This document shows positions 1-30,766 of a stretch of DNA of 30,766 nucleotides, in pieces. The notes beneath the pieces are model-generated. The model did no database searches and was not told the origin of the DNA. It saw only the letters and a program-made list of their open reading frames with translations. Source of the stretch: a virus; IMG/VR virus record IMGVR_UViG_3300045977_000383, positions 1 through 30,766 of that record; one strand, given 5' to 3'. The position numbers and the translations under genes are program-made. How positions within the stretch are numbered: position 1 is the stretch's first letter; the number at the start of each line of letters is the position of its first letter.

Positions 1-218
1 AGATCGACGCGAGCCAGGAGGACAACTTCATCCAGATCCCGCTGCATCCCGACACGACGGACCTGCGGTTCATCGTCGACCACGTCGTCTTCAACCTCGA
101 GCGCGTCAGCGTCGGGGCCGACGTCGTCTCGGCCCGGCGCTTCACCTGGGGCTACTACTGGCGCCCGATCTTCGGCTGCCAGGTCCCGAAGGACAGCACG
201 ACGGTCGACCTGATCTAG
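1..218 (+). CDS. 3' end of an unrecognised, probably structural phage protein
   Basis: The frame is open from the left edge (first whole codon at 3) to TAG at 216-218, giving 71 residues of a gene that begins outside the window. The visible part is rich in beta-type hydrophobic/aromatic stretches (FIVDHVVFNL, FTWGYYWRPIFG) and has no membrane segment. Codons end almost only in G or C, as in the neighbours. A good ribosome site and the next gene follow 12 bases on, so it belongs to the same late transcription unit as 231-1773. I do not recognise the family; a virion (tail or fibre) protein is inferred from position only. Confidence 0.6.
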   Translation, partial: IDASQEDNFIQIPLHPDTTDLRFIVDHVVFNLERVSVGADVVSARRFTWGYYWRPIFGCQVPKDSTTVDLI

Positions 219-230
219 CAGGGGGCAAGG

Positions 231-647
231 ATGTCGAGAGAAATGGAGGAGCTCCTGGGGCGCGTGGCCGGCCAGCTCGATCTCGTGATCGACCGGCAGG
301 AGACGCAGTCGAAGATCCTCCACACCCAGGCCAAGCAGATCGCGGCGCTCGAGACGGCCCTGGAAATGAAGGGCAAGGAAGGGGACCGGGAGCACGACCA
401 GATCCGCCGGCGCCTCGAGGAGGGGGACAAGGAGCTGAACGAGCTCGGCCGCGGCAAGGGCAACCACTCCGACCGCCTGGGCCAGATCGAGAAGAAGCTT
501 GAGGCTGCTTCCGTGCGCCGCTGGGACGTCGCGCAGATCGTGATCTCGGCCGTCGTCGGGCTCGTCGTCTCCGGCACCACCACGGCCGTCGCGTACCTCT
601 GGATGCTCCACAAGCTGGCGGCCGCGGCCGCGAAGGGGGCGCCGTGA
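231..647 (+). CDS. coiled-coil protein with one C-terminal membrane segment (lysis-type candidate)
   Basis: 138 residues. Residues 1-95 are highly charged and heptad-like (coiled coil). Residues about 102-126 (AQIVISAVVGLVVSGTTTAV and on) form a single membrane segment, followed by a short basic/alanine tail. ATG at 231 is preceded by GGGGGCAAGG. This layout resembles the XhlA/haemolysin-type or accessory holin proteins found in phage lysis cassettes, where a long cytoplasmic coiled coil is anchored by one helix. Its place at the end of a late region, just before a lipoprotein, fits that, but no endolysin is visible in the window. Its stop overlaps the start of the receiver-domain gene (GTGA at 644-647). 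Role is inferred; the topology is seen. Confidence 0.75.
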   Translation: MSREMEELLGRVAGQLDLVIDRQETQSKILHTQAKQIAALETALEMKGKEGDREHDQIRRRLEEGDKELNELGRGKGNHSDRLGQIEKKLEAASVRRWDVAQIVISAVVGLVVSGTTTAVAYLWMLHKLAAAAAKGAP

Positions 648-1054
648 AGCGAGCGCTCATCGTCGAGGACAGCGACTCCCTGCGCAAGCTCCTCGAGGAG
701 TTCGTGTGGTCGATGGGGATCGTCCCAGTCCCCTCCGGCTGCGTGGCCGACGCGGTCGCGCAGGTCGGGCCCAACGTGGACATGATCCTCCTCGACCTCA
801 ACCTCCCGAACGGACACGGCTTCGAGGTGCTCCGCAAGGTCGCGGAGAAGCGCAACGACCTGCCCGTGATCGTCCTCTCCGCGTACGTCCGGGACGAGCA
901 GCACGAGCCCCCGGTGCCGGTGCTCGCGTGGATCGAGAAGCCGTTCGGGCTCACGGAAGTCCGGGAGGCGGTGGAGCGGGCTTGCAACTTCAGCGCGTCG
1001 GTAGCGTCGATCCGGCGTTCGACGGATCGGCTTGAGCGGATGGGGCAGATTTGA
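644..1054 (+). CDS. stand-alone response-regulator receiver domain (CheY-like)
   Basis: 136 residues, GTG start inside the stop of the previous gene. The full receiver signature is present: acidic pair E8-D9 (IVEDSDS), phosphoacceptor D51 in LLDLNLP, the switch serine S79 in VIVLSAY, and the conserved lysine K99 in WIEKPFG. It therefore looks able to accept phosphate from a histidine kinase. No output domain follows; after the receiver fold (to about residue 115) there is only a 20-residue basic tail. No kinase is encoded nearby, so any partner would be a host kinase. A receiver domain between a membrane coiled-coil protein and a lipoprotein in a phage late operon is unusual. Translation is probably coupled to the upstream gene. 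Confidence 0.9.
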   Translation: MKRALIVEDSDSLRKLLEEFVWSMGIVPVPSGCVADAVAQVGPNVDMILLDLNLPNGHGFEVLRKVAEKRNDLPVIVLSAYVRDEQHEPPVPVLAWIEKPFGLTEVREAVERACNFSASVASIRRSTDRLERMGQI

Positions 1055-1080
1055 CCCCGGCCAAGAAAGGAGAGTGGGCG

Positions 1081-1773
1081 ATGAAGTCCTTCGCGTTCGT
1101 ACTCGTGCTGGCCCTGGCGTGGGGGGGAAGCATCGGCTGCGTGACTTCGAGCACCGTCACGGAGGGCGACCGGCAGGTGGTGGACCAGGCGCGGAAGGCC
1201 AACCAGGCGGCGATCGTGGACCTCGAGAAGGCCCAGGACGCCGCCACCGAGGGGTCCGAGACCTGGACCCTGATCGGTCTGGGACTCCGGAAGCTCGCCG
1301 ACGTCGAGCGCGGCGCCGCGCACCTCCAGGAGGTCCACGGCCCGCCCACCGAGGCGAAGCTCTACAGCGAGGCCGAGATGACGGCTGCGATCGCCAAGTC
1401 CAAGGAGGAGCACGCCCAGAGTCCGTTCTCGCAGATCCTGCTCGGCGGCCTGGGTGTCGCGGCCGGGATCGGTGGGGCGCTGCTCGGGATGCCCTGGCTG
1501 TCCAAGCTGGTACCTCAACTTACCGGCAAGGTCGGCGAGCTCGCGAAGACCGGCGTCGAGATCATCACGGCGGCGAGGAAGAAGGCCGAGGAGGACGGAG
1601 GCCGGATCAGCATCAAGGATCTCCTGTCCATCGCGAAGGAGTACAACGTCTCGGCCGGCGTGGACGACCTGGCGAACAAGGCGGCGACCGCCTATGAGGA
1701 GAAACTCGGCTTCAAGCCGACGGTCAAGCTCGCCGAGGAGCCTGCGGCGCCCGCACCCGCGCCTGCATCCTGA
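1081..1773 (+). CDS. phage-encoded lipoprotein with Pro/Ala-rich C-terminus
   Basis: 230 residues. I chose ATG 1081 because AAAGGAG (about 1067-1073) lies 8 bases upstream and because the protein then begins with a lipoprotein signal: basic start MKS, hydrophobic core FAFVLVLALAW, and a lipobox-like GSIGC with the acceptor Cys at residue 20. The frame is open upstream to 1051 without a ribosome site. The mature part is mostly helical, with a second hydrophobic glycine-rich segment near residues 123-145 (ILLGGLGVAAGIGGALLGMP), and ends in an Ala/Pro run. A surface or periplasmic role, for example in lysis (spanin-like) or superinfection exclusion, is possible; I do not recognise the family. 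A strong hairpin follows, so this is probably the last gene of its unit. Confidence 0.75.
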   Translation: MKSFAFVLVLALAWGGSIGCVTSSTVTEGDRQVVDQARKANQAAIVDLEKAQDAATEGSETWTLIGLGLRKLADVERGAAHLQEVHGPPTEAKLYSEAEMTAAIAKSKEEHAQSPFSQILLGGLGVAAGIGGALLGMPWLSKLVPQLTGKVGELAKTGVEIITAARKKAEEDGGRISIKDLLSIAKEYNVSAGVDDLANKAATAYEEKLGFKPTVKLAEEPAAPAPAPAS

Positions 1774-1789
1774 ACCCGTCTCTGGATCC

Positions 1790-1820
1790 GGCCCCTTGTG
1801 CAGACGTCTGCACGGGGGCC
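1790..1820. terminator. strong hairpin with a perfect 16-bp palindrome at its core
   Basis: GGCCCC (1790-1795) pairs with GGGGCC (1815-1820), and the inside is the perfect palindrome GTGCAGACGTCTGCAC (1798-1813). It starts 16 bases after the lipoprotein stop and is followed by GGGTCTTTC, which is only weakly T-rich. As RNA it could act as a transcription terminator; as DNA the uninterrupted palindrome also looks like a dimer-binding operator. The first 15 bases of the core recur at 25853-25867. Confidence 0.6.
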
Positions 1821-1837
1821 GGGTCTTTCGGGACCTA

Positions 1838-2011
1838 CTAGCCGCCCTGGGCTGGCGTCTTGCAGACGGGGCACTGGCAGCCCTGGCCATGCCCCTGGAG
1901 ATTCTGCCCGCGCGCGCTACGGGTGGCGAACACGATGATGATGATGAACGCCATGACCCCGCACCCGCCCAGGATCCAGTAGAGGCAGCCCTGAGAGCTC
2001 TGGAGATCCAT
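1838..2011 (-). CDS. small membrane protein with a CxCPxC tail
   Basis: 57 residues, starting at the ATG whose complement is 2009-2011. The start is set by a strong ribosome site on the minus strand (AGGAGGG, 5 bases before ATG). Residues about 9-30 form one membrane helix (YWILGGCGVMAFIIIIVFA), and the C-terminus has CQCPVC, a likely metal-binding or redox-type cysteine cluster. The ATG shares the tetranucleotide CATG (2009-2012) with the start codon of the divergent glycosyltransferase gene, so each gene's ribosome site lies inside the other's coding sequence. Function unknown. Confidence 0.6.
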   Translation of the reverse strand: MDLQSSQGCLYWILGGCGVMAFIIIIVFATRSARGQNLQGHGQGCQCPVCKTPAQGG

Positions 2012-2816
2012 GAGCACCCTCCTAAAAAGGACTCCCCTGATCACGGCCATCTGCTGCACGGAGGACCGCCCGGAGTGGCTGCCGCGCGCGGTTGAACTCT
2101 TCCTCGCTCAGGACTGGCCGCGCAAGGAGCTTCTGATCCTCGACCGTTCGTCGACTGACCTGCGGGCTCGGCTGCCGGCGGACGACCGAGTCCGCGTCTG
2201 GTGGTTCGAAAAGCAAGCCGTCGCGGCCATGCGCCATCGCACGGGGATCCAAGCTGCCCGAGGGGAGTTCGTCACCTACTGGGACGACGACGACTGGCAC
2301 GCCCAGACCAGGCTCTCCGAGCAGATCAAGCCGCTGATCTCCGGAGCGGCCACCATGACGGGGATCCCGCTTTCCGTCATGCCAACGATCACCCTCCCCA
2401 GCCTGGACTTCTGGAAGCTGCGCATCGTGCCGGGCCCGCCGAAGCCCGCGGATCCGATCCATGGGATGCAGCCCGACAAGCCCGGCCTTCGCTTCGCGGA
2501 TGCGACCGCCATGTTCCCCAAGTGCCTCGTGCGCGGCGATCAGGATCCCGCCCTCGAGCTCGCCAAGATCCCGTTCCTCCAAGAGATGGCGGGACGCGGG
2601 GGCAAGCAGCTGCGAATGGAGGACGAACGGCTGTACTGCTACGTCAGGCACGGCGGGAACGTGTGGTCGATGGGAGAGCGCTGGGCGTTCGATCCGCGGC
2701 CGCGGCCGCCGTGGATCCCCGAGGAGCAGTTCGACTTCTGGCGCCAGCTCCGCGTGAAGGGCGCTACCGCAGTTCGAACGACCCATTCGTCAGCAGCTCC
2801 TTCCCGTCCAGCTTGA
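2010..2816 (+). CDS. family-2-like (GT-A fold) glycosyltransferase
   Basis: 268 residues. The N-terminus has the GT-A pattern: strand PLITAICCTEDR (residues 9-20), then a helix and LLILD (41-45), and an acidic metal/sugar-nucleotide site at residues 91-96 (WDDDDW), preceded by ARGEFVTY as in GT2 enzymes. Such enzymes transfer a sugar from a nucleotide donor; the acceptor cannot be told. In phages they modify host surface sugars (serotype conversion) or DNA bases and virion proteins. ATG 2010 is preceded by GGAG at 2002-2005. The 3' end overlaps the convergent gene 2764-3678 by 53 bases. It sits among accessory genes rather than in the replication block, which favours a lysogenic-conversion role (inference). 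Confidence 0.8.
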   Translation: MSTLLKRTPLITAICCTEDRPEWLPRAVELFLAQDWPRKELLILDRSSTDLRARLPADDRVRVWWFEKQAVAAMRHRTGIQAARGEFVTYWDDDDWHAQTRLSEQIKPLISGAATMTGIPLSVMPTITLPSLDFWKLRIVPGPPKPADPIHGMQPDKPGLRFADATAMFPKCLVRGDQDPALELAKIPFLQEMAGRGGKQLRMEDERLYCYVRHGGNVWSMGERWAFDPRPRPPWIPEEQFDFWRQLRVKGATAVRTTHSSAAPSRPA

Positions 2817-3678
2817 AGGAGAGGTCGTCGCCGAACATCCGGCCCTGGCGGGAGCTGCGCACCATCCCCACGCGAACCTTGACCGCCCGCTCCGGAACCA
2901 CGCCCTCGGTGCTGAGCTGCGTCCAGAATGGCAGATCCTGGAGCGCCTTCGTGGCGAAGACGCCGGCGAATTTGTCCTGGGCGTCCAGGAACGCGATCGA
3001 GAGGCCGTCGCCGCCGCTCTCGGTCAGTTCCGTGAGGACCCACCCCGAGAACGTGTACTTCTGGCCCGCGCTGCAGGGGAAAGTGTCCGTGCGGAAGGAC
3101 GCCACGGCGGTGGGCGCCGGATCCGCGGGGGCGAGCAGCTTCATGGAGAACTTGCCGGTCCGGGCTAGCTCCTGGTCGAGCCCAGAATTCACCTTGGCCC
3201 CGGTATTGAACCAGCCGTTCGTCGGATACGGTCCGAGGACCTTCGACTCCGGACCCTTCCGCTGGATCGTCGCCAGCCGCTCCCGCATCTTGGCGCGCCA
3301 CGTCTCGTCCAGCTTCGGCCAGGCCTCGCCGTAGCACGCGAGCGCCCGATCCGTGCAGCGCGCCGCGATGGGCTTCTGCTTCTTGCTGAGCGTGAACCAG
3401 AGGTCCCCGACCTCGACGCGCTCCAGGTGGTTGCCGCCGGCGAGGTCCTTCACGGCGACCGGGGCGAACGTCTCGTCGGCGCCCTTCGCCAGGTGGGGGA
3501 GGCCAGCGGCGAAGTCGCCGGCATCGAAGCAGAGCAGCTTGCCGAGCTCGAGGTTGGCCTTCGCGTCCTCGGGGGCCTTCTCGACGGCCGCCTTCGCGGC
3601 GGCGATCTTCTTCTGAAGCGCCGGGGAGAGATCCTGCGGGGGGGCGAGTAACGCCAGGGCCAGTCCGAGGATCATCAT
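2764..3678 (-). CDS. secreted protein with helical repeat and carbohydrate-binding-like beta domain
   Basis: 304 residues. Start ATG at 3678 (complement) follows GGAGG with a 9-base gap; a second ATG is next to it. Residues 1-13 are a short signal peptide (MMILGLALALLAP). Residues about 17-155 are helical and TPR-like, with the pattern LELGKLLCF, GLPHLAKGAD, VAVKDLAGG and DRALACYGEAW that I associate with planctomycete secreted proteins. Residues about 160-304 look like a beta-sandwich of the CBM4/9 type (GKFSMKLLAPAD, KYTFSGWVLTEL, and LLTNGSFELR at the end). It is likely exported. It is a probable moron gene in this phage and the best clue to the host. Exact ligand unknown. Confidence 0.8.
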   Translation of the reverse strand: MMILGLALALLAPPQDLSPALQKKIAAAKAAVEKAPEDAKANLELGKLLCFDAGDFAAGLPHLAKGADETFAPVAVKDLAGGNHLERVEVGDLWFTLSKKQKPIAARCTDRALACYGEAWPKLDETWRAKMRERLATIQRKGPESKVLGPYPTNGWFNTGAKVNSGLDQELARTGKFSMKLLAPADPAPTAVASFRTDTFPCSAGQKYTFSGWVLTELTESGGDGLSIAFLDAQDKFAGVFATKALQDLPFWTQLSTEGVVPERAVKVRVGMVRSSRQGRMFGDDLSFKLDGKELLTNGSFELR

Positions 3679-3784
3679 GTTCTAATTCCTCCGTAACTGA
3701 GCATACGACGTCGGGATTGAAAAAGTATGACGGAAAAAGCGAAGGCTTGAAATGGATAGCATGGTGCGGACCGGGGAGGTAGCC

Positions 3785-3982
3785 ATGCCAGACGAAGCAC
3801 TGGATGATCACCGAGGTGGCCCCAGGGAGGGGTCGGGGAGGCCCAGACTCCCCGGGCACCTGAAGAAGAGCGTCCGAGTCTGGGCCTCGATGACGCCCGC
3901 CCAGAAGGAAGGCTGCAAGAAGAAGGCGAAGGCGGCCGGGCTGAAGCTGCAGGACTGGGCGAGGGCGAAGCTGTTGTCGTAG
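3785..3982 (+). CDS. small basic protein with GGxREGSGRP motif (DNA-binding type)
   Basis: 65 residues from ATG 3785, chosen because GGGGAGG lies 4 bases upstream; an upstream ATG at 3752 in the same frame has no such site. The N-terminal half carries GGPREGSGRP, a glycine/arginine motif common at the start of small phage and plasmid DNA-binding proteins. The second half is basic and helical (LKKSVRVWASMTPAQKEG, then KKKAKAAGLKLQDWARAKLL), which resembles a ribbon-helix-helix or small helical DNA-binding domain. No partner gene is obvious. It ends facing the convergent gene 4013-4300, with a perfect hairpin between them. Confidence 0.7.
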   Translation: MPDEALDDHRGGPREGSGRPRLPGHLKKSVRVWASMTPAQKEGCKKKAKAAGLKLQDWARAKLLS

Positions 3983-3998
3983 GCGCCGCCGCCTCAGC

Positions 3999-4032
3999 GC
4001 CGCCGGGCCACCTCAGCCCTTGGCCCGGCGGC
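3999..4032. terminator. bidirectional hairpin between convergent genes
   Basis: GCCGCCGGGCCA (3999-4010) and TGGCCCGGCGGC (4021-4032) are perfect 12-bp arms around a 10-base loop. The hairpin begins 16 bases after the stop of 3785-3982 and covers the last codons of the minus-strand gene ending at 4013. There is no T-run on either side, so if it terminates transcription it does so by stem strength or with Rho. Confidence 0.6.
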
Positions 4033-4300
4033 ACTTGGGGCCGTCCTCCGCGATCTCGGCGCGGTAGTGGTCCAGGCCCTCCTGGCTCAGCTTGTCGAAG
4101 TCCAGCCCCCAGCGATCGCACAGGTGCCGCAGGTCGGCCAGCAGGTCCATGACCTGGGTCCGCCTGGGTTCCCCGGCCTCGTCCATCCGGGTCGTCTCCG
4201 CGAAGGCATCCACCGCCGCCTGGGCCCAGTCCGCCCGCCGCTCGTTCCAGCTCTTTTCCTTCATGCCCTTAAGACGCCCCACCCGACTAGTTGTTTCCAA
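4013..4300 (-). CDS. conserved-type hypothetical phage protein (nucleotide-metabolism-region type)
   Basis: 95 residues if read from TTG 4300, or 83 from ATG at 4264 on the complement. AGGA lies 5 bases before the TTG, while the ATG has only a weak site, so the start is uncertain. The core (WAQAAVDAFAETT, then MDLLADLRHLCDRWGLDF, then DHYRAEI) matches a small protein pattern seen in many phages and plasmids, with no known function. All helical, no membrane segment. It is divergent from 4344-4751 and shares an AT-rich 43-base promoter region with it. Confidence 0.7.
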   Translation of the reverse strand: METTSRVGRLKGMKEKSWNERRADWAQAAVDAFAETTRMDEAGEPRRTQVMDLLADLRHLCDRWGLDFDKLSQEGLDHYRAEIAEDGPKCRRAKG

Positions 4301-4343
4301 TTATTTCCTAGTAATAAATAGAGCCCCCCGGCGTCTTACTTCC
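4287..4343. promoter_or_regulatory. AT-rich divergent promoter region with CTAGTAAYAAA motif
   Basis: In a GC-rich genome this stretch is strikingly AT-rich. It holds CTAGTTGTTTCC (4287-4298) and CTAGTAATAAA (4308-4318). The second closely matches CTAGTAACAAA at 4768-4778, in front of the ribbon-helix-helix-like gene. TTGTTT (4291-4296) followed after 15 bases by TAATAA (4312-4317) is a possible but poorly spaced promoter for 4344. The shared motif suggests one regulator acts at both places (inference). Confidence 0.4.
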
Positions 4344-4751
4344 ATGAAAGAAAAGAAAGCGGCCTTCGAGATGGGGACGGCGTTCTGGACGAACCCCAAG
4401 CACCCCAGCCTTCCCAGCCACCTGCACATCCTGATCACGGACCCCGCGAAGAACGCGGAGGAGATCGGGGTGGTGAACGTGACGACGGTGCGCGGGGAGG
4501 ACTTCGACCCCTCCTGCGTCCTGCTGGCGGGCGACTACCACGCCATCCAGCACAAGTCCTACGTCGGGTTCAAGCGCGGCTGGGTCGTGAACCTGAACGC
4601 CCTGGAGACCCTCTTCCAGATGGGCCAGATCCACCGCTCGAAGCCGAACGTCTCCCCGGCGGTCCTGGCCCGGATCCAGAAGGGGGCGATGGAGAGCAAG
4701 GCCACCCCGGCGCGGATCAAGGGGCTCCTCGCGGAGCAGGGGCTCCCGTAG
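4344..4751 (+). CDS. small soluble protein, possible toxin-type (SH3-like) fold
   Basis: 135 residues from ATG 4344. The sequence is mostly beta in the first two thirds: HLHILITDPAK, then IGVVNVTTVRG, then a conserved-looking CVLLAGDYHAIQHKSYVGF segment with paired histidines, and a helical tail (SPAVLARIQKGAMESKATP). The pattern of VN-TT, a Cys-Leu-Leu strand and GD-H-I-H-S is one I have seen in small proteins beside DNA-binding antitoxin-like genes, but I cannot name the family. No clear ribosome site precedes the ATG, so translation from a short or leaderless message is possible. The next gene downstream, after an AT-rich promoter, is a ribbon-helix-helix-like protein. Confidence 0.65.
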   Translation: MKEKKAAFEMGTAFWTNPKHPSLPSHLHILITDPAKNAEEIGVVNVTTVRGEDFDPSCVLLAGDYHAIQHKSYVGFKRGWVVNLNALETLFQMGQIHRSKPNVSPAVLARIQKGAMESKATPARIKGLLAEQGLP

Positions 4752-4767
4752 GGTCCCGCAATTTTAT

Positions 4768-4800
4768 CTAGTAACAAAATCGCACAAACTGGGGTATATA
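4768..4800 (+). promoter_or_regulatory. candidate promoter overlapping the second CTAGTAAYAAA motif
   Basis: GTAACA (4771-4776) and TATATA (4795-4800), 18 bases apart, match the sigma70 boxes at four and five positions. The -35 box lies inside CTAGTAACAAA (4768-4778), so a protein bound to that motif would block it. The message would start about 25 bases before ATG 4831. AAAATCGCACAAA (4776-4788) in the spacer recurs at 7150-7162. Confidence 0.45.
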
Positions 4801-4830
4801 TGGCGTGGAACAGAGACGGGGACCGAAGCG

Positions 4831-5031
4831 ATGGCGAAGGTGAAGACGGAGAAGCGGGGCCGCGGCCGGCCGCCCTCGACGGGGCCGAAGAAGGAGCCCA
4901 TCTTCACGGGCCTCCTGCCCGATGTGGTGGCCCGGGTGGATGCCCAGGCCGTGGAGGAAACCCGCAGCCGCGCGGCCATGCTGGCCATCCTGATCGAGGA
5001 GGCCCTGGCGGCCCGGGAGAAGTCGCGATGA
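4831..5031 (+). CDS. ribbon-helix-helix-like DNA-binding protein
   Basis: 66 residues. The N-terminus has an AT-hook-like RGRGRPP (residues 9-15), followed by a strand (PIFTGLLPDVVARVDAQAV) and two helices (RSRAAMLAILIEEALAAREK), the classic order and length of a ribbon-helix-helix repressor. The promoter before it carries a motif shared with the 4300/4344 divergent promoter, so autoregulation and control of the neighbour are plausible. The start codon has only a weak ribosome site (GGGGACC). Its stop overlaps the ATG of the next gene (ATGATGA at 5028-5034). It could be an antitoxin for 4344-4751, but the order and the separate promoter make that only a guess. Confidence 0.75.
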   Translation: MAKVKTEKRGRGRPPSTGPKKEPIFTGLLPDVVARVDAQAVEETRSRAAMLAILIEEALAAREKSR

Positions 5032-5195
5032 TGAAGATCTGCCCCCAGTGCGAGCGCCGGCGTCAGCTGGGCCGCTGCAAGTTCGGCGGGCCGAACGTGG
5101 TGCTCCAGGATCACTGCCGGGAGTGCTGCTCCGCACCGGAGCGCGACCGCTGGAAGGCGACCTCCAAGGCGAAGCGTAAGCGGGTCGCGGTCTAG
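5028..5195 (+). CDS. small cysteine-rich protein (zinc-ribbon-like)
   Basis: 55 residues, ATG at 5028 overlapping the stop of the previous gene, so the two are translationally coupled. Two CxxC knuckles (ICPQCERRR at residues 4-12 and HCRECC about 34-39) are spaced as in a small zinc ribbon. The C-terminus is a strongly basic tail (SKAKRKRVAV), suggesting nucleic-acid binding. No named family recognised. Confidence 0.65.
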   Translation: MMKICPQCERRRQLGRCKFGGPNVVLQDHCRECCSAPERDRWKATSKAKRKRVAV

Positions 5196-5213
5196 GGGCC
5201 CAGCGCGAACGAT

Positions 5214-5468
5214 CTACAGCCCGAACACATCCTTCGGGATCTGAAGCCGCTCGCAGAGGTAGACGACGGTCGTGTGGCGATCGTCGGAGACGCCGGGCGA
5301 GAGCACCGCGAAGACCGGAGCGCCGTTCACCTGGCGCTCGAGGATGTGGACGCTGGCTTCGTTCGGAGACTGGGTGTGCTTGACCCCGAAGCCGCGGAGG
5401 TTGACTCGGTCGACGAACTCCTTCAGGTTACACGGGAGCAGCAACTCCCATGCGGGGTTGTACGCCAC
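5214..5468 (-). CDS. possible HicA-like small protein
   Basis: 84 residues from GTG (complement of 5466-5468), with AAAGG about 9 bases upstream. The order of elements (KEFVDRVNLRGFGVKH, then EASVHILER, then APVFAVLSPG, then TTVVYLCERLQIP) follows the HicA fold: helix, Gly-Phe turn, strand with a histidine, strand, and a C-terminal helix ending in L-x-I. The usual GSH motif is not preserved, so this is a weak match. It lies 16 bases downstream of a HicB-like gene on the same strand. Known HicA proteins are mRNA-cleaving toxins; activity here is uncertain. It could equally be an unrelated small phage protein. Confidence 0.55.
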   Translation of the reverse strand: MAYNPAWELLLPCNLKEFVDRVNLRGFGVKHTQSPNEASVHILERQVNGAPVFAVLSPGVSDDRHTTVVYLCERLQIPKDVFGL

Positions 5469-5484
5469 GGACGCCCGCCTTTCC

Positions 5485-5871
5485 TCAGCAGCTCACGCCG
5501 GCCGGAGCCTTGACCTCGATCTCTTCCGGCTTCGAGTACTGCTTGAGGAGCTTCCCGAAGGCGGCCGGCGCCCAGGCCGGCACGAAGAGGGACCAGGGCA
5601 GCTTCTTGACGGCCGTGATGCAGCGCTCGGTGCGATTCGCCCAGTGGCTCTTGATGTAGTCCGGCGCGTCCGGGAAGCTGGGGACCAGGCCCCGCTCGAA
5701 CGCAACCAGGATCTCCCCGAAATAGACGTGACCGAAGGCCTTCGGAAGATCCTCCGGGGTTTTTGCGGTCGCGAGGAGGTAGAAGTCGACGCAGTGCGCC
5801 ATCCAGAGCTTCGATTCCTTGTCCTGGCTGAAGATCAGCCGCTTGGGCTGGGGGATTTCCAGCGCCACCAT
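5485..5871 (-). CDS. possible HicB-like antitoxin/regulator
   Basis: 128 residues; ATG at 5871 (complement) with GGAGGTGGGTC directly upstream. The N-terminal 45 residues (LIFSQDKESKLWMAHCVDF and TAKTPEDLPKAFGHVYFG) match the HicB partial RNase-H-like pattern: a strand with W-x-A-x-C, then TPED and a helix. The rest (residues 50-128) is helical with no clear HTH. It is first in a two-gene unit with the HicA-like gene, behind a good promoter with an inverted repeat in the leader, an arrangement typical of autoregulated antitoxin-toxin pairs. The family call rests on pattern only. Confidence 0.6.
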   Translation of the reverse strand: MVALEIPQPKRLIFSQDKESKLWMAHCVDFYLLATAKTPEDLPKAFGHVYFGEILVAFERGLVPSFPDAPDYIKSHWANRTERCITAVKKLPWSLFVPAWAPAAFGKLLKQYSKPEEIEVKAPAGVSC

Positions 5872-5906
5872 GACCCACCTCCGAACGACGCTCGACTTGG
5901 ATCCCT

Positions 5907-5945
5907 CCTGGCGGCGTCAGTTCACGCGTCTCTCCGGCCGCCAGG
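5907..5945. repeat. inverted repeat in leader of the HicB-like gene
   Basis: CCTGGCGGC (5907-5915) and GCCGCCAGG (5937-5945) are perfect 9-bp arms separated by 21 bases. They lie between the promoter at 5956-5984 and the start codon at 5871, so they could be an operator for the gene product or a hairpin in the leader RNA. Confidence 0.5.
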
Positions 5946-5955
5946 TCGGACGACA

Positions 5956-5984
5956 TACCTAGCATAGCATCAGATCGGCGTCAA
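5956..5984 (-). promoter_or_regulatory. sigma70-type promoter for the HicB/HicA-like pair
   Basis: On the minus strand TTGACG (5984-5979) is followed after exactly 17 bases by TAGGTA (5961-5956). The -35 box matches the consensus at five of six positions. The inferred message starts near 5949 and has a leader of about 78 bases before ATG 5871, containing the inverted repeat 5907-5945. The remaining gap to the integrase stop (5985-6054) shows only short GC dyads. Confidence 0.6.
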
Positions 5985-6054
5985 CCGAGAAAACCTTGAA
6001 CACCGTCCGGGCCCGGTGGACACCCCTGGAACGAGCCCCCAAGGGGAGGCGGCG

Positions 6055-6993
6055 TTATGGGGCGCCCGCTCTCGGGTGGGCCCGCCGGTAGACCTCCTTC
6101 AGCCGCTCCATGGCCGTGTGCGTGTAGATCCGCGTCGTCTCGATGAACTCATGGCCGAGCAGGTCCTGGATCTGGTCGAGGGTGGCCCCGCGCTCTAGCA
6201 GGTGGGTAGCGAAGGAGTGGCGCAGCATGTGGGCGTGGACGTCCAGGCCGATCATCGCGCCCGCCTTCTCGACGACCTCCTGGATGGAATCCCGGGAGAG
6301 CCTGGTGCCGCGCTCCGAGACGAGCAGGGCCTCCTCGTAGGGGCGGCCGTTCGTCGTCATAAATTCGGCGCGCTGCGGCAGGTAGGCACGGATGGCGGCG
6401 ATCGCGGCGCCGCCGATGGGGACGATGCGCTCCTTCCTCCCCTTGCCGAAGAGCAGGACCTGACCGGCGTCGAGCGAGATGTGCTTCAAGTTGAGGCCGT
6501 GAAGCTCGGCCAGGCGGCAGCCGGTCCCGTAGAGCACCTCGAGGATGACCACGTTCCTCGACGCCAAGCTGGTCTTCCGCCCGGACACCTTGGGCGCGGC
6601 CGCGATCAGGGCCTCGACTTGGGGCAAGAGCAGGAACTCCGGCAGCCGGCGCTCGGCCTTGATGCGCCCGAGATCTTCAAACGGGTTGTCTCGGAGCTTC
6701 TTTCGCCCGCGCGCCCACCGATGGAACTGGCGGCACGAAGACACGCGGCGCTGGATGGTTCGGCCTGCGACCTCGAGCTGGCGCAGCTGCAGGATCCAAG
6801 CCTCGACGTCGGCGAGCTCGGCGTTCTCGATGGGGACCTGGCGGACGTCCAGGAAGAGGAGCCAGCCGTCGAGGTCAGTGGTGTAGGCTCGGATCGTGGA
6901 TAGGGGATGATTGAGGGCCGCGAGACTCGCGGTCCACTCCCGCTTCAGCACTTCCCCGGTCGTGACGGACCCGGTTCCCGATCGAGGTTCCAA
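6055..6993 (-). CDS. int: tyrosine integrase/recombinase (XerC/XerD type)
   Basis: 312 residues if started at TTG 6993 (GGAG 8 bases upstream); a GTG at codon 15 is an alternative. It has the SAM-like core-binding domain (residues about 15-105) and a complete catalytic domain: R160 (GTGCRLAEL), K184 (GKGRKERIVP), H255 and R258 (HMLRHSFATH), H281 (LLGHEFIETT) and the nucleophile Y290 (IYTH). It is expected to carry out strand exchange between phage and host attachment sites. Length and motifs are close to XerC/XerD. It is transcribed away from the repeat-rich region 6994-7495, where the attachment site is likely to be. No excisionase is certain; small HTH-type genes in the window are candidates. 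Confidence 0.95.
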   Translation of the reverse strand: MEPRSGTGSVTTGEVLKREWTASLAALNHPLSTIRAYTTDLDGWLLFLDVRQVPIENAELADVEAWILQLRQLEVAGRTIQRRVSSCRQFHRWARGRKKLRDNPFEDLGRIKAERRLPEFLLLPQVEALIAAAPKVSGRKTSLASRNVVILEVLYGTGCRLAELHGLNLKHISLDAGQVLLFGKGRKERIVPIGGAAIAAIRAYLPQRAEFMTTNGRPYEEALLVSERGTRLSRDSIQEVVEKAGAMIGLDVHAHMLRHSFATHLLERGATLDQIQDLLGHEFIETTRIYTHTAMERLKEVYRRAHPRAGAP

Positions 6994-7015
6994 CCCGGCG
7001 CTCCATAGCGCCGGG
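6994..7015. repeat. 9-bp hairpin at the integrase start
   Basis: CCCGGCGCT (6994-7002) and AGCGCCGGG (7007-7015) are perfect arms around a 4-base loop, directly against the proposed TTG start of the integrase. On the integrase message the hairpin includes the GGAG ribosome site, so it could hold down integrase translation. It could also be a protein-binding dyad. Confidence 0.5.
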
Positions 7016-7074
7016 AGACAGCCTCTCCCCGCCCCCTACACTCCTCCCAACCTGCCTCCGCGGCGGTCCTTAAC

Positions 7075-7124
7075 TCCCCAACTGCCCCAAGACCGTATTC
7101 CCTCCGCGGGGTGCCCCGATCGCA
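7075..7124. repeat. imperfect direct repeat, copy A
   Basis: Three 11-base words, TCCCCAACTGC (7075-7085), CCTCCGCGGGG (7101-7111) and CCCCGATCGCA (7114-7124), occur in the same order and nearly the same spacing at 7539-7588. The sequence between the words differs, so this is an old or selectively conserved duplication. Confidence 0.6.
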
Positions 7125-7188
7125 GATACTGGACGTTCGCCACCGTTGAAAAATCGCACAAAAAAAACCGCGATTCGTCGGATTCTAG

Positions 7189-7217
7189 TTGAAACGTTTC
7201 GGTGCGTAGAGTAGTCT
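7189..7217 (+). promoter_or_regulatory. possible promoter for the early block
   Basis: TTGAAA (7189-7194), 17 bases, TAGTCT (7212-7217). The -35 box is good and the -10 box is weak. The palindrome GAAACGTTTC (7191-7200) overlaps the -35 box and could be an operator. The predicted start, about 7224, would place the 13-bp inverted repeat at the very 5' end of the message. Confidence 0.35.
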
Positions 7218-7225
7218 TTGCATCC

Positions 7226-7292
7226 AGATGGGCAAGAGAATCGAACAAGCGAGCTTCGCGGGCTGCGCCGCCCTACGTGCTCTTGCCCATCT
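7226..7292. repeat. 13-bp perfect inverted repeat with 41-base loop
   Basis: AGATGGGCAAGAG (7226-7238) and CTCTTGCCCATCT (7280-7292) are exact complements. The loop contains further self-complementary GC pieces (GCGGGCTGCGCCGC). As RNA this makes a long stem; as DNA the two arms could be paired binding sites, for example integrase arm sites. Confidence 0.65.
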
Positions 7293-7390
7293 AGCGGACC
7301 ACGTCGACGGCAGGGGCGGCGCACACCTCGAGGCTCGCGCAACGGGCGGCGGCTACTTCCGGTCCTCCAGGCTCACTTCTCTCTGACGCC

Positions 7391-7422
7391 AACCCCCCGT
7401 AGCAGATCTTCTACGGGGAGTT
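7391..7422. other. attP: candidate attP core (recombinase-type dyad)
   Basis: AACCCCCCGTAG (7391-7402) and CTACGGGGAGTT (7411-7422) form 12-bp arms that match at 11 of 12 positions, around the 8-base spacer CAGATCTT. Tyrosine recombinases of the XerC/D type use core sites with inverted arms of about 11-13 bp and a 6-8 bp spacer, so the geometry fits. It lies about 400 bases upstream of the integrase start. No second copy (attB or a prophage junction) is in the window, so this is an inference from shape and position. Confidence 0.45.
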
Positions 7423-7471
7423 CGACGGGAAGAGGAAGAAGCGAGTCCTGGTGAAGGTGATCGGAGAGTAG

Positions 7472-7493
7472 CCGCCTCCCAGACGGGAGGCGG
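7472..7493 (+). promoter_or_regulatory. hairpin that buries the ribosome site of gene 7496
   Basis: CCGCCTCCC (7472-7480), loop AGAC, GGGAGGCGG (7485-7493): a perfect 9-bp stem. The ribosome site GGAGG of ATG 7496 lies inside the right arm, so the folded message could not be translated. It could be opened by a ribosome reading the coding-like piece ending at 7471, by a protein or by RNA, or it may act as a terminator. Confidence 0.5.
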
Positions 7494-7495
7494 TC

Positions 7496-7945
7496 ATGGC
7501 GTCCAGAGACGGGGCGAGAGAGGGCGGCAACCGAGACATCCCCAACTGCGGGGCTGCCGAGTTCCCCTCCGCGGGGACCCCGATCGCACGGGAAGGCACC
7601 CCGACATCTTCAACCAGCGCCACCGGAGAGAGGCCGGAAGCCCCCTGCCCCGCGCAGGGCATCATGTTCGGCCGCTGCTGCGTCTGCGGGACGCAGCTGG
7701 AGTCCACGCCCGTCGCGCTCGGTGACGACGCCAACGGCGGCGTGAGCCACGGCTACTGCCCGCCCTGCCAGGCCGAGGCGCTCAAGGAAGTCGGTGACGT
7801 CCGCTACACCGACCACGACGACCAGCTTCCCTCGACGCTCTGGGACATCGCCCGGACGGCCTCCGAGCAGTTCAGCCTGATCCCCTGGGCGACGGTCGCC
7901 CTCTTCATCCCCTGGGTGCTCCTGCAGATCGGGGGCGGACGGTGA
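7496..7945 (+). CDS. zinc-knuckle protein with C-terminal membrane segment
   Basis: 149 residues from ATG 7496 (GGAGG 5 bases upstream), or 93 residues from ATG 7664. The first 55 residues are low-complexity (Gly/Pro/Ser/Thr) and contain repeat copy B, so the later start may give the true protein. From residue 57 there is a cysteine pair CCVCG, then SHGYCPPCQAE, a four-Cys zinc knuckle. The C-terminus (about residues 126-146, FSLIPWATVALFIPWVLLQI) is a membrane helix. Its stop overlaps the next start (GTGA). First gene of the long rightward early block. Function unknown. Confidence 0.65.
   Translation: MASRDGAREGGNRDIPNCGAAEFPSAGTPIAREGTPTSSTSATGERPEAPCPAQGIMFGRCCVCGTQLESTPVALGDDANGGVSHGYCPPCQAEALKEVGDVRYTDHDDQLPSTLWDIARTASEQFSLIPWATVALFIPWVLLQIGGGR
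7539..7588. repeat. imperfect direct repeat, copy B
   Basis: Contains TCCCCAACTGC (7539-7549), CCTCCGCGGGG (7566-7576) and CCCCGATCGCA (7578-7588), matching copy A at 7075-7124. It falls in the low-complexity N-terminal region of gene 7496. Confidence 0.6.
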
Positions 7946-8232
7946 GCGCCCACACGCCCGGCCCCTGGATCTGGACCGACGATCCGAACGACGGCTGCTG
8001 CTGGACGCACAACGTCCAGACGCAGGCGCGCAACGCCGACCTCCCCGAGTACCCGCTCGCCAAGGTGGCGGACGTCTCTGGGGAAGCCAACGCCCGCCTG
8101 ATCGCCGCCGCGCCGGAACTTCTGGCCGCCGCCGAGGCCCTCCTGGCGGTGCTCGAATCCGACAAGCCCGTCACCAGCCGGGAAGCCTACGTCGCCCTGA
8201 AGGACGCCGTGGAGAAGGCGGTGCGGTCGTGA
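7942..8232 (+). CDS. conserved phage hypothetical protein (HTPGPW family type)
   Basis: 96 residues, GTG start overlapping the previous stop. It begins HTPGPW and has NARLIAAAPELLAAAEALL in the middle, a well-known pattern in small early proteins of many tailed phages, whose function is unknown. Helical C-terminal half. It is translationally coupled on both sides. Confidence 0.8.
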   Translation: MSAHTPGPWIWTDDPNDGCCWTHNVQTQARNADLPEYPLAKVADVSGEANARLIAAAPELLAAAEALLAVLESDKPVTSREAYVALKDAVEKAVRS

Positions 8233-8519
8233 TGGACGAGATCCGCCAAGCCTTCTCGCTCTGGCCTCTCGTCGTCGCGATCGCCGACGCCGAGGACCGC
8301 CGCCTCAACCCTCCCGACGACGTCGATCCCGCGATGGGCGACTGCCTCCACTGCGCGGCCACCGGCCAGGTTCTCGACTCCGAGCGCGCGGGGAAGCTCG
8401 TTGAGTGCGGCTCCTGCGGCGGGACCGGCCAGGTGGAGCTCGACCGCGACGAGATCGCGGCCTCCGAGAGCGAGCACGACCGGGACGCGGCCAGGGACAT
8501 GGAGGGCTTCGACGACTGA
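8232..8519 (+). CDS. DnaJ-type zinc-finger-like small protein
   Basis: 95 residues; ATG 8232 overlaps the stop of the previous gene (TGATG). Two knuckles, CLHCAATGQV and CGSCGGTGQV, copy the CxxCxGxG-type repeats of the DnaJ cysteine-rich domain, separated by 16 residues. There is no J domain. The C-terminus is acidic. Likely binds one zinc ion; partner unknown. Confidence 0.75.
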   Translation: MDEIRQAFSLWPLVVAIADAEDRRLNPPDDVDPAMGDCLHCAATGQVLDSERAGKLVECGSCGGTGQVELDRDEIAASESEHDRDAARDMEGFDD

Positions 8520-8560
8520 CGTTTTCCTCCCTCTCTCGAGGCTGGGGAGAGGACGCATCC

Positions 8561-8597
8561 GGGCGCCCAGCGCGGGCCGAGTAGGAGCTGGGCGCCC
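8561..8597. terminator. 11-bp hairpin after the first small-gene cluster
   Basis: GGGCGCCCAGC (8561-8571) and GCTGGGCGCCC (8587-8597) are perfect arms with a 15-base loop, in the 100-base gap after 8519. No T-run follows. It ends 22 bases before ATG 8620, so it may reduce read-through or protect the message. Confidence 0.5.
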
Positions 8598-8619
8598 CAG
8601 TGTGGAAAGGAGCAAGACG

Positions 8620-9204
8620 ATGGAAGCGATCAAGCAGACCCCGGCGCCCCTGACGCTCGTCCCGGCGACCCCGACGCTCGACGCGATGGTCGAGCAGTAC
8701 ACGGAGGACCAGGAGCGCGAGCGGACCGCCCGCGTGAACGTGTTCGCGGAGTGCATCAAGGACGGCGCCGTCATGGTGTCGACGGAGTCCCAGGCCAGCG
8801 AGATCGCGCGGCTCATGAACCGCGCGGCCGGCGACCTCGAGGACGCGAAGGCCATCGCGGCGGGAATCATCCGGCGCGCCGAGCAGCGGGTGGAGTCGCT
8901 CGACTTCATCTTCAGCACGCCGCTCGAGATCTGGACGAGCGCCCGCATCGCGGGCCAGAAGCGCCGCTCGATCATCCTGGACGGCGGGCAGCTGTCCCTC
9001 CGCAAGGTGCCCCAGTCGACGAAGACCGTCGACCCCGAGGCACTCCTCGCCTGGTGCCAGAAGCACCTCCCCGCCGCGGTGGAGCTGGTCCCGAAGGTGA
9101 AGTCCGATGTCGTGAAGGCTCACGAGGAGAAGTCGGGCCTGATCGCCGACGGCCGCCAGGTCACCCCCGAGCACGACAGCTTCAAGGTCTCGGTCCCCAA
9201 GTAG
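8620..9204 (+). CDS. Gam/Gp157-like protein (host-nuclease inhibitor type)
   Basis: 194 residues; ATG 8620 follows AAAGGAG by 7 bases. The middle (residues about 60-95) is a helix with AAGDLEDAKAIAAGIIRRAE. The C-terminal half has the pattern of the Gam and siphovirus Gp157 families: a strand pair GGQLSLRKVP, then DPEALLAWCQKHLP, lysine-rich VKSDVVKAHEE, and the closing DSFKVSVP. Gam proteins shield DNA ends from RecBCD-type nucleases. It is directly upstream of a recombination ATPase and a single-strand-binding protein, the usual company. The choice between Gam and Gp157 cannot be made by eye. Confidence 0.7.
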   Translation: MEAIKQTPAPLTLVPATPTLDAMVEQYTEDQERERTARVNVFAECIKDGAVMVSTESQASEIARLMNRAAGDLEDAKAIAAGIIRRAEQRVESLDFIFSTPLEIWTSARIAGQKRRSIILDGGQLSLRKVPQSTKTVDPEALLAWCQKHLPAAVELVPKVKSDVVKAHEEKSGLIADGRQVTPEHDSFKVSVPK

Positions 9205-9216
9205 GGGCGCACATCC

Positions 9217-9244
9217 GGGCGGCCCCGCTTCGGCCGGGCCGCCC
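9217..9244 (+). terminator. GC hairpin capped by a UUCG tetraloop
   Basis: GGGCGGCCC (9217-9225) pairs with GGGCCGCCC (9236-9244); after one C-C mismatch a GC pair closes the very stable loop C(TTCG)G at 9228-9233. It lies 13 bases after the stop of 8620-9204 and 34 bases before the next ATG. With no T-run it may stabilise or partly attenuate the message rather than end it. Confidence 0.5.
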
Positions 9245-9277
9245 CCGTGTGTGAGCGAAGGAAGAAAGGAGACGGGC

Positions 9278-10207
9278 ATGAGCAAGGTTCCGGTGGATCA
9301 CTCGGCGGTCTCGAGCCCTCCTAAGAAGGAGGGCGACGGCGGCTTCCTGGGTGCGATGACGGAGACGCTCAAGAAGGAAGGCGTCGACGTTGCGCCCGCC
9401 GTCGCGGCGCACGCGCCCGCGAAGGGCGTCCTGGCGAACATCCGCAAGGGACGGAAGAACTCGCCCCCGAGGATCGTCCTGGTCGGCACCGAGGGCATCG
9501 GCAAGTCGACGTGGGCAGCGAAAGCGCCCTCGCCCATCATCATCCCGACCGAGGACGGCCTCGACCATATCGACTGCGAGAAGTTCACCTGGGAGGACGG
9601 CCGCCGCAAGAAGGCCAACACCCTGCAGGAGGTCCTCGAGGTCCTCACGGGTCTGGCCAGCGAGCCGCACACCTACCAGACGCTCGCCATCGACTCGGTC
9701 GACTGGCTCGAGAAGCTGATCCTGGCGAACGTCTGTCGCAAGATGGCCAAGAAGAACATCGAGGACATCGGCTACGCGAAGGGCTACATCTACGCCCTCG
9801 ACGACTGGCGCGAGGTCCTCGACCTCCTCACGCGCTGCCGGACGCGCGGGATGGCGATCATCCTGATCGCCCACGCCAAGGTCGAGCGCTTCGAGGACCC
9901 CGAGAACCCGGCCTACGACCGGTACACCCCGCGCCTCCACAAGCACGCCCAGGCGCTCCTGACGGAGTGGGCCGACGCCGTCCTCTTCGCCACGCGCCGC
10001 ATGACGACGAAGCGCGAGGACAAGTCGGACGACACCTCGCGGCCCCTCGCCATCCCCGTCGGGGCGAACGGCGGCGATCGCATCATCCGCACGGTCGGCG
10101 GTCCCGCGTGCATCGCCAAGAACCGCTACGACCTCCCCCCGGAGATCCCGATGGACTGGAACGCGTTCCAGGCCGGCTTGGCCGCCTTCATGTCGAAGAC
10201 GGCCTGA
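9278..10207 (+). CDS. RecA-fold phage ATPase (AAA_24, Sak4-type recombination protein)
   Basis: 309 residues; ATG 9278 follows AAAGGAG by 6 bases. Walker A is GTEGIGKST (residues 70-78), Walker B is TLAIDSVDW with D139, and GMAIILIAHAK is the sensor strand. The layout and length match the AAA_24 / Sak4 family of phage annealing or recombination ATPases, which pair single strands together with a phage single-strand-binding protein. Exactly such a protein (DUF669 type) follows 30 bases downstream. The first 60 residues are an unstructured, lysine-rich lead. Function in recombination-linked replication is well supported by context. Confidence 0.85.
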   Translation: MSKVPVDHSAVSSPPKKEGDGGFLGAMTETLKKEGVDVAPAVAAHAPAKGVLANIRKGRKNSPPRIVLVGTEGIGKSTWAAKAPSPIIIPTEDGLDHIDCEKFTWEDGRRKKANTLQEVLEVLTGLASEPHTYQTLAIDSVDWLEKLILANVCRKMAKKNIEDIGYAKGYIYALDDWREVLDLLTRCRTRGMAIILIAHAKVERFEDPENPAYDRYTPRLHKHAQALLTEWADAVLFATRRMTTKREDKSDDTSRPLAIPVGANGGDRIIRTVGGPACIAKNRYDLPPEIPMDWNAFQAGLAAFMSKTA

Positions 10208-10237
10208 ACCCCGAAGGTGAATGAAAGGAGATAGGAC

Positions 10238-10747
10238 ATGGCGGACCTCGGAGAGACGTTCGACGCGAGCAACGTGGAGCCCAACGCGCCCCGCGACCTG
10301 AAGCCGGAAGGCTGGTACCCCGGCATCATCGTCGAGAGCGAGAAGAAGCCCACCAAGGCGAACGACGGCAGCGAGTACCTCAACCTGCAGCTGCAGCACA
10401 TCGCGCCCAGCCCGTTCGTGGGCCAGCCCGAGTGGGACATCCTCAACCTCTGGAACAAGAAGAGCGAGCAGGCCGTGACGATCGCGCGCGGCACTCTCTC
10501 GGCGATCTGCCGGGCGGTGAACATCCTCACGCCCAAGGACTCCTCCCAGCTGCACAACCTCCCCCTGCTTTTCAAGCTGGTGGTCGAGGACGGCACCGAC
10601 GGCGTCAAGCGCAACAAGGTGAAGGGCTACAAGCCCTTCGACGGCCAGGCGCCCGCGGCGCCCGCGTCGGCGAAGACCGCGGCTCCCACCCAGGCGCCCG
10701 CGGTCACCGGCGGGCCCGCCCCGTGGGGCCAGAAGAAGACCGGCTAG
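10238..10747 (+). CDS. DUF669 single-stranded-DNA-binding protein
   Basis: 169 residues; ATG 10238 with AAAGGAG 7 bases upstream. The N-terminus (EPNAPRDLKPEGWYPGIIVE, residues about 14-33) and the segment GSEYLNLQLQHI are typical of DUF669, a phage SSB-like OB-fold family. The middle has a helix TIARGTLSAICRAV. The tail is Pro/Ala-rich and disordered, ending WGQKKTG, unlike the acidic tips of cellular SSB. It pairs with the Sak4-type ATPase upstream and the helicase downstream. Confidence 0.85.
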   Translation: MADLGETFDASNVEPNAPRDLKPEGWYPGIIVESEKKPTKANDGSEYLNLQLQHIAPSPFVGQPEWDILNLWNKKSEQAVTIARGTLSAICRAVNILTPKDSSQLHNLPLLFKLVVEDGTDGVKRNKVKGYKPFDGQAPAAPASAKTAAPTQAPAVTGGPAPWGQKKTG

Positions 10748-10761
10748 AAGCTGCGCCCCCA

Positions 10762-10783
10762 GGGAGCCCCGCGAGGGGCTCCC
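10762..10783 (+). terminator. perfect 9-bp hairpin with GCGA tetraloop
   Basis: GGGAGCCCC (10762-10770), loop GCGA, GGGGCTCCC (10775-10783). It lies between the SSB-like gene and the helicase and ends 5 bases before ATG 10789, so it overlaps where the helicase ribosome site should be. It may act as a translational brake or attenuator for the helicase. Confidence 0.5.
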
Positions 10784-10788
10784 TCCAG

Positions 10789-12405
10789 ATGAAGCTTCGA
10801 CCCTACCAGCGCGAGTGCGTGGACGCCATCTGGCGCCACGTCCAGGCGAGCCCCGAGCCCGCCGTCGCGGTCCTCCCCACCGGGGCGGGGAAGGGCGTGA
10901 TCCTCGCTCAGCTGGCCAAGGACGTCGTCGCCTGGAAGGGGCGCATGGTGGTCCTCGCCCACGTAAAAGAGCTGCTCGTCCAGACGTTCGACAACATCGA
11001 GCGCTTGGCCCCCCAGGTTCACGCGGGCGTCTACTCGGCGGGCTTGGGCAGCCGCGAGCTTGCCGCGGCGGTCACCGTCGCCGGCATCCAGAGCATCTAC
11101 AAGCGCGCGGAGGACCTCGGCGCCGTCGACGTCATCGCGATCGACGAGGCGCACCGGATCCCGCCCGAGGGTGAGGGCCAGTACCGGACCTTCCTCGAGG
11201 GCATGCGGGCGCTCAACCCCAACGTCCGCCTGGTCGGCCTGACGGCGACGCCGTACCGGACCGGGACGGGCCTCATCTACGGGAAGGATCAGCTCTTCGC
11301 AAAGCCCTGCTTCGAGATCGGGGTGCGCCAGCTGATCATGGAAGGCTTCCTCTCGCCGCTCAAGAGCAAGGCTGGGAACGAGCAGGCGGACGTTTCTGGC
11401 GTCGAGGTCCGCGGAGGAGAGTTCGTCCAGTCGAGCCTTCAGGCGGTCCTCATGGCCGACGAGATGAAGGTCGCCGGCGCCTGCGTGGACATCGGCGCGA
11501 AGACCCAGGATCGAAGGTCCGTGATCGTCTTCGCCGCCGGCGTCGAGCACGCCCAGATGATCGCCCGCTTTCTGCGCGAGCTCGAGGTCGGCCAGGTGCG
11601 GGAGGTCTACGGCGACACCCCGGCGGACGAGCGTGCCCAGACGATCGCCGACTTCCGCGCGGGCCGGGTGAAGTACCTGGTCAACGTGGAGGTCCTCACG
11701 ACGGGCTTCGACGCTCCCGGCGTCGACGCCGTGGTGATGATGCGGCCGACGATGTCGGCGGGCCTGCACTACCAGATGATCGGGCGAGGCCTGCGCCTGG
11801 CCGAGGGCAAGACCGACTGCAGGATCCTGGACTTCTCGGGCAACTTGCTTCGCCACGGCCCGATCGACCGGCTCCTCATCGGTCCGAATGGACCTCCCCA
11901 GGGGGGCGCCGGCGGGGGGCTCTGGAAGAAGTGCCCCTCCTGCGAGGAGGTCATGCCGCGCAGCTGCGGGGTGTGCCCGGACTGCGGTGCCAAGATCGAG
12001 CGCGAGGACCGCGGCGTCGGCCACGGGGCGGCTGCCGGCGATCGCGCGCCCCTCTCGGAGCCCGAACCCGTCCAGTCGATCTACTACAGCTACCACGTCA
12101 AGAAGGACGCGCCGGAAGGCCACCCGCCGACCCTCCGCGTCACCTACGACTGCGGGCTCCTGCAGCAGCCCTCCGAGTGGGTCTGCATCGAGCACACCGG
12201 CTTCGCACGCAGCAAGGCCGAGGCCTGGTGGCGCGCGCGCAGCGACCAGCCGGTTCCCAAGACGGTGGCCGAGGCCCTCGAGGTCATCGCCCGGCACGGC
12301 ATCAAGGAGCCCAAACGGATCGCGCTTCAGGCCGACGGGAAGTACCTCCGGGTCGCGAAGCACCTGGACTTCACCTTCAAGGCGCCGGGGGCGACGGTCG
12401 CATGA
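10789..12405 (+). CDS. DEAD/DEAH superfamily-2 helicase with zinc insertion
   Basis: 538 residues. Motifs in order: Q-type start RPYQREC (4-10), motif I LPTGAGKG (29-36), motif II DEAH (119-122), motif III TATPYR (152-157), and motif VI QMIGRGLR (about 329-336). From about residue 383 a four-cysteine knuckle (CPSCEE, CPDCG) and an accessory C-terminal domain follow. It is expected to unwind or translocate on DNA using ATP. Such helicases regularly sit beside DUF669 and AAA_24 genes in phages. The start has no clear ribosome site; a hairpin ends 5 bases before it. The stop overlaps the next ATG (ATGA). Confidence 0.92.
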   Translation: MKLRPYQRECVDAIWRHVQASPEPAVAVLPTGAGKGVILAQLAKDVVAWKGRMVVLAHVKELLVQTFDNIERLAPQVHAGVYSAGLGSRELAAAVTVAGIQSIYKRAEDLGAVDVIAIDEAHRIPPEGEGQYRTFLEGMRALNPNVRLVGLTATPYRTGTGLIYGKDQLFAKPCFEIGVRQLIMEGFLSPLKSKAGNEQADVSGVEVRGGEFVQSSLQAVLMADEMKVAGACVDIGAKTQDRRSVIVFAAGVEHAQMIARFLRELEVGQVREVYGDTPADERAQTIADFRAGRVKYLVNVEVLTTGFDAPGVDAVVMMRPTMSAGLHYQMIGRGLRLAEGKTDCRILDFSGNLLRHGPIDRLLIGPNGPPQGGAGGGLWKKCPSCEEVMPRSCGVCPDCGAKIEREDRGVGHGAAAGDRAPLSEPEPVQSIYYSYHVKKDAPEGHPPTLRVTYDCGLLQQPSEWVCIEHTGFARSKAEAWWRARSDQPVPKTVAEALEVIARHGIKEPKRIALQADGKYLRVAKHLDFTFKAPGATVA

Positions 12406-12566
12406 GCGACATCGTGACGCGGGAAGGGAAGACGGTGTCCGTGCGCCGCGGCGCCGTGTACGTCGAGCGCACCTACACCGACGAGCACACGGCGGCCGCG
12501 GTGGCCGAGCGCCTCCGCGCCCTCGAGAAGCTGCGGACCAGGTTCCTGACCAAGAAGAGCCGGTAG
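12402..12566 (+). CDS. small hypothetical protein coupled to the helicase
   Basis: 54 residues, ATG 12402 overlapping the helicase stop. Strand-rich N-terminus (REGKTVSVRRGAVYVERTY) and a basic helix (AAAVAERLRALEKLRTRFL). No family recognised. The overlap, codon use and conserved spacing to the next gene support it as real. Confidence 0.65.
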   Translation: MSDIVTREGKTVSVRRGAVYVERTYTDEHTAAAVAERLRALEKLRTRFLTKKSR

Positions 12567-12582
12567 GCGAAAGGAGACGGGA

Positions 12583-14025
12583 ATGGAAGCGGTAGCGGAA
12601 AAAGTCGAGTTCAAGGCAGTCCCCCTGAAGGACCTCGAGGAGGCGCCGTACAACCCCAGGCGGACGTTCGACGAGGAGAGCCTCAAGGACCTCGTCGAGA
12701 GCATCCGCACGAAGGGCGTCCTCAATCCCATCCTGGCTCGCCCGGTGAACGGGCACCTGGAGATCGTCGGCGGGGCCCGTCGGTTCCGCGCCGCGCGCGC
12801 CGCGGGGCTGAAGGAGATCCCCTGCCAGATCCGCGACCTGACCGACGACGAGGCCCTCGAGGTGGCCGTCATCGACAACCTGCAGCGCGCCGACGTGGCC
12901 CCCGCCGAGGAGGCCCGGGGCTTCCAGGAGCTGCTCCGGCGCGGCTACAAGGCCGAGGACCTGGCGAAGAAGGTCAGCAAGAGCATCCGCTACATCTACG
13001 GCCGGATCGAGCTGCTGAAGCTCGCCGCGCCGGTGCTGAAGGCGCTCGAGGACGAGCGCATCACCCCGAGCCACGCCCAGCTGATCGCCACCCTCGACGA
13101 CGAGGACGACCAGAAGAAGGTCCTCGACAAGGCCTTCGTCGAGGTCTACGCGGACCAGGTCCCCGACTCCGACAGCGACGTGATCAGCCCGACCTTCCAG
13201 ATCAAGGACGAGGGCGAGGTCAGGACCCTGGTCAGCATCCGCGACTTCAAGCAGATCGTCAGCGCCCAGAAGCTGGGCTCCGAGCTGATCGAGCAGCTCA
13301 ACGCGCTGAAGATCGCCGGCCACAAGGCCGCCCTGATCAGCGGCATGGACTGGAACCAGAGCAAACAGATCGTCTCCCGCCGGCGCTGGAAGGCCCAGGG
13401 CGCCAAGCCCTGCAAGTTTCCCGCGAAGGGGGTCCTGGTCGACGGGAAGGACCGCGGCAAGGTCCTCAGCATCTGCCTGACCACCAGCTGCAAGAAGCAC
13501 TTCGCCACCAGCCCGGTCGGTCCGACGGTCACACCCGAAGAGCGGCAGCGCCAGCAGGAGGCGGCCGAGCGGAAGGCCAAGCAGGAGCAGGCGCGACACG
13601 AGCTGGCCAGGAAGGTCAAGGTCGAGGTCTTCCGCCAGGTCTGCAACAAGGTGCGCGAGCTGCCCAAGAAGGCGCTCAACGCTCTGCTCGCCGACAGGCT
13701 CTGGGACATCAACCAGAGCGAATTCATCGACGGCTTCAACCCGGCCATCCTGCGGGCCAGCCGCCAGGGCCGGCTGAAGATCGTGGAGAGCCTGAAGCCC
13801 ATCGAGTTCGCCCAGACGGCGATCGCCGCTCTGTGCTGGGACGACATCGAGGGCCGGGACTGGTACAAGCCCACGCACCGCATCGCCGACTTCGCCACCG
13901 ACCTCAAGGTCGACCTCAAGGCGATCGAGAAGGGCGTGCGCGGCAAGTTCGAGGCCGAGCTGCAGGAGAAGCGGGCGGCCGAGCAGAAGGAAAAGAAGCC
14001 GGCCAGGAAGGCCGGCAAGCAGTAG
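12583..14025 (+). CDS. ParB/Spo0J-like DNA-binding protein
   Basis: 480 residues; AAAGGAG 6 bases before ATG 12583. The N-terminal ParB/sulfiredoxin domain is clear: NPRRTFDE (24-31), LVESIRTKGVLNPILARPV (37-55), GGARRFRAARAAGL (63-76, the CTP/phosphate loop region), and VIDNLQRADVAPAEEARGF (96-113). A helix-turn-helix region follows (AEDLAKKVSKSIRYIYGRIE, about 124-143). The C-terminal 250 residues have cysteines (ICLTTSC) and end in a long Lys/Ala-rich helix. There is no ParA gene, so the role may be gene regulation or DNA organisation rather than partition. A dyad-rich gap follows directly and could be its target. Confidence 0.85.
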   Translation: MEAVAEKVEFKAVPLKDLEEAPYNPRRTFDEESLKDLVESIRTKGVLNPILARPVNGHLEIVGGARRFRAARAAGLKEIPCQIRDLTDDEALEVAVIDNLQRADVAPAEEARGFQELLRRGYKAEDLAKKVSKSIRYIYGRIELLKLAAPVLKALEDERITPSHAQLIATLDDEDDQKKVLDKAFVEVYADQVPDSDSDVISPTFQIKDEGEVRTLVSIRDFKQIVSAQKLGSELIEQLNALKIAGHKAALISGMDWNQSKQIVSRRRWKAQGAKPCKFPAKGVLVDGKDRGKVLSICLTTSCKKHFATSPVGPTVTPEERQRQQEAAERKAKQEQARHELARKVKVEVFRQVCNKVRELPKKALNALLADRLWDINQSEFIDGFNPAILRASRQGRLKIVESLKPIEFAQTAIAALCWDDIEGRDWYKPTHRIADFATDLKVDLKAIEKGVRGKFEAELQEKRAAEQKEKKPARKAGKQ

Positions 14026-14242
14026 GCAGCGACCGGGGTCTGACGCGGACGCCAGGCCCGGGATGTGAGGGGTGGGACGGACTGGAGAGCTTCGGCGGGA
14101 ACGGCAAGGAGGGAGGGCCTGAAGTCTTGAGGCCCCAGGGTTGGGCGGGTCGCCCGGTGGAGCGATAGCAGCGGCGCAGGAGTGGGATGACGGCGCGCTG
14201 ACGTAGCCCGGGCGACCCGCGGGAACGGGTTCGGAGAGAGCG
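14026..14242. repeat. 217-base gap with two strong dyads after parB-like gene
   Basis: No supported gene. GGGCCT (14115-14120) pairs with AGGCCC (14130-14135). GCGGGTCGCCCGG (14145-14157) and CCGGGCGACCCGC (14208-14220) are perfect 13-bp arms with a 50-base loop that has its own GC complementarity. This may be a structured RNA, a terminator plus leader, or a binding site for the ParB-like protein. Confidence 0.5.
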
Positions 14243-14563
14243 ATGGAACGGGTGGACGAGAGGGTCGAAGATCAGGCGCCGCCGGCGCCGAGGTCGTACT
14301 CCTGCCCGGAGTGCCGGCAGGAATTCCCCAGCCCCGAGGATCTCGGCGTCCACCTCGAGCGCCACTCCCCGACGGATCTCCCCGTCCCGCTAAACGCCAG
14401 GAAGACCCCCGACGCCCACCCCTGCCCGAAGGGCTGCGGCCGGATCTTCCCGACCACCCGCTACGGCAACAGCAAGGAGATGGACATCCACGCGACCAAC
14501 TGCGACGGCTCGCCGCCCATTGTCGGCGCGGGGGCCACGAACGAAGAGACGGGGAAGCCCTAG
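14243..14563 (+). CDS. two-finger C2H2-type zinc-finger protein
   Basis: 106 residues; GGAG 6-9 bases before ATG 14243. First finger: YSCPECRQEF (residues about 19-28) with histidines in LGVHLERH. Second finger: CPKGCGRIFP followed by EMDIHATNC, an irregular C2HC form. Zinc fingers of this kind in phages are mostly of unknown role; DNA or RNA binding is likely. The next gene has a further finger of the same type. Confidence 0.8.
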   Translation: MERVDERVEDQAPPAPRSYSCPECRQEFPSPEDLGVHLERHSPTDLPVPLNARKTPDAHPCPKGCGRIFPTTRYGNSKEMDIHATNCDGSPPIVGAGATNEETGKP

Positions 14564-14575
14564 AAGGAGGACCAG

Positions 14576-14929
14576 GTGCCCAAGCTGAAGTGCCCGAAGT
14601 GCAAACGCACCTTCACCCACCAGGCCTGGCTCGAAAAGCACCAGGCGATCTGCGGTAGGCCAGCGGCCGGGCCCAGCCCGAGAGCGAAGGCGCTGGTCGA
14701 GCGGATGAAGGCCGATCGGGAGGAGAAGGGTCCCGAGGAGCCGAAGGATGAGCGCAAGGAGAAGGAGCTGCTGGTCGTCCCCGACGACTCGCCGCTGCCG
14801 GTCCACCAGAAGGTGCTCGACATCCTCGAACTCGAGGAACAGCGGCTGACGAAGGAGTTGGGCCAGATCAAGAGCCTCCTGCGCGCGGTTCGTGACGCGG
14901 CTCCGAAAGAAGAGGAGCCGGCGGCGTGA
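14576..14929 (+). CDS. zinc-finger protein with charged coiled-coil tail
   Basis: 117 residues, GTG start with AAGGAGG 5 bases upstream. Residues 4-26 are one finger, KCPKCKRTFTHQAW then EKHQAIC (C2HC). The rest is highly charged and helical (ALVERMKADREEKG, then KVLDILELEEQRLTKELGQI), likely a coiled coil for dimerisation. It overlaps the next gene by one base (TGATG). Confidence 0.8.
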   Translation: MPKLKCPKCKRTFTHQAWLEKHQAICGRPAAGPSPRAKALVERMKADREEKGPEEPKDERKEKELLVVPDDSPLPVHQKVLDILELEEQRLTKELGQIKSLLRAVRDAAPKEEEPAA

Positions 14930-15582
14930 TGAACCTCAAGCCGATGGTCTACGTCGCGGGCCCGATCGCCACGGGCGGCGACATCCCGGGCAACACCCAC
15001 CGCGGGATCAAGCTCGCGGAGGAGCTGCGGCTGAAGGGTTTCATGACCTTCTGCCCGCACCTGTCGGTCGTCACCGAGATCGTCTGCGGCACCTCGACGT
15101 GGGATTCCTGGCTGGAGTACGACGAGCAGATCCTCCTCCGCTGCGACGCAATGTTCCGGATGGAGGGCGCCTCGCGTGGCGCCGACCGCGAGGAGAAGTT
15201 CTGCAACGAGCACGGCATCCCGGTCTTCCGCAGGATCCCCCACCTCGAGGCCTGGAAGGACTGGATCTGGCGCCCGGGCTTCGAGAAGACCGTCGTCGAC
15301 GCGCTGCAGCACGACATCGGGACCTGGGGCGATCGCACTTTCGGCCAATCGACGCCGGCCAGCGTCGTGGCCCACTTCCGGAAGGAGGCCAAGGAGTTCG
15401 CCGACGCGCCCAGCGGAGAGGAGCTCGCGGACTGCGTGCTGCTCCTGATCCACTGGGCGCACAAGAACGGCCTCAGCCTCCGGGACGAGGTCCGCAAGAA
15501 GTTCACCATCAACCAGAACCGGAAGTGGGGCGAGCCCGACAAGGACGGCGTGGTCGAGCACATCCGCGAGGAGCGCGCGTGA
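14929..15582 (+). CDS. fusion: deoxyribosyltransferase-like (DUF4406) plus MazG-like NTP pyrophosphatase domain
   Basis: 217 residues from ATG 14929. Residues 1-112 match the DUF4406/nucleoside 2-deoxyribosyltransferase-like fold: VYVAGPIAT (7-15), LAEELRLKGFMTFCPH (29-44), WLEYDEQILLRCDAMFRMEG (61-80), and GADREEKFCNEHGIPVF (84-100). Residues 130-215 match the DUF550/MazG-like dATP/dGTP pyrophosphatase type: TFGQ, KEAKEF (E153, E156), EELADC (E165, D168) and FTINQNRKWG. Both parts act on nucleotides, so the protein may make or clear an unusual nucleotide. Each domain is known alone in phages; the fusion is less usual. Product unknown. Confidence 0.75.
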   Translation: MNLKPMVYVAGPIATGGDIPGNTHRGIKLAEELRLKGFMTFCPHLSVVTEIVCGTSTWDSWLEYDEQILLRCDAMFRMEGASRGADREEKFCNEHGIPVFRRIPHLEAWKDWIWRPGFEKTVVDALQHDIGTWGDRTFGQSTPASVVAHFRKEAKEFADAPSGEELADCVLLLIHWAHKNGLSLRDEVRKKFTINQNRKWGEPDKDGVVEHIREERA

Positions 15583-15848
15583 GACGCCCCACCGACCAGG
15601 TCCTGCGCGGCCTCAAGGGGATGGCGGACGCCTTCGACGTGGCCTTGGACCGGCCGCCCTTCTCGGACCTCCACCCTCAGACGAAGCGCGACGTCCGCGC
15701 TGCCGTGCGCTGGTGCTGGCGCATGAACAACGTGCGCGAGGATCGTGCCGAAGTCCGACGCCTCCGAGTACTCCGCGGCGGCTGGTCGCCCGAGTTGCCC
15801 CTACCCCCGTACGCGCCGGCGCGCAGAAAGAAGCCCGCCCGTGGGTGA
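15579..15848 (+). CDS. small basic hypothetical protein
   Basis: 89 residues, GTG start overlapping the previous stop by 4 bases and its own stop overlapping the next start by 8 bases. Arg-rich throughout; a helix at about residues 33-60 (TKRDVRAAVRWCWRMNNVRE) and a Pro/Arg-rich tail. No family recognised. Real coding is supported by overlaps and codon use. Confidence 0.6.
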   Translation: MRRPTDQVLRGLKGMADAFDVALDRPPFSDLHPQTKRDVRAAVRWCWRMNNVREDRAEVRRLRVLRGGWSPELPLPPYAPARRKKPARG

Positions 15849-16653
15849 CCGGACGTCGATCGCCTGGACCGACCACACCTTCAACCCCTGGTGGGGCTGC
15901 GAGAAAGTCTCGGAGGCCTGCAAGTTCTGCTACGCGGAGCGCGAGGCCCACCGCTTCGGCCACCAGGTCTGGGGCAAGGGCGCGGACCGCCGCACCTTCA
16001 GCACGAAGCACTGGATGCGGCCGCACGCCTGGGACATCGCGGCCAAGGCCGCCGGCGTCCGCCGTCGCGTCTTCTGCGCGAGCATGGCCGACGTCTTCGA
16101 AGCCCGCGAGGACCTCGACGGCGAGCGGCGCAAGCTCTGGGACCTGATCGAGAGCACGTCGGGGCTCGACTGGCTGCTCCTGACGAAGCGGCCCGAGAAC
16201 ATCGGGCGGATGGTCCCGGCCGACTGGCTCCGGCAGCCGCGGCCGAACGTCTGGTACGGCACCACGGTCGAGAACCAGGCGACGGCCGACAAGCGGATCC
16301 CCGAGCTGCTTATGCTGCCGGGCCCGGTCCGGTTCCTGAGCTGCGAGCCGCTCCTCGAGCCCATCAACCTATTCGAGTACCTGACGCCCGTGCGGCCGCG
16401 GCGGATCGACTGGGTGATCGCCGGCGGCGAGAGCGGGCCCCGGCCCCGACTCCTCGACCAGGCCTGGATCGAGGACCTCATGGAGCAGGCGCGCGCGGGC
16501 GGCGCCGCCATGTTCGTCAAGCAGCTCGGCACCGCCTACGCCAGGAAGTACCAGCTCACCGACACGAAAGCCGCGGCGGCTTGGGAATGGCCCGGCCACC
16601 TCCGCGTGCAGGAATTCCCCAAGCCCGAGACGGGAAAGGAGATCGCGCGATGA
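15841..16653 (+). CDS. DUF5131 / phage Gp37-Gp68 family protein (three-cysteine, radical-SAM-like)
   Basis: 270 residues from GTG 15841. It opens with TSIAWTDHTFNPWWGC (residues 5-20), the hallmark of the family, and carries C20-x6-C27-x2-C30 (SEACKFCYAE), a likely iron-sulfur site. Further family segments are VFCASMADVFE, WLLLTKRPEN, VWYGTTVENQ, FLSCEPLLEP and WVIAGGESGP, so the protein looks complete. Known members are common in phages and have a TIM-barrel, radical-SAM-like look, but the reaction is not known to me. It lies directly after the nucleotide fusion protein, so a role in nucleotide or DNA modification is possible. Confidence 0.85.
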   Translation: MGDRTSIAWTDHTFNPWWGCEKVSEACKFCYAEREAHRFGHQVWGKGADRRTFSTKHWMRPHAWDIAAKAAGVRRRVFCASMADVFEAREDLDGERRKLWDLIESTSGLDWLLLTKRPENIGRMVPADWLRQPRPNVWYGTTVENQATADKRIPELLMLPGPVRFLSCEPLLEPINLFEYLTPVRPRRIDWVIAGGESGPRPRLLDQAWIEDLMEQARAGGAAMFVKQLGTAYARKYQLTDTKAAAAWEWPGHLRVQEFPKPETGKEIAR

Positions 16654-17033
16654 ACACGTTCGGCCAGGTAGTGAAGGCGCTCCGCAAGGTGGACGGCGTC
16701 ACCCTCGAGGTGGTCGCCAGGAAGATCGGCTCCCACAAGGGCTACGTCTCGGGGATCGAGAACGGGAAGGTCAACCCGCCCTCCCCGAAGATCACCCTGA
16801 AGATCGCCAAGCTCTACGGGCCGAGCCTCGAGAAGCTGGGCGTCGTCGCCAGCGAGGCCGACTGGGTCGAGCTCGCCTGGCTGTCGAAGTCCCCTGGCAT
16901 GCTCCGCGATCGCTGCGAGCGGTGGCTCGCCGGCAACCCGCTCGCCCGGATGGAGATCGAGGAGACCCCCGAGCAGCCTGCCGTCGCCAAGGGCATGGTG
17001 ATCCGGCCCGCGGCCGAGAAGGCGGTGGGGTAG
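16650..17033 (+). CDS. XRE-family helix-turn-helix regulator
   Basis: 127 residues; ATG 16650 (ATGA overlap) with GGAAAGGAG 8 bases upstream. Residues 5-58 are a Cro/C1-type HTH: VVKALRKVDGVTLEVVARKI, then HKGYVSGIENGKVNPPSPK and LKIAKLYG. The C-terminal half is helical and unlike the peptidase tail of LexA/CI proteins. It lies in the middle of the early operon, so it is more likely a Cro- or late-switch-type regulator than the main lysogeny repressor, which I cannot identify with certainty. Confidence 0.85.
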   Translation: MNTFGQVVKALRKVDGVTLEVVARKIGSHKGYVSGIENGKVNPPSPKITLKIAKLYGPSLEKLGVVASEADWVELAWLSKSPGMLRDRCERWLAGNPLARMEIEETPEQPAVAKGMVIRPAAEKAVG

Positions 17034-17037
17034 GGCC

Positions 17038-17391
17038 ATGTCGGAGATCAAGCTCAAGGTCGACGCTTCGGGCACGGAGATCTCGCTGCCGATCCTCATG
17101 GACGGCGGGCCGCTCTGCGTCGCCGGCGTCTACGACCGCAAGCTCCGGATCATCCGGCACAAGCTCTATCGCATCTACCTCAAGCGCCTGGGGGCCACCT
17201 TCGGCCCCTACTACGCCCTCCTGGGCGCCGCCTACGACGCCATGCGCAAGACGATCAAGCACTTCCCGAGCGGCTTCTGGGAGGCGCAGTCCTTCGACTG
17301 GTACGGCCGGCAAAACGGCTTTCACGACTGGATCGACACGAACCTGGGCAAGCCCGGCGACCTCGTGGGCGCCGAGTGGGCCCGGGATTGA
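17038..17391 (+). CDS. hypothetical protein, aromatic-rich
   Basis: 117 residues, start 4 bases after the previous stop. Strand-type N-terminus (IKLKVDASGTEISLPILMDG), then a long basic/aromatic helix region (YRIYLKRLGATFGPYYALL, AYDAMRKTIKHF). No membrane segment and no known motif. Family not recognised. Confidence 0.65.
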   Translation: MSEIKLKVDASGTEISLPILMDGGPLCVAGVYDRKLRIIRHKLYRIYLKRLGATFGPYYALLGAAYDAMRKTIKHFPSGFWEAQSFDWYGRQNGFHDWIDTNLGKPGDLVGAEWARD

Positions 17392-17404
17392 AAGGAGAAC
17401 CGCA

Positions 17405-17731
17405 ATGGACAACCTGCATCGCGGCAGCCGCGACGACGATCCGCCCGAGGAGATCGACCTTCCCGGCATCGACGCCAAGCTCACCGAGCCCCAGCGCAAG
17501 GCCGTCAAGGCGCTCAAGAAGTTCTTCGACGTCAAGACCTCCAACAAGGAGGCCAAGAAGCAGATGAAGGACGCCGAGGACAAGGCCGCCCGCGAGGCCT
17601 TCGCCGCGCTCGACGCCATCAAGGCCGAAGCCGGGAACCTCGGGCCCGCCACATTCTTCACCGAGTGGAAGAGGAAGCTCAAGGTCGAGATCGACGAGCG
17701 GCGCCGCGCCCCGGAGGGGAACGCGACGTGA
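17405..17731 (+). CDS. charged helical hypothetical protein
   Basis: 108 residues; AAAGGAG 7 bases before ATG 17405. After an acidic lead (DDDPPEEIDLPG) it is a long Lys/Ala/Glu helix likely to form a coiled coil (KKFFDVKTSNKEAKKQMKD and on). Coupled by GTGA overlap to the resolvase-like gene. Function unknown. Confidence 0.65.
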   Translation: MDNLHRGSRDDDPPEEIDLPGIDAKLTEPQRKAVKALKKFFDVKTSNKEAKKQMKDAEDKAAREAFAALDAIKAEAGNLGPATFFTEWKRKLKVEIDERRRAPEGNAT

Positions 17732-18117
17732 GCCGCGGGCGCGACCAGGTCAGGACCAGCTGGGAGGGCGTCGTCAACGACGTCCCCCCGACGGCCAACA
17801 ACCTGCTCCGCATGCACTTCCGGGTTAGGAAGGAGCTGAAGAACCGCTGGTACCTCGAGATCTACGCGGCCTTCGCGCGCGACGGGGTCGACCGGATGCC
17901 GACCGTGGCGGCCGCCAAGCGGCGCGTCACCGTCACCGTCCGGTCGAAGCAGGAACGCGACGACGCCAACCAGTGGGCCGGCGTGGACAAGCTCATCTTC
18001 GACAACCTGGTCGCGCTCCGCTGGCTCGCGAACGATTCCCCCAAGTGGATCGAGCCGCACATCCACGGCGAAGTCGGCCAACCCAGGACCGTGATCCGCA
18101 TCGAGGAGATCCTGTAG
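17728..18117 (+). CDS. RusA-like Holliday-junction resolvase
   Basis: 129 residues from GTG 17728. The start PPTANNLLRMHF (residues 20-31) resembles the P-x-x-N opening of RusA. The catalytic-type acidic pattern is QERDDANQW, GVDKLIFDNL and ANDSPKW (D78/D79, D87, D92, D103), as in RusA's D-x-D-N, K-x-x-x-D and D-D. RusA enzymes cut four-way junctions during phage replication and packaging. One acidic position in the first motif is shifted compared with the standard D-x-DN. It sits next to a second resolvase-type nuclease. Confidence 0.7.
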   Translation: MSRGRDQVRTSWEGVVNDVPPTANNLLRMHFRVRKELKNRWYLEIYAAFARDGVDRMPTVAAAKRRVTVTVRSKQERDDANQWAGVDKLIFDNLVALRWLANDSPKWIEPHIHGEVGQPRTVIRIEEIL

Positions 18118-18141
18118 GCGGGACATCGGGGAGAGAGGCAC

Positions 18142-18675
18142 GTGGACTACAAGAAATGCGGGAAGTGCGGACGAACCCTTCCGACGTCGGACTTCCACGT
18201 CCGGCGCCGGAAGGGATGCCGCGACTCCCTCCAGTCGTGGTGCAAGGCTTGCCAACTGGAACGACACAACGCCTGGAAGGAAAAGAATCGCGAACGGTAC
18301 TTGGCCTCACGTCGTCGGCGTCGGAGGGACCGTCTCGAGGCGGGTAGCCAGGAGGTTCGGCGGCAGATCCTGTGCAAGTACGGCCTCACACTGGAGCAGT
18401 ACAGCGAGATGCTCGCCAAGCAGGGCGGCTGCTGCGCCATCTGCGGCCTCCCCGAGCGGGCCAGAAATCAGCACGGTCAACTTTCTCTCTCCGTCGACCA
18501 CAGCCACACCAGCGGGCGCGTACGCGGCCTTCTTTGCCGTTCCTGCAACACGATCCTGGGGATGGCGAAGGAGAACGCCGGGGTCCTCGAGAGGGCCATC
18601 GACTACATCGTCCGGGACGTCGCCGAGGACAACCGCGCTTACTGGGCGGCCGAGGAGGCGCGGGCCCATGCCTAA
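18142..18675 (+). CDS. endonuclease VII-type HNH (recombination) nuclease
   Basis: 177 residues, GTG start. An N-terminal zinc ribbon (CGKCGRTLP, WCKACQ; C6, C9, C34, C37) is followed by a very basic helix and the endonuclease VII domain: YGLTLEQYSEMLAKQGGCCA (80-99), CAICG, SVDHSHTSGRVRGLLC (117-132) and CRSCNTILGMAKEN. C98, C101, C132, C135 bind zinc, and D119-H120 with N136 form the active site as in T4 gp49. It resolves branched DNA. Its end overlaps the start of the primase-helicase by 8 bases. Confidence 0.9.
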   Translation: MDYKKCGKCGRTLPTSDFHVRRRKGCRDSLQSWCKACQLERHNAWKEKNRERYLASRRRRRRDRLEAGSQEVRRQILCKYGLTLEQYSEMLAKQGGCCAICGLPERARNQHGQLSLSVDHSHTSGRVRGLLCRSCNTILGMAKENAGVLERAIDYIVRDVAEDNRAYWAAEEARAHA

Positions 18676-20587
18676 GCCGACCGACGCCGAATTGGAGTCC
18701 TTCATGGAGTTCCTCATGCAGTCCCCCAAGGGGCGCATGACGAGGAAGGACGACTCCGTTCACGGTCGCTGCCCGACGGAGCACGAAGATCGCAACCCCT
18801 CGTTCAGCTTCAAGAAGTCGATCGACGCCTGGGCGTGTTCGTGCGGCGGTGGCAAGGGCTCCGAGTTGCGAACCCGCCTCAACTGGACGTGGCGCGGCGC
18901 TCCCGCGTCCTCGCCGGCGCCGAGGCTCGCCCCCGCGGCCGCGCCGGCGACGATCGAGTGGGCGGTCAAGAACCTCAAGGGCGAGATCGTCTGCACCCAC
19001 ATCCGGCGCAACCTGCCGGACGGCACCAAGCGCTACAGCTGGAGCGTCCCAGGCAAGGACGGCGAGGGCCTCCACGGGATGCGCGCGGCCGACCTCCCGC
19101 TCTACGGCACCGAGAAGCTTTCCAACGGCGACCCAAAGGTGCCGGTCGTCCTCTGCGAAGGTGAAAAATCGGCCGACGCGCTCCAGGAGCTGGCCGGCGA
19201 CCTGGTCGTCACGCTCGCCACGGTGACGGGCGCCTCGGGAACGCCGTCCCCCGCAACCCTCGAGGTCCTGAAGGGCCGCGCGGAGATCCACCTCTGGCCC
19301 GACCACGACGACATCGGCCGGATGCACATGGAGCGCATCGCCCAATCCCTGAAAGGGATGGGAGTCCCCTCAAGAACGATCGCGTGGAAGAACGCCCACA
19401 ACGTCGGCGACGACGCCGCCGATTTCGTATCACGTGGAGCCTCTGTAAAAGATCTCAACCGGCTGCTGGGGAAGCTCGACTGGCGGGAGATCCTGAACGC
19501 CCAGCCGGTCCCCGCGACGGACCTGGCCAGCCTGGTGGGGAAGCCCGTCCCCTACATCATCAAGCCGATCGCGGTCCGCGGCGCGCTCACCCAGGTCCAG
19601 GGGATCCCGAAGGGCGGAAAGTCGGCCTTCACGGTGTTCGTGTCGCTCTGCGCCGCGGCGGGCGAGTGGCCCCAGCAGGAGATCATGGGGCCCGTCAATC
19701 CTGGCCAACTCAAGGTCCTCTACCTCGCCTGGGAGGACCCGGACCTCATGATGGCCCAGCGCCTCAGCCTGTATGGACAAGGACTGGGTTTCACAAAGTC
19801 ATTCCTCCCGCCCAACCTCACCTTCCTCTTCGCCCCGGAGATTTTCGTCGAACGCGGCGACCATGCGGAGGCGCTGCGCCAGGCCATCACCGAGATCAAG
19901 CCCGACATCGTCGTCTTCGACACCCTCTCGCACGTCCACCTCTGCGACGAGAACGCCGCCTCGGAAATGAAGATCCCGATGCGGGCCCTCGACCGCATCG
20001 CCCGCGAGACCCAGACGTCGGTCATCTACCTCCACCACACCAGGAAGGGCGCCGACGGCCACGCGACCGAGAAGGGCCGCGGCTCCCAGTCGATCGCGGC
20101 GGCCTGGCACGTCCTCGTCGATTGGGGACTGCGCGAGGAAGGCTCGAACGTCAACCCCGTGAAGATCCTCTCCAAGTACGAGCACAAGACCCAGAACTGG
20201 GACGTCCGCTACGTGCCGGTCTATTCAGGCGAGCCCGTCCCCCATGGCCAGGAGCCCGAAGTCATCCAGGTGAAGTGGGAGATCGAGCGCCACGGAGGCG
20301 GAGCAGCTGCTGCCGCCAAGCCCCAGAAGGTTTCGCGCGCGGACGTGAAGCGCACCCGCATCATCGGCACTGTCCGCGAGCTCTGCCTGGCCTCCCTCGA
20401 CGGCTGCACGACCGCCAAGGACGTGGCGTCCGCGTGCGGTCTGGGCCTCGATTCCCGGTCCATCAAACGCCACCTCACCGACCTCTGCACCGATGGGGCG
20501 CTGGAGTTTCAGGAGGGTTTACCCACCAAAGGTGGCCGCTCTCCCGACACCTACCGGCCCGGAAAGGGGAATCTCAGTGACCTCTAA
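18668..20587 (+). CDS. bifunctional primase-helicase (Zn finger, TOPRIM, RecA-like ATPase)
   Basis: 639 residues from ATG 18668. Order: zinc finger HGRCPTEHED and WACSCGGG (C35, H39, C57, C59); TOPRIM with VVLCEGEKSADAL (E164) and LWPDHDDIGR (D212, D214); hexameric RecA-like ATPase with Walker A GIPKGGKSA (K318), Walker B DIVVFDTLS (D418) and SVIYLHHTRKG; and a C-terminal winged-helix region (about residues 560-620, CTTAKDVASACGLGLD, RHLTDLC). It would lay primers and unwind DNA at the fork. The iteron-type repeats start 2 bases after its stop, and the winged helix could bind them. Complete, no broken motif seen. Confidence 0.93.
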   Translation: MPKPTDAELESFMEFLMQSPKGRMTRKDDSVHGRCPTEHEDRNPSFSFKKSIDAWACSCGGGKGSELRTRLNWTWRGAPASSPAPRLAPAAAPATIEWAVKNLKGEIVCTHIRRNLPDGTKRYSWSVPGKDGEGLHGMRAADLPLYGTEKLSNGDPKVPVVLCEGEKSADALQELAGDLVVTLATVTGASGTPSPATLEVLKGRAEIHLWPDHDDIGRMHMERIAQSLKGMGVPSRTIAWKNAHNVGDDAADFVSRGASVKDLNRLLGKLDWREILNAQPVPATDLASLVGKPVPYIIKPIAVRGALTQVQGIPKGGKSAFTVFVSLCAAAGEWPQQEIMGPVNPGQLKVLYLAWEDPDLMMAQRLSLYGQGLGFTKSFLPPNLTFLFAPEIFVERGDHAEALRQAITEIKPDIVVFDTLSHVHLCDENAASEMKIPMRALDRIARETQTSVIYLHHTRKGADGHATEKGRGSQSIAAAWHVLVDWGLREEGSNVNPVKILSKYEHKTQNWDVRYVPVYSGEPVPHGQEPEVIQVKWEIERHGGGAAAAAKPQKVSRADVKRTRIIGTVRELCLASLDGCTTAKDVASACGLGLDSRSIKRHLTDLCTDGALEFQEGLPTKGGRSPDTYRPGKGNLSDL

Positions 20588-20803
20588 CCCATCGGTCAAA
20601 CCCATCGGACATTCCAGCATCGGTCATTGTCCGATGGCCCTGGCGAGGCCATCGGACAAGGGGGGGGTACCCCCTAAAGGGGGTACCCCCTCCCCCCTTG
20701 TCCAATGGCTCGCCTCGCTGGGTTTTGTCTTCTGGTTTTTTGTCCGATGGGTGGCCCTGGTTTGCAGTCGCCTGCATGAACAGGCGCGAAGCAGGGGGGC
20801 GTC
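20588..20803. other. candidate phage replication origin with seven 10-bp iterons
   Basis: The motif CCATCGGWCA, or its complement, occurs at 20589-20598, 20602-20611 and 20617-20626 (first base G), all plus; 20628-20637 minus; 20649-20658 plus; 20699-20708 (one change, TGTCCAATGG) and 20741-20750 minus. A long hairpin lies between copies 5 and 6. T-rich pieces (GGTTTTGTCTTCTGGTTTTT, 20721-20740) sit next to the last copy and are the most AT-rich part locally. It follows the primase-helicase gene at once. Iterons, a hairpin and a T-rich element next to the replication initiator are the usual parts of an origin. Not proven. Confidence 0.7.
20642..20714. repeat. long inverted repeat (cruciform) inside the origin candidate
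   Basis: The inner arms are GGGGGTACCCCC-type: GGGGGTACCCCC (20663-20674), loop TAAA (20675-20678), GGGGGTACCCCC (20679-20690). The outer arms CCATCGGACAA (20649-20659) and TTGTCCAATGG (20698-20708) are iterons 5 and 6, with one mismatch. A 4-base C bulge lies between. GGCGAGGCC at 20642 continues the pairing with GGCTCGCC at 20707-20714. Confidence 0.8.
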
Positions 20804-21151
20804 GTGCTGAGCGCCCTCAAGGTCTTCTGCCCGACCTGCATGGCCAGCCCCGGACGCACCTGCCGCGCCGTCGTCGGCCGACGCGGGACCCCGTGCCCGC
20901 CCCACCCGCGCCGGCGGGTGAGCGCCAGCGGGTTCCAACTCGTCGCCCACACGCGCGAGGAGCTCGAAGAGAAGGCCCTCGCCGTGTGCGCCGACAGCAA
21001 CGACCCGCTCGGTGACCAGGAGATCGCGGAGCGCGCCGGCCTCACACTCCCCGAGGCCCTGCCCGTGATCCAAAAGCTCCACGCCGACGGGACGCTGCCC
21101 TGCGCGCGCGGCTGCTCGTTCTGCAGCGAGCCCGAGGAGGGAGCCCCATGA
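20804..21151 (+). CDS. zinc-binding protein with C-terminal winged-helix-like part
   Basis: 115 residues, GTG start with AGGGGGG 4 bases upstream. Residues 9-40 (FCPTCMASPGRTCRAVVG, then GTPCPPHPRR) show a phage zinc-binding pattern of C-x2-C, C and a late Cys/His. The second half (LGDQEIAERAGLTLPEALPV, IQKLHADG) looks like a small HTH domain, and a last CARGCSFC pair follows. First gene after the origin candidate, so a replication-linked DNA-binding role is plausible. Stop overlaps the next start (ATGA). Confidence 0.75.
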   Translation: MLSALKVFCPTCMASPGRTCRAVVGRRGTPCPPHPRRRVSASGFQLVAHTREELEEKALAVCADSNDPLGDQEIAERAGLTLPEALPVIQKLHADGTLPCARGCSFCSEPEEGAP

Positions 21152-21441
21152 GCTTTCCCAATCGAGACGCCTATTTCTGCAAAGGACCACACATGACCAA
21201 GCCGGAAACTCAGAGCCCGCCGCTCGTGCTCGCGCCGTGCCGCTTCTGCCGCTCGGCGGGCGACTACCTCGACGTGATCCAGTCCCGCCTGGGCGGCGCC
21301 TTCATGAAGGCCTTCGCCTACTGCCGGGAGTGCCAGGCCCAGGGGCCCACGGCGACCTCGATCCTCCAGGCAGTCAGCTACTGGAACAACGGGTTCATCG
21401 ACGGGCAGCGCCCTTCGGGGCGAACGGAGGTGCGGCCATGA
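21148..21441 (+). CDS. Lar-like (restriction-alleviation-type) zinc protein
   Basis: 97 residues from ATG 21148 (GAGGAGGGAG just upstream), or 82 from ATG 21193, which has AAAGGA 6 bases upstream. The core matches the Lar/DUF-type pattern: LAPCRFCRSAGDY, then FAYCRECQAQGPT, then a helix with AVSYWNNGF; C-x2-C twice with a closing W-N. Lar of Rac prophage weakens type I restriction; many relatives are of unknown action. The family call is by pattern only. Stop overlaps the next start. Confidence 0.75.
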   Translation: MSFPNRDAYFCKGPHMTKPETQSPPLVLAPCRFCRSAGDYLDVIQSRLGGAFMKAFAYCRECQAQGPTATSILQAVSYWNNGFIDGQRPSGRTEVRP

Positions 21442-21665
21442 AGCGTTCCGGCGACGACTACCCAGGCCTGAGCGGCGACTACCCCGTGATCCCGCCCTCG
21501 ATGCCGCCCCGAGAGGGGCCGGATGTGCCGGACCCGGAGCCCGAGGAGCGGGAGCCCATCGCCTGGAAGCAGCGGCTGCTCGAGGTCGGCCTGGCACTCG
21601 CGCTGCTCGCGGCGCTCGGGCTCTTCGTGTGGAGCTGGATGCAGTACCGCGGAGGGGCACCGTGA
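21438..21665 (+). CDS. small single-pass membrane protein, proline-rich N-terminus
   Basis: 75 residues; GGAGG 8 bases before ATG 21438. Residues 1-42 are Pro/Glu/Asp-rich and disordered; residues about 48-68 (LLEVGLALALLAALGLFVW) form one membrane helix. Overlaps the previous gene (ATGA) and the next (GTGA). Unknown role. Confidence 0.65.
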   Translation: MKRSGDDYPGLSGDYPVIPPSMPPREGPDVPDPEPEEREPIAWKQRLLEVGLALALLAALGLFVWSWMQYRGGAP

Positions 21666-21835
21666 GCCAGCCCCGCTACTGCGCCTGTCGCTGCGGCGGC
21701 CGCGTCGACGCCGGCAGGACCTCGGCCTCCAGGCGGGGGATGCGAACGACCACGAAGAAGGTCGCCCGATTCCTCCCCGGCCACAACACCCGGCTGCGCG
21801 GCGGCTTCGGGCACGACACCCGGAGGCCGGCGTGA
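21662..21835 (+). CDS. small CxCxCG metal-binding-type protein
   Basis: 57 residues, GTG start with GGAGGGG 4 bases upstream. It begins SQPRYCACRCGGRVDAGR and has ARFLPGHNTR, a small zinc-knuckle pattern found in many short phage proteins and in some HNH proteins. Basic overall (many Arg). Coupled on both sides by overlaps. Confidence 0.7.
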   Translation: MSQPRYCACRCGGRVDAGRTSASRRGMRTTTKKVARFLPGHNTRLRGGFGHDTRRPA

Positions 21836-22077
21836 ACGACTTCGGCCTCGTCGTCCTGGCGATCATCTGCGCCGTGGCCTCTGGCCTCGAGCGATGGGTG
21901 GTCGTCGTTTCGGCCAGGCCGACGCGCTACGGCGGGCGGTACCTGTCGCTGACCTCCCTCTCCACCAGGACGAAGACCCCCAGCGGGCCGCACCGGCCCA
22001 GGGAGGACGTGCGACTAGCCCCGCCGGCGACCGCGTGGTGGACCTGGACTCGAGACGCAAGGAGACGGGAAGCATGA
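21832..22077 (+). CDS. small membrane-anchored hypothetical protein
   Basis: 81 residues, GTG start overlapping the previous stop, GGAGG 5 bases upstream. Residues 3-29 (DFGLVVLAIICAVASGLERW) make one N-terminal membrane segment; the rest is basic and low in structure. The stop overlaps the ATG of the HerA-like gene. No homology recognised; the coding status rests on the overlaps and the ribosome site. Confidence 0.5.
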   Translation: MNDFGLVVLAIICAVASGLERWVVVVSARPTRYGGRYLSLTSLSTRTKTPSGPHRPREDVRLAPPATAWWTWTRDARRREA

Positions 22078-23522
22078 GCAAGGACCTGCTGTACATCGGG
22101 TCGAGCAACAGCGGCGGGCACATGACGCTGCCGGCGGATCTGGGCGACCGGAAGATCGCGATCCTCGCGCAGTCGAACAAGGGCAAGACCTACGGCCTGG
22201 GCGTGATCCTCGAGGAGCTCGCCGCGGCCAGGCTGCCGTTCGTCGCGACCGACCCGGCCAACAACCTCTGGGGCCTGCGGGTCATGCCCGACGGCAGCCC
22301 GAGCAACCTGCCGGTCGTGGTGATCGGCGGGCCGCACGGCGACATCCCGATCGAGAAGGACGCCGGCGAGCGCGTGGCCGAGGCCCTCCTCACGAGCCCG
22401 CAGTGCGCGGTCCTCGACCTCTCGATGGAGTCGCAGGGGAACAAGCGGCGCTTCATGACGGCGTTCTCCGAGCGCCTGATGCGGACGCGCTGCCCGTTCA
22501 GCCTGCCCATCTTCCTCGAGGAGGCGCCCGACCTCATCCCCCAAAAGGCCTTCGGGCCGCAGATGCAGATCTGCAAGGCGGCCGTCGCCAAGCTCGCCAC
22601 GATCGGCGGCAACTTCGGCTACGGCGTCCACCCCGCGAGCCAGCGGCCCGCCACGATCGACAAGGACGTCCTCAGCCAGTGCGAGGCCCTGATCGTCATG
22701 GGCATGACGCACAAGCCGGACCGCAAGACCGTCGCCGGCTGGGTCGAGGCCAAGAACATCGGCGAGCGCGTGAAGCCCATGTTCGACGCCCTCGGCAGCC
22801 TCCAGCCCGGCCAGGCCTGGCTGTGGTGGCCCAGCGAGGACCGCTTCGAGGCCTTCACCTTCCGCAAGCGCGTCACCCTGCACCCGCGGGAGATGAAGAA
22901 GCTCGGCCTGAAGCCGTCGGCCGTGCAGCTGGGGGACGCCAGCGCGTTCGTCGAGCGCCTGCGCAAGGAGATCACGAAGGTGACCGCCGCGGCCTGCCCG
23001 ACCCCGACGAACCCCAAGACGGCACACGCCCTGGGCCGTGCTGTCGAGCAGGCCGTCCGGGTGAAGGTCACGGATATCCCCGCCGTGCAGATGCAGCTGC
23101 AGGAGCTGACAGATCGCTGCCTGAGGCTCGAGGCGAACACCAAGCTGCTCGACGGCGCTCTCGCGGAGGCCCGCCGCGGCCGCGCGGACGCCGAGCGCCG
23201 CCTCGAGGCCGTGCGCAAGCACCTGCGCCCGGAGTACGACGCCCTCGCCACGCTGTTCGGCGACCTGGGCGAGCCCGCGGCTGCCGGCGGCGCCGCCGTG
23301 GACATGACCGCCTGGGAGCCCTGGCTGGCCAAGGCGGGCAAGGCTGGCTGCAAGCGCGTCCTTGAAGCACTGCTCAAGGAAGGCCGGATGCCCATGAAGA
23401 CGCTCGCCGCGCGAGCGGGCATCCAGTACGGCAACCGCAGCTGGCGGGACTACAAGGGCTTCTTGCTCAACAACCACCTGGCCACGATCGTGGGCGAGGA
23501 GATCCAGGCGGTGCAGCTGTGA
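22074..23522 (+). CDS. HerA/FtsK-like ATPase (DUF87-type) with coiled coil and winged-helix tail
   Basis: 482 residues; AAGGAG 9 bases before ATG 22074. Residues 24-50 hold the HerA-type Walker A AQSNKGKT (32-39), and LPIFLEEAPDLIP (144-156) is a Walker-B-like strand with two glutamates; GNFGYGVHPASQRPATI is the arginine/sensor region as in HerA. These motifs mark a hexameric DNA translocase. Residues about 340-400 form a coiled coil (QMQLQELTDRCLRLEANTK and on). The last 70 residues look like a winged helix (VLEALLKEGRMPMKTLAARA, IQYGNRSWRDY). No NurA nuclease is next to it. Role in a phage is unknown. Confidence 0.85.
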   Translation: MSKDLLYIGSSNSGGHMTLPADLGDRKIAILAQSNKGKTYGLGVILEELAAARLPFVATDPANNLWGLRVMPDGSPSNLPVVVIGGPHGDIPIEKDAGERVAEALLTSPQCAVLDLSMESQGNKRRFMTAFSERLMRTRCPFSLPIFLEEAPDLIPQKAFGPQMQICKAAVAKLATIGGNFGYGVHPASQRPATIDKDVLSQCEALIVMGMTHKPDRKTVAGWVEAKNIGERVKPMFDALGSLQPGQAWLWWPSEDRFEAFTFRKRVTLHPREMKKLGLKPSAVQLGDASAFVERLRKEITKVTAAACPTPTNPKTAHALGRAVEQAVRVKVTDIPAVQMQLQELTDRCLRLEANTKLLDGALAEARRGRADAERRLEAVRKHLRPEYDALATLFGDLGEPAAAGGAAVDMTAWEPWLAKAGKAGCKRVLEALLKEGRMPMKTLAARAGIQYGNRSWRDYKGFLLNNHLATIVGEEIQAVQL

Positions 23523-23770
23523 CGCAGCCGATCCTCGACGGTCCGATCTCCGCGGCCTGGCGCGACTACGCCCTCAAGGTCCTGCCGCCCGACGTCCCCA
23601 AGGTCCAGGTCGTGGAGTGCAAGCGGGCCTTCTTCGCCGGCGCGCGGGCCCTGCTCGGCATCCAGGTGAGCGACATGCCCAGCGACGAGAACGGGGCCTG
23701 CGAGCTCATGGACAAGATCAACGACGAGCTCCTCGAGTTCAACAAGCGCGTCCAGGACGGGAGGGAGTGA
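23519..23770 (+). CDS. conserved phage hypothetical protein
   Basis: 83 residues, GTG overlapping the previous stop. Pattern W-x-x-Y, then VPKVQVVECKRAFFAGARAL and ENGACELMDKINDELLEF, seen in small proteins of many tailed phages, function unknown. Helical, no membrane segment. Confidence 0.75.
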   Translation: MTQPILDGPISAAWRDYALKVLPPDVPKVQVVECKRAFFAGARALLGIQVSDMPSDENGACELMDKINDELLEFNKRVQDGRE

Positions 23771-24492
23771 TGGACCAGACCGACAAGCCCCAGCCGATGT
23801 GCGCCGGGTTCACTGGGGACGCCCAGGTCCCGGTGACGCTTCAGCAGGAGATCCGCGCGGCAATCAACCGCATGGGCGCGGAGAACGGGAGCAACACGCC
23901 GGACTTCATCCTAGCCAAGCTGCTGACGCAGTGCCTCGATGCGTTCAACCAGGCCAGCATGGCGCGCGAGAAGTGGTACGGCGCCAACCTCAGCATCAAC
24001 GGCGGGGTACTCGCCGAGGTCCGACGGCTCAAGGCACAGATCGCCGACGGCGACAAGACCATGGCGGCCGCCCACGACCTCCTCCTCGAGCGGGCCCGCC
24101 AAGCGGACGAGCTGCTCCGCGAGAGGGACGAGGCGAAGGCGGCCCTCCTCGAGATCGGCGAGCAGGGCACCGAGCTCGGGCTCGTGTGGTGCGTGCTGAC
24201 GGCGAAGGAAGGGCTCAAGGACCGCGACCTGCTCCTCCACCGGGCCCGCCTCGAGGTCGTCGAGGCTTCGCTCGCCGTCGATCCCATCCAGAATGAGCTG
24301 TCGGCGCTCTTCAAGGCGACCAACTTCGACGACCCGGCGTCCACCGCCGTCTTCAACGACTGCGAGAAGCGGATGGACGCCGCGTGGGAGCGCTGGGGCC
24401 AGGCGCTCGACGCCCTCCAGGCCATCACCACCCCCACCCCCCAGGCGAACGAGAACGAGAAAACCGGACAGGAAAAAGGAGAGAGATCATGA
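23770..24492 (+). CDS. long helical phage protein with conserved N-terminal module
   Basis: 240 residues from ATG 23770 (TGATG overlap). The first 75 residues (TLQQEIRAAINRMGAENGSN, ILAKLLTQCLDAFNQA, REKWYG) are a module common to phage proteins of unknown role. Residues about 80-140 are a coiled coil. The tail is Thr/Pro-rich and polar. It overlaps the next gene (ATGA). Confidence 0.7.
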   Translation: MDQTDKPQPMCAGFTGDAQVPVTLQQEIRAAINRMGAENGSNTPDFILAKLLTQCLDAFNQASMAREKWYGANLSINGGVLAEVRRLKAQIADGDKTMAAAHDLLLERARQADELLRERDEAKAALLEIGEQGTELGLVWCVLTAKEGLKDRDLLLHRARLEVVEASLAVDPIQNELSALFKATNFDDPASTAVFNDCEKRMDAAWERWGQALDALQAITTPTPQANENEKTGQEKGERS

Positions 24493-25271
24493 GCCAGTGC
24501 AACCCGCCCGACTGCAGTCATCCGGATCACCAGGTCGTGGAGAAGCCGATCGACACGCCGACCGCGCAGCCCGTCCACGTTCCCACGTCGCAGACGTTCG
24601 TCGACGACCGCGGTCGCGCGGTGGACCCCGAAGAGGTCCGTCCCGTCAAGCCCATCGACCTCAACACGCCCGAGCAGCTCCTCAAGAAGGCCGAGGAGAA
24701 GCTCAAGGAGACGGAGGCCCGCGAGAAGGTCCTCGAGGCCAAGCTCGCCGAGGCCCAGACCGACGCGAAGCTGGCCGTGGAGATCGCGGCAGCCACGAAC
24801 CGGGATCTCCAGGCCCAGAAGAAGCGCAGCGCCGAGATCGCCGCCGAGCGTGAGACCTGGAAGGGCCGCGCCACCCGCGCGGAGGCCAAGCCCACCCCCG
24901 AGCACGTCGTGAACATCGTGGCGGAACGCGATCGCCTGCGCCAGGAGGTCGCCGCCAAGGACCGCAGGATCGCCGAGGCCGACAAGCGGGCCACGGCGGA
25001 CAGCCTGGCCGTCGAGCAGGCCAAGCGGATCGCCGCGGCGGCCGAGCAGCGCGAGGGGATGGTCCGCGGGACGATCGAGTCCATGCAGATCGCGCGCGAC
25101 GCGGCGCAGAAGCGCGAGGCCGCGGCGGTGAAGTACTCCAACGAGCTCGAGGAGAAGCTGAAGAAGGCCGAGGAGGACCTCCGTGTGGAGGTGGCCCTGC
25201 GTGTGCAGCGCGAGAAGAACGACAAGGCCAAGGCGGCCGCGCAGGCGGCGCCGGTGAAGAAGGGGGCGTAG
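24489..25271 (+). CDS. alanine/lysine-rich long coiled-coil protein
   Basis: 260 residues from ATG 24489. After a short Cys/His lead (CNPPDCSHPDH) and a Pro-rich linker, about residues 60-250 are one charged coiled coil (ex. EEKLKETEAREKVLEAKLAE). It resembles scaffold or structural-maintenance-type phage proteins only in this general way. Nothing else is recognised. It lies two genes before the packaging genes. Confidence 0.7.
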   Translation: MSQCNPPDCSHPDHQVVEKPIDTPTAQPVHVPTSQTFVDDRGRAVDPEEVRPVKPIDLNTPEQLLKKAEEKLKETEAREKVLEAKLAEAQTDAKLAVEIAAATNRDLQAQKKRSAEIAAERETWKGRATRAEAKPTPEHVVNIVAERDRLRQEVAAKDRRIAEADKRATADSLAVEQAKRIAAAAEQREGMVRGTIESMQIARDAAQKREAAAVKYSNELEEKLKKAEEDLRVEVALRVQREKNDKAKAAAQAAPVKKGA

Positions 25272-25273
25272 CC

Positions 25274-25849
25274 GTGCGGATCCTCATCGCCCTCTTCATC
25301 CCGACCGCGCTTCTGGGCCTGGGCTGCTCCTCGAGCGAGAAGCGGTCGAGCAAGTTCCCGCCCGGCGTGATGATCACCAGCCCGGCCGGTCGCGTCATCG
25401 AGTTCCACGACGCCGGCAGCCGGGCCCGCGGCGTCGACGTCGGCGGCCTCCTGGACGAGGCGGTCGCCCACGCGGAGATCCACCTGGCGAAGTACGGGAT
25501 CGGGCGAGACAAAGTCGCCCGCGCTCTGCCGATCATCCGCCTCCACGGCATCGACGACTGCGCTTTCCAGACGATCTCGTCGGAGACGGGCTGGGCCACC
25601 GGGCAGTACGACGAGCGCTACCGCTTCCTGGCCGTGTCGCTCTACAGCGTGCGGCGCATCGCGGCCGACGCGCCGTTCCCGCCCGAGGCCGTGCCCTGGA
25701 CCTGCCGACGACGGCAGCCGCCGTTCCCTGCGGAGGCCTTCTACGGAGTACTCGACAAGCCGTTCCCGGCGCTCGGCCACGAACTCGGGCACCACTTCTT
25801 CGGCGGCCGCTTCGAGCATGGGTGGACGCCGCCGCTCGTCGAGAAGTGA
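25274..25849 (+). CDS. lipoprotein with HExxH zinc-metallopeptidase motif
   Basis: 191 residues, GTG 25274 with AGGGGG 7 bases upstream. A lipoprotein signal (MRILIALFIPTALLGLGC) puts the acceptor cysteine at residue 18 (L-x-L-G-C). The active-site motif is GHELGHHFFGG at 168-178 (H169, E170, H173, with a later H182), the pattern of a zinc metallopeptidase. Residues 25-60 look like a strand-rich lead. Expected outside the cytoplasmic membrane, where it might cut cell-envelope peptide or a host surface protein. It has no usual phage neighbour. Ends close to the palindrome at 25853. Confidence 0.75.
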   Translation: MRILIALFIPTALLGLGCSSSEKRSSKFPPGVMITSPAGRVIEFHDAGSRARGVDVGGLLDEAVAHAEIHLAKYGIGRDKVARALPIIRLHGIDDCAFQTISSETGWATGQYDERYRFLAVSLYSVRRIAADAPFPPEAVPWTCRRRQPPFPAEAFYGVLDKPFPALGHELGHHFFGGRFEHGWTPPLVEK

Positions 25850-25852
25850 TCC

Positions 25853-25868
25853 GTGCAGACGTCTGCAG
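25853..25868. promoter_or_regulatory. second copy of the 15-bp palindrome, before the packaging genes
   Basis: GTGCAGACGTCTGCA (25853-25867) is identical to 1798-1812 and contains the perfect 14-bp palindrome TGCAGACGTCTGCA. It lies 3 bases after the metallopeptidase stop and about 37 bases before GTG 25905. The flanks do not pair as they do at 1790-1820, so the shared part is the palindrome itself. A protein operator is the simplest explanation. Confidence 0.55.
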
Positions 25869-25904
25869 AGGCTGGGTGGGATCGGGGAGAGGATTGGAGG
25901 TGAC

Positions 25905-26123
25905 GTGGGCAAGAAGTCGGAGAAGATCGTCGGGTGGAAGCGGATTGCCGCCGAGTTCGGCGTCAACGAGCGCACCCTGAAGGACTGGTTCCGCATTTCC
26001 GGGCTTCGGCTTCCGAAGCTCGGAAGGGGGCGACGAAGTCCTGTTTTCATCGTCGTGGGCCAACTCTATCGTTGTGTGCAGTTCGGCGTAAAAGCGGTCC
26101 TGGAGCACGCTAGCACCCCGTAA
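25905..26123 (+). CDS. small HTH protein, Nu1/excisionase-like
   Basis: 72 residues; GTG 25905 with GGAGG and a 4-base gap upstream. The sequence GWKRIAAEFGVNERTLKDWF (residues 10-29) followed by RLPKLGRGRRSP has the winged-HTH (MerR-like, HTH_17) look of phage small terminase DNA-recognition proteins and excisionases. It lies just upstream of the packaging genes, which favours a packaging or late-gene role. It could also be the missing excisionase. Coding is well supported by the ribosome site. Confidence 0.7.
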   Translation: MGKKSEKIVGWKRIAAEFGVNERTLKDWFRISGLRLPKLGRGRRSPVFIVVGQLYRCVQFGVKAVLEHASTP

Positions 26124-26144
26124 ACGCTCGGCGCTCGATGGGTG

Positions 26145-26774
26145 ATGGGGAGCGCCCATGTTGTAGTCCCGCCTCGACGCGCCTATTACAAGGGCGTGGA
26201 CGAAGGCGCAGGCGCTCACTCGAACGGGAACGGCCAACCCGATCCCACGCCGACGCCGCCTCTGTCCGTGACTCCGGCGGGCGGCGACGGGCTTTCGCCC
26301 GAGCCGCTCGTCGTGGTCGAACCCTCGGACGTGCCCGCGTCCGCGGCTCCCGCCCCCATCGTCCCTCGCGACGAGAAGGGCCATCCGAAGAAGGGCTATT
26401 CGCTCAACCCGAAAGGCCGCCCGAGAGGCATCCCGAATCGCAACACTGAGCTCGTCAAGCTCGTCAACTCGCGCGAGCTGTCGTGGTGCTGGAAGCGCGC
26501 GAAAGAGCTGGCGAAGAAGGGCGACCTCGAGCTCCTCAAGTTCCTGCTGGGCAAGACGCTGATCGACCAGTCGCCGGCGGCCGCCGGGATCACGATCAAC
26601 GCCAACTCCTCGGCCAACGCCGGCGCCGAGGCCGCGAGTGCTCCCATGAATCTCCATGATCGACTTGCGCAACTCACCGCCGACCCCGCCGCCGTTGACG
26701 AAGTTGCTCACCTCGCTGCTCGCCTGGCCGCCCGAGGTGCTCACTCCGTCGGCGCTGGGAAGAACGGCAACTGA
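26145..26774 (+). CDS. DUF5681-type protein (small terminase-like)
   Basis: 209 residues from ATG 26145 (GTG 26142 is also possible); no strong ribosome site. About 80 residues of disordered Pro/Gly/Ala lead are followed by KKGYSLNPKGRPRGIPNRN (about 85-103) and RELSWCWKRAKELAKKGDLE, LLKFLLGKTL, the DUF5681 core often found just before large terminases. It is therefore a probable small-terminase or packaging-accessory protein. The C-terminus (MNLHDRLAQLTADPAAV) overlaps the open frame of the large terminase by 119 bases. Confidence 0.75.
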   Translation: MGSAHVVVPPRRAYYKGVDEGAGAHSNGNGQPDPTPTPPLSVTPAGGDGLSPEPLVVVEPSDVPASAAPAPIVPRDEKGHPKKGYSLNPKGRPRGIPNRNTELVKLVNSRELSWCWKRAKELAKKGDLELLKFLLGKTLIDQSPAAAGITINANSSANAGAEAASAPMNLHDRLAQLTADPAAVDEVAHLAARLAARGAHSVGAGKNGN

Positions 26775-28155
26775 CGAACGCATGAAGATGACGAGGCTCT
26801 GGCGGCTCTTCGACCTGGTCGCCTGGAAGCTGCTCCTCGGGAGCATCTCGGCCGCGCTCATCATGTGCCCGCCGCAGGTGGGCAAGTCGCAGTATTGGAG
26901 CCGCTTCTTCCCGACCTGGTGGATCGGCGCCAACCCGTCCCATCGCGTGGTGCTCGGCTCCCACGGCGCGCAGTACGCCGCGAGCTGGGGTCGCCAGGTG
27001 CGCGACACCTTGGGCCGCTTCGGGCCCGCCTACTTCGGCGTCCACCTCCGCGACGATCTGGCGGCGGCGAACGAGTGGGGCCTCGCGGCGCCGAACACCG
27101 GCGGCATGGTGACGGCTGGCATCGAGGGCGGCGTCGCCGGCCGCTCCGCCGAGGTCGTGATCGCCGACGACATCATCGCCGACGCCGCCACCGCCGAGAG
27201 CAGGCTCGTCAAGGATCGCGTTTGGGGCTGGTACGAGGAGGAGCTCTGCTCCCGCCTCCAGCATGGCGGGATCCGCGTCATGGTCATGACCCGCCGGGCC
27301 GTCGACGACCCCCCGGGCCGGATCGCCGATCTGATCCAGGCGGGGAAGGAGAAGGGCTGGGCGGTGCTCAAGCTCCCGGCGATCGCCGAGGAGACCGAGC
27401 ACTGGCCGGATTGGGGCTGGCATCGCGAGGTCGGCGAGGCCCTGGTGCCCGAGCTCCACGACGCGGCCGAGTACGAGCAGATCCGTCTGCGACTTGACCC
27501 GCACGTCTGGGCGGGCCTCTACCAGCAGCGGCCCTACCCTCGAGGCGGCGGCGACCTCCGTAGCGAGTGGTTCAAGATCGTCGACGCCGACCAGGCGGCC
27601 ATCGCGAGCGTCAGGGCCTGGGACCTGGCTGGAAGCGAGAGCCCCACGGCGAAGCGCACCGCGGGCGTCCTCATGACGAAGCGCCGCGACGGCACCGCGA
27701 ACCGCTACCACATCCCCGACGTGCGCTACGGTCGGTGGAACCCCGGGCGCAGGAACGAGATCATCCGCCAAGTCGCCGAGCACGACGGCAGAGGCATCCC
27801 CATCGTGATCGAGCAGGAAGGTGGGTCGGGCGGCAAGGCCCAGGTCGAGGAGTTGAAGCGCCTGCTCGACGGCTGGACCGTCCGCGAGGCCTCGGCCACG
27901 GGGTCGAAGGAGTTGCGCGCGGGTCCGCTCGCGGGGCAGGCCAGCGTCGGCAACCTCACGATCCGCAAGGCCGCCTGGAACAGCGAGTTCCACGCCGAGG
28001 TCGACAGCTTCCCGGGCGGCCCCACCATCGACATGGTGGACGCCGCGGCGCACGCCTACAACTACCTCGCGGGCGAGCAGCCCGCGCGTGTCGCGGCCGT
28101 CTCGGCTCCTTCCATCTCCCGCGTGTTCCCCTCGAGCAGCGGGAGGATGTTCTGA
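26656..28155 (+). CDS. large terminase (phage DNA-packaging ATPase/nuclease)
   Basis: 499 residues from ATG 26656; ATG 26782 would give 457 residues and remove the overlap with the small gene. Neither has a ribosome site. Packaging motifs: Walker A CPPQVGKS (71-78), then HRVVLGSHGAQYAASWGRQV, Walker B VVIADDI, and the coupling motif MTRRAVDDPPGR. Nuclease-domain acidic sites are VRAWDLAGSE, IVIEQEGGSGGK and DMVDAAAHAYN. These define a gp17-like two-domain terminase that drives DNA into the head and cuts it. The portal gene follows by TGATG overlap. Confidence 0.92.
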   Translation: MIDLRNSPPTPPPLTKLLTSLLAWPPEVLTPSALGRTATDERMKMTRLWRLFDLVAWKLLLGSISAALIMCPPQVGKSQYWSRFFPTWWIGANPSHRVVLGSHGAQYAASWGRQVRDTLGRFGPAYFGVHLRDDLAAANEWGLAAPNTGGMVTAGIEGGVAGRSAEVVIADDIIADAATAESRLVKDRVWGWYEEELCSRLQHGGIRVMVMTRRAVDDPPGRIADLIQAGKEKGWAVLKLPAIAEETEHWPDWGWHREVGEALVPELHDAAEYEQIRLRLDPHVWAGLYQQRPYPRGGGDLRSEWFKIVDADQAAIASVRAWDLAGSESPTAKRTAGVLMTKRRDGTANRYHIPDVRYGRWNPGRRNEIIRQVAEHDGRGIPIVIEQEGGSGGKAQVEELKRLLDGWTVREASATGSKELRAGPLAGQASVGNLTIRKAAWNSEFHAEVDSFPGGPTIDMVDAAAHAYNYLAGEQPARVAAVSAPSISRVFPSSSGRMF

Positions 28156-29693
28156 TGTTCGAGCGCCTCCGATCCTTCTTCGGTGGAGGCCGCGCGCTGG
28201 CGGTCGCGGAGAAGCAGCCGACCCTCCCGGCCGGCGGCCTGCCACCGGGGATCAGGCTCCGCCAGTTCCATAAGACCTCCACCTACGCCGGGGACGGCTC
28301 CGAGATCGTCGGCGTCTTCAACCCGATCCGGGTCACGCTCAAGCAGCGGAAGATGATGCTGAAGGACCCGCTGATCGGGTTCGGCATCGCCCTCCACCGC
28401 TCCGCGATCACGAACCTCCAGTACACGGTCGAGTCGCGCGACGAGGAGATCCGGGCGTTCATCGAGGCGGCGCTGCAGGCCATCTACCCCAAGCTCGCGA
28501 TGGGCGGCAGCATGGCGATCCCGCTCGGCTGGCAGGTCCTGGCGAAGCAGTGGGCCGTCCAGGACTTCCTCGTCGAGGTCAAGCGCCGCCTGAAGGGACA
28601 GATCTCGGCCGACGACAAGGTCTTCCCCAGCGCCTGGATCATCGAGAAGACGAAGGCGATCCCGCACGAGACGCTGCGGCTCCTCATCGACCCCGAGAAG
28701 GACGAGTGGGGCGGCGTCGAGCAGGGCGGCGTCGGGAACATGGTCGACGGGAAGAAGGCCGTGGGCCCGGAGTCCTGCATCCTCTGGAGCCACCGCGCGG
28801 AGGACGTCGCGGGCCTCCTGACGGGCTGGCCCCTGCTGGACCAGGCCTTCGAGCCGTGGTGGTTCGGCGTCGTCCACGAGCTCAGCACGAACCGCTACTT
28901 CGAGCGCAAGGGCGAGCCCACGACCAAGGGCTTCGCCCCCGCCGAGATCATCGGCGAGGACGGCAAGGCCATCAACGGCTGGCAGTGGCTGGCCGACCAC
29001 GTCGGCGCCTCCCGGAACGGCTCGAACATCATCCTCGACTCCAAGACGGACGAGAAGGGCAACCGTCTGATGGACTTCGAGTACGTCCAGGACGAGGGCC
29101 GCGGCGAGATGTTCGTCGAGCGGGCCGAGAAGCTCGAGGTCCGGAAGCTGCGGGCCCTCCTGATCACGGACCGGGTCATGGCGGCCGGCGCGGGCGGCCT
29201 CGGGAACGCCGACGCCGAGTTTCAGGCCGACGTCCTCAGCATGTTCATGGACGCGACCGTGACGGACTGGCTCGGCTCCGTCGTGAACCCCCAGGTGGTC
29301 GAGGACCTCGGCCGCTTCAACTTCCCGGAGGACCGCTGGAAGCAGTCCCGCACGCGTGTCGTGGCGGGCGGTCTTTCGAACGGCATGAAGGGCCTCCTGA
29401 AGGACGTGATGAAGATCGTCCTCCAGGCGGACAGCATGATCGCCGACGGTCGCCCGACGCAGCTGCTGGAGCGGCTGGACGTCGAGGGCATCGCCCGCTC
29501 CATGAACCTCCCCATCCGGCCCGCCGACGAGATCGAGCAGATCGAAAAGGCCCGGAAGGAGGCGCTGGACGAGGAACGCGCGGCAGCCGCCGACGCGGAC
29601 CCCCAGCTGACGGACGAGGGCGGCCAGGTCGCGCGCAAGACGCTCGAGGGGCGAGGCGCGCGCGAACGCGAGGGGCACAGCAAGGACGAGTAA
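28155..29693 (+). CDS. portal protein
   Basis: 512 residues from ATG 28155. Pattern of a DUF935/Mu gp29-like or related portal: KTSTYAGDGSEIVGVFN, FGIALHRSAITNLQY, VEQGGVGNM, LTGWPLLDQAFEPWWFG, ERKGEPTTKGFAPAE and a long helical C-terminus (RPADEIEQIEKARKEALDEE). Position right after the large terminase agrees. It would form the ring at the head vertex. I cannot settle which portal family it is by eye. The acidic tail is likely disordered. Confidence 0.8.
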   Translation: MFERLRSFFGGGRALAVAEKQPTLPAGGLPPGIRLRQFHKTSTYAGDGSEIVGVFNPIRVTLKQRKMMLKDPLIGFGIALHRSAITNLQYTVESRDEEIRAFIEAALQAIYPKLAMGGSMAIPLGWQVLAKQWAVQDFLVEVKRRLKGQISADDKVFPSAWIIEKTKAIPHETLRLLIDPEKDEWGGVEQGGVGNMVDGKKAVGPESCILWSHRAEDVAGLLTGWPLLDQAFEPWWFGVVHELSTNRYFERKGEPTTKGFAPAEIIGEDGKAINGWQWLADHVGASRNGSNIILDSKTDEKGNRLMDFEYVQDEGRGEMFVERAEKLEVRKLRALLITDRVMAAGAGGLGNADAEFQADVLSMFMDATVTDWLGSVVNPQVVEDLGRFNFPEDRWKQSRTRVVAGGLSNGMKGLLKDVMKIVLQADSMIADGRPTQLLERLDVEGIARSMNLPIRPADEIEQIEKARKEALDEERAAAADADPQLTDEGGQVARKTLEGRGAREREGHSKDE

Positions 29694-29774
29694 GTCGGCC
29701 GCGCGCGGGAGTGACGACCTGCGCGAGGCCTGGAACAGGTGCAGCGAAGGCGCGGCGGGCGTACCCCGCCTTAC

Positions 29775-29793
29775 CACGGGCCTGGGGCCCGTG
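29775..29793. terminator. short GC hairpin after the portal gene
   Basis: CACGGGCC (29775-29782) and GGCCCGTG (29786-29793) pair around TGG. The rest of the 119-base gap (29694-29812) has a second partial dyad (GGCGGGCGTACCCCGCC). No T-run. The gap also carries AAAGGGGG, the ribosome site for 29813. Confidence 0.45.
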
Positions 29794-29812
29794 CCCTGAA
29801 AGGGGGTCTTCA

Positions 29813-30436
29813 ATGTCGGGTCGGTTCAAGTTCAAGGGGTCCAAGGCGGTCGGCGCGATCCACATCTCCGCCCAGCCGGCGGATACGGGGATCGTGACCA
29901 TCGGCAACAAGGTCTACGAGTTCGACTCGAACGCCACGTTCACGGCCGGCCGCGTGCAGGTCGTGATCGGGGGCGACGCCGAGGCGACGGCCGAGGCCCT
30001 GATCGCCGCGATCAACGCCAACAAGCCCGCCATCCCGGTCACGGCCGAGATGGACTCCGTCAACGCGTCGGGCTACTGCATCCGCCTCGTCGCGGATCGC
30101 GTGGGCGCGAACGGCAACATGGTCCTCACCGAGAGCGCCACGAACCTCACGGTGTCGGGCTCGGGCACGATGCTCGGCGGCGAGAACGCCGGCATCCAGA
30201 CGCCCGCGCGCGGCGAGTACATCGTCGAGGACGAGGACATCCTGGCCGACTGCATCCGGATCCCGACGGGCCTGACGAGCCCGCGGTTCCCCCAGGCGTC
30301 CTGCCGCACGACGGCGGGCGTCGTGAAGCACCCGACGTGGCAGATGACCGTCGACGGCGGCGACATCCTGCTCACGTTCGCGGGCGCGACGGACCCCATC
30401 GCGGGCGACATCGTCCGCTGGGAGGCCTACGAGTAA
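29813..30436 (+). CDS. probable head decoration/structural protein
   Basis: 207 residues; AAAGGGGG lies just before ATG 29813. Rich in beta strands: residues 25-45 (GIVTIGNKVYEFDSNATF) then VQVVIGGDAEATAEALIAAI, a small alpha/beta-type domain common in phage structural proteins; later MVLTESATNLTVSGSGT and DILLTFAGATDPIAGDIV. No membrane segment. The place, between portal and further head genes, fits a decoration, stabiliser or head fibre role. The exact function is inferred from context. Confidence 0.7.
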   Translation: MSGRFKFKGSKAVGAIHISAQPADTGIVTIGNKVYEFDSNATFTAGRVQVVIGGDAEATAEALIAAINANKPAIPVTAEMDSVNASGYCIRLVADRVGANGNMVLTESATNLTVSGSGTMLGGENAGIQTPARGEYIVEDEDILADCIRIPTGLTSPRFPQASCRTTAGVVKHPTWQMTVDGGDILLTFAGATDPIAGDIVRWEAYE

Positions 30437-30453
30437 CGCTTCGCTGCGTTCGT

Positions 30454-30504
30454 CTCAGGCGCTGAGGGGTATCGCCCTCAGCGTGCTGACAAGCGCAGCC
30501 TGAG
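30454..30504. terminator. multi-arm hairpin after the structural gene
   Basis: Inner perfect 9-bp stem CGCTGAGGG (30460-30468), loop GTATCG, CCCTCAGCG (30475-30483); outer arms CTCAGGC (30454-30460) and GCCTGAG (30498-30504); GCTGCG (30443-30448) also pairs with CGCAGC (30494-30499). A following A-run (CCAAAAAGGG) is on the wrong strand for a plain terminator of the plus message. It separates two highly expressed head genes and may adjust their ratio. Confidence 0.5.
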
Positions 30505-30521
30505 CCAAAAAGGGAGATCGG

Positions 30522-30766
30522 ATGAAGAAGAAGATCGCGCTGGTGCCCGACCTGGAGACCCTCCGGTTGATCTGGCCCATCCTCCCGAAGGACCTCGCCC
30601 GCGTCGAGGAGGGTGACGACGACTACGTCTACGATGCGGCTTCCACCGCCACCGACGACGACAACCTCGTCATCAAGCCCGCCGAGAAGCTCACGACCCA
30701 GCCCGGGCGGTGGCTGAAGCGCCGCCTGGCGGCGGCCGACCTGTCCCCCGAGATGCTGGCGGGGGT
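30522..30766 (+). CDS. 5' part of a further phage gene, cut by the window edge
   Basis: Begins at ATG 30522 with AAAAAGGGAG 5 bases upstream, and is open to the edge (81 codons seen). The visible part is charged (MKKKIALVPDLETLRLIWPI, EEGDDDYVYDAAST) and has no signal. It follows a decoration-type protein in the head block, so a capsid-related gene is likely. Family not recognised. Confidence 0.6.
   Translation, partial: MKKKIALVPDLETLRLIWPILPKDLARVEEGDDDYVYDAASTATDDDNLVIKPAEKLTTQPGRWLKRRLAAADLSPEMLAG

Follow-up and report, generated by a model that had tools for sequence, protein, structure and literature searches.

A probable attP site carrying the 3' end of bacterial yjbQ at the centre of a long palindrome in a tailed phage

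Related recombination sites

The overlap of a tyrosine-integrase attP with the 3' end of a protein gene, which is rebuilt upon integration, is a strategy stated for genomic islands (PMC12884075). In integrons and in CTXphi, Xer-related enzymes are known to recombine folded DNA strands (PMC4792948). The site considered here lies in a 30,766-nt stretch of viral DNA, analysed at its full length and called the window below.

With gene-rebuilding attP sites, this locus shares an intact adjacent integrase, imperfect inverted core arms around a short spacer within the 6-8 bp range, and a host gene end carried in frame with its stop. In sampled genomes, a host site identical across the overlap is found, with a gene end that would be restored in frame. 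The differences reside in the target, yjbQ, and in a 137-nt palindrome centred on the core. We judge the site to be a genuine attP of a known kind, new in its target gene and in its unusual extended palindrome; integration at yjbQ was not reported in the open-access literature searched.

Integron attC sites and their recombinase IntI provide another point of comparison. As with attC, a Xer-related recombinase is associated with a long imperfect hairpin whose unpaired bases lie mostly on one side (PMC4792948). However, the phage integrase reaches only 98 bits against the IntI family, far below the cut-off of 265, and one arm of the phage structure is a host gene end. In attC the crossover takes place near the stem base, whereas in the phage it would presumably occur at the apex.

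The CTXphi attP, a substrate of host XerCD, is likewise a phage site foldable as a single strand and processed by Xer-type chemistry. Sites of that class serve elements with no integrase of their own, whereas the present phage encodes one (6055-6993); it also has the terminase, portal and head genes of a tailed double-stranded DNA phage, and its target would be yjbQ and not dif. The loxP site of phage P1, recombined by Cre, has inverted arms of similar length and an 8-bp spacer, but the phage enzyme is Xer-like and one of its core arms is the end of a host gene.

The core, the integrase and the yjbQ end

The site and its immediate partners are the following:

6055..6993, minus strand: XerC/D-like tyrosine integrase, 312 aa, TTG start, Pfam PF00589 and PF02899
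7391..7422, plus strand: probable attP core, two 12-bp inverted arms (11/12 pairing) around the 8-bp spacer CAGATCTT
7403..7471, plus strand: yjbQ 3' end, 22 codons and stop without a start, with C-terminal YjbQ matches and 68/68 genome hits
7472..7493, plus strand: hairpin CCGCCTCCC-agac-GGGAGGCGG, perfect 9-bp stem right after the yjbQ stop, terminator-like with no T tract

The core reads AACCCCCCGTAG-CAGATCTT-CTACGGGGAGTT, its spacer being cagatctt, and lies about 400 bp upstream of the integrase gene. The original prediction had described such arms and spacer in non-coding DNA beside a full-length integrase, with no second copy in the window. Its coordinates and pairing proved correct, the integrase is indeed intact, and a search of all 30,766 nt returned a single copy of the core. 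Extended through the spacer, the core forms a 2x16-nt near-palindrome with 88% complementarity. A structure as good arises in 0.47% of dinucleotide shuffles of the intergenic stretch 6994-7495, and the whole window holds five such structures against 0.93 expected, so that the shape by itself is only moderately significant.

Both Pfam tyrosine-integrase domains are present in the integrase, its catalytic motifs follow one another in the right order (R, K, HxxR, H, Y), and its closest solved relative is XerD (1a0p, E 1.8e-39). The XerC/D-type label given to the site at the outset holds for the enzyme family and fails at the level of the equivalogs, with 272 bits against a cut-off of 335 for XerC and 255 bits against 330 for XerD. 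These scores point to a Xer-related phage integrase and not to a Xer protein dedicated to chromosome dimers. No close relative was found in the collections searched, including viral contigs and 392 Planctomycetota genomes, and with no relative sharing the integrase there is no comparative attP. Most of these 392 genomes do give matches, at no more than 45% identity; these are probably host XerC/D proteins and are uninformative.

Two aspects had escaped the first reading of the sequence: the right half of the core is the 3' end of bacterial yjbQ, and the 32 bp of the site form only the tip of an inverted repeat 137 nt long. Read rightwards from the spacer, the tail comprises a coding part at 7403-7468 and a stop at 7469-7471. 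It aligns to positions 112-132 of the 132 of NCBIfam TIGR00149 (YjbQ; E 7e-4), weakly to the end of Pfam UPF0047, and to the last 22 residues of two solved proteins, TM0723 (1vmj, E 3.6e-7) and aq_2013 (E 2.3e-6). Judged by these alignments, the phage carries exactly the C-terminus of YjbQ together with its stop. The in-frame codon ahead of 7403 is TAG, so the gene is incomplete here and only its 3' end is carried, as expected of an integrase that rebuilds its target gene.

To the right of the site lie Sak4, helicase, ParB and terminase genes. A separate viral contig, 100% identical over 5718 bp (window 25049-30766), extends the phage by 4 kb with portal, minor head and protease-like genes. 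Several proteins encoded on the left have matches among PHROG families of unknown function; a response-regulator receiver domain (644-1054) and a family-2 glycosyltransferase (2010-2816), on the lysis and integrase side, make this side less certainly phage. The ParB-like gene (12583-14025) has N-terminal and HTH domains. Two further genes encode a small protein that matches a C2H2-type zinc finger (14243-14563) and a DUF5131 protein (15745-16653, phrog_2045).

Host matches and proposed integration

The 21-mer CAGATCTTCTACGGGGAGTTC occurs exactly in 68 stretches among 84,980 genomes. Each of them is an in-frame yjbQ 3' end, where the match is preceded by ...LDFGPWE or a closely similar sequence. 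Host homology starts at 7401-7403, the left edge of the spacer. Since every exact match falls at such an in-frame gene end, the site would be the attP core and the host yjbQ 3' end its attB. The original prediction had proposed an attP and suggested looking for the spacer and its flanking arms in host genomes; it is strengthened by the matches found there, all exact matches to spacer and right arm together falling at yjbQ 3' ends. Its refuting condition of a site unmatched in any host genome was thus not borne out.

The phylum genome searches were centred on two loci (L048 and L028), whose records supplied the phylum names. The best host tails belong to Planctomycetota and are identical to the phage tail at 62 of 69 nt, the differences being mostly at wobble positions; the exact host is absent from the searched collections, where no tail comes closer than 7 differences in 69. 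A degenerate tail motif preceded by the conserved yjbQ Trp codon is present in 28 of 199 Planctomycetota genomes, and with the first base of that codon excluded it is found in none of 392. The motif is thus practically absent outside yjbQ, and its presence beside an integrase is not due to chance. Sak4 has relatives in 41 of 372 Planctomycetota genomes, compared with a single one of 199 Acidobacteriota genomes. Tail identity and the distribution of Sak4 relatives together suggest that the host is probably an uncultured member of the Planctomycetota.

In our preferred reading, to which we assign a probability of about 0.9, a temperate tailed phage whose host probably belongs to the Planctomycetota has its attP core here, and its integrase recombines this core with the yjbQ 3' end of the host. 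The analysis shows the gene tail with its location and reading frame, the matches in hosts, the integrase and the surrounding phage genes; from these we infer that the integrase acts on this site, at which points it would cleave, and that yjbQ would be rebuilt in a lysogen. The two partners, attP and the yjbQ 3' end, would most likely exchange strands inside CAGATCTT; this presumed overlap and the right core arm are identical in both, the left arm being phage sequence. The phage copy would take the place of the final 22 codons of host yjbQ, leaving the gene intact at one junction, while the displaced host tail would remain at the other junction, beside the integrase. Carrying these codons next to its integrase, the phage could thus insert into the gene end and rebuild it. 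The hairpin at 7472-7493 could, by conjecture, end yjbQ transcription in the lysogen.

A displaced yjbQ tail, the sign of attL or attR, was found in none of the 392 Planctomycetota genomes, and no close integrase lies beside yjbQ in the 68 loci save one, where an integrase-like pair sits upstream of the gene and not downstream. As these searches yielded no lysogen with attL and attR, the crossover positions above are those suggested by comparison of phage and host sequences. In viral contigs, searches for the integrase, for the exact core and for a Gam-like neighbour produced no usable result; the single match there to a degenerate YjbQ tail was due to chance and lies inside a capsid-like protein. 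The YjbQ-like match in phage record MT835480 proved to be an entire yjbQ gene, and the scaffold is probably bacterial: the region 5866-11928 of MT835480.1, deposited as 'Bacteriophage sp.', holds it beside other bacterial-looking genes. Sak4-related prophages have other integrases, or none detectable nearby, and offer no comparative attP. Their strong inverted repeats are not homologous to the phage palindrome, and one beside an integrase (L124) lies inside an open frame. A related Planctomycetota prophage (L125, ~2160-2300) has a long imperfect palindrome of unrelated sequence about 1.4 kb upstream of Sak4.

For a phage known from metagenomic data, these results provide a probable host phylum and an integration site defined well enough to be tested. 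The same 21-base yjbQ core exists in many phyla, so the integrase could serve as an integration tool where few exist.

The long palindrome, rival readings and flanking signals

The core is the apex of an imperfect palindrome, or hairpin, of 137 nt (7344-7480), composed of two arms:

7344..7402, plus strand: left arm, imperfect inverted copy of the yjbQ tail and 9 nt, lacking some 11 bases relative to the right arm
7403..7480, plus strand: right arm, with the spacer (loop), the yjbQ tail, its stop and 9 nt

Folding z-scores for the two strands are -7.5 and -8.5 with RNA energies, the stability amounting to -80 and -87 kcal/mol, and -5.1 and -6.9 with DNA energies. The inverted alignment of the arms outside the core scores 46, whereas shuffles (n=5000) average 17.6 and never exceed 36. 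With a score of 60, the palindrome is the strongest such structure of the window, and none scoring at least 58 was found in 662 kb of comparison loci. At the 15 positions where the phage tail departs from the host consensus, the left arm has the phage base in 9 of the 11 that can be aligned, a count that is indicative only, as the choice of alignment favours agreement. This suggests that the left arm was copied from the phage's own tail or keeps pairing with it. Folded with 67 host yjbQ tails, the left arm reaches a mean of -54 kcal/mol, versus -80 with its own tail.

Most likely, the tail was duplicated in inverted orientation about the crossover, and the palindrome so formed then decayed. 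An involvement of the integrase in the origin of the left arm is a tentative proposal, somewhat short of even odds. A cut half-site could have closed into a hairpin, or an inverted exchange between two attP copies could have been helped by the palindromic AGATCT. The centre of the palindrome coincides with the presumed overlap and with the start of host homology, as would follow if integrase chemistry had made the left arm. Template switching would be a simpler route, but it leaves that coincidence unexplained. A palindrome made from an inverted target-gene end raises the question of whether it is an integrase scar, an insulator or a folded recombination substrate, and any function given to it is conjecture.

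Several other readings of the site itself have to be weighed against integration at yjbQ. The tail could be a relic of transduced or captured host DNA, the real attP being elsewhere; phages do capture host fragments and no junction has been seen, yet this fragment begins at the palindrome spacer beside an integrase, ends at about the gene stop and keeps 22 codons open with mostly wobble differences from hosts, which makes such an accident highly improbable. Even less probable is a site similar to loxP or dif, at which the recombinase would resolve dimers of a circular phage-plasmid with no integration. The 12-bp arms and 8-bp spacer do resemble loxP, the recombinase is closest to XerC and XerD, and a ParB-like gene is present; against this, dimer resolution gives no reason for one arm and the next 57 bases to be an in-frame host gene end with its stop, and no ParA Walker motif was found in the window, which is itself a fragment. 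We give the least credit to the possibility that an integrated prophage makes up the window, with the site as its attL or attR: some genes in the left part of the window are not phage hallmarks, but the 5' part of yjbQ is missing, and the integrase on the left with replication, terminase and head genes on the right indicate phage DNA on both sides.

For the long palindrome, an unlikely but serious alternative is a bidirectional RNA hairpin, foreign to recombination, that would insulate the integrase or the early genes from read-through. Its great stability on either strand, its place between divergent genes and the further hairpins adjoining it agree with this role; however, neither a T-tract terminator nor a sigma-70-like promoter was found, and an insulator need not be centred on the core. 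Much further from our expectations, the bulged 137-nt hairpin might be the working site itself, the integrase of a tailed phage joining a folded single attP strand to double-stranded yjbQ in an integron-like manner; we hold this very unlikely. Were it true, the end of the host gene, copied in inverted orientation, would have supplied the fold, and since the left arm pairs less well with host tails, folding could be favoured in the free phage relative to the prophage junction. A comparison with known RNA families gave only a chance sub-threshold match.

Additional repeats are found around the core:

7075..7124, plus strand: left copy of an imperfect 50-bp direct repeat located on both sides of the core, candidate arm site for the integrase or site for a regulator
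7539..7588, plus strand: right copy of the same repeat, candidate integrase arm site or regulator site
7226..7292, plus strand: inverted repeat with perfect 13-bp arms around a 41-nt loop, in the same non-coding stretch

The best 50-mer of the direct repeat is identical at 34 of 50 positions, the shuffle maximum being 31 (n=300). The inverted repeat at 7226-7292 and a hairpin at 7249-7338 (z -5.8) are mutually exclusive; located between the integrase and the early genes, they possibly belong to a regulatory RNA leader. On another aspect, nested inverted repeats at 20602-20693, with perfect 12-bp arms and more, lie just past a primase/helicase-like gene (18668-20587). This cluster is the second strongest palindrome of the window and could represent terminators or a replication origin.

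Follow-up and report, generated by a model that had tools for sequence, protein, structure and literature searches.

An iteron array and long hairpin 3' of a phage primase-helicase gene as a candidate replication origin

In SaPIs and PICIs, the replication origin follows the initiator gene immediately on the 3' side and comprises two sets of iterons around an A+T-rich region, and the SaPI Rep protein recognizes its origin via the C-terminal domain (PMC6092414, PMC7581432). The ORF904 gene of pRN1, which joins primase, helicase and winged helix, is followed just 3' by an essential stem-loop of ~ 100 nt, and the P4 alpha protein, which binds origin repeats, combines a TOPRIM-type primase, a helicase and a winged helix in one polypeptide (PMC4234260). 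The SCCmec helicase Cch2 binds direct repeats located 3' of its own gene. In RSF1010, the RepA helicase, the iteron binder RepC and the hairpin priming sites are separate parts.

The window analyzed here, 30,766 bases long, spans an entire IMG/VR virus record. The region 20589–20750 is probably an iteron-plus-hairpin replication origin that would be recognized by the phage's own primase-helicase, encoded immediately upstream. The features of the locus are listed below in window coordinates.

18668–20587, plus strand: primase-helicase gene, 639 aa, with a DnaG-type zinc-finger-like N-terminus, TOPRIM, RecA-fold AAA_25 and a C-terminal HTH-like region.
20336–20587, plus strand: C-terminal region of this gene, candidate winged-helix origin-binding domain, with predicted helices at aa 557–575, 583–590 and 596–608.
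20589–20598, plus strand: iteron 1, CCATCGGTCA.
20602–20611, plus strand: iteron 2, CCATCGGACA.
20617–20626, plus strand: iteron 3, GCATCGGTCA, one mismatch.
20628–20637, minus strand: iteron 4, CCATCGGACA, in a 13-bp perfect inverted repeat with iteron 5.
20648–20709, no strand: long hairpin, with an 18-bp iteron-bearing outer stem, an inner stem of two GGGGGTACCCCC palindromes and a short A-rich loop.
20649–20658, plus strand: iteron 5, CCATCGGACA, left outer arm of the hairpin.
20699–20708, minus strand: iteron 6, CCATTGGACA, one mismatch, right outer arm of the hairpin.
20719–20748, no strand: T-rich stretch, 60% A+T, candidate melting site.
20741–20750, minus strand: iteron 7, CCATCGGACA; its 12–14 bp inverted repeats with iteron 1 or 2 close the whole region.

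An earlier note, made from the letters alone, had described seven copies of CCATCGGWCA in about 160 bases, four on the plus and three on the minus strand, beginning 2 bases after the primase-helicase gene. The motif scan located all seven in these orientations at up to one mismatch; the consensus itself is matched exactly by five, the copies at 20617 (plus) and 20699 (minus) each deviating at one position. The first iteron begins 2 nt past the last base of the stop codon, which ends at 20587. The iterons form two sets, five on the left and two on the right, that flank the G/C-rich hairpin. Equal density of the motif across the genome, which the same note named as a finding that would count against an origin, is not observed: all five exact copies in the record fall inside 20589–20750, and the other 30.6 kb contain no exact copy and a single near-copy that differs at one position. 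A motif-free count gave 6 related 10-mers in 162 nt, against a maximum of 4 across 40 simulated 30.8-kb sequences. Counted as exact 8-mers alone, the excess is modest (4 copies, matched in 1 of 60 simulations). Among papers containing the decamer, judged by title, none is about origins.

The two iterons at 20649 (plus) and 20699 (minus) form the outer arms of the 18-bp stem, as had been claimed, and inside it the two perfect GGGGGTACCCCC palindromes pair with each other. The whole of 20589–20750 folds into one long stem that is far more stable than shuffled sequences, with z scores of − 8.3 for DNA and − 9.1 for RNA, a fold strength that is in part a by-product of the inverted iterons. The T-rich stretch was likewise found at the far end. 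Only 0.34% of the 30-mers of the window, which is ~ 68% GC, are as A+T-rich as 20719–20748; it is the single A+T-rich stretch of the array region, at 60% only, and a role in melting would be a prediction. A cumulative GC-skew change at the array, also raised earlier, was not borne out, as the skew computed along the window shows no switch and keeps its sign there. A scan for the double GGGGGTACCCCC palindrome returned two loci. At L035:545–578, two GGGGGGTACCCCC palindromes, as in the window hairpin, lie within a reading frame resembling an HTH replication protein; at L034 no HTH-like reading-frame context was seen.

The identification of the upstream gene as a primase-helicase is upheld. The protein matches Pfam AAA_25 (3.6e-27) and PHROG 239, DNA primase/helicase (1.5e-19). 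A profile built from nine relatives and compared with solved structures matches RSF1010 RepA (1g8y, 1.8e-23) and T7 gp4 (6e-13), and its N-terminus matches the DnaG zinc domain (1d0q, 0.003). The TOPRIM motifs EGEK and PDHDD can be read in the sequence, and in the AF2 model the pLDDT per block is mostly 77–93 over residues 91–240. The C-terminus, previously called winged-helix-like, fares less evenly. It has an HTH-like pattern, and AF2 predicts three helices there at a pLDDT of about 60, with the wing unresolved; the isolated domain was modeled at a mean pLDDT of 53.5. Some relatives have C-termini that do match HTH families. A Pfam search of the C-terminal domain of the window protein gave no HTH or other match, and its similarity to the C-termini of relatives, wHTH domains included, is at chance level. 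Because the predicted helices are weak and neither Pfam nor the relatives' C-termini give a significant match, a C-terminal winged helix in the window protein is graded here as plausible.

Single-protein searches of IMG/VR and GTDB genomes with the primase-helicase returned no close relative, and a terminase search returned an overlapping contig of the same phage, one remote locus and nothing else. A search with the window protein aligned to two phage proteins yielded 21 distant relatives in IMG/VR. Many of these have a short-repeat array behind the gene, with a unit that differs by lineage (ACTTTCGCC, CGTGAGA, AGGGTACA, TGTTCAAA, CGTTTCCA, TGTATTAA and ATGCCTAA), and a shuffling test that included the window found 10 of 20 unlikely by chance (p ≤ 0.02). 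A second alignment yielded 80 loci in GTDB genomes. In 21 of them, the 250 bp that follow the gene contain four or more copies of one 8-mer, compared with 0.42% of background stretches. The units in this set include AGTTGGCA, CAGTTTGC, GTCGGGCA, GGTCACAC and TCGGGACA; the Methylococcus (L182) and Cupriavidus (L180) loci have AAGTTGGC/AGTTGGCA units in the 3' region.

For a pooled test, near-duplicates and the window were removed, leaving 75 relatives, and a flank was counted as having an array if any 8-mer occurred four or more times within 250 bp past the stop codon. Arrays were found 3' of 20 of the 75 non-redundant relatives versus 6 of 498 (1.2%) flanks of other ORFs at the same loci (Fisher p 2.4e-14). 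The densest arrays lie − 17 to + 187 nt from the stop codon in 22 of 33 cases. The median fold z score is − 5.2 for 3' flanks with arrays and − 1.0 for those without, a difference that partly follows from the inverted repeats. The relatives share TOPRIM/helicase similarity and vary in the kind of helicase (AAA_25, or DUF927 in some). Fewer than 3 copies of any 8-mer occur in the 3' 250 bp of 45 of the 75 relatives. The closest relative by sequence, L137 from Lucifugimonas marina (40% identity over residues 34–287), has AAA_25 and an HTH-like C-terminus, yet the 3' array is absent, as it is from a large group of Pseudomonas proteins of about 970 aa. Because of these cases, the rule of an iteron array behind the gene holds, as far as the surveyed loci indicate, for a subset of the relatives. 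At L142:4551–4701, three copies of AATCCATG overlap the 3' end of the primase-helicase gene and produce a MDSMDS-type C-terminus.

The suggestion in the earlier note of a likely replication origin gains support on two sides, namely the iteron arrays with other units 3' of a large subset of related genes, and the same layout published as the origin of SaPIs/PICIs and of pRN1; the function itself is what we infer from them. Like SaPI/PICI origins, the window array lies directly 3' of a putative initiator-helicase gene and has two iteron sets around a central stretch. The differences are that this central stretch is a G/C hairpin, with the T-rich stretch beside the right set; that the helicase is a RecA-fold AAA_25 type whose chain also contains zinc finger and TOPRIM, whereas the Rep/Pri-Rep proteins of the PICI lineage are of the SF3/AAA+ type; and that the window is a tailed-phage genome with terminase and portal genes, whereas the PICI lineage has no structural genes of its own. 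Set beside P4 alpha, the window chain joins zinc finger/TOPRIM and helicase, and its wHTH is a low-confidence three-helix pattern. P4 alpha is usually classed with the SF3-type helicases, in contrast to the AAA_25/RecA-fold of the window protein. As in pRN1, the replication gene is closely followed by a large stem-loop (z − 8.3/− 9.1); pRN1 combines an archaeo-eukaryotic primase with an SF3 helicase and lacks iterons, whereas the window has TOPRIM/DnaG-type motifs and iterons. With lambda O-type in-gene origins the window shares a wHTH initiator, here a putative one, and iterons, and CCATCGGWCA itself occurs in O/DnaD-like genes; in those systems, however, the array is within the initiator gene and no helicase is in the same chain. 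RSF1010 also has iterons and hairpins, and its RepA family provides the closest solved helicase structure (1g8y, 1.8e-23). However, RepA, the primase RepB' and RepC are three proteins of which the helicase does not read the iterons, whereas in the window the primase motifs are in the helicase chain. The window looks like the SaPI/PICI, P4, pRN1 and RSF1010 functions brought together in one RecA-fold chain and a single DNA region. A different helicase or primase type places it outside the PICI, P4 and pRN1 families.

The RSF1010 comparison also frames an unlikely alternative, in which the region is an origin but the iteron binder is a different phage or host protein, such as a host initiator or the zinc-finger protein at 20804. 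The primase-helicase would then only be recruited, as RSF1010 RepA is after RepC binding. The dependence of RepA, the most similar RecA-fold helicase, on a separate iteron binder speaks for this arrangement, as do the match of the gene after the array to a zinc-finger family and the lack of a firmly predicted C-terminal wHTH in the window protein. Against it, arrays recur right behind primase-helicase relatives in unrelated contigs, and SaPI Rep and P4 alpha each bind their own iterons. The Pfam and PHROG scans of the window proteins found no RepC-like protein.

The stable fold could instead belong to an RNA element, a terminator or attenuator hairpin that ends the replication gene and of which the repeats are a by-product; we consider this quite unlikely. 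The very stable RNA fold lies immediately past the stop codon, a T-run is present at the far end of the region, and pRN1 also has a terminator at that place. However, a consensus terminator scan found no terminator-like site and an Rfam scan no match, several of the iterons are direct repeats that a simple hairpin does not need, and the relatives retain repeats in both orientations with unrelated sequences.

A tyrosine integrase at 6055–6993 on the minus strand suggests that the phage is temperate or integrating. A recombination/replication block at 9251–14025 (plus strand) contains a Sak4-like ATPase, SSB, a DEAD-type helicase and a ParB-like protein; ParA was not seen. A stand-alone, phage-encoded response-regulator receiver-like protein at 644–1054 (plus strand; IVEDSD...LDLNLP...LSAY...EKPF) and a Gp37/Gp68-like protein at 15745–16653 (plus strand; TDHTFNPWWGCEKVSEACKFCYAE) were both assigned by sequence reading only. 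A 542-aa ORF at 21894–23522 (plus strand) has an NKGKT P-loop and resembles HerA/FtsK-type ATPases; it has a weak PHROG match to the terminase large subunit (5.8e-10), though a separate terminase is encoded at 26656–28155. A terminase identical to that of the window is present in L059 (IMGVR_UViG_3300045940_000234), which runs ~ 4 kb past the right end of the window.

The ParB-like protein, encoded at 12583–14025 with ParB_N and HTH_ParB matches, could bind the repeats as a centromere-like or copy-control array, a very unlikely reading. Weak ParB-like matches lie near 6 of 23 arrays, and in some mycobacteriophages a parS array is found directly behind repA. However, typical parS sites are palindromic and CCATCGGWCA is not, no ParA was found among the window proteins scanned, and most arrays have no ParB match within the few kb examined around them. 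A small inserted MITE-like element with terminal inverted repeats, or a functionless repeat, is scarcely credible: 12–14 bp inverted repeats do close the region, but the array position is kept in part of the gene family though the units are unrelated, and the MITE was rejected since no second copy exists in the record and no target duplication is visible at the ends.

The distribution of the motif in other phages was surveyed by searching IMG/VR for CCATCGGWCA pairs within 30 bp, which gave 28 loci. Many such pairs in IMG/VR are chance occurrences within repetitive genes that code for protein (tail collagen, PSVSP repeats), and these were set aside. At 6 of the 28 loci (L006, L013, L015, L019, L024 and L026) the array lies inside a gene with a match to phage replication initiators or DnaD-like helicase loaders; the match of L013 is weak, and L009 is similar in appearance and has no family match. 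The in-gene motif is translated in three frames, as AIGQ, SHRT and PSD, and in L006 and L015 a spacing of 11 bp changes the frame between successive copies. From this use of three frames and the frame-shifting spacing, it is deduced that the repeat in those initiator genes is maintained as DNA. The reversed motif, used as a control, gave 76 loci, none in initiator genes by phmmer, a search of limited sensitivity, and a PHROG check of seven control proteins identified no initiators (0 of 7). The survey shows that CCATCGGWCA is often an iteron; because the loci were selected by the motif itself, kinship between those systems is not implied. Two other loci have related repeats. At L222:1473–1565, an intergenic CCATCGGACA array closely resembles the left part of the window array (GGACATTCCATCGGACATTG...TGTCCGATGGCCC) and follows two genes, one HTH and one helicase-loader-like, neither of them named by PHROGs. 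At L220:9759–10140, dense GATCGGACATC/CCATCGGACA repeats occur in and next to a gene that has an RSDV-repeat tail and adjoins an FtsK/Tra-like gene.

For the preferred reading, an origin read by the phage's own primase-helicase, we infer binding, melting, priming and origin function at 20589–20750 as follows. The upstream-encoded primase-helicase would be its own initiator, and its C-terminal HTH-like domain would bind the seven iterons. Binding to the two sets around the G/C hairpin would allow RecA-fold helicase rings to assemble, and these would melt the T-rich stretch near the right iteron set. The hairpin arms, extruded or exposed as single strands, may aid helicase loading or priming, as do ssiA and ssiB of RSF1010, and the zinc/TOPRIM part would then synthesize the first primers. 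A bolder extension, offered tentatively and held to be rather doubtful, is that the RecA-fold (SF4-type) primase-helicase acts as an initiator that is specific for the origin and loads itself, and that the C-terminal wHTH and its cognate iterons are a cassette exchanged between unrelated replication proteins, such that CCATCGGWCA would serve O/DnaD-like initiators within the gene and a primase-helicase 3' of the gene.

To our knowledge, replication origins have been identified for only a minority of uncultivated phages. If the rule is true, many phages and mobile elements that encode RepA/AAA_25-type or similar primase-helicases would have their origin located simply by inspecting the 250 bp that follow the gene, and the iteron unit would be predictable for each lineage. 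The layout said to be unique to PICIs would then extend to tailed phages in which the helicase fold is different. That a replicative RecA-fold helicase may recognize its own origin is a further idea, one that can be tested, and the iteron changes among lineages would offer natural variation for studies of winged-helix specificity. The wider interest is in an origin-finding rule and in a possible origin-specific RecA-fold replicative helicase.
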